From contig JAGAKH010000127.1 of the NCBI GenBank assembly GCA_017625725.1, positions 1 through 60,992 of the forward strand: a DNA stretch of 60,992 nucleotides, read 5' to 3'. A program made the position numbers and the translations under genes. A model generated the notes under the pieces. That model ran no database searches and was not told the origin of the DNA. It was given only the letters and a program-made list of their open reading frames with translations. The stretch is from Bacteroidales bacterium. Its GTDB lineage: Bacteria > Bacteroidota > Bacteroidia > Bacteroidales > UBA932. How positions within the stretch are numbered: position 1 is the stretch's first letter; the number at the start of each line of letters is the position of its first letter. This document shows positions 1 to 60,992 of this stretch, in pieces.

Positions 1-2
1 AG

Positions 3-107
3 GCACTCAACTGTGACACCATGGCTCTGACTGAACAAGTAATATCAAACGATAAACAAATCAAAGCAGTGAAGGTAGCCTTTGACAAGCTGGCGGTCGC
101 CGCCTGA
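3..107 (+). CDS. C-terminal end of an unrecognised protein (partial)
   Basis: An open frame enters from the left edge and ends at a TGA at 105-107, giving about 34 residues that end DKLAVAA. It is rich in Ala, Lys and Val. I do not recognise the family. It could be the tail of a transposase, because the right edge of the window also runs into an insertion-sequence-like end, but nothing in this short piece proves that. It could also be chance coding. Confidence 0.25.
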   Translation, partial: ALNCDTMALTEQVISNDKQIKAVKVAFDKLAVAA

Positions 108-197
108 CGGGCTAAAATTCACTTGCGAAACTTAAGTTATAAATAATACTCTGCCAGAAAATGGCAAATTGGGAAGAAGGGAAAAAGTGTCAGAAAA

Positions 198-995
198 TCA
201 CAGAAGTTCCGAGAGCATTCCGTAGTATTTCTTCGTTACAGGAATCCTTCTTGAATCGTCTGAATCCAATTCTGCAAAGACAACACCGGTAGAGTCCTTC
301 CTGAGAATCTTGACATGGAGCGGATTGACATAGTAGGAACGGTGACACCTGATGAGATTGTGATCGCCACAGACTTCTTCGAGAGCCTTCATTGTACTTC
401 TCAAAACAAAGTTCTTGACCCTTCCAGACTCAAGATAGTAGATATTTACATAATTTTCTTCAGCAGAGATGTAAAGCACTGAATCAGAAGACACAACAAG
501 TTTAAGATTGTGTTTGTCGTCATAAAACCTGAGTCTCTTGATCTGGGTTATTTCAGAGTTCTGATTCTGTCTGTGATAGTCATAGACACGAAGGGACAAT
601 GCCGTGATGGAATACGGAATGACCAAAGTGAAGAAAAGATGTTTGAAAAGCGTAGTTAGAACATCGAAATATGGCATGGACTTACCGAGGACCAGGTAAA
701 GATAAAGTGATGTGAAGAAGGATGTGAAGACAATTTCGGCAAGACACCAGAATGAGTAGAGGGTATAATTTACCTTCATCGGGAGAAAATAGTAGAGAAG
801 TCTAGTCAGAAGTATACTTGCAAGAATAATTGCAGTGAGAATCGTCGTATGGACACCAAACCAATCGTGTCCGAGGAGGCTATTAACGTCGAAAGGACGA
901 TAAACAAGCATGAATGCGAAGTAGAAAATCGGGAGCACAAAGATGTGGAGCAGCTGCGGGATGAATTTCCTGAAAGAAGGTGATGCGGATGCCAT
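198..995 (-). CDS. Membrane-bound LytTR-type DNA-binding regulator
   Basis: This 265-residue protein has four hydrophobic segments in its first half (for example around FVLPIFYFAFML and TAIILASILL) followed by a C-terminal LytTR DNA-binding domain, recognisable from YISAEENYVNIY and LIRCHRSYYVN. There is no receiver domain, so it is a one-component membrane regulator rather than a classical response regulator; it probably senses a membrane or envelope signal directly. I chose the ATG at 995. A TTG 39 bases upstream is in frame, but it lies inside an inverted repeat that looks like an operator. No partner kinase or target gene is adjacent, so the regulon is unknown apart from probable autoregulation through the upstream TTTGTCAC motifs. 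Confidence 0.8.
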   Translation of the reverse strand: MASASPSFRKFIPQLLHIFVLPIFYFAFMLVYRPFDVNSLLGHDWFGVHTTILTAIILASILLTRLLYYFLPMKVNYTLYSFWCLAEIVFTSFFTSLYLYLVLGKSMPYFDVLTTLFKHLFFTLVIPYSITALSLRVYDYHRQNQNSEITQIKRLRFYDDKHNLKLVVSSDSVLYISAEENYVNIYYLESGRVKNFVLRSTMKALEEVCGDHNLIRCHRSYYVNPLHVKILRKDSTGVVFAELDSDDSRRIPVTKKYYGMLSELL

Positions 996-1009
996 AAATT
1001 CGTCAAATT

Positions 1010-1063
1010 TTTTGTCACAAAATAAGTGTGACAAAATTAAGAATAATTTTTATTTGTCACAAA
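1010..1063. promoter_or_regulatory. Candidate operator: TTTGTCACA motifs at LytTR gene start
   Basis: A perfect inverted repeat, TTTTGTCACA at 1010-1019 and TGTGACAAAA at 1027-1036, has a 7-base spacer and is followed by another TTTGTCACAAA at 1053-1063. A degenerate copy, TTTCGTCAC, sits at 1102-1110. The copies at 1011 and 1053 are 42 bases apart, about four helical turns. The position just upstream of the LytTR start suggests autoregulation. LytTR proteins usually bind direct repeats, so the palindromic arrangement is atypical. The binding role is inference. Confidence 0.45.
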
Positions 1064-1253
1064 TATTTAATTTTAATCCCTAAAATAAGGATATAATCAC
1101 ATTTCGTCACTGTATATCACAATAATTTTAAGATGTCGATATTGAGGTTTAGTTTTGCATTAAAAGTTATGGACAATCATAGAGAGTCTTTCTTAACAAG
1201 TTTGTTAATAAGGCTGGATGACGTTTATAGCAGTTTAAGTTAAAGTACATTTG

Positions 1254-1408
1254 CATGAGGGCTGTCGTGAGATAGTCCTCATGTTCTGTTTAAGAAAGCA
1301 ATCAATAGTGAGGACAGAGCAGGCGGAGCAGCCCGTGAGCTGAGCTGCGGAGCTTGCTCAGAGCGACTGGCCTGTATGAAAAGAGAGCGGCCACTCAGCC
1401 GCTCTCTT
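1254..1408 (+). ncRNA. Candidate structured RNA in glnS/LytTR intergenic region
   Basis: Three hairpins lie in a row in the longest gene-free stretch (996-1448). Hairpin 1 pairs 1254-1266 with 1271-1283, 13 base pairs capped by a GTGA (GNRA-type) tetraloop. Hairpin 2 pairs GAGCAGGC (1317-1324) with GCTTGCTC (1352-1359) and has an inner GCAGC/GCTGC stem. Hairpin 3 is an 11-base-pair stem at 1381-1408. In hairpins 1 and 2 the non-Watson-Crick pairs are all G-U when read on the plus strand and would be A-C mismatches on the minus strand, which favours a plus-strand RNA. TACATTTG at 1246-1253 resembles a -7 element but would start transcription inside hairpin 1. I cannot match it to tmRNA, RNase P, SRP or 6S RNA. 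Confidence 0.4.
1381..1408 (-). terminator. Terminator hairpin after glnS
   Basis: AAGAGAGCGGC (1381-1391) and GCCGCTCTCTT (1398-1408) form an 11-base-pair perfect stem with a 6-base loop. Read on the minus strand it is followed by TTTTC, so it can terminate glnS, which stops at 1449. On the plus strand the trailing T run is weaker, but the hairpin could also end the candidate RNA. Confidence 0.6.
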
Positions 1409-1448
1409 GTTGGAATTATGCCGGAAGTTCCCGTCTACCCTATCAGGG

Positions 1449-3119
1449 CTAGAACTTGAAGCTATCTTTTAGAGCTGTTGTTTTATTGAATACGAAGTGA
1501 TCAGGCTTGCTGTCCGGATCCTTGAAGAAGTAGCCGACGCGTTCGAACTGAACCGCTATGCCGGAATTGTCTTCGAGGAGTGCAGGCTCTGCCAAACCCT
1601 TTGCGAGTACAAGAGACTCAGGGTTAAGATAGTTCTTGTAATCTTCACCTTCAGGAATCTGTCCCATCTGGGCCTCTGTGAAAAGCTTGTCGTAGAGACG
1701 AAGTTCGATCTCCTTGGCATGCTCTGCGGACACCCAATGTATTGTACCTTTGACAGAACGCCACTCGCCGCCACCTGGCTTCGATGTAGGGTCGTAAGTA
1801 CACCTGATTTCAATAACATTGCCATTTTCATCTTTGACAACCTCCTGGCACTTAACGATATAAGTGTATTTCAGACGAACTTCTCCGTCCGGCTTAAGAC
1901 GGAAATACTTCTTAGGAGGTTCCTCCATAAAGTCATTTCTTTCAATGTAAAGTTCACCGGTAAATGGAACCTTGCGTGATGCTCCTTCAGGATCCGCAGG
2001 ATTAAGAGGTGCATCGAACCATTCAACCTTTCCTGGCTCCCAGTTGGTGATGGTGAGCTTGACTGGATCCTGAACCACCATATAACGGTTTGAACGCTCG
2101 TTAAGATCCTGACGTACGCACCATTCCATAAGCTGGAGATCTATAAGCTGCTCGCGTTTTGCGACTCCTACCTTCTCAGCAAACATCCTTATGGACTCCG
2201 GTGTGTAGCCACGACGACGTATACCGCAGATGGTAGGCATACGTGGATCATCCCAACCGCTTACGAAGTTGTTCTTTACAAGTTCTAGAAGCTTACGCTT
2301 CGACATTACCGTGTAGGTAAGGTTGAGTCTTGCGAATTCGTACTGATGTGATGGGAAGATACCAAGCTTCTCGATGAACCAGTCATACAGAGGTCTGTGG
2401 ACATCAAATTCGAGGGTACATATCGAGTGAGTGATGTTTTCAATACTGTCTGACTGTCCATGGGCATAGTCATACATCGGATAGATGCACCATTTGTCTC
2501 CTGTACGATGGTGATGTGCATGAATGATACGGTAGAGAAGCGGGTCACGGAAAAGCATGTTCGGATGTGCCATATCGATCTTGGCACGAAGCACCTTCTC
2601 ACCATCCGCATATTTTCCGGCTTTCATTTCTCTGAAGAGCTGAAGGTTCTCTTCTACGCTGCGGTTACGGTATGGGCTTTCTGTTCCAGGCACCTGAACA
2701 GTTCCGCGTCCTGCACGGATCTCCTCCTGTGTCTGATCGTCGACATAAGCAAGTCCTTTCCTTATCAGTTCTTCAGCCCACTCATAAAGCTGATCGAAGT
2801 AGTCTGATGCATAACGTTCGTTCTCCCAGTCGAAGCCAAGCCACTTAATGTCTTCCTTGATGGAATCTACATATTCTGTATCCTCCTTTACAGGGTTGGT
2901 GTCATCGAAGCGGAGATTGGTCTTTCCGCCATATTTCTTTGCAAGACCGAAGTTGATGCAGATACTTTTAGCATGACCGATGTGAAGATATCCGTTTGGT
3001 TCAGGTGGGAAACGTGTCATCACCGATTCACATTTGCCGCTTGCGAGATCTGACTCAATGATCTCCTCCAGAAAATTAAGATTTCTGGTCTCAGTAACTT
3101 CCTTGTTTACCTCTTCCAT
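1449..3119 (-). CDS. glnS: Glutamine--tRNA ligase
   Basis: Class I aminoacyl-tRNA synthetase that charges tRNA-Gln in the cytoplasm; 556 residues, the normal length for GlnRS. The signature PPEPNGYLHIGHAK (HIGH motif) lies near the N-terminus and the KMSKS-type loop appears as VMSKRKL. The C-terminal anticodon-binding beta-barrels follow. The frame is open 25 codons further upstream, but the start at 3119 (MEEVNKEV) fits GlnRS homologues and leaves room for a -7 element at 3154-3161. It is divergently transcribed from mmdA and is followed by a terminator hairpin. Presence of GlnRS means Gln-tRNA need not be made by transamidation. Confidence 0.97.
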   Translation of the reverse strand: MEEVNKEVTETRNLNFLEEIIESDLASGKCESVMTRFPPEPNGYLHIGHAKSICINFGLAKKYGGKTNLRFDDTNPVKEDTEYVDSIKEDIKWLGFDWENERYASDYFDQLYEWAEELIRKGLAYVDDQTQEEIRAGRGTVQVPGTESPYRNRSVEENLQLFREMKAGKYADGEKVLRAKIDMAHPNMLFRDPLLYRIIHAHHHRTGDKWCIYPMYDYAHGQSDSIENITHSICTLEFDVHRPLYDWFIEKLGIFPSHQYEFARLNLTYTVMSKRKLLELVKNNFVSGWDDPRMPTICGIRRRGYTPESIRMFAEKVGVAKREQLIDLQLMEWCVRQDLNERSNRYMVVQDPVKLTITNWEPGKVEWFDAPLNPADPEGASRKVPFTGELYIERNDFMEEPPKKYFRLKPDGEVRLKYTYIVKCQEVVKDENGNVIEIRCTYDPTSKPGGGEWRSVKGTIHWVSAEHAKEIELRLYDKLFTEAQMGQIPEGEDYKNYLNPESLVLAKGLAEPALLEDNSGIAVQFERVGYFFKDPDSKPDHFVFNKTTALKDSFKF

Positions 3120-3153
3120 ATCTATTGGTAATTTGAATTTGCGAATAATCGGG

Positions 3154-3161
3154 CAAATATA
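3154..3161 (-). promoter_or_regulatory. -7 element for glnS
   Basis: Reads TATATTTG on the minus strand, matching the Bacteroidota consensus TAnnTTTG, about 35 bases before the glnS start. No clear -33 TTG is seen. Confidence 0.5.
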
Positions 3162-3219
3162 GTGATTTTTCTGATAATACAGCGTTGTAGACATGCATAT
3201 GAAGTATCAAAAAATATAT

Positions 3220-3227
3220 TATATTTG
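3220..3227 (+). promoter_or_regulatory. -7 element for mmdA block
   Basis: TATATTTG on the plus strand matches TAnnTTTG and lies 21 bases before the mmdA ATG at 3249. The -33 region is not obvious. Confidence 0.5.
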
Positions 3228-3248
3228 CGAAAAGCAATTTATCAGATT

Positions 3249-4811
3249 ATGAGTATCCAACAGGAGAAGATAAAGGAGCTCGTCGAGCGAAGGGCAGCGG
3301 CACGAATGGGTGGTGGCCCAAAAAGAATAGATGATCAGCATCAGAAAGGGAAATATACAGCCCGTGAAAGACTGGCCATGCTCCTTGACGAGGGCAGTTT
3401 CGAGGAGTTCGACATGTTCGTCCAGCACCGCTGCACAAATTTCGGGATGGAGGACAAGATATACGACGGAGACGGTGTAGTAACAGGAATGGGTACGATA
3501 GACGGCCGTCTCGTCTACGTTTATTCACAGGATTTCACTGTATTCGGAGGGACCATGTCCGAGACCATGGCAATGAAGATATGTAAGATTCAGGACATGG
3601 CGATCCGTGCCGGTGCTCCATTGATATGCATAAATGATTCCGGTGGAGCAAGGATTCAGGAAGGTATGGGTGGTCTTGCAGGACTCGGAGAAATCTTCAC
3701 AAGACATATCACGGCATCAGGCGTGATTCCTCAGATATCCGGTGTGTTCGGTCCATGTGCCGGAGGTGCCGTATACTCTCCTACTCTAACGGACTTCACT
3801 ATAATGATTCAGGATACATCATATATGTATCTTACAGGGCCGAATGTGGTGAAGACAGTAACAGGTGAGACTGTCGGCCATGAAGAACTCGGTGGAGCAA
3901 GTGTCCATGCCTGCAAGAGCGGAGTCGCCCATTTCGCGGCAAAAGACGAGGCGGAAGGCATAGGGACAATCAAGGCTCTGCTTGGTTTTCTTCCTTCAAA
4001 CAACCGTGAACAGGCTCCTTTCAAACCTACTTCAGACCCAGCAGGCAGGACAGCAGACATCCTGAATGAAATAATTCCGGACAACCCTAACAAAGCCTAC
4101 GACATGTACGTCGTAATCGGAAACATTGTGGATGACGGAGAGTTCCTTGAAGTGCATAAGAGCTGGGCAAAGAATATAATCATAGGCTTTGCACATATGA
4201 ACGGACGTACTGTCGGAATCATCGCAAATCAACCTAAGGTTCTTGCCGGCGTCCTTGACAGCAATGCGTCACGCAAGGCTGCAAGATTCATACGTTTCTG
4301 CGACGCGTTCAATATTCCTATAGTAAGTCTGATCGATGTTCCGGGCTTCCTTTGCGGAACACAACAGGAATATGGCGGAATCATAAATCATGGAGCCAAA
4401 CTCCTCTATGCTTACGGCGAAGCTACTGTTCCTAAAGTTGCCGTGACACTGAGAAAGTCCTATGGCGGAGCATACATAACCATGAGCTGCAAGCAGATGA
4501 GAAGCGACGTCAATCTTGCATGGCCGACCGCCAATTTTGCTGTTATGGGTGCTGAAGGTGCGGTTGAGATCCTTTATTCCAAGGAGCTGAAGAAGATTGA
4601 AGATATGGAAGAAAGGCAGAAGGCGGCTGAAGAAAAGAAGAAGGAATATAATGACCTGTTCTGCAACCCTTACAGTGCCGCTGCACGAGGCTACATCGAT
4701 GATATCATAGAGCCCCGCAACACCAGGTTCCGTATAATCAGAGCATTGGAGCAACTTGCAGAGAAGAAATTGGAAAACCCTTGGAAGAAGCACGACAACC
4801 TTCCGCTATAA
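3249..4811 (+). CDS. mmdA: Methylmalonyl-CoA decarboxylase, carboxyltransferase (alpha) subunit
   Basis: A 520-residue biotin-dependent carboxyltransferase of the MmdA/PccB family. It transfers the carboxyl group from methylmalonyl-CoA (or a related acyl-CoA) to the biotin carrier. Both crotonase-like halves are present; visible motifs include NDSGGARIQEG and FGPCAGGAVYSP in the N-terminal half and DVPGFLCGTQQE in the C-terminal half. I start at the ATG at 3249 (MSIQQEK); the frame extends upstream through the promoter. The next genes encode the membrane gamma-like subunit, the biotin carrier and the Na+-pumping beta subunit, so decarboxylation rather than carboxylation is the likely role, in the succinate-to-propionate route. 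PccB is the alternative name, but no biotin carboxylase gene is nearby. Confidence 0.92.
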   Translation: MSIQQEKIKELVERRAAARMGGGPKRIDDQHQKGKYTARERLAMLLDEGSFEEFDMFVQHRCTNFGMEDKIYDGDGVVTGMGTIDGRLVYVYSQDFTVFGGTMSETMAMKICKIQDMAIRAGAPLICINDSGGARIQEGMGGLAGLGEIFTRHITASGVIPQISGVFGPCAGGAVYSPTLTDFTIMIQDTSYMYLTGPNVVKTVTGETVGHEELGGASVHACKSGVAHFAAKDEAEGIGTIKALLGFLPSNNREQAPFKPTSDPAGRTADILNEIIPDNPNKAYDMYVVIGNIVDDGEFLEVHKSWAKNIIIGFAHMNGRTVGIIANQPKVLAGVLDSNASRKAARFIRFCDAFNIPIVSLIDVPGFLCGTQQEYGGIINHGAKLLYAYGEATVPKVAVTLRKSYGGAYITMSCKQMRSDVNLAWPTANFAVMGAEGAVEILYSKELKKIEDMEERQKAAEEKKKEYNDLFCNPYSAAARGYIDDIIEPRNTRFRIIRALEQLAEKKLENPWKKHDNLPL

Positions 4812-4820
4812 TCTTCAGTC

Positions 4821-5198
4821 ATGAACACATTCACTATTATGCAGACTTCAGCACATGTCCTGGAGAAGAGTGCTGAGATGGCGGCGAAGGATCCTCATGG
4901 ACTGATCATCACATTAGTTTCAGTATCGGTTGTCTTTTCCGCCCTGATTATCCTTTATTTTGCATACACATTCATCGGCAAGGCAATAGGTTTCGACTTC
5001 AAAAAGATAATGTCGGGGCTTCAGGCCAGAAAGCGAAAAGCCGGACCGACGCATGAAGAGGCAGCTGCAATCGCCCTTGCCCTTGACCAGGAAATGAATG
5101 GTGAGGTTTACGCTGCCATCGGCATGGCGATGGACCGTTATCTGAATGACACGGTCCATGACAACGAAAGCTACATAATCACCATCAGAAGGAAATGA
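4821..5198 (+). CDS. OadG-family decarboxylase gamma/delta subunit
   Basis: A 125-residue protein with one strong transmembrane segment (around LIITLVSVSVVFSALIIL, residues 34-52) followed by a basic cytoplasmic tail. It matches the small subunits of Na+-translocating decarboxylases (OadG/MmdD), which hold the carboxyltransferase and the membrane pump together. It starts 9 bases after mmdA and precedes the biotin carrier, the usual order. The initiator could also be the Met eight codons in; sequence alone does not decide. Confidence 0.8.
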   Translation: MNTFTIMQTSAHVLEKSAEMAAKDPHGLIITLVSVSVVFSALIILYFAYTFIGKAIGFDFKKIMSGLQARKRKAGPTHEEAAAIALALDQEMNGEVYAAIGMAMDRYLNDTVHDNESYIITIRRK

Positions 5199-5227
5199 CG
5201 TAAAACCATCTGTCAATTATAAGAAAC

Positions 5228-5665
5228 ATGAAAACATATAGATTCAAGATCAACGGCAACGAATATAATGTAGCTGTCAATTCCGTATCAGGAAACATGG
5301 CTGAAGTCAATGTAAACGGAGTAGCATATCAGGTGGAAATGGAGGATATGCCGACTGCACCGGTTCAATCGATTCCGGCAGCACCGGTTTTATCATCTCC
5401 TGTCCAGCAGGTTCAGCCTGCCCAACAGGCAGCCGCACCTGCGTCCGGAGCAGGCAAGAAGATCACTTCTCCACTTCCGGGAGTAATTGTAGCCCTTAAG
5501 GTCAATGTAGGTGACAAGGTAGCGGCAGGACAGGAAGTCGCTGTACTTGAAGCCATGAAGATGGAGAATTCCATCGAGGCTGAGACTCCGGGAACAGTGA
5601 CTGCAATCCATGTAGCCAAGGGGGATTCCGTTCTTGAAGGAGCACCTATCATCACCATCCAATAG
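5228..5665 (+). CDS. mmdC: Biotin carboxyl carrier subunit of the decarboxylase
   Basis: A 145-residue protein. The N-terminal 45 residues form a small beta module, followed by a Pro/Ala/Gln-rich flexible linker (about residues 46-75) and a C-terminal biotinyl domain with the classical EAMKMEN motif, whose Lys is biotinylated. It carries the carboxyl group from MmdA to the membrane subunit MmdB. The swinging linker is typical. It lies 29 bases after the OadG-like gene and 70 bases before mmdB, in one transcription unit. It lacks a biotin carboxylase domain, consistent with a decarboxylase carrier. Confidence 0.92.
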
Positions 5666-5735
5666 TCTGCAGGTTTCCCGGCCGAAAGTGAAGGAGAAGG
5701 CCGTAAACCACGTCACACACATAAACTGGTTATAG

Positions 5736-6878
5736 ATGAACACAGTGATAGACAGCTTATTGCAGTTTCTGCAATATACAGGATTCGCAAACATGACTTG
5801 GCAGCATATAGTGATGATATGCATCGGTATTGCATTCATCACAGTTGCCATTGTCAAAGACTGGGAGCCTCTTCTGCTCGTACCGATAGGATTCGGTATG
5901 ATAATCGGAAACATTCCATTCACAGAAGGGCTTCAGATAGGCATCTATGAAGAAGGATCAGTGATGAACATCCTGTATCAGGGAGTGCAGAAAGGTTGGT
6001 ATCCTCCACTGATCTTCCTCGGAATCGGTGCCATGACAGACTTTTCGTCGCTGATATCACAGCCGAGGCTGATGCTGATCGGAGCTGCCGCACAGATTGG
6101 AATCTTCGGAGCATATATTCTTGCCTTACATATGGGTTTTACGCCAGCGGAATCCGGTGCTATAGGCATTATCGGAGGTGCTGACGGGCCTACTGCAATA
6201 TTCCTTTCATCAAAGCTTGCACCTCACCTGATGGGTGCCATTGCTGTCTCGGCCTACTCCTATATGGCTCTTGTGCCTGTAATCCAGCGTCCGATTATGC
6301 TTCTTCTTACAACTAAAAAGGAACGTCTCATACGTATGAAGACTCCAAGACCTGTAAGTCAGAAGGAAAAGATAATATTCCCGGTGGTGGGTTTCATCCT
6401 TACAGCCCTCATCGTCCCTTCCGGAATGCCTCTGCTCGGAATGCTTTTCTTCGGTAACCTGCTCAAGGAAAGTGGTGTGACCAAGCGTCTTGCAGAAACA
6501 GCCCGGGGACCTCTGATCGACACCATAACAATATTGATAGGTGTGACTGTCGGATGCTCGACACAGGCTGACGTATTCCTCACAGGTGATTCCGTAAAGA
6601 TTTTCCTTCTTGGTCTCCTGTCATTCGTAATTGCAACCACGTGTGGAGTCCTCTTTGCCAAATTCATGAATCTGTTCTGCAAAGAAGGCAACAAGATCAA
6701 TCCACTCATCGGAAATGCCGGGGTCTCGGCTGTTCCGGATGCTGCACGTGTGTCTGAGAATGCTGGACGTGAATTCGACAGGAACAATCATCTGCTCATG
6801 CATGCCATGGCACCTAATGTGGCCGGCGTGATCGGATCTGCCGTCGCAGCCGGAATTCTTCTCAGTTTTCTTGGATAA
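5736..6878 (+). CDS. mmdB: Na+-translocating decarboxylase beta subunit
   Basis: A 380-residue polytopic membrane protein of the OadB/MmdB/GcdB family, which decarboxylates carboxybiotin and drives Na+ out of the cell. Conserved family motifs are visible: IIGGADGPTAIF in the middle, which holds the conserved Asp of the Na+ pathway, and GNAGVSAVPDAARVS near the C-terminus. The length is a little short of the usual 400-430 residues but the conserved core is complete. It is the last gene of the decarboxylase set; metH begins 66 bases later. Confidence 0.93.
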   Translation: MNTVIDSLLQFLQYTGFANMTWQHIVMICIGIAFITVAIVKDWEPLLLVPIGFGMIIGNIPFTEGLQIGIYEEGSVMNILYQGVQKGWYPPLIFLGIGAMTDFSSLISQPRLMLIGAAAQIGIFGAYILALHMGFTPAESGAIGIIGGADGPTAIFLSSKLAPHLMGAIAVSAYSYMALVPVIQRPIMLLLTTKKERLIRMKTPRPVSQKEKIIFPVVGFILTALIVPSGMPLLGMLFFGNLLKESGVTKRLAETARGPLIDTITILIGVTVGCSTQADVFLTGDSVKIFLLGLLSFVIATTCGVLFAKFMNLFCKEGNKINPLIGNAGVSAVPDAARVSENAGREFDRNNHLLMHAMAPNVAGVIGSAVAAGILLSFLG

Positions 6879-6944
6879 ATATCATAACTGATAATTCGAG
6901 AAAATGTTGTATCTTAGCAGGTTTGAACGAATCCGCTAAGAAAG

Positions 6945-9900
6945 ATGCATCTACCCGATAACAAGATATTGGTAATGGATGGTGCCATGGGCACCATGAT
7001 CCAGAGACTTGGCCTGACAGAAGAAGACTACCGCTGCAAGGAACTGGCCGGTTGCAAGAACGAGCTTAAAGGCAATAATGAATGTCTGAACCTTTCACGT
7101 CCGGACATCATCAAGTCAATCCATCAGCAGTATATAGCTGCTGGAGCGGACGTGATCGAGACAAACACTTTCAGTGCCAATTCGATATCACAGGCAGAAT
7201 ACGGATGCGGAAGCATTGCGGCTGCCATGGCATTCGAAGGAGCAAGAATTGCAAGAGATACTGCAGACGAAACCCAGGAAGCTGCAAGACGAATAGGACT
7301 GAGCCGCAAGGTCTGGGTTGCAGGCAGCATGGGTCCTACTTCAAAATCACTATCGCTTTCACCTGACGCTTCCGACCCTACATTCCGCAGCTATTCATTC
7401 AAGGAAATGCGTCAGGCCTATATGGAACAGGCCGAGGCCCTGCTCAGAGGAGGTGCAGACCTGCTGCTCATCGAGACATGCTTCGATGCACTCAACGTGA
7501 AGGCTGCTCTTTCTGCAATTCAGGAAATCGATTCCAGACGTTCCGACGGCAAGCAGACTCCTGTAATGATTTCAGTGTCAGTGGGTGACCGCAGCGGACG
7601 CACATTGACGGGACAGACTCTTGAAGCATTCTACACTTCAGTGAAGCACTACCCTATCATCTCCTTCGGACTAAACTGTTCATTAGGAGCATCCGAACTT
7701 CAGCCGCTTGTCGAAGATATCAATTCATGGTGCGAGTGCGGAATCAGCTGTTATCCTAATGCCGGACTACCTAATGAGATGGGAGGATATGACCAGTCGC
7801 CAGAGGAAATGGCAAGGGAAGTGAAGGAAATGGCCATGAAGGGTCTTGTAAACATAGTAGGAGGATGTTGCGGAACCTGTCCGGAACACATCAGGGCCAT
7901 AACAGATGCAGTCAAGGGAATAATGCCACACCGAAGGCTGCAGGCAGAGAACTCACTCAAGGTAAGCGGTCTGGAAGCAGTTACAGTTGATGTAAGGAAG
8001 AATAATTTCACCAATATAGGAGAAAGGACAAACGTAGCCGGATCCAGAAAGTTTGCAAGACTTATTGCTGCCGGAGAATATGAGACAGCCCTTCAGATTG
8101 CTGCCGGACAGATCGAAGACGGGGCATCTATAATAGACATCAACATGGATGACGCCATGCTTGACAGCAGGCGTGAGATGGAAAGGTTCGTAAGACATAT
8201 TTCTAATGACCCGTCCGTAGCCAGAGCTGCCCTGATGATAGACTCATCGCATTGGGAGACAATCCTGGCCGGTCTTGAAAATGCTCAAGGCAAGTGCATA
8301 GTCAACTCTATAAGTCTGAAGGAAGGTCCTGAAGCCTTTGTGGAAAAGGCCAGAATGATAAAGAGCTTCGGTGCAGCCATGGTGATCATGGCATTTGATG
8401 AAGAAGGTCAGGCAACTACCTTTGAGAGAAAGATAGAAATCTGTGAAAGAGCCTACAGACTGCTTACTGAAAAAGCGGGTGTAGCTCCAGAAGATATAAT
8501 ATTCGACGTAAACATACTTTCAATCGGTACAGGCATTGAGGAGCATGCCAGATATGCCATAGATTTCATTGAGGCTGTCAGATGGATCAAGAAAAATCTT
8601 CCGGGGGCACTTACATCCGGAGGAGTATCCAATCTCTCATTTGCATTCAGGGGAAATAACAAGGTGAGGGAAGCGATGCATTCAGCCTTTCTCTACCACG
8701 CCATCAAGGCCGGACTCGACATGGCTATCGTCAATCCTTCCATGCTCCAGGTTTATGACGAAATTGAACCGGAACTCCTTGAATGTGTGGAAGATGTAAT
8801 CTTCAACAAAGATGCTCGGGCAACGGAAAGACTCATTGCAAAGGCTTCGGAGATGCTGACAGAAAAGGAGGTGCCGGAGGGAAGCGATGCGGGAAATAAA
8901 GATTCTGAGAAGATTCCTGCCAGTGAACGTCTGAAAAATGCTCTGGTCAAGGGTCAGTCGGCAAGTCTGGAGAACGATCTGATGGAAGCCATGAAGACTT
9001 TTGGCACAGCACTCCAGATCATCGAAGGTCCGCTGATGGAGGGAATGGAAACAGTAGGTACGATGTTCGGCGAAGGTAAGATGTTCCTTCCTCAGGTTGT
9101 GAAGTCCGCTAAGATAATGAGGGAAGCCGTGAGCATACTCCAGCCGTATATGGTTCTTGGAGAGAAGGGCCAGGAAAGGCCGGTCATTGTAATCGCAACG
9201 GTCAAGGGAGACGTCCACGACATAGGAAAGAACATAACAGGTATAGTGTTGACCTGCAATGGTTTCGAAGTGCACGACCTCGGAGTCATGGTAGACAAGG
9301 AAACAATCCTCGCCGAGGCGGAGAGACTTGGAGCATCCATTATCGCAGTGAGCGGTCTGATCACCCCATCCCTGTTCCAGATGGAAGAACTTTGCAGGGA
9401 GATGAGTTCAAGAGGGATGAGAGTTCCGCTGTTTGTAGGCGGTGCTACCACTTCCCCACTTCATACAGCCGTCAAGCTTGCTCCTTTATATGACCATGTA
9501 TATCACGGATCCGATGCATCTGCTGCTGCAGTCATGGCGAAAAGATATATGATAGACAGCGAAAGCTTTGAAAAGGAACAGCATGCGGCACAGGAAAGAC
9601 TAAGGGATATACATGAGACTAAAGAGGCGGAGGTTCAGACCAGACCGGAAGAATGGAAGATTTTCCAGAGCAAGCCGACAGATTGCAGCAAAGAGCTTCC
9701 GGAAGATCTGAAGGCAAAGGAGATCCCGGCCGAGGAGATCATCCCATATTTCGACTGGAAGATGCTTTATGCCATATGGGGCGTCAGATACGGAAGTGTA
9801 TCACCTGAAGCGATGGAACTGATGCAGCTGAGGCAGGATGCAGAAGACGAGCTTGCACTGGGCAATTACCGGATACTGGTATCAGCAAGATTCTATAAAG

Positions 9901-10502
9901 CCTATTCCGATGGATATCAAATACATACCGACAGTTTCAGCCTTCCTATGCTCAGGCAGGAATATGGTGGAGCGATGTCACTATGCGACTACGTGAATCC
10001 AGAGTCTTCCGGCATGAAATCTCCTTTCGGCATATTCACAATCTGCGTAAAGCCAAGGAATGCTGCACATGAAGAGGGCTGCTGCTGCCCGGCATGCAGC
10101 AACAAATACGAGGATCTGGTTGCCAAGACGGTAAGGATGACTCTGGCGGAAGCTGCTTCCATGTGGCTGGACAAAAGGCTTGCAGGATTCATGGAGAAGG
10201 AAAGCAAGGACACCCCTATGCGTATCATAAAGCCGGCAGCCGGATATGCCAGCTGTCCTGACCACACATTGAAACGTGATATACTCAGACAGCTCAGCGG
10301 CAGTTACGACTTGGGAATCAGTCTGACCGAGAGCTGTGCCATGACACCGGAAGCCAGCATCTGCGGAATGATACTCTTCCATCCTGAAGCAAAATATAAT
10401 GAGATCCGCCGGATCAGCCGGAAACAATTTGAAGATTACGCATCAAAAAGGGGTATGAGTGCTGAGGAGGCTGAGAGATTCCTCGGACACCTGATAAGAT
10501 AA
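6945..10502 (+). CDS. metH: Cobalamin-dependent methionine synthase
   Basis: A 1185-residue enzyme that methylates homocysteine using methyltetrahydrofolate via cob(I)alamin. All four modules are present in order: homocysteine-binding (about 1-320, zinc Cys pair at 308-309 in GGCCGTCPEH), pterin-binding (about 345-600, NFTNIGERTNVAGS), cobalamin cap and Rossmann domain (about 660-880, with D756-x-H758-x-x-G761, the cobalt His ligand), and the AdoMet reactivation domain to the C-terminus. No riboswitch is evident in the short leader. metF, which makes its methyl donor, follows 13 bases later, so both are probably co-transcribed. Confidence 0.97.
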   Translation: MHLPDNKILVMDGAMGTMIQRLGLTEEDYRCKELAGCKNELKGNNECLNLSRPDIIKSIHQQYIAAGADVIETNTFSANSISQAEYGCGSIAAAMAFEGARIARDTADETQEAARRIGLSRKVWVAGSMGPTSKSLSLSPDASDPTFRSYSFKEMRQAYMEQAEALLRGGADLLLIETCFDALNVKAALSAIQEIDSRRSDGKQTPVMISVSVGDRSGRTLTGQTLEAFYTSVKHYPIISFGLNCSLGASELQPLVEDINSWCECGISCYPNAGLPNEMGGYDQSPEEMAREVKEMAMKGLVNIVGGCCGTCPEHIRAITDAVKGIMPHRRLQAENSLKVSGLEAVTVDVRKNNFTNIGERTNVAGSRKFARLIAAGEYETALQIAAGQIEDGASIIDINMDDAMLDSRREMERFVRHISNDPSVARAALMIDSSHWETILAGLENAQGKCIVNSISLKEGPEAFVEKARMIKSFGAAMVIMAFDEEGQATTFERKIEICERAYRLLTEKAGVAPEDIIFDVNILSIGTGIEEHARYAIDFIEAVRWIKKNLPGALTSGGVSNLSFAFRGNNKVREAMHSAFLYHAIKAGLDMAIVNPSMLQVYDEIEPELLECVEDVIFNKDARATERLIAKASEMLTEKEVPEGSDAGNKDSEKIPASERLKNALVKGQSASLENDLMEAMKTFGTALQIIEGPLMEGMETVGTMFGEGKMFLPQVVKSAKIMREAVSILQPYMVLGEKGQERPVIVIATVKGDVHDIGKNITGIVLTCNGFEVHDLGVMVDKETILAEAERLGASIIAVSGLITPSLFQMEELCREMSSRGMRVPLFVGGATTSPLHTAVKLAPLYDHVYHGSDASAAAVMAKRYMIDSESFEKEQHAAQERLRDIHETKEAEVQTRPEEWKIFQSKPTDCSKELPEDLKAKEIPAEEIIPYFDWKMLYAIWGVRYGSVSPEAMELMQLRQDAEDELALGNYRILVSARFYKAYSDGYQIHTDSFSLPMLRQEYGGAMSLCDYVNPESSGMKSPFGIFTICVKPRNAAHEEGCCCPACSNKYEDLVAKTVRMTLAEAASMWLDKRLAGFMEKESKDTPMRIIKPAAGYASCPDHTLKRDILRQLSGSYDLGISLTESCAMTPEASICGMILFHPEAKYNEIRRISRKQFEDYASKRGMSAEEAERFLGHLIR

Positions 10503-10515
10503 ATACAGACAAGAT

Positions 10516-11493
10516 ATGAAAGTCTCTGAAATATTAGCTAACAGTCAGAAGGCCTATCCTTCAATCGAGATCGTTCCTCCTTTGAGGGGGATCACAAAAA
10601 ATGAGCTGCTTGAAAGCATCGCACCTTTCATGGAATTCAGTCCTAAATATATAAATGTGACAAGTCACAGGGACGAATACGAATTCCGTCAGGAAGAAGA
10701 CGGCACATTCAGCAGGCACCTCCTGAGGAACCGTATCAATGAGACGACAGTATGTGCGGCAATCATGTCACGTTATGATGTTGAGGTGGTCCCTCACCTG
10801 ATCTGTGGAGGAAGTACTGCAGAAGAGATCGAAAGCCGCCTTGACAATCTGGAATTTCTCGGAATCAGCAACATTGTCGCACTCCGAGGCGACAGCATGA
10901 CCGGAGAGAAAAGGTTTACTGCAACTCCCGGAGGATACCGCTACGCCAGTGAACTAGTGGAAGGAATCAGAAAATATCAGGGAAGCCCCGGCTATCAACG
11001 CAAACGTAAAATCGAAAAAGAAAACGGCAACGAACAGTCAGACAGATATTTCTGTATCGGAGTCGGAGCTTATCCGGAGAAACACTTCGAGGCTCCTAAC
11101 ATAGAGACCGACATCCTCAACCTCAAGAAAAAGGTTGATGCCGGAGCCGATTACATCATCACCCAGATGTTCTTCGACAATCAGGTATATTATGATTTCG
11201 TGGACAGATGTCGTGCGGCCGGCATAGACATCCCTATAATTCCGGGACTTAAGCCGATTTCAACGGCAAGACAGATAGCCATGCTTCCGGAATCGTTTTC
11301 TCTTGACATACCGGTTGAACTCACCGAAGCCATCGGAAAGGCTGGTGACGACAGGAAGGCCGTCTACGACATTGGCACTGAATGGTGTATAATGCAGTGC
11401 AGGGATCTGATAAGGAAGGGAGTGCCTGCAGTCCATTTCTACACAATGGGAAAATCTGAAAACATCACCAGAATCTTAAGAGAGTGTTTCTAA
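10516..11493 (+). CDS. metF: 5,10-methylenetetrahydrofolate reductase
   Basis: A 325-residue FAD-dependent TIM-barrel enzyme that reduces 5,10-methylene-THF to 5-methyl-THF, the methyl donor for MetH directly upstream. Typical motifs are SIEIVPPLRG near the N-terminus, VALRGDS in the middle and ADYIITQMFFD in the second half. It is slightly longer than the E. coli enzyme, with a basic insertion around residues 150-180 (near QRKRKIEKENGN). It probably ends the metH-metF unit; a 13-base inverted repeat begins 46 bases after the stop. Confidence 0.95.
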   Translation: MKVSEILANSQKAYPSIEIVPPLRGITKNELLESIAPFMEFSPKYINVTSHRDEYEFRQEEDGTFSRHLLRNRINETTVCAAIMSRYDVEVVPHLICGGSTAEEIESRLDNLEFLGISNIVALRGDSMTGEKRFTATPGGYRYASELVEGIRKYQGSPGYQRKRKIEKENGNEQSDRYFCIGVGAYPEKHFEAPNIETDILNLKKKVDAGADYIITQMFFDNQVYYDFVDRCRAAGIDIPIIPGLKPISTARQIAMLPESFSLDIPVELTEAIGKAGDDRKAVYDIGTEWCIMQCRDLIRKGVPAVHFYTMGKSENITRILRECF

Positions 11494-11539
11494 GAGTACT
11501 GACAGATATGATATAATATCAGTTTCAGCTGTATAATCG

Positions 11540-11591
11540 GCGAGGTTACAATTATTTTTCTGTTTTTAATAGGAATTGATTGTAACCTCGC
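11540..11591. repeat. 13-bp inverted repeat between metF and the V-ATPase operon
   Basis: GCGAGGTTACAAT (11540-11552) and ATTGTAACCTCGC (11579-11591) are perfect complements separated by 26 bases of T-rich sequence. It may be the metF terminator, though the loop is long for that and only TAATTTATT follows. The right arm covers the -33 TTG of the V-ATPase promoter, so it could also be an operator. Confidence 0.6.
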
Positions 11592-11610
11592 TAATTTATT
11601 AGTAAATTTG
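11580..11610 (+). promoter_or_regulatory. Promoter of the V-ATPase operon
   Basis: A TTG at 11580-11582, a 20-base spacer and TAAATTTG at 11603-11610 fit the Bacteroidota -33/-7 consensus (TTG, 19-21 bases, TAnnTTTG). It lies about 50 bases upstream of the subunit E start and overlaps an inverted repeat. Confidence 0.65.
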
Positions 11611-11660
11611 CCCGATTGGAAGAAATTTTTTATTAAATCATATATAATTGATATAAAATC

Positions 11661-12266
11661 ATGCAGAACAAATTGCAAGAATTGACAGACAGACTCTACA
11701 ACGAGGGACTGTCAAAAGGAAAACAGGAAGGCGAGGAAATCCTTGCCAAGGCAAAGGTTCAGGCTGAGGATATCGTCGCTAAGGCAAAGGCTGAAGCTGA
11801 AGCTATCCTCAACGCTGCCAGAAAGGAAGCTGAAGACCTCAAGATCAAGGTTCAGGGCGACCTCAAGATGGCTGCAAACCAGAGCGTAGCCGCTACGAAG
11901 AAGGACATCGAGACTCTAGTGGTTGCAAAGATGACTGAAAAGGAGACTGCGAAGGCACTTACTTCAGCTGAGTTCGTAAAGGAAGTGATTCTTTCAGTTG
12001 CAAAGGGCTTCAACACTGAAGAGCCTGTAGACCTCGAGGTCGTTCTTCCTGAGGCTCTTAGAAAGGAACTCGAGCCATTCGTAGCAAAAGAACTCGCTGC
12101 TGCTCTCAAGGGCGGTGTAGAGGCACAGTTCACCAAGAAGATTGCAGGTGGATTCACAATCGGTCCTAAGGATGGAGGTTACTTCATCAGCTTCACTGAA
12201 GAGACATTCAATGCTCTCATCTCAGAATATCTCAGACCTGCAACCAAGAAGATTCTCTTCGGATAA
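11661..12266 (+). CDS. atpE: V-type ATP synthase subunit E
   Basis: A 201-residue peripheral stalk subunit. The N-terminal half is a Lys/Glu/Ala-rich coiled coil (for example EEILAKAKVQAEDIVAKAKA), and the C-terminal globular part would contact the catalytic head. The stalk holds the A3B3 head against rotation. It opens the seven-gene operon. Its stop and the next start share one base (TAATG), which implies translational coupling. E-subunit sequences diverge widely, so the call rests on the coiled coil, length and context. Confidence 0.85.
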   Translation: MQNKLQELTDRLYNEGLSKGKQEGEEILAKAKVQAEDIVAKAKAEAEAILNAARKEAEDLKIKVQGDLKMAANQSVAATKKDIETLVVAKMTEKETAKALTSAEFVKEVILSVAKGFNTEEPVDLEVVLPEALRKELEPFVAKELAAALKGGVEAQFTKKIAGGFTIGPKDGGYFISFTEETFNALISEYLRPATKKILFG

Positions 12267-12892
12267 TGAACAATTACGAATATATCATAGCCAGTCTCCC
12301 GGAAATCACCACAGGATGGAAATTCGGTGAAAAGGGTCCGGAAGATTATATTGAAGAGATTGTCAGCCTCTGCTCGGGAAAGGACAGGAAGCTGATAGAA
12401 TTTCTTCTTGGGGGCTATTGCGACGACATGCTCAATGCAGATTTCTATGCACAGGCATTGACTCACAAGGACCGCTTCATCAAGGAATTCTTCAGATTCG
12501 ACCTGAATGTACGTAATGCAAAGGTGAGATTTCTCAACAAGGCTTTGGGAAGACCAGCTGACAAGGACGTCCTCACTTTCGGCGAGGATGCAGCTCCATC
12601 GGTTGCAGAGGCTGCCTCTGCTGACTTTGACGAGGCTCCGGCATTGGAAAACGTCCTTAATCAGGAGGATATTCTTTCCAGAGAAAGAGGAATAGACGAT
12701 CTCATGTGGGAAAAGATCGATTCTCTCACCACATTCAACTACTTCGACATAGATGCCATTCTCGGTTTCATAGCGAAGATGAATATCGTGGCAAGGTGGT
12801 TCAGACTTGACGAACAGACCGGCCGCGAGATGTTCAAGCGTCTCGTTGACGAAGTCAGGGGAACATTCAAAGGTGTCGAATATCAAGGATAA
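12266..12892 (+). CDS. DUF2764 family protein of the V-ATPase operon
   Basis: A 208-residue soluble protein beginning NNYEYIIASLPEI, typical of the DUF2764 proteins coded between subunits E and A in Bacteroidota V-ATPase operons. Its biochemical role is not established; in this operon no separate gene for subunit C, F or G/H is present, so it may take over a central-stalk or socket function. That is inference from what is missing. It overlaps the subunit E stop by one base and is followed 18 bases later by subunit A. Confidence 0.85.
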   Translation: MNNYEYIIASLPEITTGWKFGEKGPEDYIEEIVSLCSGKDRKLIEFLLGGYCDDMLNADFYAQALTHKDRFIKEFFRFDLNVRNAKVRFLNKALGRPADKDVLTFGEDAAPSVAEAASADFDEAPALENVLNQEDILSRERGIDDLMWEKIDSLTTFNYFDIDAILGFIAKMNIVARWFRLDEQTGREMFKRLVDEVRGTFKGVEYQG

Positions 12893-12910
12893 TAATAACA
12901 AGCTAACAAT

Positions 12911-14662
12911 ATGAAAACAACAGGTAAAGTAACGGGAATCGTTTCAAACCTTGTAACAGTCGAGGTCAATGGTCCTGTGTCTCAGAACGAGCTTTGCTAC
13001 ATCACTGTAGGTGATACAAAGCTCATGGCTGAGGTCATCAAGGTCAACGGCAAGAACGCTGCTGTTCAGGTGTTCGAAAGCACCCGTGGACTTAAGAACG
13101 GAAATGACGTGGAATTCGAGGACAAGATGCTCGAAGCCACTCTCGGTCCAGGTCTTCTTTCCAGCAGCTACGACGGTCTGCAGAACGACCTGACAACAAT
13201 GACAGGCGTATTCCTCAAGAGAGGTGAATACACCGATCCTCTCAATCATGAAAAGCTCTGGGACTTCACTCCTATAGCAAAGCCAGGCGACAAGGTTGTT
13301 GCAGCTGACTGGCTAGGCGAAGTCAAGGAAGGATGGCTCCCTCATAAGATCATGGTGCCTTTCGCATTCAAGGGCGAATACACTGTAAAGAGTGTAGCTG
13401 AAGCAGGACAGTACAACATTGACAAGACAATAGCAGTCCTGACAGATGCAGCCGGAGAAGACATCGAAGTGAACATGTACCAGAAATGGCCTGTAAAGGT
13501 GGCTATCAAGGGATACAAGGAAAAACCAAGACCATCACGCATCATGGAGACAGGTGTACGCGTGATCGACACCCTCAATCCTATCGCAGAAGGTGGTACA
13601 GGCTTTATCCCAGGACCTTTCGGATGTGGCAAGACAGTGCTCCAGCATGCGATTGCAAAGCAGGGTGATGCAGAAGTCATCGTGATGGCAGCCTGCGGAG
13701 AGCGTGCAAATGAGGTGGTGGAAATCTTCACTGAGTTCCCTGAACTCATCGACCCACATACAGGACGTCACCTTATGGAACGTACAACCATCATCTGTAA
13801 CACTTCAAACATGCCTGTAGCAGCTCGTGAGGCATCCGTATATACAGCGATGACAATCTGCGAGTACTACCGTGCAATGGGACTCAAGGTCCTTCTCCTT
13901 GCCGACTCTACTTCACGTTGGGCACAGGCTCTCCGAGAGATGTCCAACCGTATGGAGGAGCTCCCTGGAGCAGACGCATTCCCGGTTGACCTCTCAGCCA
14001 TCATTTCTGCGTTCTATGCACGTGCCGGTATGGTTGTCCTCAACAACGGCCAGACAGGATCGGTTACATTCATCGGAACCGTATCTCCAGCCGGAGGTAA
14101 CCTCAAGGAGCCGGTGACTGAGTCTACAAAGAAGGCTGCAAGATGTTTCTACGCACTCGAGCAGAACCGTGCAGACCAGAAGCGCTATCCTGCAGTAAAC
14201 CCTATCGATTCATACTCTAAGTATCTCGAATATCCGGAGATCAGAGAGCATCTTGCCGAGAAAGTAAGACCAGGCTGGGTGGAAATGGTCGAGAAGACAA
14301 AGAATATCATCCGCAAGGGTAAGGACGCCAACGACCAGATCAACATCCTCGGTGATGACGGTGTGCCTATGAGCTACCACGAACTCTTCTGGAAGTCTGA
14401 ACTCGTTGACTTCGTAATTCTCCAGCAGGATGCATTCGATGCCATCGACTCTGTGACTCCGATGGAAAGACAGCAGTTCATGCTTGAGCTTGTTCTCGGC
14501 ATCTGTGACCAGGAGTTCACATTCGAGGACTACGAGCAGTGCCGCAACTTCTTCAAGGAAGTCATCAACCTTCTCCGTCAGATGAACTACTCAGAGTTCC
14601 AGAGTGAGAAATTCAACAACTACAAGCAGCAACTCACTAATTTCCTCAGCAATGGCAACTAA
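12911..14662 (+). CDS. atpA: V-type ATP synthase catalytic subunit A
   Basis: A 583-residue nucleotide-binding catalytic subunit. The P-loop GPFGCGKT is at about residues 235-242, and the long non-homologous insertion typical of V/A-type A subunits precedes it. The ALREMSNRMEELPG stretch is also characteristic of the family. With subunit B it forms the A3B3 head that hydrolyses or makes ATP. The C-terminal end overlaps the start of subunit B by 11 bases, so the two are probably translated in a coupled, equimolar way. Confidence 0.97.
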   Translation: MKTTGKVTGIVSNLVTVEVNGPVSQNELCYITVGDTKLMAEVIKVNGKNAAVQVFESTRGLKNGNDVEFEDKMLEATLGPGLLSSSYDGLQNDLTTMTGVFLKRGEYTDPLNHEKLWDFTPIAKPGDKVVAADWLGEVKEGWLPHKIMVPFAFKGEYTVKSVAEAGQYNIDKTIAVLTDAAGEDIEVNMYQKWPVKVAIKGYKEKPRPSRIMETGVRVIDTLNPIAEGGTGFIPGPFGCGKTVLQHAIAKQGDAEVIVMAACGERANEVVEIFTEFPELIDPHTGRHLMERTTIICNTSNMPVAAREASVYTAMTICEYYRAMGLKVLLLADSTSRWAQALREMSNRMEELPGADAFPVDLSAIISAFYARAGMVVLNNGQTGSVTFIGTVSPAGGNLKEPVTESTKKAARCFYALEQNRADQKRYPAVNPIDSYSKYLEYPEIREHLAEKVRPGWVEMVEKTKNIIRKGKDANDQINILGDDGVPMSYHELFWKSELVDFVILQQDAFDAIDSVTPMERQQFMLELVLGICDQEFTFEDYEQCRNFFKEVINLLRQMNYSEFQSEKFNNYKQQLTNFLSNGN

Positions 14663-15971
14663 GGCATTTCAGAAAATATACACACAGTTGGAGGCCATCA
14701 CAAAGGCAACCGTAGCACTCCGTGCTCAGGGAATCTCCAACGATGAGCTTGCTGTCGTAGACGGCAGACTTGCTCAGGTCGTTAAGACTAAAGGTGACCT
14801 TGTGACACTTCAGGTGTTCGCAGGTACCGAAGGCATCCCTACCGATGCTGAAGTAACATTCCTCGGAGCTCCTCCTACCCTCAAGGTAAGCGACGACCTC
14901 GCAGGACGTTTCTTCGACGCATACGGTAAACCACTCGACGGTGGTCCTGAAGTTGAAGGTACTGAGGTGCAGATCGGTGGCCCATCAGTAAACCCTTACA
15001 AGAGAAGACAGCCATCCCAGATCATCCCTACCGGTATCGCAGGTATCGACCTCAACAACACCCTCGTGTCAGGACAGAAGATTCCTTTCTTCGCTGACCC
15101 TGACCAGCCATATAATAATGTAATGGCACAGGTAGCACTCCGTGCAGACGTTGACAAGATCATCCTCGGAGGTATGGGTCTTACCAACGACGACTACCTC
15201 TACTTCAAGCATGAATTCGAGGCGGCTGGAGCTTTGGACAAGATCATTTCATTTGTAAACACGACTGAGCAGCCACCAGTCGAGCGTCTCCTTATTCCGG
15301 ATATGGCCCTCACTGCAGCCGAGTACTTCGCTGTGGAGAAGAACGAAAAGGTGCTCGTCCTCCTTACTGACATGACGCTTTACGCCGATGCCCTCTCAAT
15401 CGTATCGAACCGTATGGACCAGATTCCGTCTAAGGACTCAATGCCAGGTTCACTCTATTCAGACCTTGCGAAGATCTATGAGAAGGCCGTTCAGCTTCCT
15501 GACGGAGGTTCAATCACCATCATCGCCGTGACAACCCTCAACGACGGAGACATCACACATGCCATTCCTGACAACACCGGTTACATCACAGAGGGACAGC
15601 TCTTCCTCCGTGCTGATCCGGATTCAGGAAAGGTCATCATCGACCCGTTCCGTTCACTTTCACGTCTGAAACAGCTCGTTCAGGGTAAGCAGACACGTAA
15701 GGACCACAGCCAGGTCATGAATGCTTCCGTTCGTCTTTATGCCGACGCACAGAACGCAAAGACAAAGCTGGAAAACGGTTTTGACCTTAGTGACTATGAC
15801 CTCAGATGTCTCGACTACGCCAAGGCTTATGCTACAAGAATCCTTGCCATCGACGTAAACATCAAGATTGATGAGATGCTCGACACAGCATGGGAACTCT
15901 TCGGAACATACTTCACCAAGGCTGAAACAGGTATCAAGCAGGAATTCATCGATCAGTACTGGAAAAATTAG
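14652..15971 (+). CDS. atpB: V-type ATP synthase regulatory subunit B
   Basis: A 439-residue non-catalytic nucleotide-binding subunit of the V-type head. I start at ATG 14652 (MATKAFQK), inside the end of atpA; the frame extends 16 codons further but that part only overlaps atpA. The P-loop is degenerate, as expected for B: the region after LVSGQKIPFFADP lacks the GxxxxGKT pattern. The SNRMDQIPSKDSMPG segment matches the family. It is followed by a 41-base gap that carries a possible dispersed repeat, then subunit D. Confidence 0.95.
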   Translation: MATKAFQKIYTQLEAITKATVALRAQGISNDELAVVDGRLAQVVKTKGDLVTLQVFAGTEGIPTDAEVTFLGAPPTLKVSDDLAGRFFDAYGKPLDGGPEVEGTEVQIGGPSVNPYKRRQPSQIIPTGIAGIDLNNTLVSGQKIPFFADPDQPYNNVMAQVALRADVDKIILGGMGLTNDDYLYFKHEFEAAGALDKIISFVNTTEQPPVERLLIPDMALTAAEYFAVEKNEKVLVLLTDMTLYADALSIVSNRMDQIPSKDSMPGSLYSDLAKIYEKAVQLPDGGSITIIAVTTLNDGDITHAIPDNTGYITEGQLFLRADPDSGKVIIDPFRSLSRLKQLVQGKQTRKDHSQVMNASVRLYADAQNAKTKLENGFDLSDYDLRCLDYAKAYATRILAIDVNIKIDEMLDTAWELFGTYFTKAETGIKQEFIDQYWKN

Positions 15972-16012
15972 TCCTACTGTCATTTCGACCGTAGTGGAGA
16001 AATCAAATTTAT
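15972..16012 (+). repeat. Possible dispersed intergenic repeat inside the V-ATPase operon
   Basis: The gap between subunits B and D contains TGTCATTTCGACC, then GTAGTGGAGAAATC. From memory, sequences of this type (GTCATTTCGACC...GGAGAAATC) recur between genes in Bacteroidota genomes. A related but more diverged sequence lies at about 18985-19050 on the opposite strand. A genome-wide count would decide. Confidence 0.35.
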
Positions 16013-16624
16013 ATGGCAATAAAGTTTCAATATAATAAGACATCTCTCAACAACTTGAACAAGCAGCTCAAGATGAGGAAGAATGCCCTCCCTACCCTTA
16101 AGAACAAGGAGTCGGCACTTCGTCTTGAAGTCCGCAAGGCCAAGGAGTATTCAGAGAAACTTATTGATGATCTTGATGCCGCACTGAAAAGATACGACTA
16201 TCTTGCAGCACTTTGGAATGAATTTGAAGCCGGGCTCATCACCATCACAGATGTAGATCTTGTGACAGTGAAGGTGGCCGGAGTGAAGACACCGGAGTTG
16301 AAAGAGATTCATTATCAGATAAATGACTTCAATGCTTTTGCAAAACCGGCATGGTACGCAGATGGAGTCTCTATCCTGAAGGACCTCTCAAGACTTGGAA
16401 TCGAATCCGAAGTATACAAGGAAAAGGCTCGTATCCTTGACTTCCAGAGAAAGAAGACCACTCAGAAGGTAAACCTTTATGAAAAGGTCCAGATTCCTGG
16501 ATATCAGGAGGCAATCAGAAAGATCAAACGATATATGGAAGACGAGGAGAACCTCTCCAAGGCAGCTTCCAAGATCGTGAAGAGCAGACACGAAATCGAA
16601 GAGGAGGAGCAGAACAATGGTTGA
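16013..16624 (+). CDS. atpD: V-type ATP synthase subunit D
   Basis: A 203-residue central-stalk (rotor shaft) subunit. It is almost entirely helical with long N- and C-terminal coiled-coil segments (NNLNKQLKMRKNALPTLKNK near the N-terminus), as expected for the shaft that turns inside A3B3. The length matches the family. Its end overlaps the subunit I start by 8 bases. Confidence 0.93.
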   Translation: MAIKFQYNKTSLNNLNKQLKMRKNALPTLKNKESALRLEVRKAKEYSEKLIDDLDAALKRYDYLAALWNEFEAGLITITDVDLVTVKVAGVKTPELKEIHYQINDFNAFAKPAWYADGVSILKDLSRLGIESEVYKEKARILDFQRKKTTQKVNLYEKVQIPGYQEAIRKIKRYMEDEENLSKAASKIVKSRHEIEEEEQNNG

Positions 16625-18467
16625 TAAAATGATAAAATATTCCTTCATTCTTCTCAGCGGAGAGACTGAAGGATTCCTGAAGAATCTTCAGGAACTCGGT
16701 GTCGTTGACGTGACCCGTTCTGCAAAACCTATTGACGAGCATTCTACAAAGATGCTTGACTCAGTAGCTTCAGCCAAGCGTGTCATTTCCAGACTTGAAA
16801 GCATCAACTATGAAAAGGATGCATGCAAGGAGGGAATCATGAAGGCATTCGGCAATGCTGTTCTTCAGAACGACCTGGTCGGCTCAGCACAGGCAGTTCT
16901 TTCAGAACTCGCTGAAATTGAAGCGGCTAAGGCTGCGGCTGAAAAGGAAGTGAAGGCAAGGCTCCCTTGGGGAGATTTTGACAAGTCACGTCTTGATCAG
17001 CTCGAGACTCTCGGTTACACCGTGAGGTACTACACTGTAAACAAAAAGAAGTTCAACAGCGAATGGAGCCAGCTCTGTCCTCTTGAAATCATCTCTGAAG
17101 AGAAGAACAGCGTATGGTTCGTGACTGTAAGTCCGGCCGGGGAAGACTACTCATTCCCGATTGAACCGGTTGCTGCTCCTGAAGCATCATGGAAGGCAGC
17201 ACAGGAGACTGCAGACAGCTACAACGAGCGAATCATTGCACTTAAAGGACTTCTTCTTAAATACAAAGAGGCTATTCCACAGATTGAGGAAAGCTACAGG
17301 AAAGAACTTGTTGACCTGGACTTCTATCTTGCAAAGGCATCAGGCGAGTCCGCTGCCGAGAATCTTCTCAACATTGTAGAAGGATTTGCTCCGGCAGAAA
17401 CAGAAGCAAGCCTTACAGAAGCATTTGACAAGATGGGAGTATTCTACATCAAAGAGGAAGCTACTGAAGAAGACAATCCTCCTATCAAACTGAAGAACAA
17501 CAGGTTTGTAAAGATGTTCGAGTCACTCACTGGAATGTATGGTATGCCGGACTATGGTGAATACGACCCTACTCCTGTCGTTTCCATCTTCTTCCTCCTG
17601 TTCTTTGCGATGTGTCTTGGTGACGCAGGATATGGACTTGTCCTGATTCTCGTTGGACTCGCCATGAAGAAGGGATGGGTCAAGATCTCGATGTTTGACG
17701 GACTTGGTGGTCTGATTGCAACACTTGGTGCTGCAACTGCAGTTATCGGTGGTGCACTCGGTACATTCTTCGGTCTGTCTATCATCAACCTTGTACCGGA
17801 AGGTTCCGCTCTCAAGGCATACTATGAGTTTGTCGGCGGCAACATCCCTACTCCTATGGGTGAACTTCCGTTCCAGATGCTCCTTGCTCTCGGTATCGGA
17901 GTATTCCACATCTGCCTTGCTATGATAATCAAGGCTGTGGGTTACACCAAGAGATTCGGTTTCAAGGAGAACATTGCGACATGGGGATGGCTCATCCTTA
18001 TTGTCGGTGGACTGATCGTTGCACTTCTGGGAGTCGGCAAGCTGATTTCTGCAGAGGCTATCAAATGGGCTGTAATAGTGATCGGAGTCGTTTCCGCACT
18101 CGCTATCTACATCTTCAACACTCCTGGCAGAAATCCTCTCATCAATGTAGGAGCCGGTTTGTGGGACACCTACAACATGGCTACAGGAATCCTCGGTGAC
18201 GTACTCAGCTACATCCGACTCTTTGCACTCGGACTCGCAGGCGGTATGCTCGGTGCAGCATTCAACGACCTCGGAACAATGGTGCTTGGCGACGGAGGAA
18301 TCAATTGGGTATTCTTCATCCTCATCATTCTCATCGGACATGTGCTTAATCTTCTTATGTCATGCCTCGGTGCGTTTGTACATCCGCTTCGTCTTAACTT
18401 CGTGGAGTATTTCAAGAACTCAGGATACGAAGGCAAAGGCAAGGCTTACAATCCTTTAACAAAATAA
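16617..18467 (+). CDS. atpI: V-type ATP synthase subunit I (a-type)
   Basis: A 616-residue membrane subunit with a cytoplasmic N-terminal half (about 1-310) and a polytopic C-terminal half of about seven to eight transmembrane helices. The C-terminal half provides the ion half-channels against the K ring; the essential helix is in the region around LSYIRLFALGLAGGMLG, whose Arg is the stator charge. A second Met twelve bases downstream (MIKYSF) is an alternative start. It is followed 26 bases later by the proteolipid gene. Confidence 0.95.
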   Translation: MVDKMIKYSFILLSGETEGFLKNLQELGVVDVTRSAKPIDEHSTKMLDSVASAKRVISRLESINYEKDACKEGIMKAFGNAVLQNDLVGSAQAVLSELAEIEAAKAAAEKEVKARLPWGDFDKSRLDQLETLGYTVRYYTVNKKKFNSEWSQLCPLEIISEEKNSVWFVTVSPAGEDYSFPIEPVAAPEASWKAAQETADSYNERIIALKGLLLKYKEAIPQIEESYRKELVDLDFYLAKASGESAAENLLNIVEGFAPAETEASLTEAFDKMGVFYIKEEATEEDNPPIKLKNNRFVKMFESLTGMYGMPDYGEYDPTPVVSIFFLLFFAMCLGDAGYGLVLILVGLAMKKGWVKISMFDGLGGLIATLGAATAVIGGALGTFFGLSIINLVPEGSALKAYYEFVGGNIPTPMGELPFQMLLALGIGVFHICLAMIIKAVGYTKRFGFKENIATWGWLILIVGGLIVALLGVGKLISAEAIKWAVIVIGVVSALAIYIFNTPGRNPLINVGAGLWDTYNMATGILGDVLSYIRLFALGLAGGMLGAAFNDLGTMVLGDGGINWVFFILIILIGHVLNLLMSCLGAFVHPLRLNFVEYFKNSGYEGKGKAYNPLTK

Positions 18468-18481
18468 TTAACAACAAATAA

Positions 18482-18916
<435 letters not shown>

Positions 18917-18931
18917 TGATAATTTCAGATA

Positions 18932-18973
18932 ACAAAAATAGACTCTAAAGCCTGCTTTAGAGTCTATTTTTGT
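18932..18973 (+). terminator. Rho-independent terminator of the V-ATPase operon
   Basis: A long stem of AAAAATAGACTCTAAAG and CTTTAGAGTCTATTTTT with a short CTG-type loop. It ends in TTTTTGTTT, and the symmetric A/T ends make it bidirectional. Confidence 0.9.
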
Positions 18974-19052
18974 TTAATAAAGTGTGTCTGTTCGCCGTGA
19001 GAGATGTCCCGACCCTCTTCGCTCATCCGACATGACAGGGGAAGGGGGATAT

Positions 19053-19089
19053 AACAACTAAGGTGGGCGATGTGCCCACCTTAGTTGTT
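19053..19089 (-). terminator. Terminator hairpin downstream of the AGE epimerase gene
   Basis: AACAACTAAGGTGGGC and GCCCACCTTAGTTGTT form a 16-base-pair stem around a 5-base loop. It lies 25 bases beyond the stop of the minus-strand epimerase gene. It may also back up the plus-strand terminator at 18932. Confidence 0.7.
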
Positions 19090-19113
19090 GCAGATATGTA
19101 TCTACTACAATAT

Positions 19114-20277
19114 TTAAAGTGTCTCCAGAATCTGCCAGATCTGATAGAGGCCTCTTGGAACATGGAAGCATCCCTTCCATTTACCTCCCTTTAGAGTCAG
19201 GAGAACCTCTCCCCTACGGTTCAGATATCCATACCATTCTGGGTATTCCTCGTCCTTGAAATGAGTCCACATGTAGTTGTGGAGCTTTTCAAACCACTCG
19301 AGGCATTTCTCGTTTCCTGTGAGCTGATATCCCTTGATCATGCAGATTGCTGACTCAAGATGAACCCACCAGAGTTTCTGGTCCCATTCAAGCTTCTGCA
19401 TCGGAGCCTTCTTGATGTCCTGGAAATAGAAGATTCCGCCATACTCCTTGTCCCAGCCGAAGTCTATTACACTGAGGGATATCTCCACGCATTTTTCAAT
19501 AAGAGCCTTGTCATTTCTACGGATTCCAAGATTCATCATGAACCAAAGAGCCTCAAGATCGTGACCAGGGTTGATTTCGCGTCCCTCAAAGCAGTCTACC
19601 GGTGTACCGTCCGGAGCAACATTCTCAAGCATGACACCGAACTCAGGATGATAGAAGACATTGAGAATCTCGCTGAGACACTCGTCTATGGTCTTGTCAA
19701 GAAGAGTCTTGTCAGGAAGGATATTCTCAACCTCGAGGGCCATGTTGCAGATGATCATAGGGAGAGCGAAGCCCTTCATAGGGCGTGTTCCCGGATATGA
19801 CTTTTCCCAACGTCCCTTAGGATCGTTACGTCTGTCGAGGATACGCTGGAATGTCTTCAAGGCTATCTCCTTATATTCCTCACTTCCGGTTGCTTCCGCA
19901 AGCTGGGCAAATGCCATGCAGGCAAAAGTATTCGAGAAGATGTTATATGGCTGGATTATCGGCTTGCCTTCACGTGTCACTGAAAAGTAGAAGTCATAAT
20001 TGCCGTCATGGGCATAATTCTTCAGGAATTCACCTCCCTGAACTGCACAGTCAAGCCATTCCTGTCTCTTTTCAAGTTTGTTATATAACATGGCAAACAT
20101 CCAGACCTCGCGGCCCTGGAGCCATATGAATTTGTCTGTATCGAAGATGCTTCCGTCTCTGTCAAGACAACTGAAGTATCCACCATGCTCGAGATCCTGG
20201 GACTTTTCAAGCCAGAAAGGCAGGACATTATCCAGAAGTTCGCTCTTATATTGTGCTGCAAGTTTCTTAAAATCCAT
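19114..20277 (-). CDS. AGE family epimerase (N-acylglucosamine 2-epimerase-like)
   Basis: A 387-residue cytoplasmic protein of the AGE superfamily, with an (alpha/alpha)6 barrel. Members interconvert C2 epimers such as GlcNAc/ManNAc, glucose/mannose or cellobiose/glucosyl-mannose. Visible family features are FWLQGREVWMFAMLYN in the first quarter, EINPGHDLEALWF in the middle, KLWWVHLESAICMIKGY and a C-terminal FHVPRGLYQIWQ, which contain the conserved active-site His and Arg/Glu residues. There is no signal peptide. It lies at the end of the SusCD locus but behind a terminator hairpin and with its own promoter-like site. It probably processes a released sugar; the substrate cannot be told from sequence. 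Confidence 0.88.
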   Translation of the reverse strand: MDFKKLAAQYKSELLDNVLPFWLEKSQDLEHGGYFSCLDRDGSIFDTDKFIWLQGREVWMFAMLYNKLEKRQEWLDCAVQGGEFLKNYAHDGNYDFYFSVTREGKPIIQPYNIFSNTFACMAFAQLAEATGSEEYKEIALKTFQRILDRRNDPKGRWEKSYPGTRPMKGFALPMIICNMALEVENILPDKTLLDKTIDECLSEILNVFYHPEFGVMLENVAPDGTPVDCFEGREINPGHDLEALWFMMNLGIRRNDKALIEKCVEISLSVIDFGWDKEYGGIFYFQDIKKAPMQKLEWDQKLWWVHLESAICMIKGYQLTGNEKCLEWFEKLHNYMWTHFKDEEYPEWYGYLNRRGEVLLTLKGGKWKGCFHVPRGLYQIWQILETL

Positions 20278-20303
20278 GATATAAGGTTGTTAGGTTTAGT
20301 ATG

Positions 20304-20333
20304 CGAAGTTAAAAAAAATTATCAACTAAGCAA
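20304..20333 (-). promoter_or_regulatory. Promoter of the AGE epimerase gene
   Basis: Read on the minus strand: TTG (20333-20331), a 19-base spacer and TAACTTCG (20311-20304), one mismatch from TAnnTTTG. A run of eight T lies at the downstream end of the spacer, touching the -7 element. The epimerase ATG is 27 bases further on. Confidence 0.5.
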
Positions 20334-20347
20334 AAATAATTAAAATT

Positions 20348-20394
20348 TATAGATTATCCTACGGCGACCTAAGGCCACCGTAGGATAATCTATA
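20348..20394 (-). terminator. Terminator at the end of the SusCD operon
   Basis: A 17-base-pair perfect stem, TATAGATTATCCTACGG paired with CCGTAGGATAATCTATA, with a 13-base loop. It lies 5 bases after the BACON gene stop and is followed on the minus strand by T-rich sequence. It separates the lipoprotein operon from the epimerase gene. Confidence 0.8.
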
Positions 20395-20398
20395 ATCA

Positions 20399-22006
20399 TT
20401 AGAGCTTGAAGTACTTAGCAGCGATAGTACCTGATGACTTGTCAATCAGATAAACTACAGCACCACCGTCAGCTGCCTCGAGAGTAACTGAAGCCTGAAC
20501 ATACTCATAGTTTGTTGAAGCTGCATCCTGTGCATCGAAGAGAGCAACATCATCCCAAGTGTGAAGAACCTGCTTGGTTTCAACATCGAAGAGGTAAACT
20601 GTCGGAGGAGTAGAAGCATAGAAGCAAGAAAGTGCTACAGCCATATACTGCTTGCCGTTGATCTCACGGATATCAATACCGTTAGGAGAGAAGTTACCTG
20701 CATAGTCACCTGCAAGTGGAGTTTCAACTATTACTGAAGTTGCACCTGTAGTAAGGTCGATAGTCTGAAGAAGATTAGCATCGTAGCATGCAGTAACAGC
20801 ACCACTGTTGATTGTTGAGCCAAGAAGAGCAAGACCAGGATGGTTGTGAACTCCACCACCGAAATATGGACCAGCCCAACCTACAGCCTTGTAGTTTCCG
20901 TCAATAGCTACATTAGCCTGAATAGCAGTACCGGAAGTAACATTGAACAAAGAGATTACGTTGTGTACATAATCACCGTTGTTGTGTGGGAGAGCAATGA
21001 TTGCATCCTTTGTAACATCACCTCTGACGTTCATTGACATACCGAGATACTCCTCGTCAACGTCCTTGATGATATCCTTGACCTCTGAAGAACCTGGAGC
21101 AAGGTAAGCGATTCTGAACCAGTTACCGTAAGCGGTCCACCTGTTCCAGAGACGGTTAGCCATAACGAGGTTTCCAGCGTCGTCCTGTCTTACTGTATAA
21201 GGCTTGAAGCCAGGAGTTGCGATTGTACCCTTCTTCTCACCAGTTGCCTTATCAAGGATTACAGGCTCTGAACCGTCACCTGCACAAACTACTACATTAC
21301 CATCGTAAACAGCAATTGAAACACCAGTCCAGATCTCGTCAGTAGAGAACATTGTTCCTCTTGCAGTACGATTCATCACGTCCTTGATACCGATAGCCCA
21401 AAGGAGCTTGCAGATACCGTCCTGAGTTACAGTTACTGTACCGCCAAGTCCAGAATGCTCAGTAGTGAATGTAGCAACAGCTGTACGTGGATCGTTAGCT
21501 TTGTTCTCAGTTGCAGTGAAAGTAACCTTACCCTCACCCTTAGCTACTGTAAGCCAGTCATTCTCCTCAACAGTTACATTGAAATCAATGTTTGTAGAAA
21601 CTGTGAAATCTACGTTACCACCCTCTGTTGCAATTGCAAGAGCGTTCTCGATTGTGAAGAATGGCTTAGCAGCCTGAGTGATTACGATTTCTTTCACCTG
21701 ATCACCTGCAGTAACAACGATAGTAGCTGTACGCTCAACAGTCTCATTTGAGGCATCGATAACTACATTGATCTTTGCATCACCTGCAACACCCTTTGCA
21801 GGAGAGATAGAACACCAATCGATATCCTCTTTGATCTTTGCTGTCCAATCTACATTAGTAGTGAACTCTACAACGAAATCCTCATTACCCTCTACAGGCA
21901 CTGTAAGCTCTGTTGTAGTGACATTGACTTCAGGAACGATTTCCGGAGTCTTTTCACATGCTATTGCCGCTACGGCAACAAGCATCATTAAAGCAATTTT
22001 TTTCAT
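20399..22006 (-). CDS. BACON-domain surface lipoprotein of the SusCD locus
   Basis: A 535-residue lipoprotein. The signal peptide ends in VAAIAC (Cys17). Two BACON Ig-like domains follow, about residues 28-112 and 113-200, recognisable by NVDWTAKIKEDIDWCSISP and the closing VKEIVITQAAKP. BACON domains are usually spacers or glycan-contacting modules on Bacteroidota surface proteins. The C-terminal 330 residues are repetitive beta structure and share motifs with the C-terminal half of the lipoprotein at 24542-26245 (GDGSEPVILDKATGEKKG versus GNGTAPVYIDALTGSKKG). I infer a surface glycan-binding role. It is the last gene of the main operon, 44 bases after a GHL-type gene. Confidence 0.8.
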   Translation of the reverse strand: MKKIALMMLVAVAAIACEKTPEIVPEVNVTTTELTVPVEGNEDFVVEFTTNVDWTAKIKEDIDWCSISPAKGVAGDAKINVVIDASNETVERTATIVVTAGDQVKEIVITQAAKPFFTIENALAIATEGGNVDFTVSTNIDFNVTVEENDWLTVAKGEGKVTFTATENKANDPRTAVATFTTEHSGLGGTVTVTQDGICKLLWAIGIKDVMNRTARGTMFSTDEIWTGVSIAVYDGNVVVCAGDGSEPVILDKATGEKKGTIATPGFKPYTVRQDDAGNLVMANRLWNRWTAYGNWFRIAYLAPGSSEVKDIIKDVDEEYLGMSMNVRGDVTKDAIIALPHNNGDYVHNVISLFNVTSGTAIQANVAIDGNYKAVGWAGPYFGGGVHNHPGLALLGSTINSGAVTACYDANLLQTIDLTTGATSVIVETPLAGDYAGNFSPNGIDIREINGKQYMAVALSCFYASTPPTVYLFDVETKQVLHTWDDVALFDAQDAASTNYEYVQASVTLEAADGGAVVYLIDKSSGTIAAKYFKL

Positions 22007-22050
22007 GTTAAAATGATTAGTAAAAAATAATAAAAGTGATTTGAATATGA

Positions 22051-23484
22051 TTATTTCAATGTTTCCAGATATTTATCAATAGCCTTCTTCATGTCACTCC
22101 AGTAATTATGCATCTTGATGTGACACAGATCGAATATGAACAAGCCTTCCGTGCAGGCATTTATGCAGACATCTACAATCATAGGCATGTATGCTCCCTG
22201 ACCGCCATTCTCAAAGCCGGATCCATTACCTATATCAGGTCCTCCTGCATATGGTACATCGCCTGCAAAAAGCTCCTTTGCCAAAGTGCAGAAACCGTTC
22301 ATGGTCCACTCGGAGCTACCGTAAATACTCTTGACTCCGGCATAGGCACCGATGATCATGATGTCGCAATGATCGGCATAGCCGTATTCATTATAATCAG
22401 GGGTTGCCCATTTATAAAAATTCGAAGTCTCATATTTAGGACTTGCCCAATTGACACCGGAATTATAATATGTTGAATACCAAGCTCCAACATAAGCACC
22501 GAATCTGATATCAGGATTAACGGAATGAACTTTTGCAGATGCCTTTTCAATGAAGTCATGGATAATCTTTGCACGGAACTCAAGCCATTTCTTCTGCATG
22601 TCAGTCACAGGAGAGCTCAACTCGCTCTGACCTGGGGCAAATATGTCGCCAGGCCAGTTCTGAACCTTCTTTCCGATGTGAGCCTCAAACTTCTGTCTTG
22701 AAATGTCCGAAAAATCACTCTGAAGATTGAAGTCATCATAACGGCAACGGTCAAGAATGATTCCGTCAAGATCATATTTTGCAAGATCTCCAAGAAGATT
22801 AAGGAGGTACTCAACAACCTCATCGTTTGCCGGATTGAAGAACTTAGCACCGGTGTCTTCAAGGTCGAGGCTGTTTACAAGGCCGTCACTTGTATTGACC
22901 ACTGTAGCCCAGGATTTCTTAGATGGATCAGTGTAGAACACTCCATCCTCACCAAGTCCGTAAGGGCAGAGGCAGCCTCCTACCATTGTATTCATGCTGG
23001 CATAGACATCAAGACCCACCTTCTTTCCGGCATCTATGAATGCCTGAAGATAATCAAAGTCCTCTGTTCTATACACCCAATTATAGCCCATCTTCAACCA
23101 TGCATCAACCCTTGTAAGAGGAGCCTCTACAGATGAGTTGAACAAAACACCGGAGTTGGTAGGACGTACGTCTACAATCACAGCTGTGAATCCTGTATTC
23201 TTGATCTTTGCCATGTCTGAAGATATCTTATCGATATCATTGGCGTAATCATTGAAATTTGCAGCAGCATCAATCCAAACGAAACGTGCCTTACCTGTCT
23301 TCTCCTCAGGAGTTTCAGGTTCTTCTGGTGTTCCTGGAGTTTCAGGTTCTACCGGTTCCTCAGGCTTTTCTTCCGGAGTATCATATTTATCCCACTCCGA
23401 GTTCCATAAATACACTCTCTCCTTCTCACATGAGATCATGCAGAAGAGAGATAGAGCAATAAAAATATTTCTAATTATCCTCAT
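22051..23484 (-). CDS. GHL-type putative glycoside hydrolase lipoprotein (first copy)
   Basis: A 477-residue lipoprotein (lipobox FCMISC, Cys19). A Pro/Glu/Thr-rich linker spans about residues 36-62. The catalytic-type domain resembles the DUF187/GHL10-like TIM-barrel hydrolases: it begins ARFVWIDAAANFNDYAND and contains LDGIILDRCRYDDF, a position that carries acidic residues in related barrels, and FGAYVGAWYSTYY. Activity is not proven for this branch. It starts on the last base of the preceding gene's stop (TAATG), so translation is coupled. It is a paralogue of the protein at 31178-32515, differing by the linker and by insertions. Confidence 0.75.
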   Translation of the reverse strand: MRIIRNIFIALSLFCMISCEKERVYLWNSEWDKYDTPEEKPEEPVEPETPGTPEEPETPEEKTGKARFVWIDAAANFNDYANDIDKISSDMAKIKNTGFTAVIVDVRPTNSGVLFNSSVEAPLTRVDAWLKMGYNWVYRTEDFDYLQAFIDAGKKVGLDVYASMNTMVGGCLCPYGLGEDGVFYTDPSKKSWATVVNTSDGLVNSLDLEDTGAKFFNPANDEVVEYLLNLLGDLAKYDLDGIILDRCRYDDFNLQSDFSDISRQKFEAHIGKKVQNWPGDIFAPGQSELSSPVTDMQKKWLEFRAKIIHDFIEKASAKVHSVNPDIRFGAYVGAWYSTYYNSGVNWASPKYETSNFYKWATPDYNEYGYADHCDIMIIGAYAGVKSIYGSSEWTMNGFCTLAKELFAGDVPYAGGPDIGNGSGFENGGQGAYMPMIVDVCINACTEGLFIFDLCHIKMHNYWSDMKKAIDKYLETLK

Positions 23485-24539
23485 TATTTGATCATTACAG
23501 TGCTTGCGACAGAACGCTGGGTTCCGTCTGATACCTTAATTGTTTCCTTGCCGTTGACAAGCATGCAGCTCGAACCACCGCCATCAAGATTGATTGCCTC
23601 GACGCACTTAAGGTCAAGAAGAACATTCGCTACGTCCGCAGTAGTCAGACCTTTCACTCCTGCCGTCATTTCACGTCCTTCACAAACAAAAAGAATCATC
23701 TTCTTGTCGGAAGTCACTCCTATGGCAGTTCTCGGCTGATTGCTGTCCGGACCTATGCCGGATTCACCGTTGAAGAGCTCGGCAACATACGAATCAGTGA
23801 ACTTTCCTTTATTGATCAGCACCGGACCGCCACCGATTCCGTTAACTGCCGCAAATTCCTTCGCTCCCTCAGGATAATCGGCAGAAGGCTGTGATGCAGG
23901 TTCCTTAGTCCAGTCATTCGCTGCCGGATCCGGATACATGAAATGTCCGTTCCATGTCTTATAGGTCCAGCATGCATCAAAAGATCCGTCTGAAAGTTCA
24001 AGGAAGGCTGCACGGGTAGGATAATACATTGTCTTCCAATCCTCTGAAGCATAATTGATATTATATGCCAGAACCTCGGAATTCCTTACGGCAAGACTTG
24101 ACGTGTAGTTGGTGCCATCAGAATGATAGAAGAAGCCTGCATTGATTACAACCGGCCACGATCCGGACGAATACACTTCAGAAGGAGTCTTATATGAATC
24201 AGGAGTAGAGTAGGAATCATCCGACTTGACACTCCATATATCCCAGCCTGCAGAGGAAAGATCCGCTACTGCAATGAATGCGACAGCTGACTTGCCCTCC
24301 AGATGTGACGGAGACTTATAAACACGGATATGAGATGGCAGAGAACCATAGTCCTTGGATACATCTGCCCATTTATCAAGAGTGGCATCCTCGACAGGCT
24401 GCTGATCTTCCGGTTTCTCCTCAGGTTCTACAACCTCTTCAGGATCCTCCCAAGGCCATACTTCGAGGATATCCATACCCTTCTTCTGACATGACAGAAG
24501 AAGGGTAAGAATAGCTATTATGAGTAATATTCTCCTCAT
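23484..24539 (-). CDS. Phosphodiester glycosidase family lipoprotein (NAGPA-like)
   Basis: A 351-residue lipoprotein (lipobox TLLLSC) with an acidic Pro/Glu linker after the signal. The C-terminal domain fits the NAGPA/DUF2233 family: AVNGIGGGPVLINKG, RTAIGVTSDKKMILFVCEGR and the signature AINLDGGGSSCMLVNG. The founding enzyme removes GlcNAc from GlcNAc-1-phospho-mannose, so a role in opening a sugar phosphodiester is possible. Bacterial members also include exopolysaccharide-related proteins, so the substrate is open. I chose the ATG at 24539, two bases after the upstream stop, because a signal peptide begins there. Confidence 0.82.
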   Translation of the reverse strand: MRRILLIIAILTLLLSCQKKGMDILEVWPWEDPEEVVEPEEKPEDQQPVEDATLDKWADVSKDYGSLPSHIRVYKSPSHLEGKSAVAFIAVADLSSAGWDIWSVKSDDSYSTPDSYKTPSEVYSSGSWPVVINAGFFYHSDGTNYTSSLAVRNSEVLAYNINYASEDWKTMYYPTRAAFLELSDGSFDACWTYKTWNGHFMYPDPAANDWTKEPASQPSADYPEGAKEFAAVNGIGGGPVLINKGKFTDSYVAELFNGESGIGPDSNQPRTAIGVTSDKKMILFVCEGREMTAGVKGLTTADVANVLLDLKCVEAINLDGGGSSCMLVNGKETIKVSDGTQRSVASTVMIK

Positions 24540-24541
24540 TA

Positions 24542-26245
24542 CTAGATATTTATACAATCTGCAGAGTATCCTCCGATAACTGAGCAGTTGTGGTCAAAAT
24601 AGAAAATGAACACCTTGAATCCATCTGCAGAAGGAGCCATAACGACGTCGGCTGCTGCACAACCCTGAGCAGCTTTCTGGAACCACTCGATCTCACTGTT
24701 TGCAAGAACAGGTTTACCTTTCGAGATTGAAGTAGGAGTTGTAATGTCGAAGACTGTAAGCATAGGACCTACACCCCACATCGGGAAGTGGCTGCTTGTA
24801 AGATGTACTGCATAGATTGCATTATTATAAGACTTGGCATCCATACAGTTGGTGTTAAAGTTGGTATTGATGCCGAATCCAAGATCTGCAAGTGCCAGAG
24901 TAGCTGCTATCGAGCCTGTCTGATTGATATAATTGATCGTATTTGCAGAATAGTAACAGAGCATTACACCATGATCTGCCTTAGGAGAAGTAGCAACAAC
25001 CTTTGCCGTGTTGGTCGGTGCAGTACCCCATGTAAGACCAAGACCCAGAAGGTCTACAACCTCGGTAGTTGTCACGGCACCTCCGGAAACAATGATTCTT
25101 GTATACTTGCTTGCCTCTGTCACACCGGCTACACCTTCATGAGTAAGGATAATCACTGCATCTGAGTCGATATTTCCATGAACCTTCATGTGATATCCGG
25201 TTGCAAGATCTGTGTCATTTGTAAATGAATGGAAGAGTTCAGGAGCCTTTGTCACTGAATTGGTCCTGTAGATCTCACATACTCCGGCAGCCTCTGCATG
25301 GGTAGAAATTACAAGGTTGCCACCTTCATCATTGGTAATAGCAGCAATATTCACATTACCTGCATTGATTTCACCCTTCTTCGAGCCTGTCAGGGCATCA
25401 ATATAAACAGGAGCAGTGCCGTTGCCGAATGATACGATAAGATAGCCTTCAATGGATGCGAGAGTAGGATATACTGTAGTAGTATATTGAGGGAATCCAA
25501 GCAGTTTGACAGGATCGATGTTGAAAAGCGGTGTAACAGACTCTTCTCTGAATCCGTAAGGAATCTTGGTCGGATACTGCTTCATTACCGTATAGACACC
25601 CTCTGTGCCGTCATCAGCAACGACTGTCAACTTCTGAGGTTCATTGTAGTTTCTAGGCACCGAGAGATCTTCCTTCACTTCAGCATGAGCACTGACGGTA
25701 GCTTTTGCTTTATAGTTGGTAAGATCATCTGTGGTGAAAAGATAGATTTCCTTCTTTTCCTCATTCACAAAGCCTGAAACTGTAAATGGTTCTGTCAGTT
25801 CGAATGACATAGCCTTACACTCAGATGACTTTACTCTCTTGCCTTCAATGATGATAGGTCTGCTGTTTCCCTGAGCGTCAGTGAAGATGAACTCATTCTC
25901 AATACCTTCATTAAGGTCAAGAATCGTAATAGGAGGCTCTATCTTGCAGTTGTTGGCAAGAGCAGCCTTAACCCTTAAAGCACTCAGATACTTCTTTGTG
26001 GAATTATCAGATGTTGCCGGATAATAGTAAGGAATTTCTATTACAAAACGGTCAACCGTAGGATCCTCAACTACTAATTTTGCCAATTCCAGACCATCAT
26101 AAGGTCCTGAGGTAAAAAAAGCGGTCAAGCTGGTAATACCCTGTCTTTCAAGAGTAGGAGGCACATGCTGAGGCTTCTGGCATCCGGAAATGAGGGCCAC
26201 AGCTAAGAAAAATATAAGATAATATCTTTTCATCATCAGTTTCAT
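24542..26245 (-). CDS. DUF5018-like surface lipoprotein
   Basis: A 567-residue lipoprotein (lipobox ALISGC). The N-terminal half contains beta-sandwich segments of the kind annotated as DUF5018 in SusCD loci (for example SLTAFFTSGPYDGLEL and LTVVADDGTEGVYTV). The C-terminal half (about 225-567) is repetitive beta structure related to that of the BACON lipoprotein at 20399-22006. It follows susD by 6 bases, the usual place of a SusE/F-like glycan-binding protein, so surface glycan binding is the likely job. Internal Met codons at positions 4 and 5 are alternative starts. Confidence 0.7.
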   Translation of the reverse strand: MKLMMKRYYLIFFLAVALISGCQKPQHVPPTLERQGITSLTAFFTSGPYDGLELAKLVVEDPTVDRFVIEIPYYYPATSDNSTKKYLSALRVKAALANNCKIEPPITILDLNEGIENEFIFTDAQGNSRPIIIEGKRVKSSECKAMSFELTEPFTVSGFVNEEKKEIYLFTTDDLTNYKAKATVSAHAEVKEDLSVPRNYNEPQKLTVVADDGTEGVYTVMKQYPTKIPYGFREESVTPLFNIDPVKLLGFPQYTTTVYPTLASIEGYLIVSFGNGTAPVYIDALTGSKKGEINAGNVNIAAITNDEGGNLVISTHAEAAGVCEIYRTNSVTKAPELFHSFTNDTDLATGYHMKVHGNIDSDAVIILTHEGVAGVTEASKYTRIIVSGGAVTTTEVVDLLGLGLTWGTAPTNTAKVVATSPKADHGVMLCYYSANTINYINQTGSIAATLALADLGFGINTNFNTNCMDAKSYNNAIYAVHLTSSHFPMWGVGPMLTVFDITTPTSISKGKPVLANSEIEWFQKAAQGCAAADVVMAPSADGFKVFIFYFDHNCSVIGGYSADCINI

Positions 26246-26251
26246 TAATTA

Positions 26252-27913
26252 TTATTTCCACTCAGGATACTGTTCAACAAAGTCATTTGTATTATACTCG
26301 CTGGCCGGCAGAGGGAAACGATAAAGCTTTTCAGGGAAATTCCTGTTCATATCGTCAACTGAGACATAGGTATATACAAACTCGCCGTCTGCATTCTTCT
26401 CAATCTTAAGGCCGTGCTGTTGATAATCAGAGAGTCCTACCGGGTATGACTCATGTGCAACTCCCCATCTGCGGAGGTCCCAGTACCAGAATCCTTCCAT
26501 AGAAAGTTCGACCTTACGCTCCTGGCGGATTGCATTGAAGAGATCCTTACCTGCCTTATCGGTGTATGGAAGACCGACCCTGTCGCGGATTTCACGTATA
26601 CAGTCATTTGCACCGGTCAGGTCATTATTGTTATAACAAGCCTCAGCCTTGTTCAGAAGGACCTCGGCATACCTGATGATTGTTATAGGAGAATCACTTG
26701 CAAGAAGCTTGACATTGTTTTCATCAAGAAGCTTTCTCAGATAATATCCTGTAACTGTTTTTCCGGATGGACTCTTTTCGAGCCTCCATGCTGCCCATCC
26801 GTCCAGACCTCCAATATATGGTTCGATCTTACGTCCCTTCCACATTGCACCATTGTAAAGAATGGTCGCATGGAAACGAGGTTCCAGGTCAGCATATGGA
26901 GGAGTTTCTGTAGTACCGTCTTCAGTGTGCCATGGTTCCCAATCAGGGAAGCCTCCATCTGCAAGTTCAAAAGACTCGACAAATTCCTGAGTTGGAACTC
27001 CTATACCACCATTACCGCTGTTACCTTCAAGTGCATGGTCACCACCTGGACAATATCTTGAATCCATTGAATGTGTGATTCCGTCAGCATAACTGAAGGT
27101 ATACTGAAGAATAGCCTCATTGTTTCCGCCATTGATAGGCTTCTGATAAGAATCTGCATAATTTGCTTCAAGCGAATATCCAAGCTCCTTTACTTTCTCT
27201 GATGCATCGATAACTTCCTGCCAACGCTTCGCATAAAGCATTGTTCTGGTTATATATGCATAGGCCATTCCCTTGTCAAGACGGCCTCTTGCTTCGGCCT
27301 TTACCGGAAGATTCTCAGTTGCAAATACAAGGTCAGCATAGACAAAGTTCCACACCTCTTCTTCAGGTGACAAAGCCTTATTCTTGGTTATTGCTGTAAG
27401 GTCAGCATCATAGATGATCACATCTTTGTACCTTTTGGCGAGTTCGAAATACATACCCGCACGAAGAAGACGGAGTTCGCCTTCAAGACGGTGCTTGTCA
27501 GTCTCCACCATCTTTCCATAGGTATGAATACCGCTGATAGCCTGATTCACCTTACGGATAGCTGTATAAAGCATGCCCCATGTTCCCATATATGAATCCA
27601 CATAACTTTCTGTAATGGTTGAGCCACCATAAGAGAATTCACTTGGAACAAGAGCTTCAGCGTTAAACTGATAAGAACAGTATTTAAAAAGGTCAGTGAG
27701 AGATTCGGACATACCGAGTTTGGTCTGACCGTTAACAATGTCTATAAGATAACTATATAGATAGTTCACATTATACTCAGCGTTTTCTGTAGTTTCCCAG
27801 ATGGTCATGTCGGAAACGCTGTTTGTCGGCTGCATGTCGAGCAGATCACTGCAAGAGGTGACTGCTGATAATCCTACGGCTACAGCCAATGCAATCAATA
27901 TCCTTTTAATCAT
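26252..27913 (-). CDS. susD: SusD/RagB family outer-membrane nutrient-binding lipoprotein
   Basis: A 553-residue SusD homologue that caps the SusC transporter and binds the glycan. The signal peptide ends VTSC, and DLLDMQPTNSVSDMTIW is the typical start of the mature domain. TPR-like helices follow, and the C-terminal part has the family segment ALFNAIRQERKVELSMEG-like (here DLFNAIRQERKVELSMEG) then FWYWDLRRWG. It lies 41 bases after the SusC gene. Sequence does not tell the ligand. Confidence 0.95.
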   Translation of the reverse strand: MIKRILIALAVAVGLSAVTSCSDLLDMQPTNSVSDMTIWETTENAEYNVNYLYSYLIDIVNGQTKLGMSESLTDLFKYCSYQFNAEALVPSEFSYGGSTITESYVDSYMGTWGMLYTAIRKVNQAISGIHTYGKMVETDKHRLEGELRLLRAGMYFELAKRYKDVIIYDADLTAITKNKALSPEEEVWNFVYADLVFATENLPVKAEARGRLDKGMAYAYITRTMLYAKRWQEVIDASEKVKELGYSLEANYADSYQKPINGGNNEAILQYTFSYADGITHSMDSRYCPGGDHALEGNSGNGGIGVPTQEFVESFELADGGFPDWEPWHTEDGTTETPPYADLEPRFHATILYNGAMWKGRKIEPYIGGLDGWAAWRLEKSPSGKTVTGYYLRKLLDENNVKLLASDSPITIIRYAEVLLNKAEACYNNNDLTGANDCIREIRDRVGLPYTDKAGKDLFNAIRQERKVELSMEGFWYWDLRRWGVAHESYPVGLSDYQQHGLKIEKNADGEFVYTYVSVDDMNRNFPEKLYRFPLPASEYNTNDFVEQYPEWK

Positions 27914-27954
27914 AAAATTTCTTGAATTGTATCCTTAACTTGGTTCAGGATGGG

Positions 27955-30900
27955 TTAGAATGTCAATGTAAGTCCACCCATGAGCAAACGCTGCTGTGGA
28001 TAATAACCGTTGTTCACGCCTGGAGACTCAGGGTCGATTCCTTCTGGAAGTCCATCAATTGTAAAGATGTTCTGTCCCTCGACGAAAAGTCTGAGGCTCT
28101 CTACCTTGAGCTTCTTCATCCATTTTGAAGGGAAGGTATAGCCCAACTGAGCAGACTTAAGGCGGACATAGCTTCCATCCTTGATCCAGAATGTGGATGC
28201 AAGTCCGTTGTCACCACCATGACCAGGGGCACCAAGAGAAAGTCTTGGAAACTCGCCATTCGGATTATCGATGCTGTAGGCACCTTCAACCAGATAAAGA
28301 GGAGAGTTCGAACCTCCACAGTTGAATGTTTCGGTCCATACGGTGTTATCATCTCCACCCATTTCAGCATAGGTACCGAGCATTGACACGTCAAAGAGGG
28401 CACCACCCGTAAACTGTGCATTGAAATCGATTCCGTTCCATGCAAAGTTCAGGTTAAGACCAAATGTAAGTTCAGGTCTGTTCGAACGTCCGAAATAACC
28501 CTTGTCCTGTGCCCAGGTAATTTCACCGTCACCATTGATGTCACGATATTTTATATCACCAACACATGGACGGGTTCCGAACCAAGCAGAATTATCGATT
28601 TCTTCTTCGCTACGGTAGAGTCCGTCACTGATCCAACACATCAGGGATCCGTAAGTTGTACCTACAAGCTTCTGATACTCAGGAATATTCGGCTCATCTT
28701 TATGAACGAGCCAACGTGTCTTTGAATAAGTTACTGTTCCGCTTACTCCATAATAGAAAGGATGGTTACCAAGCATGACCTGGCTGCGGTGCGACAACAT
28801 CACATCAATACCCTTGCTATCGATCTGGTCATAGTTGATGTAGGAAGGATAATATCCTCCCATTGAAGCAGGATAATCTGCACCATTGCCGGTCAGGATA
28901 TCGTAGGTCCAGTTGTAGAATGCATCCACCTCAACCTCGAGCTTTGAATCCCAAAGATTTGCATCAAATCCTACATTATACGACAAGGTCTTCTCCCAAG
29001 TAAGGTCAGTGTTTGCAAGACCGTTGTCATAATATGCTGAATTGATGACTGTTCCTGAAGGTGCGGGATAAGCGACCTTTCCACCCCAAGGAGCATATGA
29101 GTTAAGGAACATATATTCAGTCACATAGTCATTTCCAAGAAGACCGACTGAAGCACGAAGCTTAAGGTCATTGAGGAAAGTGAGACCTGACATGAAGTCT
29201 TCATTGGAGATTCTCCAGGCAACCGAACCGGATGGGAAGAAACCCCAACGGGTATGTGCCATACCGGCAAACTTGTATGATCCGTCGTAACGTCCTGTGA
29301 ACTCAGCAAGATATCTCTCGTCATAGTCGTATTTTGCACGGAAGACATATCCGATAGAACGGCTTGCTGAGCTGCTACCCATTATTGGAGATGTATTAGG
29401 AAGAGCATAATCCAACTCAGGAAGAGACGTAAACGGAAGATTCTTTCCGTATGCAGAGAGATTATAAGAATGGGAATCACGAATTTCAGCCAAAGCAAGG
29501 AGTTCAACTGAATGATCGCCGAACTGGTTTGCATAATTGATGCTTGCCTGACCTACCATCTGCTGATAGTTTGACTGTCCGTCATAAACCTTGTTACCAT
29601 CCGCAGCATTATTAGTATCAGTTCCTGTTGCCCATGACCACTGATTGGTTGTGGACTCGTAGTATTTGAACTTGACCTCATAAGGTGTATCCAGATTCTT
29701 GCTGAATGTGGTTCCATAATCGTACGAACCGCTCGCCTTGAGAGAAAGGCCCTTGATCCATGGAACATTCCATGTCAAAGAAGCATTTGCCGAAGCGTCA
29801 AAACTTCTATGATTCTTATAGCCTGAGGAATAGATGGCAGCAAGAGGGCTATATGGATAAACCTGATTATCAGCCTTTGAACCGGTGTAATATCCATCCA
29901 TCATCTCAGGAACAAATGGACACATACCGATTGTCTGACGACCGATAGAAAACCATCCGCTATGATTCTCAAAATTCTCACCACCGCCGGCTGCGTAACG
30001 TGGAGTGTTCCTACGGCCTACAACACCTGAGAGTCCTGCAGTAAAGATGAGATTTTCAGAAATCTTGGACTCGATGTTGGCACGCATGTTATAACGTTTG
30101 TAGTTGAACTTGTCGATATTTCCCTTCTGATCCATGAAACCGGCAGAAACGAAATATCTTGTCTTGTCGTCACCACCCTGGACAGTCAGGTTATGCTTCT
30201 GGTTCATACCTGTACCGAAGACCTTGCCTATATAGTCAACATTATCCCAACCGTCTGTAGGATCATCGTTGAGCATCAGTTCCACCTGATTCTTTGTGAA
30301 ATGAGGGATATATTCGCTTCTGTCGGAAATAGTACCGTTTGCAAGCTGGTCCATCATTTCTGCCATATTATAATAATAGGCATACTGCGGGCCGTCCATG
30401 AACTGCGGGAAGTTCGCATTCATTGAGATACCGACAGAACCGTTATATGAAATCTTAGTCTTTCCCTTGTCTCCCTTCTTTGTCGTCACGATGATGACAC
30501 CACCGGAACTTGAAAGACCATAGACAGCCGCAGAGGCACCGTCCTTGAGGACAGAAATGCTCTCGATGTCAGCAGGGTCGATATCATTAATGTTCTGGAC
30601 AGGGAAACCGTCAACTACATAGGCTGCACTGAATCTTGAACCACGGATCTTGATGGAAGCCTGGTCGAGACCCGGCTCTCCTGACTCCTGTACGGAAGAC
30701 ACACCGGTAAGCTTACCGGCAAGGAGCTGAGATACGTTGGTTGAAGGGGCCTTGAGAAGCTCGTCACCCTTGATGGCAGAGACTGCACTTGTAAGAGAAG
30801 ATTTCTTGGCAGTACCGTAACCGACTACGATAGTTTCTTCGATGAAGGTGGCATCTTCCTTCATTGTGACATTGAGTCTCGAAAGTGAACCGTCACAATT

Positions 30901-31156
30901 GAAGGTCTGGTCACCAAGGCCAAGACTTGTAAAAAGAATGACATCACCATTCTTGAGACCGGAAAGGGAATAATCTCCGTTTTCATCGGTCATAGTACCG
31001 TTAGAGGTGCCGCTGACAAGGACTGCAACTCCCGGGAGCGGCTGTCCGTTTGCGTCCGTAACTTTACCTCTTACAGTAGGTTGGGCATCAGCTAGGGCTG
31101 CCCCCCCCCATGAGGAAAATGAACGCAATCAGCAGATTTCTGCAAATCGTTTTCAT
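27955..31156 (-). CDS. susC: SusC/RagA TonB-linked outer-membrane transporter (signal peptide out of frame)
   Basis: About 1060 residues. A CarboxypepD-regulatory-like N-terminal domain (VRGKVTDANGQPLPGVAV), a TonB-box-like EETIVVGYG, the plug (IKIRGSRFSAAYVVDGFPV) and a 22-strand barrel follow in order. It imports oligosaccharide with the SusD lid. The reading frame of the mature protein has no ATG start nearby, only a TTG at 31128. An ATG at 31156 opens a perfect signal peptide (MKTICRNLLIAFIFLM) in another frame; the two are joined by a run of nine G (31101-31109), and eight G would fuse them in frame. As written the ATG frame stops after 22 residues. Either the locus is phase-variable and OFF here, or the G count is a sequencing error. 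It starts 21 bases after a GHL-type gene. Confidence 0.88.
31101..31109 (-). repeat. Homopolymeric G9 tract in the susC signal sequence
   Basis: Nine consecutive C on the plus strand, G on the coding strand, including the G of an internal ATG codon. Eight G would give MGGAALADAQ, completing a signal peptide that ends ALADA before Gln. Nine G shifts the frame to a TGA at 31090-31088. It is by far the longest G/C run I saw in the window. Confidence 0.9.
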
Positions 31157-31177
31157 GAATTGATTATGGTTAGTTGA

Positions 31178-32515
31178 TTAATTATTGGCTGTCTTCATTG
31201 CCTGCTCAAGTACATCCCAGAGATGATGCTTGTTCAGGTGGACGATGTCAAATATCATCACTCCGTCAGTACTCTTGAGAGCCTGCTCGACTGCAGGTCC
31301 GAAAGGAGTGAAATCTCCTATATACTGCTCTACATAGATAGATCCGATTACTGGAACCACACCTTTGGTGATTTCCTTTGCAAGCTCGGCACCACCTTCT
31401 ACAGAGTAACAATATGTCAGACTGTTATCCATTCCGGCCTCACTTCTCTGACCAACGACACCTGTAGCCTTATCCACGTCATCCTTGGTGATGAGGGAAT
31501 AATAAAGGCCTGTCATATATATATCAAGGTGTTCCGCATAGCCTGTCTTATAATAATCCTCGGTTGCCCATGCCTGATACTCAGGGACCTGATAAGGATC
31601 GTATTCCTTGCTTGCCCAGTTCACTCCGAGCTGCCAGTAGGTAGGATACCAAGCACCGGTATAGTCTCCAAGGATGAGTTCAGGATTGATGGCCTTGAGT
31701 TCCTCATGTGCCTTCACGACAAAGTCATGAATCACATTTGCACGCCACTCAATCCACTTCTTTCCGTACTTGCCAGGTACCCATGTCTCACGGAGATTTC
31801 CATCTTCATCATACCAGCTGAGGATGTCTTCAGGGAAATTCTCCACTGTCAGACCCGAATACTCTTCGAAAAGCTTCTTTGAAAGCTCGCTGAAATCAGC
31901 TGTCACGCCGTCATAGCGCACACGGTCGAAGATAAGTCCGTCCATCTCAGGATATTTTCTTACGAACTCTTTCAGGATATCTATCTGATACTGCTGCACC
32001 TCAGGATTTGCAGGATTCAGCATACCATTATAATTGGTCTTGATCGATGAAATAGGAACAAGCTGACCTTTCTCATAACAGATAGACTGCCAATGAGCCT
32101 TGTCACCATAGATGATTCCTCTGTCGAAGTAATTATGTCCTCCGGCAAATACATTGAGGGAACCGAAGACCCTGAGTCCAAGTTCGTGTCCATATTCAAG
32201 GAAATATCCGAACATATCGTAGTTGCGGTCACGGACAACTCCTTCCCAATCTCCCATATAAGGAGCGATCTCACTGTCATAAAGGACCTCACCCATGATT
32301 GACTTCATGTCTACCACGACATTGTCGAATCCGAGATTCTTGCATTTTTCAAGATAGAATCTGATTGAGTCCGGCTCGGAAAGAGTCCTGTAATTTGCCT
32401 CACAGTCGAACCACATGTAGTTATGGTTTAACTCACCTTCTCCACAACAATTTGAGCATGAAAACGTTACAAAAGACAGCAACGCAACGGAAACAATAAA
32501 GATAAATCTTCGCAT
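31178..32515 (-). CDS. GHL-type putative glycoside hydrolase lipoprotein (second copy)
   Basis: A 445-residue lipoprotein (lipobox VTFSC) of the same family as the protein at 22051-23484. Shared landmarks are YMWFDCEANYRTL near the start, MDGLIFDRVRYDGV in the middle and LGDYTGAWYPTYW in the C-terminal third; the Asp-rich positions suggest a TIM-barrel glycosidase, but no activity can be assigned. Unlike its paralogue it lacks the Pro/Glu/Thr linker. It is the first gene of the operon, with a -7 element at 32539-32546 about 24 bases upstream. Confidence 0.75.
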   Translation of the reverse strand: MRRFIFIVSVALLSFVTFSCSNCCGEGELNHNYMWFDCEANYRTLSEPDSIRFYLEKCKNLGFDNVVVDMKSIMGEVLYDSEIAPYMGDWEGVVRDRNYDMFGYFLEYGHELGLRVFGSLNVFAGGHNYFDRGIIYGDKAHWQSICYEKGQLVPISSIKTNYNGMLNPANPEVQQYQIDILKEFVRKYPEMDGLIFDRVRYDGVTADFSELSKKLFEEYSGLTVENFPEDILSWYDEDGNLRETWVPGKYGKKWIEWRANVIHDFVVKAHEELKAINPELILGDYTGAWYPTYWQLGVNWASKEYDPYQVPEYQAWATEDYYKTGYAEHLDIYMTGLYYSLITKDDVDKATGVVGQRSEAGMDNSLTYCYSVEGGAELAKEITKGVVPVIGSIYVEQYIGDFTPFGPAVEQALKSTDGVMIFDIVHLNKHHLWDVLEQAMKTANN

Positions 32516-32538
32516 GTATATAATTTTAATTAATTCGG

Positions 32539-32546
32539 CAAATTTA
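32539..32546 (-). promoter_or_regulatory. -7 element of the SusCD operon
   Basis: TAAATTTG on the minus strand matches TAnnTTTG. The -33 position is AT-rich without a clear TTG, so a regulator may be needed. No adjacent ECF sigma/anti-sigma or hybrid two-component gene is present. Confidence 0.5.
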
Positions 32547-32664
32547 CTGAAGATTTACTTAATTTCATAAAATAATTACCTTTATTCTTAAAAAAATTTA
32601 TAAAATATATACGAATTAATAAGTATGAAATATATACTACATTCAATGCCGAGTGTCGCGAGCA

Positions 32665-33969
32665 TCAAAAAGACTTTGCGGCAGAAATTCCTGCAAGATA
32701 TCCGGTCGAGAATGCTGTCTGAAGATTATATCCACCGGTGTCGCAGTCCAGATCAAGGACCTCGCCAGCAAAATACAGTCCCTTGACAAGCTTTGATTCC
32801 ATAGTCTTTGGAGACACATCTTCCTGGGAGACTCCTCCAGCCGTCACAACACACCTTTCATACCCCACATACCCATCTATCTGGAATTTCCATGACTTTA
32901 GCGTGCGAGCTAAAGACTTATGGTCAACGCCAGGATTCATCGACAAAAAGGCATCAACGATCTGAACAGGAAGAAGTTTAGGAAGGAGTATTCTGAAACG
33001 CTCCTTATATGTCTTGCCTGAGCTTCTTCTATCTTTTGACACTTCATCCCAAAGCCTTGCAATGCGGGAATGCAGTTCCTCCACCTCCACAGCAGGTTTA
33101 AGGTCGATCACCGCCTGAACCTTGGATCCGTTTATAAGAGCACAGACAGACTTTCGGCTGACCTTGAAACCTATAGGTCCTTCCAGACCGCCATCCGTAA
33201 AATCCAGATCACCGAACTCGTCATAAGCCACATTGCCATCTATCACAACACTAAGCCCGACATTCTTCAATTGATTTCCACACAAAGACTTACCAAGCTC
33301 AGTAAGCGGAAGTCCCCTGTCTATATGCCCCCTTGAGGCATCCTTATACCCCCTTGGTACCAATGCAGTCAGCGAAGGAAACAGAGGTGTCACCTTATGT
33401 CCCGACTCCCTGGCCCACCTGTACCCATCCCCTGTAGATCCGGTCTTAGGGTATGAAAGTCCGCCTGTGCATATGATGAGCTTATGGCATCTGTAGGTAC
33501 TTCCATCGCTGCAGGCTATGCAGAATCCCCCATCCGTTACGGATTCAACAGATGTAACTTCCTTGCCGCATAGGATTTTTGCCCCTGCATCTTCCGCGGT
33601 CCGGACAAGTACATCGACAACATCAGACGCAAGATGGGATGACGGAAAGGCCCTGTCTCCCCTTTCGACGACATACTCCAGACCATGGTCAGATAAGAAA
33701 TCAAGAAGCTTTTCCGATGTCATATTATAAAAGGAGGGTTTCAGAAACGCAGCTTTTGGATAGACATGGCGGGAGAACTCATTCCAAGGCTTGACATTCG
33801 TAAAATTACACCTTCCTTTACCGGTGATCATGATCTTTCTTCCGGGACGGGGCATCTTCTCAAGAAGGACAGTATTTCTTCCCACTACCTTAAGTGAATC
33901 TGAAGCTGCTGCCGCAGCCATAAGACCAGCTGCACCTCCACCTATGACAATAACATCTGCATTTTCCAT
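32665..33969 (-). CDS. NAD(P)/FAD-dependent oxidoreductase, HI0933/BaiN family
   Basis: A 434-residue flavoprotein. The dinucleotide-binding motif VIVIGGGAAGLMAAAAA is at the N-terminus, PGRKIMITGKGRCNFTN follows at about residue 40, and the C-terminal end carries the FAD-contacting GLYFAGEVLDLDCDTGGYN. These are the hallmarks of the HI0933 (BaiN/YhiN) family, whose physiological reaction is mostly unknown. It is a single gene with a TAAATTTG -7 element at 33998-34005 and stands back to back with the tRNA gene. It is not part of the SusCD operon, which has its own -7 element. Confidence 0.9.
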   Translation of the reverse strand: MENADVIVIGGGAAGLMAAAAASDSLKVVGRNTVLLEKMPRPGRKIMITGKGRCNFTNVKPWNEFSRHVYPKAAFLKPSFYNMTSEKLLDFLSDHGLEYVVERGDRAFPSSHLASDVVDVLVRTAEDAGAKILCGKEVTSVESVTDGGFCIACSDGSTYRCHKLIICTGGLSYPKTGSTGDGYRWARESGHKVTPLFPSLTALVPRGYKDASRGHIDRGLPLTELGKSLCGNQLKNVGLSVVIDGNVAYDEFGDLDFTDGGLEGPIGFKVSRKSVCALINGSKVQAVIDLKPAVEVEELHSRIARLWDEVSKDRRSSGKTYKERFRILLPKLLPVQIVDAFLSMNPGVDHKSLARTLKSWKFQIDGYVGYERCVVTAGGVSQEDVSPKTMESKLVKGLYFAGEVLDLDCDTGGYNLQTAFSTGYLAGISAAKSF

Positions 33970-33997
33970 CGGAACTGAGATTTTCTGATTCAGAATA

Positions 33998-34005
33998 CAA
34001 ATTTA
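33998..34005 (-). promoter_or_regulatory. -7 element for the HI0933-family gene
   Basis: TAAATTTG on the minus strand, about 29 bases before the ATG at 33969. No clear -33 TTG. Confidence 0.45.
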
Positions 34006-34017
34006 TAGATTTTTATC

Positions 34018-34025
34018 TATATTTG
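34018..34025 (+). promoter_or_regulatory. -7 element for the tRNA-Thr gene
   Basis: TATATTTG matches TAnnTTTG and lies 39 bases before the first base of the tRNA. Confidence 0.4.
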
Positions 34026-34063
34026 CAGTCCCTTTGATGCTATTTGCACTGAGGAGTAACGTT

Positions 34064-34136
34064 GCCAGTTTAGCTTAGTCGGTAGAGCATCGCATTCGTA
34101 ACGCGAAGGTCGTGGGTTCGAATCCCATAGCTGGCT
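34064..34136 (+). tRNA. tRNA-Thr (anticodon CGT)
   Basis: A full cloverleaf. The acceptor stem GCCAGTT pairs with AGCTGGC with one G-T wobble. The D-arm is AGCTTAGTCGGTAGAGC, the anticodon loop TTCGTAA, and the T-arm GTGGG TTCGAAT CCCAT. CGT reads ACG (Thr). CCA is not encoded. The fifth anticodon-stem pair is A-C (TCGCA against CGCGA), a small departure from a perfect stem. Confidence 0.93.
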
Positions 34137-34180
34137 CAAACGTAATGTACCTGACCTGAACCGGTTAAACAAATACCGGT

Positions 34181-34595
34181 ATGAAATCTAAAACATTCAA
34201 AAGACTGTCTCTTTTCTTCATCTGCATGATGCTAATGTCCCTTTATGCTGGAGGATGGGGATGCTTTGAAAGGCAGAAAAGGGAGCCTGTATATCAGCGG
34301 AACTGTTTCGTATATTGAAGACATGAGCCCTATAAAGGGAGTCGAAATATATGTCAACGACTCACTTATGTGCACTTCAAACGTGCAAGGAGCATTTCAG
34401 ATGTTTCTAAAAAACATGGAAAACGAAGTAGAGCTCAGACTCACCGCCATTGACAATAACGGCATCTACTCTTCCGTCGATAAAATAGTCCTTATCAGCT
34501 GGAGCGAAACATCATACGACAGCCAAAGAAATGCCTTCGTTGTAAATGACTGTGACTTTCAATTAGAAAAAGCTGACGAACCAGATATCATATAA
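34181..34595 (+). pseudogene. Small lipoprotein with a frame disruption after the signal peptide
   Basis: The ATG at 34181 opens a signal peptide (KRLSLFFICMMLMSLYAGG) that leads to a Cys at codon 28, a plausible lipobox. This frame ends after 46 residues. The body of the protein continues in the next frame (+1): GSLYISGTVSYIEDMSPIKG onwards to 34595, a carboxypeptidase-regulatory-like beta fold like that of small lipoproteins found with radical SAM genes in Bacteroidales. Removing one base in the A4G3 stretch near 34276-34282 would join the two as C-FERQKGSLYISG. So the gene is either broken or misread. A downstream ATG at 34245 could give a signal-less 116-residue product. No radical SAM gene is adjacent. 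Confidence 0.5.
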
Positions 34596-35792
34596 TCACA
34601 ATTTCCCGTTCGAGTCACGCCAATATCTGGGAGAGACACCTGTAAATTTGACAAATTGTCTGTGGAAATTGGATTTATCGCTGAATCCTGACATCTCGGC
34701 AATGATGTTTATTGAAGTGTTCTTATTCTCAAGAAGCAACCTTTTGGCTTCCTCAAGTCTCAACTGCGTACGCCAGGTCCTGAAATCAACTCCGATTCTT
34801 GTCGTAAAATACGCATGAAGTACTTCTTTTGAAGTACCCAGTTCTCTCGCTATCTCATCACGACTTCTATCATATTCACAGAAACGTTTGTGGGAAACCC
34901 ATTCAGCCAGTTTTTCATCAAGTTTTGCGAATGCGTCTGACCTGAATTCCTTGGTAATGTCCGAAGATGCATTCGCCTTACCTTTGCTCCTTTTTCTTCT
35001 TTCAACTATCTGATTGAATTCCTGACCTGTAAGTATCTTATGGGCGATGGCATCAAGCACAAGCTTGTGACTGCCAAGAAACGATATGAAATTCGAGGAC
35101 AGGTAAAGCATATACAGAAGATACCATAAGGTATAGATCTGGGCAACTTCAAATTTATACGGAAGGAACCACCACAGAAGAAGATATACCAGGAAGAAGA
35201 GATTGGTGAGCATGGCTATCACATAGCAGAAACGTACCCACTTCAGCTTATGGCTTTCATCATCATCGTAGTACTCTTCCAGATCGGCAACAGACTTACG
35301 GTAGGCCTCGTCGAAATGAATGATATATGTCACGCTTTCTATCAGGAAGACTCCCAGACAGAGAATGCACATTGCGATCAGGAATTTCGTGTTGTCTGAG
35401 CCATAGGCATCAAGCAGAAGAAAGGCAGATAATGCTGCCGCAAGCATGCCGGGTATGAAAAGCTTCTCGGACTTATGTCTTTCTGTCTTAAGAAGCATGA
35501 TCATTGAATGTGAAATGAAAGATATGGAAAAATGCACGACCACATAGATGGTCAGCATGGAGAACATGTCATAGTTACGGATTTCCTCAGATGATGCCTT
35601 TGCGATTGTATAGAACATCATGAAACTGCAGATCAGGAAGCTCATGACTATCGAACGCTTTGATGAAGTCAGTTTTGCCGTGTAATCTGACGTAGGAATC
35701 TTGATAAGCATCAAGAGAATTGCGAGTACAAGCGATCCGACACCTACGAAATACTGGACCGCTGTAATGTTGTTAAGGTTAAGAAAATCCAT
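34596..35792 (-). CDS. AraC-family regulator with seven-helix membrane domain
   Basis: A 398-residue protein. The N-terminal 240 residues contain about seven hydrophobic segments (for example SFLICSFMMFYTIA, GVFLIESVTYII and LFFLVYLLLWWFL). The C-terminal 110 residues are an AraC DNA-binding domain with two helix-turn-helix motifs, ending IAEMSGFSDKSNFHRQFVKF and TGVSPRYWR. It is thus a membrane-embedded one-component regulator; signal and targets are unknown. It is convergent with the small lipoprotein gene, the stops being adjacent at 34595/34596, and divergent from lysA. A short inverted repeat, GTTCAT/ATGAAC at 35804-35823, lies just upstream and could be a binding site. Confidence 0.85.
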   Translation of the reverse strand: MDFLNLNNITAVQYFVGVGSLVLAILLMLIKIPTSDYTAKLTSSKRSIVMSFLICSFMMFYTIAKASSEEIRNYDMFSMLTIYVVVHFSISFISHSMIMLLKTERHKSEKLFIPGMLAAALSAFLLLDAYGSDNTKFLIAMCILCLGVFLIESVTYIIHFDEAYRKSVADLEEYYDDDESHKLKWVRFCYVIAMLTNLFFLVYLLLWWFLPYKFEVAQIYTLWYLLYMLYLSSNFISFLGSHKLVLDAIAHKILTGQEFNQIVERRKRSKGKANASSDITKEFRSDAFAKLDEKLAEWVSHKRFCEYDRSRDEIARELGTSKEVLHAYFTTRIGVDFRTWRTQLRLEEAKRLLLENKNTSINIIAEMSGFSDKSNFHRQFVKFTGVSPRYWRDSNGKL

Positions 35793-35846
35793 CGTCTATA
35801 TAGGTTCATTCTTATAGATGAACTGCGAAATTACGGATTTTTTCGC

Positions 35847-35854
35847 TATTTTTG
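35847..35854 (+). promoter_or_regulatory. -7 element of the lysA-ffh unit
   Basis: TATTTTTG matches TAnnTTTG and lies 61 bases upstream of the lysA ATG. No convincing -33 TTG is visible. Confidence 0.4.
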
Positions 35855-35915
35855 CAATCGTTTTTTTACCAACGAGGAAAAGACAACGCAACTTAACACA
35901 CACTACAAAGCTAAC

Positions 35916-37127
35916 ATGCTAGATTTCAATACAATAGAGAAGTTCGACAAAATTGCTACTCCATTTTATTTCTACAACATGGATCTGTTTTATAAAACTG
36001 TAGACCATGTTGCAGAACTGGCGGAGCGGTATGACATAAATGTCCACTATGCCATCAAGGCAAATGTGGAGAGAAGGCTTCTTGAATATATCAGTTCCAA
36101 AGGATTTGGAGCGGACTGTGTGAGCGGCAATGAAGTCCTTCACGCACATAGCTGCGGTTTCCCTGCAGAGAAGATAGTCTATGCAGGCGTCGGCAAAAGT
36201 GACCGTGAAATATACGATGCCATGAAACTGGGCATTGAAGCATTCAACTGCGAATCACTTCAGGAGATATACGTCATCAACGAGATGGCCCACATCAACG
36301 GTATGAAGGCCAACATATCTGTGCGTATAAATCCGGATATCGATGCCCACACACATAAATACGTTACTACCGGCCTATACGAAAACAAGTTCGGAATATC
36401 CAACCACGAATTCGACAAGCTGATTGAATTCATCCAGAAAAGCGAGCATATAAACTTCATCGGTCTGCATTTCCACATCGGTTCGCAGATTACGCGTGTA
36501 GGGGAAGTCTTCGCCTTGGAGTGTCTGAGGGTCAATGAAATCGTCAGATATTTCGAGAATCAGGGACTTCTGGTCAACAATATCAATCTTGGCGGCGGAC
36601 TCGGAGTCGACTACGAAGACCCGGACGAGAATCCGATTGCAGATTTTACGACCTGGTTCAAAACCATTTCCGAAAACATCACAAGAAGGCCCGGACAGAA
36701 GATTCATGTCGAACCTGGACGTTCCATTGTTGCACAATGTGCAAGCTTAATATCAAGGGTACTCTTCGTAAAGAGTGGAGAGACCAAGAACTTTCTGATT
36801 ATGGATGCCGGTATGAACGACCTTATCAGGCCGGCATTGTATGGAGCCTATCACAAGATCGAGAATCTGTCTGCAAGCATGAGACAGTTCTTCCCTACCT
36901 TCCAGGCATACGACATAGTGGGTCCTGTCTGTGAATCGAGCGACGTCTGGGGAGCCGGAAGACTTCTGCCTCTGAGCGTCAGAGGGGATCTGATGGAAAT
37001 ACGCAGCACGGGAGCATACGGACAGGTGATGGCAAGCAGATACAATATGAAAGACCTTGCACCATCAGTCTTCAGCGACAGACTGGATGAGGCACCTGTT
37101 GCAAAGGACTATTTTGAGAATAGATAA
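35916..37127 (+). CDS. lysA: Diaminopimelate decarboxylase
   Basis: A 403-residue PLP enzyme of the alanine racemase/ornithine decarboxylase fold III that makes lysine from meso-diaminopimelate. The PLP Lys is in HYAIKANVE (about residue 48). GLHFHIGSQI, NLGGGLGVDY and HVEPGRSIVAQ bind the cofactor, and the catalytic Cys is in DIVGPVCESSDVWG. The length is normal. ffh follows 11 bases later, so the two are probably co-transcribed. Confidence 0.95.
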   Translation: MLDFNTIEKFDKIATPFYFYNMDLFYKTVDHVAELAERYDINVHYAIKANVERRLLEYISSKGFGADCVSGNEVLHAHSCGFPAEKIVYAGVGKSDREIYDAMKLGIEAFNCESLQEIYVINEMAHINGMKANISVRINPDIDAHTHKYVTTGLYENKFGISNHEFDKLIEFIQKSEHINFIGLHFHIGSQITRVGEVFALECLRVNEIVRYFENQGLLVNNINLGGGLGVDYEDPDENPIADFTTWFKTISENITRRPGQKIHVEPGRSIVAQCASLISRVLFVKSGETKNFLIMDAGMNDLIRPALYGAYHKIENLSASMRQFFPTFQAYDIVGPVCESSDVWGAGRLLPLSVRGDLMEIRSTGAYGQVMASRYNMKDLAPSVFSDRLDEAPVAKDYFENR

Positions 37128-37138
37128 AGACAGTATAT

Positions 37139-38470
37139 ATGTTTGAAAATTTAAGCGAAAGACTTGAGAGATCCTTCAAGATACTGAAGGGAGAAGGAAA
37201 GATCACAGAGATCAACATTTCTGAAGCCATGAAAGACATACGTCGTGCATTGCTCGATGCCGACGTAAGCTACAAGATCGCAAAGCAGTTCTGCGACGAT
37301 GTAAAGAAAAAGGCAATAGGCCAGAATGTGCTGACAGCAGTCAAGCCTCAGCAGATGATCGTAAAGATCGTGCACGACGAACTCGCTGCCCTGATGGGAA
37401 GTGAATCAAGCGACATCAATGTCAAAGGATCTCCGGCAGTCGTTCTGGTAGCCGGTCTTAACGGTTCCGGTAAGACTACGTTCTCAGGAAAGCTAGCACT
37501 CAACATCAAGAGCAAGCGAGGCATGAAGGTCCTCCTTGCTGCCTGCGACTATTTCCGTCCGGCCGCTATCGACCAGTTGAAGGTCCTTGGAGATCAGATC
37601 GGAGTTGAAGTATACTCTGAAGAAGGAGTAAAGGATCCTATCAGAATAGCAAAGAACGCCATTGCCAAGGCAAAGTCCGAGGGATATTCCGTTGTAATCG
37701 TCGACACAGCCGGTCGTCTTGCAGTCGACCAGGAGCTCATGGATGAGATCTCGGCACTCAAGGAGGCTCTCCAGCCTACGGAAACCCTCTTTGTAGTGGA
37801 CGCCATGACAGGTCAGGATGCAGTCGAGACAGCGAAGGCCTTCAATGACAGACTTGATTTCGACGGAGTTGTCCTCACAAAGATGGATGGTGACACCAGA
37901 GGTGGTGCAGCCCTTTCCATCAAGGCCGTTGTCGGAAAACCGATCAAATTCGTCAGCACAGGTGAAAAGATGGAAGCCCTCGATGTATTCCATCCTACAC
38001 GTATTGCTGACAGAATCCTCGGCATGGGTGACGTTGTCTCACTCGTTGAAAAGGCACAGGAGCAGTTCGACGAAAAGCAGGCACGCGAACTCAAGAAGAA
38101 ACTCGCAAAGGATCAGTTCACCCTCTGGGATTTCTATAACCAGATCCAGCAGGTAAAGAAGATGGGTAACATCAAGGACCTCGCGTCCATGATTCCGGGA
38201 ATGGGCAAGGTGCTTAAGGATGTGGATATGGACAATGACTCATTCAAGGGCATAGAAGCCATCATCCTCTCGATGACACCTTATGAAAGAGAGCATCCGG
38301 ACATCATCAACGGAAGCCGTCGCAAGAGAATCGCAGACGGTTCCGGAACTTCACTCCCTGAAGTCAACAAGCTTCTCAAGCAGTTCGAAGGAACACGCAA
38401 GATGATGAAGACAGTTATGGGAGCCGGTGCAATGGGCAACATGATGCGTGGCGGCAAGAGACGCAGATAA
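37139..38470 (+). CDS. ffh: Signal recognition particle GTPase Ffh
   Basis: A 443-residue SRP54 homologue that targets nascent membrane proteins. N domain about 1-85, G domain about 95-295 with the P-loop GLNGSGKTT (106-114), DTAGR and TKMDGDTRGG, and M domain from about 320 with the Met- and Gly-rich RNA/signal-binding end (MMKTVMGAGAMGNMMRGGKR). The start at 37139 gives the canonical MFENLSERLE. Two REP-like hairpins and a terminator lie between its stop and the RAYT gene. Confidence 0.97.
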   Translation: MFENLSERLERSFKILKGEGKITEINISEAMKDIRRALLDADVSYKIAKQFCDDVKKKAIGQNVLTAVKPQQMIVKIVHDELAALMGSESSDINVKGSPAVVLVAGLNGSGKTTFSGKLALNIKSKRGMKVLLAACDYFRPAAIDQLKVLGDQIGVEVYSEEGVKDPIRIAKNAIAKAKSEGYSVVIVDTAGRLAVDQELMDEISALKEALQPTETLFVVDAMTGQDAVETAKAFNDRLDFDGVVLTKMDGDTRGGAALSIKAVVGKPIKFVSTGEKMEALDVFHPTRIADRILGMGDVVSLVEKAQEQFDEKQARELKKKLAKDQFTLWDFYNQIQQVKKMGNIKDLASMIPGMGKVLKDVDMDNDSFKGIEAIILSMTPYEREHPDIINGSRRKRIADGSGTSLPEVNKLLKQFEGTRKMMKTVMGAGAMGNMMRGGKRRR

Positions 38471-38478
38471 GTTCTGCC

Positions 38479-38513
38479 GGTGAGTTGGGCTGGTGAGTTG
38501 GGCTGTGCCCAAC
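38479..38513. repeat. 13-bp tandem repeat and hairpin after ffh
   Basis: GGTGAGTTGGGCT occurs twice in tandem (38479-38491 and 38492-38504) and is followed by GCCCAAC, so GTTGGGC-TGT-GCCCAAC (38497-38513) folds into a hairpin. The core CCAACGCTG after it also occurs in the hairpin at 38590. It is probably a REP-type element mobilised by the neighbouring RAYT. Confidence 0.5.
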
Positions 38514-38589
38514 GCTGCCAATTCCTGCAGCATCGGGCACGCCTCATATCACATAAAGAATTAATATTCAATAGCATACCCAAAAACCA

Positions 38590-38635
38590 GTGTGTCCAAC
38601 GCTGTCGAGATGGACAGCGTTGGACACACTTTTTT
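38590..38635 (+). terminator. REP-like hairpin / terminator between ffh and RAYT
   Basis: GTGTGTCCAACGCTGTC (38590-38606) and GACAGCGTTGGACACAC (38613-38629) are perfect complements of 17 bases with a 6-base loop, followed by six T. It can terminate ffh, and its long GC-containing stem next to a RAYT gene also fits a REP sequence. Confidence 0.7.
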
Positions 38636-38649
38636 ACAAGCACCTTACC

Positions 38650-39525
38650 CTATATCTCAAGTTTCAGAAGTCTCTCTACGCGATTCAGGCCTATTCTCAG
38701 AAGGCGGGCGATCTGCTTCGGGGCACAAAAGAAGCGATAGGATAATTCTCTAACCAGTTTTGACAAGATTTCATCTGGCATATCCGATGCTGATTTTACG
38801 AAATATCGCTTTTCCAATAGCTCATCAACGATAGGCAGCAGATAACTGTCTCTGAAAGTAATCGGAATCCGGTCATTCTGCTGACGCATAGAAGAACTCA
38901 GAAAAAACTGGAAAGACGACACACGACGATAAAGAGATTCGACATACTTATAATCGACATAAGACGCAGGTTCAACATACCCTTGAGAGTTGAGTTGATA
39001 CCGGGGCCCCAACTTGACGTGAGATTTGAGAATTCTTCTCTGATCTCTGGAAGAAATATCACTGAATGAGATCAGACCAACATTCATGTCAGAAGAAGCG
39101 AAATAACATCTCGCACTGCTCCACTCATACATCTGAGGAGCAAGATTCAAACCAGCCTTTACCGGATTATTCAAGACATAAGCTATTTTCTGCCGAAGAA
39201 GATCACTTCCATCTGGCAGGCAAGAGACTCCAACCGGATTTTTCCTAAGAATCTTGTGATTTCCATATTTTTCATTCAGATATTTTGACACAAGCATCTT
39301 GAACCTATGAACGAATAATTCAGAGTCCTCCTTTGACGCATGCAATATAAAATGGAAATGATTGGACATCAACACAAAGGCAAGTATAGACATCGTGCTC
39401 TTTGAATGCAGAACAGCAATTGCATTCATTCCCATGCAAAAATCCTCCTTATCTCTGAAAACAATATCTGTTTCCAATCCTAAAGTATAAACATGACAGT
39501 ACTCCATTTTTTCATCAAAGTACAT
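38650..39525 (-). CDS. REP-associated tyrosine transposase (RAYT, IS200-like Y1)
   Basis: A 291-residue protein of the Y1_Tnp family. The HUH metal-binding motif is in MSNHFHFILHA (about residues 52-62), and an extra helix-turn-helix-like C-terminal region (around KQIARLLRIGLNRVERLL) is typical of the longer RAYTs. The active-site Tyr is probably in the GLNLAPQMYEWSSARCYF region. RAYTs are domesticated single-copy transposases that act on REP hairpins, which are present on both sides. ATGs at 39540, 39525 and 39507 are possible; the first lies inside a 35-base inverted repeat, so I favour 39525 or 39507. Confidence 0.85.
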   Translation of the reverse strand: MYFDEKMEYCHVYTLGLETDIVFRDKEDFCMGMNAIAVLHSKSTMSILAFVLMSNHFHFILHASKEDSELFVHRFKMLVSKYLNEKYGNHKILRKNPVGVSCLPDGSDLLRQKIAYVLNNPVKAGLNLAPQMYEWSSARCYFASSDMNVGLISFSDISSRDQRRILKSHVKLGPRYQLNSQGYVEPASYVDYKYVESLYRRVSSFQFFLSSSMRQQNDRIPITFRDSYLLPIVDELLEKRYFVKSASDMPDEILSKLVRELSYRFFCAPKQIARLLRIGLNRVERLLKLEI

Positions 39526-39528
39526 ACA

Positions 39529-39563
39529 AATTATCCGCATACTGAAAAAGTATACGGATAATT
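39529..39563. repeat. Inverted repeat at the RAYT start
   Basis: AATTATCCG-C-ATACT and AGTAT-A-CGGATAATT pair over 15 positions with one mismatch around a GAAAA loop. It covers the upstream ATG of the RAYT gene. It could be a RAYT binding site or a hairpin that limits translation. A smaller TGTCCA/TGGACA hairpin lies at 39586-39603. Confidence 0.6.
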
Positions 39564-39612
39564 CACTAAATCGTCATTCTACGCATGTCCAGACCATTGG
39601 ACAACTAAGGAA

Positions 39613-39783
39613 TTAATCGGATTCTGCAGCAGAATCGGAGGAATTTTTCTGAGCAGCCTCGGATTCGAGACGCTTACGGTAGGCATCCATTCGCTTTTTC
39701 CAGGCAATCTGTCTGGCACGCTGCTCCTTAGCCTTGCGGGCCTGAAGATCCTCGTATTTCTTTTCAAGGTAATTGTCTGCCAT
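39613..39783 (-). CDS. Small charged protein after manC
   Basis: A 56-residue open frame beginning MADNYLEKKYEDLQARKAKE and ending in an acidic Ser/Ala/Glu tail. It is almost certainly a single long helix, very rich in Lys, Arg, Glu and Ala. The ATG is 2 bases after the manC stop, which indicates translational coupling and argues for a real gene despite its size. MADNYLE-type starts occur in small Bacteroidales proteins of unknown function. No function can be given. Confidence 0.65.
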   Translation of the reverse strand: MADNYLEKKYEDLQARKAKEQRARQIAWKKRMDAYRKRLESEAAQKNSSDSAAESD

Positions 39784-39785
39784 GA

Positions 39786-40826
39786 CTATTTCTCAAAATC
39801 CTTGATACGTTGTTCTTCACTGAGCTTACAGATCAGCAATCTGCCCGCACGCTCGACTACAATGCAGTCCTCAAGGCCCTGAAGCACAACACTTGATGCT
39901 TCGGGAGCATGGACGATGCATCCTTTACATTCATTAAGATGGACATTTGAACCCACTAATGCATTTCCGTCTGCGTCCTGCGGAAGAAGTGTATGGAGCG
40001 ATCCCCATGTACCCACGTCACTCCAGCCGAAGTCTCCCGGAATAGTATAGATGTAATCAGCTTTCTCCATCACCGCATAGTCAATCGAAATCTTTTCACA
40101 TGTCGGAAAAATCTCAGCTACGACTGCATCCTCACGATCAGTGTAGAAAGATTCCGACATCCGGTCCATCCTGTCAGCAAGATCCGGAGCATAACGGCGC
40201 ATGGACTCAACTATTGTAGAAATGTTCCAGACGAAGATACCGGCATTCCAAAGATAGTTTCCGGATGCCAGATACTCGCGGGCAACCTCAAGACATGGTT
40301 TTTCACGGAATGAGTCCACCTTACGGATCTCGCCATCTTCTGTTGCTCCTGCAGCTATGTATCCATAACCGGTTTCAGGTCGTGTCGGATTGATTCCGAC
40401 CGTCACTATCCTCTCACCGCTGCGAGTGAAATCCAAAGCTTTCCCGATAACCCTGCAGAACTCCTCTGAATCTCTGACGAAAGCATCAGCCGGCGTTACT
40501 ACCACATTGGCATCCGGATCATTGCAGCGGATCTTCCAGCATGCATAAGCGATACACGGAGCCGTATTACGCATGGCCGGCTCCGCCAATATGTTAGCCT
40601 CAGGTATATCCGGAAGCTGCCTGCGTACAATATCAACGTAAGAAGCACTGGTCACGACCCAGAAATTCTCCTTCGGGCAGACTGGTTCAAACCTTTCAAC
40701 AGTCATCTGTATCATTGACTTCCCTGCTCCAAGCACATCGACGAACTGCTTTGGAAATTCAGGAGTACTCATCGGCCAGAACCTGCTGCCGATTCCACCT
40801 GCCATAATGACAACATGAGTGTTCAT
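39786..40826 (-). CDS. manC: Mannose-1-phosphate guanylyltransferase
   Basis: A 346-residue nucleotidyltransferase that makes GDP-mannose from mannose-1-phosphate and GTP. The N-terminal signature MAGGIGSRFWPMSTPEFPKQF holds the GxGxR pyrophosphorylase motif and the catalytic Lys; NVVVTPADAF and a TRPETGYGYI segment follow, then FREKP and NAGIFVW. It lacks the C-terminal phosphomannose isomerase domain of bifunctional enzymes. It sits 3 bases after ugd in a nucleotide-sugar operon that probably feeds capsule or glycoprotein synthesis. Confidence 0.93.
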   Translation of the reverse strand: MNTHVVIMAGGIGSRFWPMSTPEFPKQFVDVLGAGKSMIQMTVERFEPVCPKENFWVVTSASYVDIVRRQLPDIPEANILAEPAMRNTAPCIAYACWKIRCNDPDANVVVTPADAFVRDSEEFCRVIGKALDFTRSGERIVTVGINPTRPETGYGYIAAGATEDGEIRKVDSFREKPCLEVAREYLASGNYLWNAGIFVWNISTIVESMRRYAPDLADRMDRMSESFYTDREDAVVAEIFPTCEKISIDYAVMEKADYIYTIPGDFGWSDVGTWGSLHTLLPQDADGNALVGSNVHLNECKGCIVHAPEASSVVLQGLEDCIVVERAGRLLICKLSEEQRIKDFEK

Positions 40827-40829
40827 ATC

Positions 40830-42068
40830 TCAGTCTCTTTTAAAAATATCCCTTGTATAGACCTTCTCCTTCACATCATCAAGGACAGGATCATAACGAT
40901 TGGCAATTATCACATCACTCTGATCCTTGAAAGCTATCAGGTCATTTACTATACGGCTTCCGAAAAAGGTAGTTCCATCCTCAAGGGAAGGCTCATAGAT
41001 AACTACAGTCGCTCCCTTTGCTTTTACTCTTTTCATGATTCCCTGAATGGAGCTTTGACGGAAATTATCAGAATTAGCCTTCATAGTAAGTCGGTAAACA
41101 CCTATTACACAATGCTTTTCATTTTCAGCATCATATTCCGATCCCTCGGAATACGAATAGTATCCGGCCAGCTGAAGCACACGGTCCGCAATATAGTCCT
41201 TCCTTGTCCTGTTGCTGTCCACAATTGCCTGAATGAGGTTCTGAGGCACATGGTCGTAATTGGCAAGAAGCTGCTTTGAATCCTTTGGAAGACAGTATCC
41301 GCCATATCCGAAAGAAGGATTATTATACTGGTCACCTATACGCGGATCAAGGCTCACACCCTCGATTATCTTCTGAGTATCAAGGCCTTTCATCTCGGCG
41401 TACGTATCAAGTTCATTGAAGTATGACACACGGAGGGCAAGGTAGGTATTAGCAAAGAGCTTCACGGCCTCCGCCTCTGTGAATCCCATATAAAGAGTCT
41501 CAACCTCCTCTTTCAGAGCTCCCTCCTTCAGCATCTGCGCGAAAACCTCTGCTGCATGCACCATAACTGGGTCCTGCATATCTGTACCCACGATTATACG
41601 GCTTGGATAAAGATTGTCATACAAAGCCCTGGACTCGCGTAGGAATTCAGGAGAAAACAGAATGTTCCTGCTGCTGTATTTCTGGCGAACCGACTCTGTA
41701 AATCCCACCGGCACAGTAGATTTGATCACCATGATAGCATCCGGATTCACATCCTTGACCTTGGCGATTACGGACTCTACGGCCGATGTGTCAAAGAAAT
41801 TCTTCTTCGGGTCATAGTTGGTCGGAGTGGCGATGATCACATAGTCTGCACCCTGATAAGCCTCCTCTGCATCAAGAGTAGCAATAAGGTCAAGCTTCTT
41901 CTGGGCAAAGTACTTTTCAATATACTCATCCTGAACCGGCGACTTCCTTTGATTGATCATGTCCACTTTTTCAGGGACAATATCAACAGCCACAACTGTC
42001 TGGTTCTGGGAAAGAAGGGTAGCCATAGACAGGCCTACGTATCCGGTTCCCGCTACTGCAATCTTCAT
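40830..42068 (-). CDS. ugd: UDP-glucose 6-dehydrogenase / nucleotide sugar dehydrogenase
   Basis: A 412-residue NAD-dependent dehydrogenase that oxidises UDP-glucose (or a related sugar nucleotide) to the uronic acid. The NAD-binding motif [16 protein letters not shown] is at the N-terminus; the catalytic Cys is in [15 protein letters not shown], and [13 protein letters not shown] is conserved. The length and the absence of a UDP-ManNAc-type signature favour Ugd, but a related substrate cannot be excluded. It starts 2 bases after the aminotransferase stop and precedes manC by 3 bases. Confidence 0.9.
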
Positions 42069-42070
42069 AA

Positions 42071-43264
42071 TTATCTGTTGTTATAACTTTCCAAAGCCTT
42101 TTCCAGGAGGAAGAGGGCACGCTGCAGATCCTCCTTCTTCAAAACATATGCTATGCGCACCTCATTTCTCCCCTTGCCCGGAGTAGAATAGAAGCCGCTG
42201 GCAGGTGCCATCATTATCGTCTCGCCCTCGTAGCTGAAATCACTCAGACACCACGCACAGAAATCCTCGGCATCCTCGACAGGAAGACGTGCGACAGTAT
42301 AGAAGGCACCCATAGGGATAGGAGAATACACTCCCGGAATGATGTTTAAGCCGTCTACCAGGCACTTTCTCCGTTCTACATATTCTTCATACACAGATTC
42401 CATATACTCATCGTTCCCCTCAATCGACGCCTCTGCTACAAACTGTCCTATAAGAGGCGGGCTGAGACGGGCCTGGCAGAACTTCATGATAGCCTTGCGA
42501 AGTTCCACATTCTTTGTAACAAGAGTTCCGATGCGGATACCACATTCTGAGTAACGCTTTGACACTGAATCGATAAGCACCACATTATCCTCTATACCCT
42601 GAAGGTGGCATGCGGATATATATGGAGACCCCGTGTAGATGAACTCCCTGTACACCTCGTCAGAAAACAGATACAGGTCGTGCCTCTTGACGATGTCACG
42701 GATCTGATTCATCTCATTTCTTGTGTAGAGGTAGCCTGTAGGGTTGTTAGGATTACAGATGAGTATCGCCTTTGTCCTCTCGGTTATCAGGGCCTCGAAC
42801 TCCTCAACAGGTGGAAGAGCAAAACCGGTCTCTATTGTTGAAGTTACTGTCTTGATCACAGCTCCGGCAGACACGGCAAAGGCCATGTAATTGGCATAGG
42901 CCGGCTCCGGAACAATGATTTCGTCTCCCGGATTGAGACATGCAAGAAATGCAAAAAGCACAGCCTCCGAACCACCGCTCGTGACGATGATTTCATCAGG
43001 AGTTAGATTTATGTCATATTTCGAATAATATGCCGCAAGCTTTTCCCTCAAACTGAGGAAACCCTGGCTCGGGCTATATTCAAGGACTGTCCTATCTATA
43101 TGTTTCAAGGAATCCAAAGCCGACTGCGGAGTGGGAAGATCCGGCTGGCCTATATTAAGATGATAGACCTTGATCCCCTTCTCCTTTGCAGCATTTGCAA
43201 GTGGAGTAAGTTTTCTGATTGGTGATGAGGGCATCTCTATCCCTCTATGTGATATTCCTGGCAT
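42071..43264 (-). CDS. Class I/II pyridoxal-phosphate aminotransferase
   Basis: A 397-residue fold-type I aminotransferase of the AspB/AspC group. Visible motifs: [12 protein letters not shown] near the N-terminus, [25 protein letters not shown], and the PLP Lys in [15 protein letters not shown]. It likely transfers the amino group between glutamate or aspartate and a keto acid; the exact substrate is not visible. It leads the tightly packed operon with ugd and manC, but the pathway link may be loose. Confidence 0.88.
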
Positions 43265-43285
43265 TTTCCTATAAATATAATCTCA

Positions 43286-43293
43286 CAAAGATA
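43286..43293 (-). promoter_or_regulatory. -7 element for the aminotransferase-ugd-manC operon
   Basis: TATCTTTG on the minus strand matches TAnnTTTG, 21 bases before the ATG at 43264. No clear -33 TTG. Confidence 0.45.
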
Positions 43294-43306
43294 ATCAAAT
43301 AATCAC

Positions 43307-43314
43307 TAACTTTG
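43307..43314 (+). promoter_or_regulatory. -7 element for the endonuclease gene
   Basis: TAACTTTG on the plus strand matches TAnnTTTG, 61 bases before the ATG at 43376. No clear -33 TTG. Confidence 0.4.
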
Positions 43315-43375
43315 CAGAAAGCAATGACTTAACTTTCGCATAAGGGAAAGAAGCCACTTGAGTTGAAGACTACAG

Positions 43376-44350
43376 ATGAAAAAGAAAGGATTGATAATAC
43401 TTGCTGTCATTCTGACTGCATGCATAGTGCTGGCAGTCCTGTACATGACTGCCGGCTGCGGCAGCATTAACAAAACTGCAGCTCCTGTTAAAACAACTCT
43501 TCCTGCATCCGGGAGGCCAGAATCCGAGACCGGCCCTGCACTTCCCCACACATGGCTGGAACTTCCCGGCAAATCTGAATCTGAGGAAAACGACTGGCAC
43601 TGCATCACGCACAATGGTCTGATGGAAGGACGTATGCAGAGAAACTACACAGTCCTGTACGATGAGAGCGAATTCGCTTCATATTGGGTAGCCTACCCGC
43701 TCTGCAGCAGCCACACCACCACAGGCAGGGAAGAAATCTGGGGTTACGACCCTAAAGTCCCTCAGGAACATCAGACAAGCGTAAGGAAAGGATACGGAGC
43801 ATCAACACCTACGACAAACTATCCGAACAACTTCTACGCAAGAGGACATCAGATTCCGAATGCCGACCGTAATGCTGTACCTCAGATGCAGGAACAGACC
43901 TACTACTCGACAAACATGACCCCACAGATCCAGAACGGGTTCAACGGAGGAATATGGGCTAAGCTGGAAGAGGCTGTCAGGGAGACCATCCCGGAAAAAG
44001 ACACGCTATACATAGTCACAGGAGCGACATTCAACCGCCCCGGAGAAAACAAAAGCGTCAAGACAATCATAAACAAAAATGACGGGAAAACACTTCCCGT
44101 CCCCAACTATTATTGGAAAGCCGTACTCAAGGTCAAAAGAGACCCAAGCGGCATAATTACAGATGCCATCACAATCGGTTTCTGGCTTCCTCACGATGAC
44201 CTCAAAGGACATACCTGGGAGGAATATTCGGTCTCAGTCGATCAGCTTGAGACCTTCACCGGCTTCGACCTCTTCGTCAACCTCTGTCCTGAACGCGAGG
44301 AAACAGCCGAGGTCAACTCCTCTTGGAGCAGCTTCGTAAATTTCAGATAG
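43376..44350 (+). CDS. Exported DNA/RNA non-specific endonuclease
   Basis: A 324-residue protein. It starts with a strong hydrophobic segment (ILAVILTACIVLAVLYMTAG), either an uncleaved anchor or a signal peptide. The nuclease domain shows FYARGHQIPNADRN at about residues 155-168, a variant of the usual DRGH motif with Ala in place of Asp; the His is the general base and the later Asn of TYYSTNMTPQIQNGFNGG binds Mg2+. It belongs to the NUC1/Serratia nuclease superfamily (beta-beta-alpha metal fold). It probably degrades extracellular nucleic acid. It stands alone between divergent and convergent neighbours. Confidence 0.88.
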   Translation: MKKKGLIILAVILTACIVLAVLYMTAGCGSINKTAAPVKTTLPASGRPESETGPALPHTWLELPGKSESEENDWHCITHNGLMEGRMQRNYTVLYDESEFASYWVAYPLCSSHTTTGREEIWGYDPKVPQEHQTSVRKGYGASTPTTNYPNNFYARGHQIPNADRNAVPQMQEQTYYSTNMTPQIQNGFNGGIWAKLEEAVRETIPEKDTLYIVTGATFNRPGENKSVKTIINKNDGKTLPVPNYYWKAVLKVKRDPSGIITDAITIGFWLPHDDLKGHTWEEYSVSVDQLETFTGFDLFVNLCPEREETAEVNSSWSSFVNFR

Positions 44351-44368
44351 ACATTGCTGCCATAAAGA

Positions 44369-44396
44369 AAGTGCTTACCCGAAAGGATAAGCACTT
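44369..44396 (-). terminator. Bidirectional terminator between endonuclease and lipoprotein operon
   Basis: AAGTGCTTA and TAAGCACTT pair over 9 bases, with an inner CC(C)GAAAGG part. Read on the minus strand it is followed by TCTTTATG, so it can end the long operon whose last stop is at 44406; it can also end the endonuclease gene. Confidence 0.6.
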
Positions 44397-44405
44397 AAAT
44401 CAAGA

Positions 44406-46439
44406 CTAGCGATATAAGACATCGAATTTATACACATATGTTCGTATTCCTGATGCCGCATATTCGTATTCAATTGTAAAATAGCCATTGGTGTTACCGG
44501 ATGACTCCATGACAGCATTGATACTTGAAGTATAAGATTCATTGGCGTCCAATCCTGAATAATAAAGGTCACTGGTGTTGGTGTCGGTCAATGATATCTG
44601 CAATTTAGGCTTGCCTATATTGAAGTCATTTCTTCTTATATCAGGCTGGACCTGAACATTGACATTGCCCGGAAGATAGAAGGCCGGTGACTTGATTTTA
44701 GGATATTTTGCAGCTGAATAATACATATTGACACGATCACCTTCCCATGATATATTTCCGTTAACAGCGGACCAGCCATTGGAAGTTGTCGGCGGAGCAG
44801 CCCTATGCGGAAGGCCGGTGACATGATGCGTATTCCTGCCACTTGTAACCGTCTTACCATCGAAAGTAAAGGCAACCTGATGAGTATGAGAAGCCCAACC
44901 CAATGTGATATCCTGATAGAAATAATTATAATCCCAGGAGTCAACAGTGCTGGTACGACCGGAAGCATCGCCATCGATATATATTGCAATGGTCTTCAGG
45001 TAGTTGGTGTTCTTCATCAGATTTGTCGAAATGTTCCAGCTTGCACCTGCATTATAAAGCAGCGAAGGATTACAATTGTTGGCTCCCCTCTCGCCATTTA
45101 AATCCCTGGTAATTCCGTTAGTGGCAGCATACTTGTCATATGATGTATATGCACTGAGTGCCAGGCTGAAATCAGGTGTAGAAGGTACGGCAAGGGCAAG
45201 ATCTGTAAAATCAAATGTCTCTCCGTCGATTGTTGCTGAAGCTTTGACTATATACTGTTCCTGTCCTCCTACAGGCAGATAAGGCCAGCCTGTGGTGGAT
45301 GTGATTGCAGAACCGTCGGAGGTGCCGATAGATTTTTCCGAACGAAGGACAGTGCCGTCTGCTTTGCAGACATCAATTTTCCAGCTCTGTATAGCATTCT
45401 TTACAGCTGTGGACTTGGCGAATGTGGATATTACATCCGTACCGTCAAGCTCACCGGAAGTGAATGTGTGTGCTGAAGTAACTGAAAATCCGTCAACCTG
45501 AGGAGTGACCTTTACCACAGGACTCACCAAGGCACCTACACGGGCACGGACCTGATACTCGGTCTTAGGAGTAAGTCCCTTTATCACATGCACCCCATTC
45601 TCGGAAACCGCTTTGGCCGGAGCACTCCAGTCTGACGATGAAGATGGAATGGCTTCATATACCACTGCCGCCTGATTCTCAGCTGATATGTTTCCGCTGA
45701 AAGAAGCAGGAGTTGTGATAAAGATACGTGATGCCCATACATCATTGGCATTGAGTGACAATGTGATGGCCGGCCAGTCGGTGGTCTCCTGTCCACATGT
45801 CAGCCTGTAAGCCGCCTTCGGAGAAGGTGACTTCAGAGTGTATGAAAGGGTGGTCTTCCTGTCAGCCGAGTTCTTTCCTTCCAATGAAAGCACCAGATCT
45901 GCTCCCGAAGGCACATAAAACCACTGTCCATATGCAGCCTCATAGGCATCTCCGTTCAAGATGATCCGCTCCGGTGTAAAGTGCTCAGCCAATTCATCAG
46001 ACACTGTCACATTCACCAAGGAATTTGCCAGAGAAACGGACAAGACCGGAACCTCGTCGGAGAGAACTCCGATCGTGCCGGAAGCTTTTCCCATGAAGTA
46101 AGGTGCACCGAAGCCATTTTCCCCAGCATATGCCTCTATAGAATAGGTTCCAACCGGGAGAACCAATGGTTCAGTCCACAGACCGTCCGCATCATATTTG
46201 ACTTTGCCATCCTTGTCCTTCACTATAAAATGCATTTCCGAATGAGCTGGTGCCTCTATATTGAAATCAATGGCTTTGGTCTGAGTCAAGTCTTCAACGA
46301 CCACATCAACCTCAAGCTTAGGGGCATCAAGATAACCGACCTCAGCAGGCTGAGGCAGTTCCATCTCCACACAAGCCAAAAGAGCACAGGCAGAAAGAAA
46401 AAAGACTACTGTTTTATTTATGTTATTACGATTTAACAT
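44406..46439 (-). CDS. DUF4493 lipoprotein with long C-terminal extension
   Basis: A 677-residue lipoprotein (lipobox LLAC, Cys23), last gene of the eleven-gene operon. A DUF4493 domain covers about residues 36-215: strand KLEVDVVVED, then LTQTKAIDF with the Lys55-Ala56 dipeptide, LPVGTYSIEAYAG and LANSLVNVTVSDELAEHF. An Fn3-like segment follows (about 275-315, KGLTPKTEYQVRARVG), then about 350 residues of unrecognised beta-rich sequence rich in Thr, Ser, Asn and Tyr. As the largest and most distinct member it may be the tip or adhesive subunit; that is inference from the domain plan. Confidence 0.75.
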   Translation of the reverse strand: MLNRNNINKTVVFFLSACALLACVEMELPQPAEVGYLDAPKLEVDVVVEDLTQTKAIDFNIEAPAHSEMHFIVKDKDGKVKYDADGLWTEPLVLPVGTYSIEAYAGENGFGAPYFMGKASGTIGVLSDEVPVLSVSLANSLVNVTVSDELAEHFTPERIILNGDAYEAAYGQWFYVPSGADLVLSLEGKNSADRKTTLSYTLKSPSPKAAYRLTCGQETTDWPAITLSLNANDVWASRIFITTPASFSGNISAENQAAVVYEAIPSSSSDWSAPAKAVSENGVHVIKGLTPKTEYQVRARVGALVSPVVKVTPQVDGFSVTSAHTFTSGELDGTDVISTFAKSTAVKNAIQSWKIDVCKADGTVLRSEKSIGTSDGSAITSTTGWPYLPVGGQEQYIVKASATIDGETFDFTDLALAVPSTPDFSLALSAYTSYDKYAATNGITRDLNGERGANNCNPSLLYNAGASWNISTNLMKNTNYLKTIAIYIDGDASGRTSTVDSWDYNYFYQDITLGWASHTHQVAFTFDGKTVTSGRNTHHVTGLPHRAAPPTTSNGWSAVNGNISWEGDRVNMYYSAAKYPKIKSPAFYLPGNVNVQVQPDIRRNDFNIGKPKLQISLTDTNTSDLYYSGLDANESYTSSINAVMESSGNTNGYFTIEYEYAASGIRTYVYKFDVLYR

Positions 46440-46450
46440 CTATCTATAGT

Positions 46451-47236
46451 TTAATTATACTCAAACGAGCCTCCTTCTGAAGGATCGACAGTGATGGTCT
46501 CATAGAGGTCATCACAAGTGTAATCGACCACAATTTCAGGCTTGCCGACCGTTCCGTTCTGCTGACTCATTCTGAATGTCAGATGAAGGTGGGTAGCGGG
46601 CTGGAGCATCTTGTTACCGGTTATTGTCATCGGCTCGTTTCCAATTTTATAGGTACCGGTGAAAACATAGTTGAGTGCGACTCCACTGTTAAAATATCCG
46701 ACAGCCGGGTTCTCCCCTTGCGTGTTGGACGGAGTATATTCAAGTTTGCGGCTCTCATCAGTATAGAGAGTTATTGAATAGTCTGTGAAGTGCTTGTCTA
46801 TATTTTCTCCAAATACTACAGAGACAGCAGTATTGACCATAGTACAGGTGATGCTGTACTGTGTAGGATTGAGCCCTGCGACAACTTCCTTCTGCTGGGA
46901 AGTGCCCGCATATCTCACCTGACCCCATCGGTCAGGCAAGGTAAGAGACTCAGTCTCTGTAACATTATCGGCAGATACGGTGTAGAATCCTACCGGTACA
47001 GTAATAACAGAAGGCATATCCTTATAGATATACGTAAACACAGCATCTTCTGAACTCACATAAACATTGAAGTCGTCAACGCTGACCTGGTCATCGTCTG
47101 CCCTGGTAAGGACCTCGACAACAGGAGAATTCTCCAGAAAGAGACTGAGTCTTCCTTCAGTCTCCTTCTGAATGATACTCTTCTGGCAAGCCAGCACCAA
47201 AAGCGACATCAAAGCAATTATATATAATTTCTTCAT
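46451..47236 (-). CDS. DUF4493 lipoprotein, single-domain type
   Basis: A 261-residue lipoprotein (lipobox LLVLAC, Cys17) that is a DUF4493 domain and little else. After the strand GRLSLFLEN comes VEVLTRADD with Arg45-Ala46, then VTVPVGFYTVSADN and ITCTMVNTAVSVVFGENIDKHF, the domain's core signatures. The start at 47236 (MKKLYIIAL) is 5 bases after the upstream stop; an in-frame ATG nine codons earlier would overlap that gene. It is a candidate structural or shaft subunit, together with the next three genes. Confidence 0.78.
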   Translation of the reverse strand: MKKLYIIALMSLLVLACQKSIIQKETEGRLSLFLENSPVVEVLTRADDDQVSVDDFNVYVSSEDAVFTYIYKDMPSVITVPVGFYTVSADNVTETESLTLPDRWGQVRYAGTSQQKEVVAGLNPTQYSITCTMVNTAVSVVFGENIDKHFTDYSITLYTDESRKLEYTPSNTQGENPAVGYFNSGVALNYVFTGTYKIGNEPMTITGNKMLQPATHLHLTFRMSQQNGTVGKPEIVVDYTCDDLYETITVDPSEGGSFEYN

Positions 47237-47241
47237 ATCCG

Positions 47242-48117
47242 CTATAATATATCTATAATACAATCAATCATCGTGGCATCATCGATGCGGGTATCCACCT
47301 GGATGACAGGAAGACCGGCAGTGCCGCCAACAACAGCGTCACCATCTTCAGGGTCAATGAATTCCGTATAGGAATCACTTCCCATCTCTCCATCAACGAT
47401 GACACCTGGTCCGATAAGACCATTATGATTGCTCTTGATTGTGATTTTTGCCCATTTGGCTGGGAAAAGCGTCATCGGAGAAGACGAATTGGTGTATGTC
47501 AATCTCTTCTCAGACTCTGTTCCCTCGGCCACTGTACCGTGAATGGTATATATAAGTTGAGTACCGGTCTGCGGAACGTTGAAATAAACGTCCGTAGGTG
47601 CATTAGCCTGGCTGCTTGTCATCGAGACAGATCTTGTAGCCTCGACATCCACCGTAACATTACTGAAGTCTTCCAGGAAGCTTTCATCGAATGTCAGAGT
47701 GACCTTGCCATTGACCATTGTACATTTTACGGTAACTTTCTCTACCTCCTGGGACATCACAGCCACCTGTTCGGAGACTCCATAATATCGGGCACATCCG
47801 AATCCGGAGGCTGCTGCATCCTCCATGCAATTCTGAGCTGAAACAGTGTAATCACCATATGGGATAACGACTTCGTCAGGCATGGATTCATATACAAACT
47901 GCTCCGTAGCATAAGTCTGTCCCAGGAAAGTAGTTCCGTATATATCTACCAGAAATTTACTGCAATCTACAGCATCTGCCTTAGTATCGACCACAATCTC
48001 CTGATCTGACGACAATGCAAGCGATATGGTGCCCATTCTCTGAGGCTCCATCACCACTTTATTGCAGGCAGATGCAGAAAAGAGGATCAATGTTATATAT
48101 AAGGCTGATCTACGCAT
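47242..48117 (-). CDS. DUF4493 lipoprotein, single-domain type
   Basis: A 291-residue lipoprotein (lipobox FSASAC, Cys18). DUF4493 pattern: GTISLALSSDQEIVVDTKADAV-like start with Lys46-Ala47 (here VDTKADAVD), VVIPYGDYTVSAQN and VKCTMVNGKVTLTFDESF. The C-terminal tail adds about 35 residues of acidic and Ala/Gly-rich sequence (FIDPEDGDAVVGG). It follows the next upstream gene by 5 bases. It is one of four short paralogues in a row. Confidence 0.78.
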   Translation of the reverse strand: MRRSALYITLILFSASACNKVVMEPQRMGTISLALSSDQEIVVDTKADAVDCSKFLVDIYGTTFLGQTYATEQFVYESMPDEVVIPYGDYTVSAQNCMEDAAASGFGCARYYGVSEQVAVMSQEVEKVTVKCTMVNGKVTLTFDESFLEDFSNVTVDVEATRSVSMTSSQANAPTDVYFNVPQTGTQLIYTIHGTVAEGTESEKRLTYTNSSSPMTLFPAKWAKITIKSNHNGLIGPGVIVDGEMGSDSYTEFIDPEDGDAVVGGTAGLPVIQVDTRIDDATMIDCIIDIL

Positions 48118-48122
48118 AATGA

Positions 48123-48908
48123 TTACTCACTGACTACAGTAGTACCCTGAAGCGGGTCAATAGTCTCTGAAAGTTCAATAGTTTCAGATATCTGACCATC
48201 AACTACGATTTCAACAAGAATATTACCGTTGGTCGAAGAATTTGAGAAATTGATCTGAGTCCACTTCTTGGCAACTGTTGTTGTTGCTTCAGGGTCAGTA
48301 TATGTCTTTTTGGTATCGTTTGCAAGAGTCACGGTAAGTGTCCATGTGATAGTCTTTCCAGCAGAATAATAAGCACCATTCTCTTCTGCATGGCCCCAGG
48401 CCATAGGAAGGGCACGAGTGCCGTCTGTAATGGTTATCTCTGCAGTTTTGAAGACACCTTCTGTAAATGTATTTGCAACTGTTACCCTTGAGTTCACAGC
48501 TTCGCATGGAACTGATACAGAGTTATCAATACCTGCCTTCACTGTCACATCAGCACTTCCTGCTACTCTGACAGCTCCTTTTTCAAGTGCTGGTGCCGCT
48601 TCATCTTCAGTAAGGTTTTCTACGTATAAAGTATATGTTCCTGCCGGTTTCTTAAGGTCGTCTGTGGTGATTTCAGAATATTCCTTTGACCACAATTCTG
48701 TCTGTCCCTGCTTAAGAGTAACATTATAGTCTGCCAACTGATCAGCTGTCATTACTGTACCAGCCTTAGTCACTACCATCTCAGTGTCAGCTGTGATGCC
48801 GAGGTTGATGAATCCGTAGTCGTCTGCAGGAGATGAAGTCTCGATGATTGATTTGTTGCAAGCTGTCATTGCTACAAGGGCAGCAGCGAGGATGATTGTC
48901 TTTTTCAT
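48123..48908 (-). CDS. DUF4493 lipoprotein, single-domain type
   Basis: A 261-residue lipoprotein (lipobox VAMTAC, Cys17). After GFINLGITADTEM comes VVTKAGTVM with Lys48-Ala49. The core signatures LKKPAGTYTLYVENL and VPCEAVNSRVTVANTF follow, then a Thr-rich C-terminal sandwich half (VTLANDTKKTYTDPEATTTV). Thr and Ala content is high. The 48-base gap before this gene is the longest within the operon and contains AT-rich sequence, but I see no clear internal promoter. Confidence 0.78.
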   Translation of the reverse strand: MKKTIILAAALVAMTACNKSIIETSSPADDYGFINLGITADTEMVVTKAGTVMTADQLADYNVTLKQGQTELWSKEYSEITTDDLKKPAGTYTLYVENLTEDEAAPALEKGAVRVAGSADVTVKAGIDNSVSVPCEAVNSRVTVANTFTEGVFKTAEITITDGTRALPMAWGHAEENGAYYSAGKTITWTLTVTLANDTKKTYTDPEATTTVAKKWTQINFSNSSTNGNILVEIVVDGQISETIELSETIDPLQGTTVVSE

Positions 48909-48956
48909 AATGGTTATAAATCTTATTTGTTGTTTTTAATATTGTCTTAATTGAAA

Positions 48957-49733
48957 TTATAGATATGGATTGAATTCTTCAGGTACTTCTGTAAGATCAT
49001 TGATCTGAGTGTCGACTTTCAAAGACGGCATCAGCTGACCGTTATCGAGATTAACCTTTACCATAAGAAGGAGATTGTCCTTGGCCTGAAGAGTTCTGGT
49101 CTTGGTAATCTCCACGGCTTTGTTAATTCCATTCGCTGAGAATGTACCGGAAATAGTGTATGTGAGCTGCGATGGATTGAACCATGTCTCGGTCACAACT
49201 CCTGTTTCAGTCTCAGTGATGACAATCGGTTTTTCCCTCGTGGTACCTCCTGAAAGAGAAACCTGAAGTCCGGTAAAACGGTTCTTTACAGACTCGTCAA
49301 ACTGTACAGACACTTTTGCGTTGACTACATTACAATTGACTGTTGCAGTCTGAAAAAGAGCATCAGCTGTAAGGGAGACTTTATCACTTCTGCCGTAGAG
49401 GCGCATCTTGCCTTTTCCTTCTTCAGCAGCAGCTTCAGAACAGTCCTCCGCTGTCACATAATAGTCTCCAAGTAAAAGTTTCTGAGCTTCAAAATCAGAA
49501 TAGGATGATTCATACTTCAAAACTTCTGCAGAATCGTAGATACGTACCATGTATCCCGCTGCCTCCGGATCCGTCGGTTCAAGAGTCTCAGCAGCCTTGC
49601 TGACGACCTCTACTGTCGGCTCTCCGGAAAGAGTGACAGAAAGCTCGCCATACATGTCAGGCGTATCTACCTTCTTTGTGCAGGCAACTGTCAACAGTGA
49701 CAGTGCTGCAATGGTTAAGATCTTATTCTTCAT
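48957..49733 (-). CDS. DUF4493 lipoprotein, single-domain type
   Basis: A 258-residue lipoprotein (lipobox LLTVAC, Cys18). GELSVTLSGEPTVEVVSKAAE carries Lys46-Ala47 in VVSKAAET. It then shows LLLGDYYVTAEDC and VNCNVVNAKVSVQFDESV, and a C-terminal half with LMVKVNLDNGQL. It lies 14 bases after the PCMD gene. It is a paralogue of the three following genes, and the set suggests repeated duplication. Confidence 0.78.
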   Translation of the reverse strand: MKNKILTIAALSLLTVACTKKVDTPDMYGELSVTLSGEPTVEVVSKAAETLEPTDPEAAGYMVRIYDSAEVLKYESSYSDFEAQKLLLGDYYVTAEDCSEAAAEEGKGKMRLYGRSDKVSLTADALFQTATVNCNVVNAKVSVQFDESVKNRFTGLQVSLSGGTTREKPIVITETETGVVTETWFNPSQLTYTISGTFSANGINKAVEITKTRTLQAKDNLLLMVKVNLDNGQLMPSLKVDTQINDLTEVPEEFNPYL

Positions 49734-49747
49734 AACAATAATATTGG

Positions 49748-51379
49748 TTACAATAAATTTTCAAAAAACTGGCGGTGTTCATCTTCTGTAAGTTGGGTCG
49801 GATCATAGATAAGTTCGAACTCATCCAGTTTGAGAACAGAGCCCTTTCCACCTGTAAAATAGTCCCCGTAACGACTGGCCGCCCCCACTATCACGATATA
49901 CTTCGGTGTCCTGTCATTCCTGTACACCAGAGGAATGGAAAAACGGACATATTCCGGATCCGTATCTGAAGAAGTGAGGGAGCCATGCGCAATGATGTGC
50001 TTATCATTGGCAAAGTCAACAAAAATCTTCTTGGATGTGTTGATATGGAAGCGGTCAGGCCAGTCTGTCAGCAATATCTGAATCTGACATTCATCCGACT
50101 GGCCCATAAGTCCCTTATATGGATCTTTAGCCATATCTATTGACTTCGGAGCATACTTGTAATAGCCACGAAGAGCCAGAGGACGGGAGCTGAACGGATA
50201 TCCCCAGTCAAGTTCGGCACCAAGACCGGCTATCTTTCCGAAATGACCTACATATATATTGCCTGCTGCAAGCATGCCCAACGCCGTCATAGTCTCAAGA
50301 CGTGCAGCCTTACCCTTCACCACATCGGCTTCCTCAGGTCGGGTCGGCACGATTCCCAAGCCTGCCGTTCCCGGATTGGCAGAATCCCAGACTTCGGCAG
50401 CACCGGATGCAGACGGCATCCATGCAGAACCGTTCATATGCCAGTCATCGAAGCTGAGGTTGGATAAGGTCTCGGCAATGCCGGTAGTAAATGCAATTTC
50501 AGCTGAAGTTTCAACTCCATTTGTGACACGGGCCATATAGGTAGTGTTCTCTTCCAGACCTGTAATCTCCGCAAAGACTGAGGTACCGGTAACAGTGAGA
50601 TCTTCCCAAACTGTCCAATCCGAATCAGAATCCTTACGATATTCTATCAGAGGGGTACCCTGTCCGTCAGTAGTTCCTCTTACAAATGCAGAACAGGTCC
50701 AAGGATCCACACCAGCTATCGAGACTGCTACTTTCTTCTGAAGGAACTTGACCGACCACTCGATCATCTGGCCTTCGTACTCGACATTGAAGTATCTCAT
50801 TATGACACAGTCAAGGGTCATCGGAAAACTGCAATCTTCGGTCTTAGGTATGCTTTGGCCGCTCTCAGAAAGAAAACCGATGGTAGAAACTATCACCGAG
50901 CCTTCCGGCTCAAGCTTCATGTCTGTGATCACAACACTTTCAAGAGGCTGGTTTTCAGTAACATATACAATAGCCTGCTTCCTTATCGGGTCAATATCCG
51001 GTTCTCCAGTCTGATTATCACATCTGATATATCTCTCAATCGGCTGAGTAGCGGCTATCCTCCACACGACATCCTTATATATCCTGAGAGTGATGTTTAC
51101 CGTGTCCCTAAGGTCAAGATATTCAGGCATTCCGTCCACCACTTCTGCATCATGAGCTGTGACGTAAGAAAGCACTTTCACCTTGGACAGATCTGCGTTT
51201 TCTCCCATTACCACACTCACGACGCATGAATCCTTGTCAATGGCGACAGACTTCTGACCCTCGAATTCAATTGAGAGCAACTCGGGTTCCAGTGCAGGAT
51301 ATGACAAGTCATTCTCTATGCAGGAACAGATGAGAAGCACAGAAAATAGAGGAACAATATATGTCAAAATCTTTCTCAT
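49748..51379 (-). CDS. PCMD-domain lipoprotein without DUF4493
   Basis: A 543-residue lipoprotein (lipobox LLICSC). The N-terminal about 220 residues are beta-rich but not DUF4493 (LLSIEFEGQKSVAIDKDSCV), and the basic-Ala dipeptide is missing. An Fn3-like segment follows (about 225-300, ITGLEENTTYMARVTNG), then the C-terminal PCMD domain from about 305 (SNLSFDDWHMNG, GSVLKLDEFELIYDPTQL). PCMD is named a putative carbohydrate metabolism domain, a jelly-roll-like fold found on Bacteroidota surface proteins. Its start overlaps the previous stop by 4 bases (ATGA). It is closely related to the PCMD of the protein at 52207-54393. Confidence 0.8.
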   Translation of the reverse strand: MRKILTYIVPLFSVLLICSCIENDLSYPALEPELLSIEFEGQKSVAIDKDSCVVSVVMGENADLSKVKVLSYVTAHDAEVVDGMPEYLDLRDTVNITLRIYKDVVWRIAATQPIERYIRCDNQTGEPDIDPIRKQAIVYVTENQPLESVVITDMKLEPEGSVIVSTIGFLSESGQSIPKTEDCSFPMTLDCVIMRYFNVEYEGQMIEWSVKFLQKKVAVSIAGVDPWTCSAFVRGTTDGQGTPLIEYRKDSDSDWTVWEDLTVTGTSVFAEITGLEENTTYMARVTNGVETSAEIAFTTGIAETLSNLSFDDWHMNGSAWMPSASGAAEVWDSANPGTAGLGIVPTRPEEADVVKGKAARLETMTALGMLAAGNIYVGHFGKIAGLGAELDWGYPFSSRPLALRGYYKYAPKSIDMAKDPYKGLMGQSDECQIQILLTDWPDRFHINTSKKIFVDFANDKHIIAHGSLTSSDTDPEYVRFSIPLVYRNDRTPKYIVIVGAASRYGDYFTGGKGSVLKLDEFELIYDPTQLTEDEHRQFFENLL

Positions 51380-52197
51380 TGCCTGTTCTTCATTCTTGCC
51401 TTCTTGCTATGAGGGCCTGTGTAAAAGTAAAAACATGTTCCTATCTCGATAGCAAGCGGATTGATGCGGAAGTTCGCACCACTTGTCTGCATGCTGCTAT
51501 GCTCCACCTGATTCCTTATCTGCTCATTATAATTGTAGTTTATACCCAATACACCGATTGCGACCTCGACTGCGACATTATCATGAGCAAACACACAGAT
51601 GCCAGGAACACACATCAGAGCCCCTTTGTAGGTAATCTGATAAGTACCGAACTTGTCAGTCCCGTCCTCTTTCCACATCTTAGACTGTCCATATGCACCG
51701 GTTGCCCTCACTTCAGCAAATATCGCAAAACGTTTGCTATTGGCGATGGACATATAATAGCGCATTGTGACAGAGCCGCTCGCCATATGCTTAAGCATAT
51801 GATAGTCCGAGATACCGAATGACATATCGTCTCCCAATGAGAGTGCGGCATTGCCCAGATCCAAAGATGAACGGTCGTAGTCAAAGCGGGCACCTACAGA
51901 CAGATTATCAGCGACAAAATATGAGAAATGGGGAGCAAGTCCGAATGTGTACATGCTGCCGCTCAAGCCTCCTACAAGGTCAAAGAGCATCGAGTATCCT
52001 GAATCGTCAGAGGTATTGCCAAGATCAACAGTATTGTAGGAGAAGTTTACTCCTGTTCCTATAGTTCCTTTAGGTACAAAGACTGTATTTGACACACCTA
52101 TACCCCTATCGAACGGCTCGACAGGCTTCTTTTCAGAGCCTGCCCAGCTGTTCGCAGCAATGCATATCAATAGCGATATTATAAGGATTCTCTTCAT
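51376..52197 (-). CDS. Outer-membrane beta-barrel protein of the lipoprotein operon
   Basis: A 273-residue protein with a cleavable signal peptide (IAANSWAG) and alternating hydrophobic strands throughout (GTGVNFSYNTVDLG, YTFGLAPHFSYFVADNLSVGARFDY), ending in a basic tail. It is probably an 8-12 stranded barrel. No lipobox is present, so it is the second integral outer-membrane component next to the DUF3575 protein. It could anchor or help export the lipoproteins. It is coupled to the following PCMD gene by a 4-base overlap. Confidence 0.75.
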   Translation of the reverse strand: MKRILIISLLICIAANSWAGSEKKPVEPFDRGIGVSNTVFVPKGTIGTGVNFSYNTVDLGNTSDDSGYSMLFDLVGGLSGSMYTFGLAPHFSYFVADNLSVGARFDYDRSSLDLGNAALSLGDDMSFGISDYHMLKHMASGSVTMRYYMSIANSKRFAIFAEVRATGAYGQSKMWKEDGTDKFGTYQITYKGALMCVPGICVFAHDNVAVEVAIGVLGINYNYNEQIRNQVEHSSMQTSGANFRINPLAIEIGTCFYFYTGPHSKKARMKNRQ

Positions 52198-52206
52198 AAT
52201 TGCATA

Positions 52207-54393
52207 TTAGAATGGACTTACTCTGCTGAACACTTTATTATATTCATCCGTAGTAAGTTCAGCCGGATCATATACAAGTTCGAATTCATCAATGTACAGC
52301 ACACTTCCGACACCACCTGTAAAATAATCTCCATAACGGCTGGATGCTGCTGCAATCACAAGATAATTAGGTATTCTTGTCGCATCACGGTATACCAGAG
52401 GCAAAGTAAATTTCACATAACCGGCATCAGTGTCGGATGAATTGAGCTGACCAAGAGCAATGATGCCTGGATCGTTATCCAGATCCACAAACTCCTTGCT
52501 GCTGGTATTGATCCTGAACTGGGATGTCCAGTCTGTAAGGAACACCACAATCTGAGACTGGTCCATCTTTCCCTTCATATCAGTATAAGGAGCCTTAGCC
52601 ATATCAATTGTCATTGGAGAATATTTATAATATCCTCGCAGGGCGATAGGACGACCTGAGAATGGTGTACCCCAATCCAGCTTGGCTCCAAGTCCGGCAA
52701 GTCCGGCAAACTGTCCGGTAAAGATATTTCCGGCTGCCATCATACCCATTGCCTTCACTGATTCCAGACGGGCCGCTTTTCCGCTCACTGCCTCTGACAC
52801 CGGTTTGGTGGTGACAGCTGCTCCGGATGAATTGGCAGAATCCCAGATATCATATCCTGAGGCGTTAGGATACTTGTCACTATCTGACCATGAATCAAAA
52901 TTGAGATTATGGATAGTGGCATATGCTGCTGTAGAGAAGGTGATTTCCTTGGTTTCCTTGTCTTCTGCAGAGACTGCACGGAAGACATACTGGGTAGAAG
53001 GAGCAAGTCCGAATACAATGGTTGTATATCTGAGAGATGCAGAATTCACCTGAACTTCAGCCGGATTGATTTCTGTCCATTCGGCCTCAGATGCCTTCCT
53101 GTATTGGAATGTCATTCCTTCCGGTACTTCAGGAGAGAAATAACGTCCCTCAAGCTTTGCGAAGCAAGCCCATCCTGTATATGCTGCCACAGCCTCGGCA
53201 TCAACATCAGAAATCACTTCCAGAACAAGTTCGAATACATCATAGTGACCTTTGACGTCGATTACGGTGAAATCTACCTCATATCTGCCGACAGGAAGCT
53301 TTGAAACAAATCCCGTGATATCCATGAGAACTCCCTGGGCACCTGCAGATACGGCCTTTGTTCCCATCATCTGACTCACGAGGACCCCCACTGAAGAAAT
53401 ATCTGCAGCAGAAGTTCCGACGAGTTCGACAGATCTTGGAAGACCTGATTCCTCGAGAACGACATTATCGTGAGCGACACGAAGACTCTGCACTCCGGCC
53501 GGAGTACTGAACTCCAGAACCTTGCTGATTGTATTGCCTACAGGGATATTCACAGGCTCACCGGACTCGGCTGCAAATTCGTCATTAGCAGACACAGAAG
53601 GCAGGAGTCTGTTGTCAAAGTCCAGAATAAGTTCATGTGAGGACTCATCCATGGTGTTGTCAAGAGTCACCTTGACTACGAATGCACCTTCAGCAGTCAC
53701 ATCCTCACCAAGATTGAACTTCAGGTGATAGTGCTGCCTTGCCTTTACATCGGAATACGTAACAGTATGACGGTACTCTCCACCTTCTATATTCTTGAGA
53801 TACAAGTTCCAGGTAAGTGTTCCTGTAGGTGCAAAATAAGCCTTGGAATCAAAGCCAGCCTCAAGTGTGTTTCCTGCTGCAGGCGAATTGCTCAACACAA
53901 GAGGATTGCCCGTTCCGTTGGTCACAGACACTTCATACACATCAAAATATTCTTCAAACTCCTCTGGAAACTCAACAGAGAATATCGTATTGGCAAGAGT
54001 ACAGGTAAGGTTTACCGTATTGATCTTATCAGGGTATATCCTGACATTCTTTACTCCTCTATAAAAAGGGTTGTCAAAAGCCGCATTCAGGTCTTTTCCA
54101 TTACTTGCGACTACATCGTAGTATCCGATCTGAAGTCTGATCGGATTTTCGGTCGTAACCGTGCGATGATCTTCTACTTTTGCTACAGATTGGCCCGATG
54201 CATTGATTACATCGACTGCAAAGACAAGATTGTCTGCTGTTCCCGACTTTACTATGAAGTCGGATGACGGATCATTATCCATCTTCAGGCCAAGATATCC
54301 ATAGCTGTTGTCCTGAATGATTTCCTGGTTACAAGAAATAAGGACACCTGCAGAAAGCATGACCATCATTATATATGAAAGTCTTCTTTTCAT
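52207..54393 (-). CDS. DUF4493-middle-Fn3-PCMD multidomain lipoprotein
   Basis: A 728-residue lipoprotein (Cys21, GVLISC). DUF4493 about 30-265 (YGYLGLKMDN, LQIGYYDVVASNG, LTCTLANTIFSVEFPEEFEEYF), a middle beta domain about 270-400, an Fn3-like domain about 410-490 (FGLAPSTQYVFRAVS) and a PCMD domain about 495-728. At the position of the Arg/Lys-Ala dipeptide it has Lys49-Ser50 (IVKSGTAD), the only exception among the eight. I start at 54393 (MKRRLSYIMM), where a signal peptide begins; the open frame extends 11 codons further. The PCMD is nearly collinear with that of the protein at 49748. Confidence 0.8.
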   Translation of the reverse strand: MKRRLSYIMMVMLSAGVLISCNQEIIQDNSYGYLGLKMDNDPSSDFIVKSGTADNLVFAVDVINASGQSVAKVEDHRTVTTENPIRLQIGYYDVVASNGKDLNAAFDNPFYRGVKNVRIYPDKINTVNLTCTLANTIFSVEFPEEFEEYFDVYEVSVTNGTGNPLVLSNSPAAGNTLEAGFDSKAYFAPTGTLTWNLYLKNIEGGEYRHTVTYSDVKARQHYHLKFNLGEDVTAEGAFVVKVTLDNTMDESSHELILDFDNRLLPSVSANDEFAAESGEPVNIPVGNTISKVLEFSTPAGVQSLRVAHDNVVLEESGLPRSVELVGTSAADISSVGVLVSQMMGTKAVSAGAQGVLMDITGFVSKLPVGRYEVDFTVIDVKGHYDVFELVLEVISDVDAEAVAAYTGWACFAKLEGRYFSPEVPEGMTFQYRKASEAEWTEINPAEVQVNSASLRYTTIVFGLAPSTQYVFRAVSAEDKETKEITFSTAAYATIHNLNFDSWSDSDKYPNASGYDIWDSANSSGAAVTTKPVSEAVSGKAARLESVKAMGMMAAGNIFTGQFAGLAGLGAKLDWGTPFSGRPIALRGYYKYSPMTIDMAKAPYTDMKGKMDQSQIVVFLTDWTSQFRINTSSKEFVDLDNDPGIIALGQLNSSDTDAGYVKFTLPLVYRDATRIPNYLVIAAASSRYGDYFTGGVGSVLYIDEFELVYDPAELTTDEYNKVFSRVSPF

Positions 54394-54412
54394 GATTACA
54401 AGCTTTGGATAT

Positions 54413-55759
54413 TTATTCAGTAACAAATGTCAATGTCTTCGAGAATGTCTTGCCGGCCTCGTCAACAATGTCCAAGGTAAAGTTGTGCTTATCACCTGAT
54501 GCCGGTCCGAACATAGAAATCATATTGATGAATTCTGTAAGGAAGAAATCGACCTGTGTCTTTCCTGAAAGGTTTGTACCTGTAGGAAGTGCAGGGGCAG
54601 CTTCAGCAAGGAATGCGATAAGTCCCTCATCTGTAATGAGATTCATTGTTGCACTGCCATCCGAAGTAAGTCCCTCTATGGCAGCAGTAAGCTGAGGTGA
54701 GTCTACCGTCACTTCGAACTCCGCTATCTTTCCAGGTACTGAAATGACCATATCAGCATTCATATCTGCATTTATAAGCATATCCTCGCAAGAAGGATTG
54801 GCATCCCATGTAATCACCGCAACTGGCTGCTCCACTTCGCCTCCTGTGTTATCATCACCGGTATTGTCATCTCCTGTGTTGTCGTCACCTGTGTTATCGT
54901 CGCCAGACGAAGGGTCATCTCCAGGAACAGGCACCTCATCAAAACCAGGAACAACGACAGTCTGGTCAATAGGATTGACATCGTGGCTGATGGTGATCTT
55001 GATAGGTTCCTTGATGACATTGCCATTCTCATCAACATCACCAAGCTGACCCGTAACCTTTGCATCGATATTGAGGATATGGTGATCGGCCGGATTTACA
55101 TCCTCGATGAACTTGGTTGCTGAAGCATAAGTGTTGTCTATAGCTCTATGACCGTCGATAGTCACTGTAAGCGGAGCAGTGGTGAACCATCCTGTCTGCT
55201 TTCCTGTGTAATAAGTCTTTCCATCTATGACTACAGGATCGAAATCATTATCCTGAGCGGTCTTGTTCCACATAAGGGTTCCTTTGCCGTTAGTGACGGT
55301 AACAGTGTAATGAGCAAGCTCTTCCACGAAGTTTGACGAAAGGTTGACTGTAACCTTTGTGTTTGTGATAGAGCAGATCACATCTATTGTGGTAACCTGT
55401 CCGGTAAGGATCTTGAAGTCTTTCGAACCCTCATATATAGGCTGCTCGAATGCAGCGTGCTCCTTCACCGGAGATGAAACTGTAAGGATGTAGTCTCCTG
55501 AGCCGAGCTCGACAACTTTTCCACGAATGGAGCTGAAAGGATTATAATTCACTGACCAGTTGTCATAAGGACGTCTGATATCAACAACAAGATTGTTGAT
55601 GATTTCATCGTCAGTAGCCCTTGTCTCCACCTCGTTGAGATCAGACTTGCACGAAAGATCGATTTTGAGTGAGCCTGAGCCATTCTGCTCGATGACTTCA
55701 CGGTTGCAGCCGGTGAATACTGCAGCTGCAGTTATTATTGAGAAAAATATCTTTTTCAT
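54413..55759 (-). CDS. DUF4493 lipoprotein with GDDNT-repeat linker
   Basis: A 448-residue lipoprotein (Cys18, AVFTGC). DUF4493 about 28-255: GSLKIDLSC, then NEVETRATDDE with Arg47-Ala48, VELGSGDYILTVSS and VICSITNTKVTVNLSSNF. An acidic low-complexity linker follows (about 285-310) with GDDNT four times in tandem, and then a C-terminal beta domain (about 315-448) that resembles the middle domain of the DUF4493-PCMD proteins on both sides. I start at 55759 (MKKIFFS), which gives a good signal peptide; an ATG 8 codons earlier overlaps the preceding gene by 8 bases. Confidence 0.78.
   Translation of the reverse strand: MKKIFFSIITAAAVFTGCNREVIEQNGSGSLKIDLSCKSDLNEVETRATDDEIINNLVVDIRRPYDNWSVNYNPFSSIRGKVVELGSGDYILTVSSPVKEHAAFEQPIYEGSKDFKILTGQVTTIDVICSITNTKVTVNLSSNFVEELAHYTVTVTNGKGTLMWNKTAQDNDFDPVVIDGKTYYTGKQTGWFTTAPLTVTIDGHRAIDNTYASATKFIEDVNPADHHILNIDAKVTGQLGDVDENGNVIKEPIKITISHDVNPIDQTVVVPGFDEVPVPGDDPSSGDDNTGDDNTGDDNTGDDNTGGEVEQPVAVITWDANPSCEDMLINADMNADMVISVPGKIAEFEVTVDSPQLTAAIEGLTSDGSATMNLITDEGLIAFLAEAAPALPTGTNLSGKTQVDFFLTEFINMISMFGPASGDKHNFTLDIVDEAGKTFSKTLTFVTE
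54840..54912 (-). repeat. Imperfect 15-bp tandem repeats coding GDDNT
   Basis: Four to five imperfect 15-base units, about GGTGATGATAACACA in coding sense, encode (GDDNT)4 preceded by GDDPSS. The copies differ at silent positions, so they are not very recent. Repeat number could vary between strains. Confidence 0.7.
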
Positions 55760-55775
55760 TGTGTTGTAAATTTTT

Positions 55776-57977
55776 CTATTCATAAATAAGTTCTATATCA
55801 TCGAGTTTGAAGAATGAGCCGGCGTGTGCCTTGACTGTTTCTTCACCGAGTCTGAATTTTGAATCCGTATCCACGTGGCCGTTGCCATAGCATGAACTGA
55901 AACGGACATAGATGCTCGCAGCCTTCTTATCGAAGACCTTATATTCAAACGGAAGTGAATACAATGTCCATGAGTCTGCTGACGGGCCGGATGTTTCCTG
56001 TGCGGTCGCCAGAACAGTACCGTCTGCAGCCTTTACCCAAGCATCTACAAAGAACTTGTCCCCGTCTGTCGGAGCATATTTATAATAGAATGTAAGTCTG
56101 GACGGACGACTTGCAAAAGCGTGGCCTTCAGTAGCATGGTTTCCATCTCCATCGGATGTTCCGATCCAGATTTCGCCCTCATATGTTGTGCCGCTCGCCA
56201 CTCCGATAGTATTGTTATTGTATCCGGTGTTGGCACTTCCCACATTGACAGTAAATAACAATGCTGCCTTATTACCGCTATGACGGTCATCCACATAGCC
56301 GGAAGAAGGGAAATTCTTACACCAGGTTGCGGTCAGCATGGTATGGCCGTCAGGCATAGACTGAAGGCTATTACATGCCCACCAAGGGTCTGCTTCACCT
56401 GATGCATAAGGCAGATACCAGTTTCTGTCATATTTGCTTCCTAACGGAGATACCCTCTTGACCACAAGCTGATAGTCCTCAAATCCTGAGTTTCCTATCT
56501 GCTGTGCAGCTTCCGTAGTAACTGTCACTATAGGGCTCTTGCAGTCCTCGTTCTTGTTATAGATAGCCCTCACCTTATATGTTGTGGACGGTGCGGTCGG
56601 GATTGTACCATAATTCAACGTATAACCGTCAGTTGAAGGGATGACATCAATATCTGACCAGTTCACACCATCAGAAGTTACCTGGAAATCCACCAGGGCA
56701 GGAACACCTTTACTGATAGTAACAACCGGATCCACAACCTTGGCGGCCCACACATTATAATCCTTTATATCAAGAGTAACCTTTACTCCACCGGATACTA
56801 CTCGGAATGATTCCTCTGCTTCCTTGCCTACGGCATCCACTACCTTGAGAGTAAATTCAGCCAGAGTCATATCATCAGACTTAGCCTTTACTGAAGAAAG
56901 CATATCAGCAATTACTCCTGTAAAATCCACGTAAGAGAACGTCCTTGATGTAGCCATTTCTTCATCCCATTCAAATCCATTAGCCTTAAGCAAAGCCTTC
57001 GTATTTGAATCCAAAGCGGCGAAATCCACTTCAGAAGGAAGACCTTTGGCTGCAAGCATGTCTGAATCAATTGTAAGATAGCAGTGTGCGAGAGACCCAC
57101 GTGCCAGGAAACTTGCCATACCGCTATGTCCTGCAGCATCCTGACCCTCAACAATTTCGTGAGTATTGCCAGTGCCGTCGAATCCTGCAAGAGTGATGGA
57201 TGGGGCATCCTGAGGAACAATTGTAGCTGGAATCTCGATAGTCTCGGTCTTATCCTCTACTGTGGTATCCACTGTGATGTTGATTACAAGATTTCCCTCC
57301 CGATTATCTGTCGTAATAGTATACGTAACGAAATCATTTGGGGCATACACCATAGGATCCGTCTTGAAGTACTTCACTGTACCGGCATCATCCACTTCGG
57401 CATATACTTCCAGGACGACTTCACCGCCTGGCATATATCCGCACCGAGTCTCATTCGCATTAAATCTGACATACTTGCCCTTATGGTCATTATGTCTTAC
57501 AATTGCATAATAGTCAGCATAATTTTCCTTGACTGTATCATGAAACTTGACAGCCATCTTCACATTAGCAAGTTTCGCCACAGCCTCAACGGTGTTTATA
57601 CCGGCTCTAATAGTGAAATCCTTGTCAGCAAGATAATAAGCCTTATTGAATCCACATCCGAGGGTATCGCCATGCTGTGCTACAAGGCGGTAGTCTCCTG
57701 CATTGAGCTTGATTTCCTTACCGACTGTGTTGGCGTATGAGTCGTTATAAAGACGCATCTGAGTCTCATCTTTATAGATGGCAACTCTGAAGTCTTCCAA
57801 GACAGGCTCATCCGCATCGGCCTTGGTTCTGATATTCTCTGTCTGCAGATCGCTCGTCAAGGCTATGGAAAGTACTCCTACCTCATCCGAAGCAGAAGGT
57901 CCTTGTTGTTCAATAAGCCTTTCCGAACACGCCGACAAGATCACCAGCAAGGTTGGAATGAATCTTAAACGTCGCAT
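55776..57977 (-). CDS. DUF4493-middle-Fn3-PCMD multidomain lipoprotein
   Basis: A 733-residue lipoprotein (Cys17, LLVILSAC). DUF4493 about 34-260: VGVLSIALTSDL, then NIRTKADADE with Lys52-Ala53, LNAGDYRLVAQHG and ANVKMAVKFHDTVKENY. A middle domain about 265-405, an Fn3-like domain about 410-500 and a C-terminal PCMD domain about 505-733 (SGFEDYQLVV, GSFFKLDDIELIYE) follow. The PCMD is more diverged than those at 49748 and 52207, so it is an older paralogue. It lies 13 bases after the DUF3575 gene and is the first lipoprotein of the operon. Confidence 0.8.
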   Translation of the reverse strand: MRRLRFIPTLLVILSACSERLIEQQGPSASDEVGVLSIALTSDLQTENIRTKADADEPVLEDFRVAIYKDETQMRLYNDSYANTVGKEIKLNAGDYRLVAQHGDTLGCGFNKAYYLADKDFTIRAGINTVEAVAKLANVKMAVKFHDTVKENYADYYAIVRHNDHKGKYVRFNANETRCGYMPGGEVVLEVYAEVDDAGTVKYFKTDPMVYAPNDFVTYTITTDNREGNLVINITVDTTVEDKTETIEIPATIVPQDAPSITLAGFDGTGNTHEIVEGQDAAGHSGMASFLARGSLAHCYLTIDSDMLAAKGLPSEVDFAALDSNTKALLKANGFEWDEEMATSRTFSYVDFTGVIADMLSSVKAKSDDMTLAEFTLKVVDAVGKEAEESFRVVSGGVKVTLDIKDYNVWAAKVVDPVVTISKGVPALVDFQVTSDGVNWSDIDVIPSTDGYTLNYGTIPTAPSTTYKVRAIYNKNEDCKSPIVTVTTEAAQQIGNSGFEDYQLVVKRVSPLGSKYDRNWYLPYASGEADPWWACNSLQSMPDGHTMLTATWCKNFPSSGYVDDRHSGNKAALLFTVNVGSANTGYNNNTIGVASGTTYEGEIWIGTSDGDGNHATEGHAFASRPSRLTFYYKYAPTDGDKFFVDAWVKAADGTVLATAQETSGPSADSWTLYSLPFEYKVFDKKAASIYVRFSSCYGNGHVDTDSKFRLGEETVKAHAGSFFKLDDIELIYE

Positions 57978-57990
57978 AATAAATATTTGG

Positions 57991-59424
57991 TTAAAAATCT
58001 TGATTTACTTTTCTTACATTGAAACGGTAGGTCAGATTGATTCCGGCACGTGTGATACCGAAATGATGGTTTGCCTGATGTTCGACAAGCATCCAGGAAT
58101 TACCGCTAAGCGAAGCCTTATTCTGCGAATATCGGCCATATCCCAGACCGATCACAAATTCAAGTCCCCAATTCTTTTTTGGTCCGAATCCGACTACATA
58201 GCCATATGTAAGTCCGACGCTCCAGGCTGGATGCATGTTGCCGGAATCGTGGTAATTGCCTTCCCACACATTTTCAGGACCGTTCTGATAAAGGAAGTCT
58301 TTCCATTGTAATGTATACCATGTGCAATTACCATGTACTCCGAGGAAACTTCCTGTGCGCATGGCATCGTCCTTCCACCATCTGAGTTCAGGTGCAAAGC
58401 CATAAACACTGGTATTCTTATCATTCGGAGTAAATATATTGTATCTGGTCATCCATCCCTGGATGTCAAGAGAGAGATTTCTGCTCAACTGCACTTCCAC
58501 ACCGACCTGCGGTATCACCATGGCATCTGCCAGAAGATTGGTTTTCAGGCCCATATACCAAGGAGTATCCCAGACCCTGGTCATTCTTTCCAGACTTTCT
58601 TTCCTATAGGATTCATATGGGTCACTCTGAAGCGGCTTCTGATCGGCTTCCGGAATGCAGACCATCTCCTTTACCATATACACAGTGTCCCTTACATACA
58701 CGGTATCTGTTGTTGACACAGGAACATGCTGGACTTCTGGCTTTTGTACAGGCTTGGCTACTGGTTTGGCTACTGGAACTTCCACTGGCTTGGACATGTA
58801 AGGTTTACCAGGATCCCATTTGCAGAATATTGCGAAACGTACGCAGCGTAACTTAGGGAAAAAGTCATCCAGAAGGATACGCCAGGCACGACCGCCATCA
58901 AGCTGCTGAAGTGCCTTCTTTCTTTCTCCCCATTCCTTCGACTTGATAATGCTCATGACACTGTATTTGTACGGCATATCAGACTCTGCAACCAACTCAT
59001 AGAGTCTGTCCCAGTCTTCGTTCAGGCTTTCACTATGAATCTTATACGACGGAATGTCAAGAATATCCATGAGATACTTTGCCGCTGCATCTGTTCGTGC
59101 CTGACTCAGTTTGACGTTATCGCCCCACAGACCGTCCGGAGAGGCACTTCCGCAAACATAAATCTGCATGACCTCCTTTGTCGGATCATTCATTATCTGC
59201 AGCAGCTCATAAGCCGCCATGTTGAACTTGGGATAATTTGCCAAAGAGGCTACACCTTGAGGGAGCCTTATAGAGGTCAGTACACTATCAGCATATAGGG
59301 CCTTGGAACCAAGGTCTTCAGGGTGAACATATCTGAGATAGGTCTGTGCCGACGAGATGGTACCGGTCAGCATACCGCATAATGCGATCAGCAGCATTAA
59401 CTGCTTCCTAATGTCTATTTTCAT
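57991..59424 (-). CDS. OmpA-like / DUF3575 outer-membrane protein
   Basis: A 477-residue exported protein (signal peptide around LMLLIALCGMLTGTISSA). An OmpA-like peptidoglycan-binding segment spans about 70-185 (YVCGSASPDGLWGDN, LSQARTDAAAKYL), a Pro/Val/Lys repeat linker about 205-230 (KPVEVPVAKPVAKPVQKPEV) follows, and the C-terminal 190 residues are a DUF3575 beta-barrel (MGLKTNLLADAMVIPQVGVE, RAGINLTYRF). DUF3575 proteins commonly accompany FimA/Mfa1-type fimbrial loci, where they are thought to sit in the outer membrane. It is the first gene of the operon. The start at 59424 (MKIDIRKQL) gives the signal peptide; the frame extends 25 codons upstream through the promoter. Confidence 0.85.
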   Translation of the reverse strand: MKIDIRKQLMLLIALCGMLTGTISSAQTYLRYVHPEDLGSKALYADSVLTSIRLPQGVASLANYPKFNMAAYELLQIMNDPTKEVMQIYVCGSASPDGLWGDNVKLSQARTDAAAKYLMDILDIPSYKIHSESLNEDWDRLYELVAESDMPYKYSVMSIIKSKEWGERKKALQQLDGGRAWRILLDDFFPKLRCVRFAIFCKWDPGKPYMSKPVEVPVAKPVAKPVQKPEVQHVPVSTTDTVYVRDTVYMVKEMVCIPEADQKPLQSDPYESYRKESLERMTRVWDTPWYMGLKTNLLADAMVIPQVGVEVQLSRNLSLDIQGWMTRYNIFTPNDKNTSVYGFAPELRWWKDDAMRTGSFLGVHGNCTWYTLQWKDFLYQNGPENVWEGNYHDSGNMHPAWSVGLTYGYVVGFGPKKNWGLEFVIGLGYGRYSQNKASLSGNSWMLVEHQANHHFGITRAGINLTYRFNVRKVNQDF

Positions 59425-59447
59425 TTGGTCAAGAATCTTGTAACTTG

Positions 59448-59477
59448 CAAAGTTGATATTTTTTTTCAAAAAATCAA
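59448..59477 (-). promoter_or_regulatory. Promoter of the eleven-gene surface operon
   Basis: Read on the minus strand: TTG (59477-59475), a 19-base spacer and CAACTTTG (59455-59448), one mismatch from TAnnTTTG. The spacer contains runs of six T and eight A. The ATG at 59424 is 23 bases downstream. Confidence 0.55.
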
Positions 59478-59574
59478 AAGATTCACCTTTTAAAAGCACC
59501 CTTCAAGCAGATGCAGCGATGACTGCGGCTTTGCAGCGGAAGATACAAAGAGAGGCAAGATTCCCAACCCCGGA

Positions 59575-60396
59575 TCATTGACGGGACAAGGCTTTGTTGA
59601 AGCAGTCGTTAAAGTACATGACCTGATATTTGATTGCATTCAGCCAATACTTCCAGTTGTGGTGTCCCGGCCTTGTATAGAATTCATGAGGTATCTTCTC
59701 ATTGAGGAGTTTCTCATGAAGGGCACAATTGACTTCAAAGAAGAAGTCCTCGGTTCCGCAATCAAAAATGATGTTCATAGCCCCGGGCTGAAGAAGATGA
59801 GTCAGGTTGATGACAGTGTTGTCCTCCCACATCTGAGGACATTCGTCTTTCTGTCCCAATCGTTTCGCTATTCCCCATTTATCCGGAAAAGGACGTATGT
59901 CTACACCTCCTGACAACGCTCCCATTGACCCGAAGACGTCCTGATGCCTGATACCAAGATACATCGCACCATGTCCGCCCATTGAAAGACCTGCTATCGC
60001 CCTTCCCTTCCTATCCTTCACAGTCTTGTAGTTTGCATCGATATAAGCGACAAGCTCTGAAGATACAAATGTCTCATACTGATATTCCGGAGTCACCATG
60101 CTGTCAAAATACCAGCTGTCATATCCCCCATCTGGAAGGACGAACATAATACCGTATTGATCAGAGAGACTGCCTACAACCCCTTCCTTTGTCCAACTGG
60201 TATAATTATCGCTAAAGCCATGAAGAAGGTAAATAACCGGGAATGATTCACCATCATCATACTTCTCTGGAGTGATGACTATCACAGGAACGTCCTTATC
60301 CATCTTTTGACTTCTTACTTTTATCTCTTTCTGATCAAAGGCATAGGATAGAGAGCCGAGAAGAATCAGGCCGGCCAGGAGTAGAATCTTTTTCAT
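59575..60396 (-). CDS. Exported esterase, FrmB/esterase D family
   Basis: A 273-residue alpha/beta hydrolase with a signal peptide (LLLAGLILLGSLSYA). PVIYLLHGFSDNYTSW is the oxyanion region, and the nucleophile Ser is in AIAGLSMGGHGAMYLG (GxSxG). The later CGTEDFFFEVN and the His in YTRPGHHNWKYW complete a catalytic triad. Such secreted esterases often remove acyl or feruloyl groups from polysaccharides. I start at 60396 (MKKILLLAG); the open frame begins 39 codons upstream, in the neighbouring promoter. It stands alone, divergent from the FKBP gene. Confidence 0.9.
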   Translation of the reverse strand: MKKILLLAGLILLGSLSYAFDQKEIKVRSQKMDKDVPVIVITPEKYDDGESFPVIYLLHGFSDNYTSWTKEGVVGSLSDQYGIMFVLPDGGYDSWYFDSMVTPEYQYETFVSSELVAYIDANYKTVKDRKGRAIAGLSMGGHGAMYLGIRHQDVFGSMGALSGGVDIRPFPDKWGIAKRLGQKDECPQMWEDNTVINLTHLLQPGAMNIIFDCGTEDFFFEVNCALHEKLLNEKIPHEFYTRPGHHNWKYWLNAIKYQVMYFNDCFNKALSRQ

Positions 60397-60435
60397 ACAA
60401 TAACGGATTATAATATATAAGGAATAAATCTGTCT

Positions 60436-60443
60436 CAAAGGTA
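60436..60443 (-). promoter_or_regulatory. -7 element for the esterase gene
   Basis: TACCTTTG on the minus strand, 39 bases before the ATG at 60396. The same eight bases form the -7 element of the divergent FKBP gene. No TTG at the right distance. Confidence 0.45.
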
Positions 60444-60453
60444 AGTATATTTT

Positions 60454-60483
60454 TTGCAAAATCAGAACTCCATGATACCTTTG
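60454..60483 (+). promoter_or_regulatory. Promoter of the FKBP gene
   Basis: TTG at 60454-60456, a 19-base spacer and TACCTTTG at 60476-60483, a full match to the Bacteroidota consensus. The ATG at 60512 is 28 bases downstream. Confidence 0.65.
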
Positions 60484-60511
60484 CACTGAATAACCTAATA
60501 AAATCCCATCC

Positions 60512-60895
60512 ATGCCTCCTATAGATAACCAATATAAACTTAGAAATCAGGAATTTCTCCAGGAATATGCCCAGAGGCCGGGAGTAAAGATCATGTTCAA
60601 CGGAGTGATGTACAGAGTGATCAGCAAAGGAAACGGCCCGAAACCTTCCCCGAAGAGCTTTGTGACCGTTCACTACATAGGGAAACTGATCAACGGTAAA
60701 GTGTTTGACCAGACGCAGAAAGGTTCACCTGCGACATTCCGCCTCAACGAACTGATCACAGGATGGATAACCGCACTTCGTGAAATGCCGGCCGGCTCAC
60801 GATGGGAGATTGTGATCCCATACAACCTTGGTTACGGTTCCCGGGCATCAGGATGTAAAAAGCAAATAATATTTCCCCATTTTTCGGAAAAATGA
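60512..60895 (+). pseudogene. FKBP-type peptidyl-prolyl isomerase, truncated by an insertion
   Basis: A 127-residue frame. A short charged N-terminal segment (about 1-35) leads into an FKBP domain: FVTVHYIGKLINGKVFDQT, then RLNELITGWITALREMPAGS and the typical IPYNLGYGSRASG. An intact FKBP would continue with a segment such as SIPPxSTLIFxVEL. Here, after Gly117 or so, it changes to CKKQIIFPHFSEK, coded by sequence that looks like an insertion-sequence end starting TGTAAAAAG at about 60862. The last beta-strand, needed for the active site, is missing, so the gene is probably inactive. Confidence 0.8.
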
Positions 60896-60992
60896 GTTTC
60901 CCCGCTTTTCGGAAGTGAGACTGGACGGCAGATGCCTTATTTCAGCAGTTTTTCGTCCCCACTTTTGGAAGTCATTTTCCCCTTGTTCTGAT
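60862..60992. mobile_element. Probable insertion-sequence end (IS21-like features)
   Basis: From the break in the FKBP gene to the window edge the sequence begins TGT and contains imperfect repeats TTTCCCCATTTTTCGGAA (about 60881), TTTCCCCGCTTTTCGGAA (about 60897) and a partial copy TCCCCACTTTTGGAA (about 60956). A TG start and multiple repeats near the tip are features of IS21-family ends. No transposase is within the window, so the family is tentative. Confidence 0.45.

Follow-up and report, generated by a model that had tools for sequence, protein, structure and literature searches.

The described systems closest to the locus studied here are the type V pili of P. gingivalis (FimA, FimB and FimC-E; Mfa1-5), which derive from lipoprotein precursors. 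According to an excerpt of PMC4789730, fimbrial proteins of this species are cut after an Arg at positions 43-54, and a Lys mutant is also processed. A conserved Trp before the C-terminal strand is common in type V shaft subunits (PMC5789003). A second comparison is provided by the PCMD proteins of solved structure (BT2081, i.e. 3hbz, together with 4jrl, 4het and 3s30), in which an Ig/Fn3-like domain is followed by a jelly-roll PCMD; in the excerpted text of PMC2954218, BT2081 and its paralogs are assigned by the authors to polysaccharide loci and polysaccharide utilisation. The window, that is the whole stretch of 60,992 nucleotides that was analysed (contig JAGAKH010000127.1, from an uncultured Bacteroidales bacterium), carries an operon of eleven genes, k to a, on the minus strand from 59424 to 44406 (Table 1). 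Sequence comparisons incline us, on balance, to read the products of this operon as a surface fibre or tip complex that resembles type V pili and is matured by a protease, with lectin-like PCMD modules and with f as an uncut anchor.

The gaps from k to a are 13, 16, 19, 9, -4, 14, 48, 5, 5 and 11 bases (with gene i starting at 55759), which bears out the eleven co-directional genes, -4 to 48 bases apart, described in a sequence-only reading of this DNA. The nine lipoproteins that it proposed all harbor a lipobox Cys (found by pattern, without a trained predictor) and, as in type V pili, several specialised subunits are encoded in one operon. Among the ten proteins a-j, DUF4493 is above the Pfam cut-off in eight (a, b, c, d, e, h, i and j) and PCMD (PF13201, cut-off 28 bits) in three (f, h and j), in agreement with the module inventory first drawn up; the description of f as a mere Fn3-PCMD protein had to be amended, since it has its own N-terminal domain of ~195 residues that recurs at other loci. 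Pfam matches of Fn3 type are below cut-off in f and h and absent at E 0.1 in j, and an Fn3-like domain was found in all three by our own profile. Own profiles also show the DUF4493 plus MID architecture of i in i genes at other loci. A search of the same ten proteins against NCBIfam gave no match above any cut-off. By Pfam, none of the 11 proteins is an usher or a periplasmic chaperone, and a chaperone-usher pilus was rejected for this reason; a polysaccharide utilisation locus was likewise rejected, as SusC, SusD and glycoside hydrolase families are absent from the same set.

The earlier claim of a single operon agrees with the signals at its two ends. Of 10 other k loci, 7 have a promoter-like site 22-24 nt before this gene. 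Scored with the Bacteroides promoter pattern, the operon strand has three sites against 2.3 expected, which is not above chance, so that only the conserved position before k carries weight. The leader AGATTCTTGACCA recurs, exactly or with a single mismatch, at 8 of these 10 loci, and in its own genome a single ATG is preceded by an exact copy; exact matches in two relatives (L272 and L273) do not lie 5' of k-type genes, look like chance and were discarded. The scan gave 19 hairpins, against 11.1 expected from shuffled sequence, and the one after a has the longest stem of them all.

Table 1. Genes and putative transcription signals of the operon (positions in the window).
Feature	Position	Strand	Description
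Promoter-like site	59448-59478	minus	Bacteroides-type, TTTG-19-CAACTTTG, one mismatch; 24 nt 5' of k ATG
Leader	59426-59438	minus	AGATTCTTGACCA; immediately 5' of k ATG
k	57991-59424	minus	First gene; OmpA-like N-terminal part + DUF3575 barrel; PF12099 88.9 bits
j	55776-57977	minus	Lipoprotein, DUF4493-MID-Fn3-PCMD; PF14900 118.7, PF13201 39.1 bits; own profiles
i	54413-55783 (ATG 55759 also possible)	minus	Lipoprotein, DUF4493 + MID; PF14900 115.1 bits
h	52207-54393	minus	Lipoprotein, DUF4493-MID-Fn3-PCMD; PF14900 134.4, PF13201 133.9 bits
g	51376-52197	minus	Signal-peptide protein, probable outer-membrane beta-barrel; no own Pfam match
f	49748-51379	minus	Lipoprotein, own N-terminal domain + Fn3-like + PCMD; PF13201 141.6 bits
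e	48957-49733	minus	DUF4493-only lipoprotein, SKA at Lys46; PF14900 86.4 bits
d	48123-48908	minus	DUF4493-only lipoprotein, TKA at Lys48; PF14900 83.7 bits
c	47242-48117	minus	DUF4493-only lipoprotein, TKA at Lys46; PF14900 112 bits
b	46451-47236	minus	DUF4493-only lipoprotein, TRA at Arg45; PF14900 116.3 bits
a	44406-46439	minus	DUF4493 + Fn3-like + long C-terminal region; PF14900 54.3 bits
Terminator-like hairpin	44369-44396	minus	12 pairs, then T-rich; directly 3' of gene a

In place of the FimA/Mfa models of type V pili the operon has DUF4493, which profile comparisons show to be a distant homologue of the FimA and Mfa2 fimbrillins. With signal peptides excluded, the DUF4493 profile aligns collinearly with a 68-sequence FimA-type profile along 182 columns (P 1.9e-5, Prob 77), whereas the reversed FimA profile gives P 0.13 and other control profiles 0.0015 or worse; the FimA profile itself matches the solved FimA 6jzj at 1.2e-22. 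For Mfa2 the values are P 3.2e-4 and, reversed, 0.11. Moreover, of 363 ORFs taken from fimbrillin loci, the DUF4493 profile matches 15 at E<0.05 (one being a real DUF4493 gene), against 0/363 reversed, 1/363 shuffled and 0/363 flank ORFs. Over one and the same stretch of residues, a bridge protein (L236:1318-2259) passes both the DUF4493 (43.8 bits, cut-off 27) and the Mfa2 model (24.1 bits, cut-off 21.2), and hhalign relates it to DUF4493 at P 1.2e-9 and to FimA at 1.3e-8. A comparison of the DUF4493-only alignment with that of the FimA-type proteins (A5 and A6, Prob 95.8) included signal peptides and was set aside as evidence. The earlier view of these proteins as parts of a surface appendage or adhesin complex gains from the kinship to FimA and Mfa2, while two other searches count against a pilin reading: even with E relaxed to 10, a DUF4493-only profile retrieves no fimbrillin from PDB sequences, and DUF4493 has no similarity to the Mfa_like_1 profile (PF13149, P 0.28). 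Also in contrast to type V pili, and to the FimA-type proteins of A6 with their near-invariant Trp near the C-terminus, the DUF4493-only proteins of A5 have no conserved Trp.

Some links to Mfa_like_1 are present at the level of gene order and domain exchange. A family of ~600 residues comes first in 10 of the 12 sister operons that show the variant order D-i-h-g-f. Of ten members scanned, 5 pass the fimbrillin-like model PF13149 and 4 have no Pfam fimbrillin match at all; DUF4493 itself shows no similarity to this family (P 0.15). The C-terminal region of a, once described as unique, recurs in at least ten other proteins and has no match among PDB sequences; in this family (alignment A7) it stands behind either DUF4493 or another, fimbrillin-like-looking N-terminus with a weak likeness to that of the ~600-residue family.

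Lys or Arg occupies the type V pilin cut position, in what would be a loop after the first strand, in 8/8 DUF4493 proteins of the operon. Of 297 DUF4493 proteins, 213 carry the processing motif, where 44.7 would be expected, and the same pattern placed at five other offsets is found in 26-72 of the 297. The distance from the lipidated Cys is also that of type V pilins (median ~28-31 residues, and 29 in FimA-type proteins). The strict motif is found in 6 of 14 FimA-type proteins (2.7 expected), all 14 of which have T[KR], and 51 of the 83 h proteins carry it. Among f proteins it occurs in 1 of 87, against 13.4 expected. The operon differs from type V pili by the absence, by Pfam, of an Mfa2/FimB-type anchor gene (PF08842) among its 11 proteins, and f is a candidate for this role because it has neither a pilin-type domain nor the strict cleavage motif. 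No protease family was detected by Pfam among the 11 proteins, and no C25/gingipain-type protease (PF01364) in the genome, which is 80% complete; control genomes are equally without a match.

Another feature foreign to type V pili is the presence of PCMD, Fn3-like and Ig-like modules on the subunits. The PCMD of h matches 3hbz, 4jrl, 4het and 3s30, and the h and f modules both match BT2081 (3hbz) and three JCSG structures named putative or hypothetical glycoside hydrolases. This likeness, and the assignment of BT2081 to polysaccharide loci, would suit a possible, if somewhat doubtful, alternative: a non-polymerising complex for glycan capture, whose lipoproteins would stay lipidated on the surface with g and k as barrels. 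In such a complex DUF4493 may serve, again doubtfully, as a static beta-sandwich spacer, with PCMD binding or processing polysaccharide as proposed for BT2081. The commonest exact form of the block, DUF4493..PCMD - i - DUF4493..PCMD - g - f, accounts for 39 of 105 loci and also fits, as it contains no DUF4493-only subunit; a long shaft is therefore not implied by the core. However, this alternative leaves the enriched Lys/Arg site without a role, and by Pfam the 11 proteins are devoid of SusC and SusD as well as of glycoside hydrolases. In addition, h keeps the equivalents of the putative pocket residues Asn200, Phe206, Asp338 and Phe340, but in 52/52 h proteins another residue takes the place of Asp259, which belongs to the pair proposed to be catalytic. 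The operon also differs from PCMD proteins such as BT2081 in that h and j are fused to DUF4493 and that SusC and SusD are lacking.

The core of the gene set is conserved as a block, a check that the sequence-only reading had named. A DUF4493-PCMD gene (h, labelled independently of g) comes after gene i at 84 non-redundant places, 80 of which continue with g-f, and the full eleven-gene order was found again in three other genomes. The five-gene block j-i-h-g-f is present in isolate-named records (Parabacteroides chinchillae DSM 29073, locus L117; Barnesiella sp. An55, L135). The gene g, a conserved extra barrel with respect to type V pili, is placed, in one or two copies, after 82 of the 84 i-h pairs and before 89 of 90 f genes. 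For g, one of the two barrels initially proposed, there is no Pfam family, and a profile search of the PDB at E 1 retrieved nothing; OMP_b-brl is matched weakly by 9 of 53 relatives (E <= 0.1, best 3.3e-6), which makes the assignment likely, short of proof. Its constant position would be expected if g were the conduit of an export or assembly device with the DUF4493/PCMD lipoproteins as cargo bound for the surface, as would the absence of reported ushers or fimbrial chaperones for P. gingivalis fimbriae as of 2016 (PMC4789730, excerpt). We consider this improbable: g is short (mostly 240-300 residues), the 9 matching relatives weakly resemble generic barrels, and no g is seen in 28 of the 61 genomes available for the genus, many of which are incomplete, so that it hardly suits the part of a general lipoprotein exporter.

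The other barrel, k, is clearly a DUF3575 protein (PF12099, cut-off 21.1 bits). Such proteins had been put forward as companions of fimbriae, and in these genomes 16 of 34 DUF3575 genes do lie within 5 kb of a fimbrillin gene, where ~1 would be expected, a feature shared with type V pili. The OmpA-like region at the start of k could suggest an S-layer-like surface coat tethered by k to peptidoglycan, a very improbable arrangement given that the OmpA match (PF00691) is 19.8 bits, under the cut-off of 27.2, and that of 105 non-redundant loci no more than 10 have k with both parts.

Under the favoured reading of a type V-like fibre or tip complex, the DUF4493 subunits would reach the outer membrane as lipoproteins, where a surface Lys/Arg protease would cleave their loop; the lipidated first strand would then depart and the groove so opened would accept a strand of the next subunit. 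The products of b, c, d and e may be specialised fibre subunits, and those of i, h, j and a end subunits bearing the extra Ig-like and PCMD modules, with PCMD presumably binding glycans and not cleaving them. The putative anchor f would be kept lipidated, and g, which adjoins h and f, and k may aid export or tethering of the complex. More speculatively, and in our opinion unlikely, the operon would belong to a separate Bacteroidales branch of protease-matured lipoprotein pili, with DUF4493 fibres, glycan-binding PCMD, an uncut PCMD anchor f, and the dedicated barrel g as an assembly platform so far missing from the type V picture.

Lipoproteins that resemble distant relatives of type V pilus subunits, some of them bearing sugar-binding-like modules, make it probable that the operon encodes a surface structure for attachment, of a kind not yet characterised. 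DUF4493, a domain of unknown function recurring across Bacteroidales, gains a testable role as a pilin relative, and PCMD, hitherto a putative glycoside hydrolase domain, would more probably be a binding module carried by such fibres. The occurrence of j-i-h-g-f in isolate-named records may open the export and assembly of such lipoprotein fibres to study by gene deletion, beginning with g.

The order, strand and spacing of the eleven genes of the operon (k first, a last), re-read on the window sequence, are as the sequence-only reading had stated. The domain assignments also stand, as Pfam places DUF4493 (PF14900) in eight proteins and PCMD (PF13201) in three, and gives k, described as OmpA-like/DUF3575, a DUF3575 match plus a weak OmpA match, while a lipobox is present by pattern in all nine proposed lipoproteins. 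No Pfam family matches g, a probable outer-membrane beta-barrel. The source genome is 80% complete in 129 contigs, the window being contig G000:C119. A 12-pair hairpin lies directly 3' of gene a, and a Bacteroides-type promoter-like site is found 24 nt 5' of k; by count such sites are not above chance (3 seen versus 2.3 expected), and 7 of 10 other k loci carry one 22-24 nt upstream of k. A 13-base leader, AGATTCTTGACCA, abuts the ATG of k and, if one mismatch is allowed, is readable in 8 of these 10 loci; TTCTTAACC stretches resembling it occur upstream of j in several loci that lack k. Neither the esterase gene, 150 bases upstream of k, nor the convergent endonuclease gene, whose end is 55 bases from that of gene a, seems to belong to the operon. 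Eleven of the fetched loci begin with k; a same-strand frame of at least 200 residues within the 400 bases upstream occurs in L075 alone, and it is unrelated; the sequence of L068 ends 245 bases upstream of k.

Features of the window and of the fetched loci
Location	Strand	Feature	Remarks
window 59575-60393	-	esterase gene (PF00756)	same strand as k
window 59426-59438		leader of k	
window 43376-44350	+	DNA/RNA non-specific endonuclease gene (PF01223)	lipoprotein-like N-terminus
L069:20990-22198		600-residue-family/fimbrillin-like gene	PF13149, 34.2 bits; cut at locus end
G000:C122:41150-49844		Mfa_like_1 genes	tandem array behind a DUF3575 gene
L067 (G000:C15:26000-39273), 4064-7749		second DUF4493 gene of the source genome	DUF4493-DUF6359, 354 aa; next comes a protein of 875 residues that carries DUF4906 and, at its N-terminus, a FimA-type match (6e-21); SusC/SusD-looking genes (by eye) farther along
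L236:388-2259		two lipoprotein-like genes in tandem	the second joins the DUF4493, Mfa2 and FimA families
L236:1318-2259		bridge protein	
L273, from near base 1501		frame with repeated MID-like domains (by eye)	

The operon is a real, conserved type, of which no description was found in the literature searched. Conservation was followed in two sets of loci, 40 stretches from 37 genomes (the source genome included) picked via DUF4493 matches, and 76 named loci obtained with an alignment of h, a DUF4493-MID-Fn3-PCMD lipoprotein (best 80 of 509 relatives). Home-made profiles detected one or more family genes in each of the 116, and removal of 11 in which a family protein had an end identical to that of another locus left 105. 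Because the loci were selected by DUF4493 or h, only g and f (a PCMD lipoprotein without DUF4493) are independent of the selection; g was not used to label h. There are 84 places where the DUF4493-MID gene i has a DUF4493..PCMD gene behind it, with g next in 82 and g-f in 80. Two of the four exceptions are cut at a contig end (L090, L130), L143 stops 1.7 kb after h, and L043 alone genuinely lacks g and f. Of the 90 f genes, 89 have g in front. X-i-X-g-f, X being a DUF4493..PCMD gene, is the exact arrangement met most often (39/105 loci), and D-i-h-g-f or D-D-i-h-g-f occurs in 12; taken by gene pair, the median intergenic gap ranges from 4 to 22 bases, and outliers reach 668. The complete 11-gene order was found again in L068, L069 and L082, and shorter versions in L075 and L114. 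All 12 DUF4493-only genes of the three complete loci match best the window gene at the same position, with 39-80% identity against no more than 38% for the next best, which marks the subunits as specialised and old. Isolate-type named records with the block or parts of it include Parabacteroides chinchillae, P. bouchesdurhonensis, Parabacteroides sp. PF5-6, Barnesiella sp. An55 and Bacteroides cutis; Muribaculum sp. An289 has only i-g-f.

Within the genus, 37 of 41 genomes have DUF4493; across the order, 19 of 198 do (15 of 150 genera). In many genus members there is just one copy, about 370 residues long and located elsewhere. A homolog of g was present in 33 of the 61 genus genomes and, at E <= 1e-3 with 8 candidates scored per genome, in 35 of 295 of the class; only 4 of these 35, the source genome included and all in the same order, match below 1e-80.

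No paper on DUF4493, PF14900 or PF13201 was found in the literature search. Alignment of the DUF4493 profile (342 rows, 106 after filtering) to FimA-type fimbrillins is collinear, at P 9.2e-5 for a set of 31 sequences and 1.9e-5 for one of 68, against P 0.13 for the reversed FimA profile and 0.0015 to 0.63 for other pairings, and with the Mfa2 profile it gives P 3.2e-4 (reversed 0.11). With the first 30 residues of each protein left out, the DUF4493 profile matched 15 of the 363 ORFs that surround fimbrillin genes (E<0.05; one is a real DUF4493 gene), versus 0/363 when reversed, 1/363 when shuffled and 0/363 among flank ORFs. The strongest link between DUF4493 and fimbrillins is the bridge protein of L236, in which the same residues exceed the curated cut-offs of DUF4493 and Mfa2, with a sub-threshold FimA match; it aligns with the DUF4493 profile at P 1.2e-9 (reversed 0.028) and with FimA at 1.3e-8 (reversed 0.093). 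On the other side, the DUF4493 profile found no fimbrillins among PDB sequences and has no similarity to that of Mfa_like_1 (PF13149), and the C-terminal Trp conserved in the FimA-type alignment is absent from DUF4493. We conclude, short of proof, that DUF4493 is distantly homologous to fimbrillins and probably has a pilin-like fold.

Two papers (PMC4789730, PMC5789003) describe how type V pilins lose their lipidated first strand through a cut at an Arg in the loop that follows it; in several P. gingivalis proteins this Arg is at positions 43-54. Processing also takes place in a Lys mutant, and relatives carry Lys there. Of 297 DUF4493 proteins (those of 345 that are non-redundant with a recognised lipobox), 213 have the motif [TSVE][KR][AS] 15-48 residues past the lipobox Cys, versus 44.7 expected by shuffling, 26-72 in same-length windows at five other offsets and 19/173 other lipobox ORFs. 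The eight DUF4493 proteins of the window all have a basic residue at 45-55 (VKS in h). Only 6 of 14 usable FimA-type proteins (17 aligned) have this strict motif; all 14 have T[KR] at a median offset of 29, near-equal to the 28.5 of the 26 in 35 DUF4493-only proteins that share it. The strict motif is rarer than expected in f (1/87 versus 13.4), which would make f a natural uncut anchor.

In line with the sequence-only reading, DUF3575 genes often neighbour fimbrillin genes. Of the 34 in 13 genomes, 16 have a FimA, Mfa_like_1 or Mfa2 match no more than 5 kb away (about 1.0 expected), 2 are near DUF4493 genes only and 16 near neither. Three of the four in the source genome adjoin fimbrillin genes, the fourth being k; the array on C122 is an ordinary-looking large fimbrillin cluster. 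L110 and L129 have a DUF3575 match without the OmpA-like part upstream of the core. A 600-residue lipoprotein family stands directly upstream of 10/10 D-i-h-g-f operons and before a truncated one in L058, and is absent before the two D-D-i-h-g-f operons. Its profile agrees with that of Mfa_like_1 (Prob 90.5), and of 10 members scanned 5 pass the Mfa_like_1 cut-off, 1 falls below and 4 have no match. In L069 another member is found some 1 kb downstream of the complete operon. In the a family, DUF4493 precedes the common C-terminal region in 6 of 11 aligned proteins; the other five lack it and have no Pfam match, and four of them resemble the 600-residue family weakly at its N-terminus (E 5.7e-4 to 6.3e-3), so that DUF4493 and a fimbrillin-like domain seem to take the same place.

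PCMD matches four solved proteins called putative or hypothetical glycoside hydrolases. For one, BT2081, the authors describe a pocket with conserved aromatic residues and suggest a catalytic role for Asp259 and Asp338, a proposal not proven biochemically (PMC2954218). Transferred by alignment to 52 h proteins, Asn200 is kept in 51, Phe202 and Phe206 as Phe/Tyr in 52 each, Asp338 in 52, Phe340 in 51 and Tyr261 in 12, whereas Asp259, counted in h, is kept in none. This pattern speaks for binding rather than hydrolysis.

We do not claim FimA/Mfa membership, since the operon has neither the anchor gene of the FimA/Mfa type V system nor the C-terminal Trp, and the pilin fold is putative. The surface appendage itself is our inference, and the operon most likely encodes a type V-like fibre or tip complex on the cell surface, with PCMD as putative binding modules.
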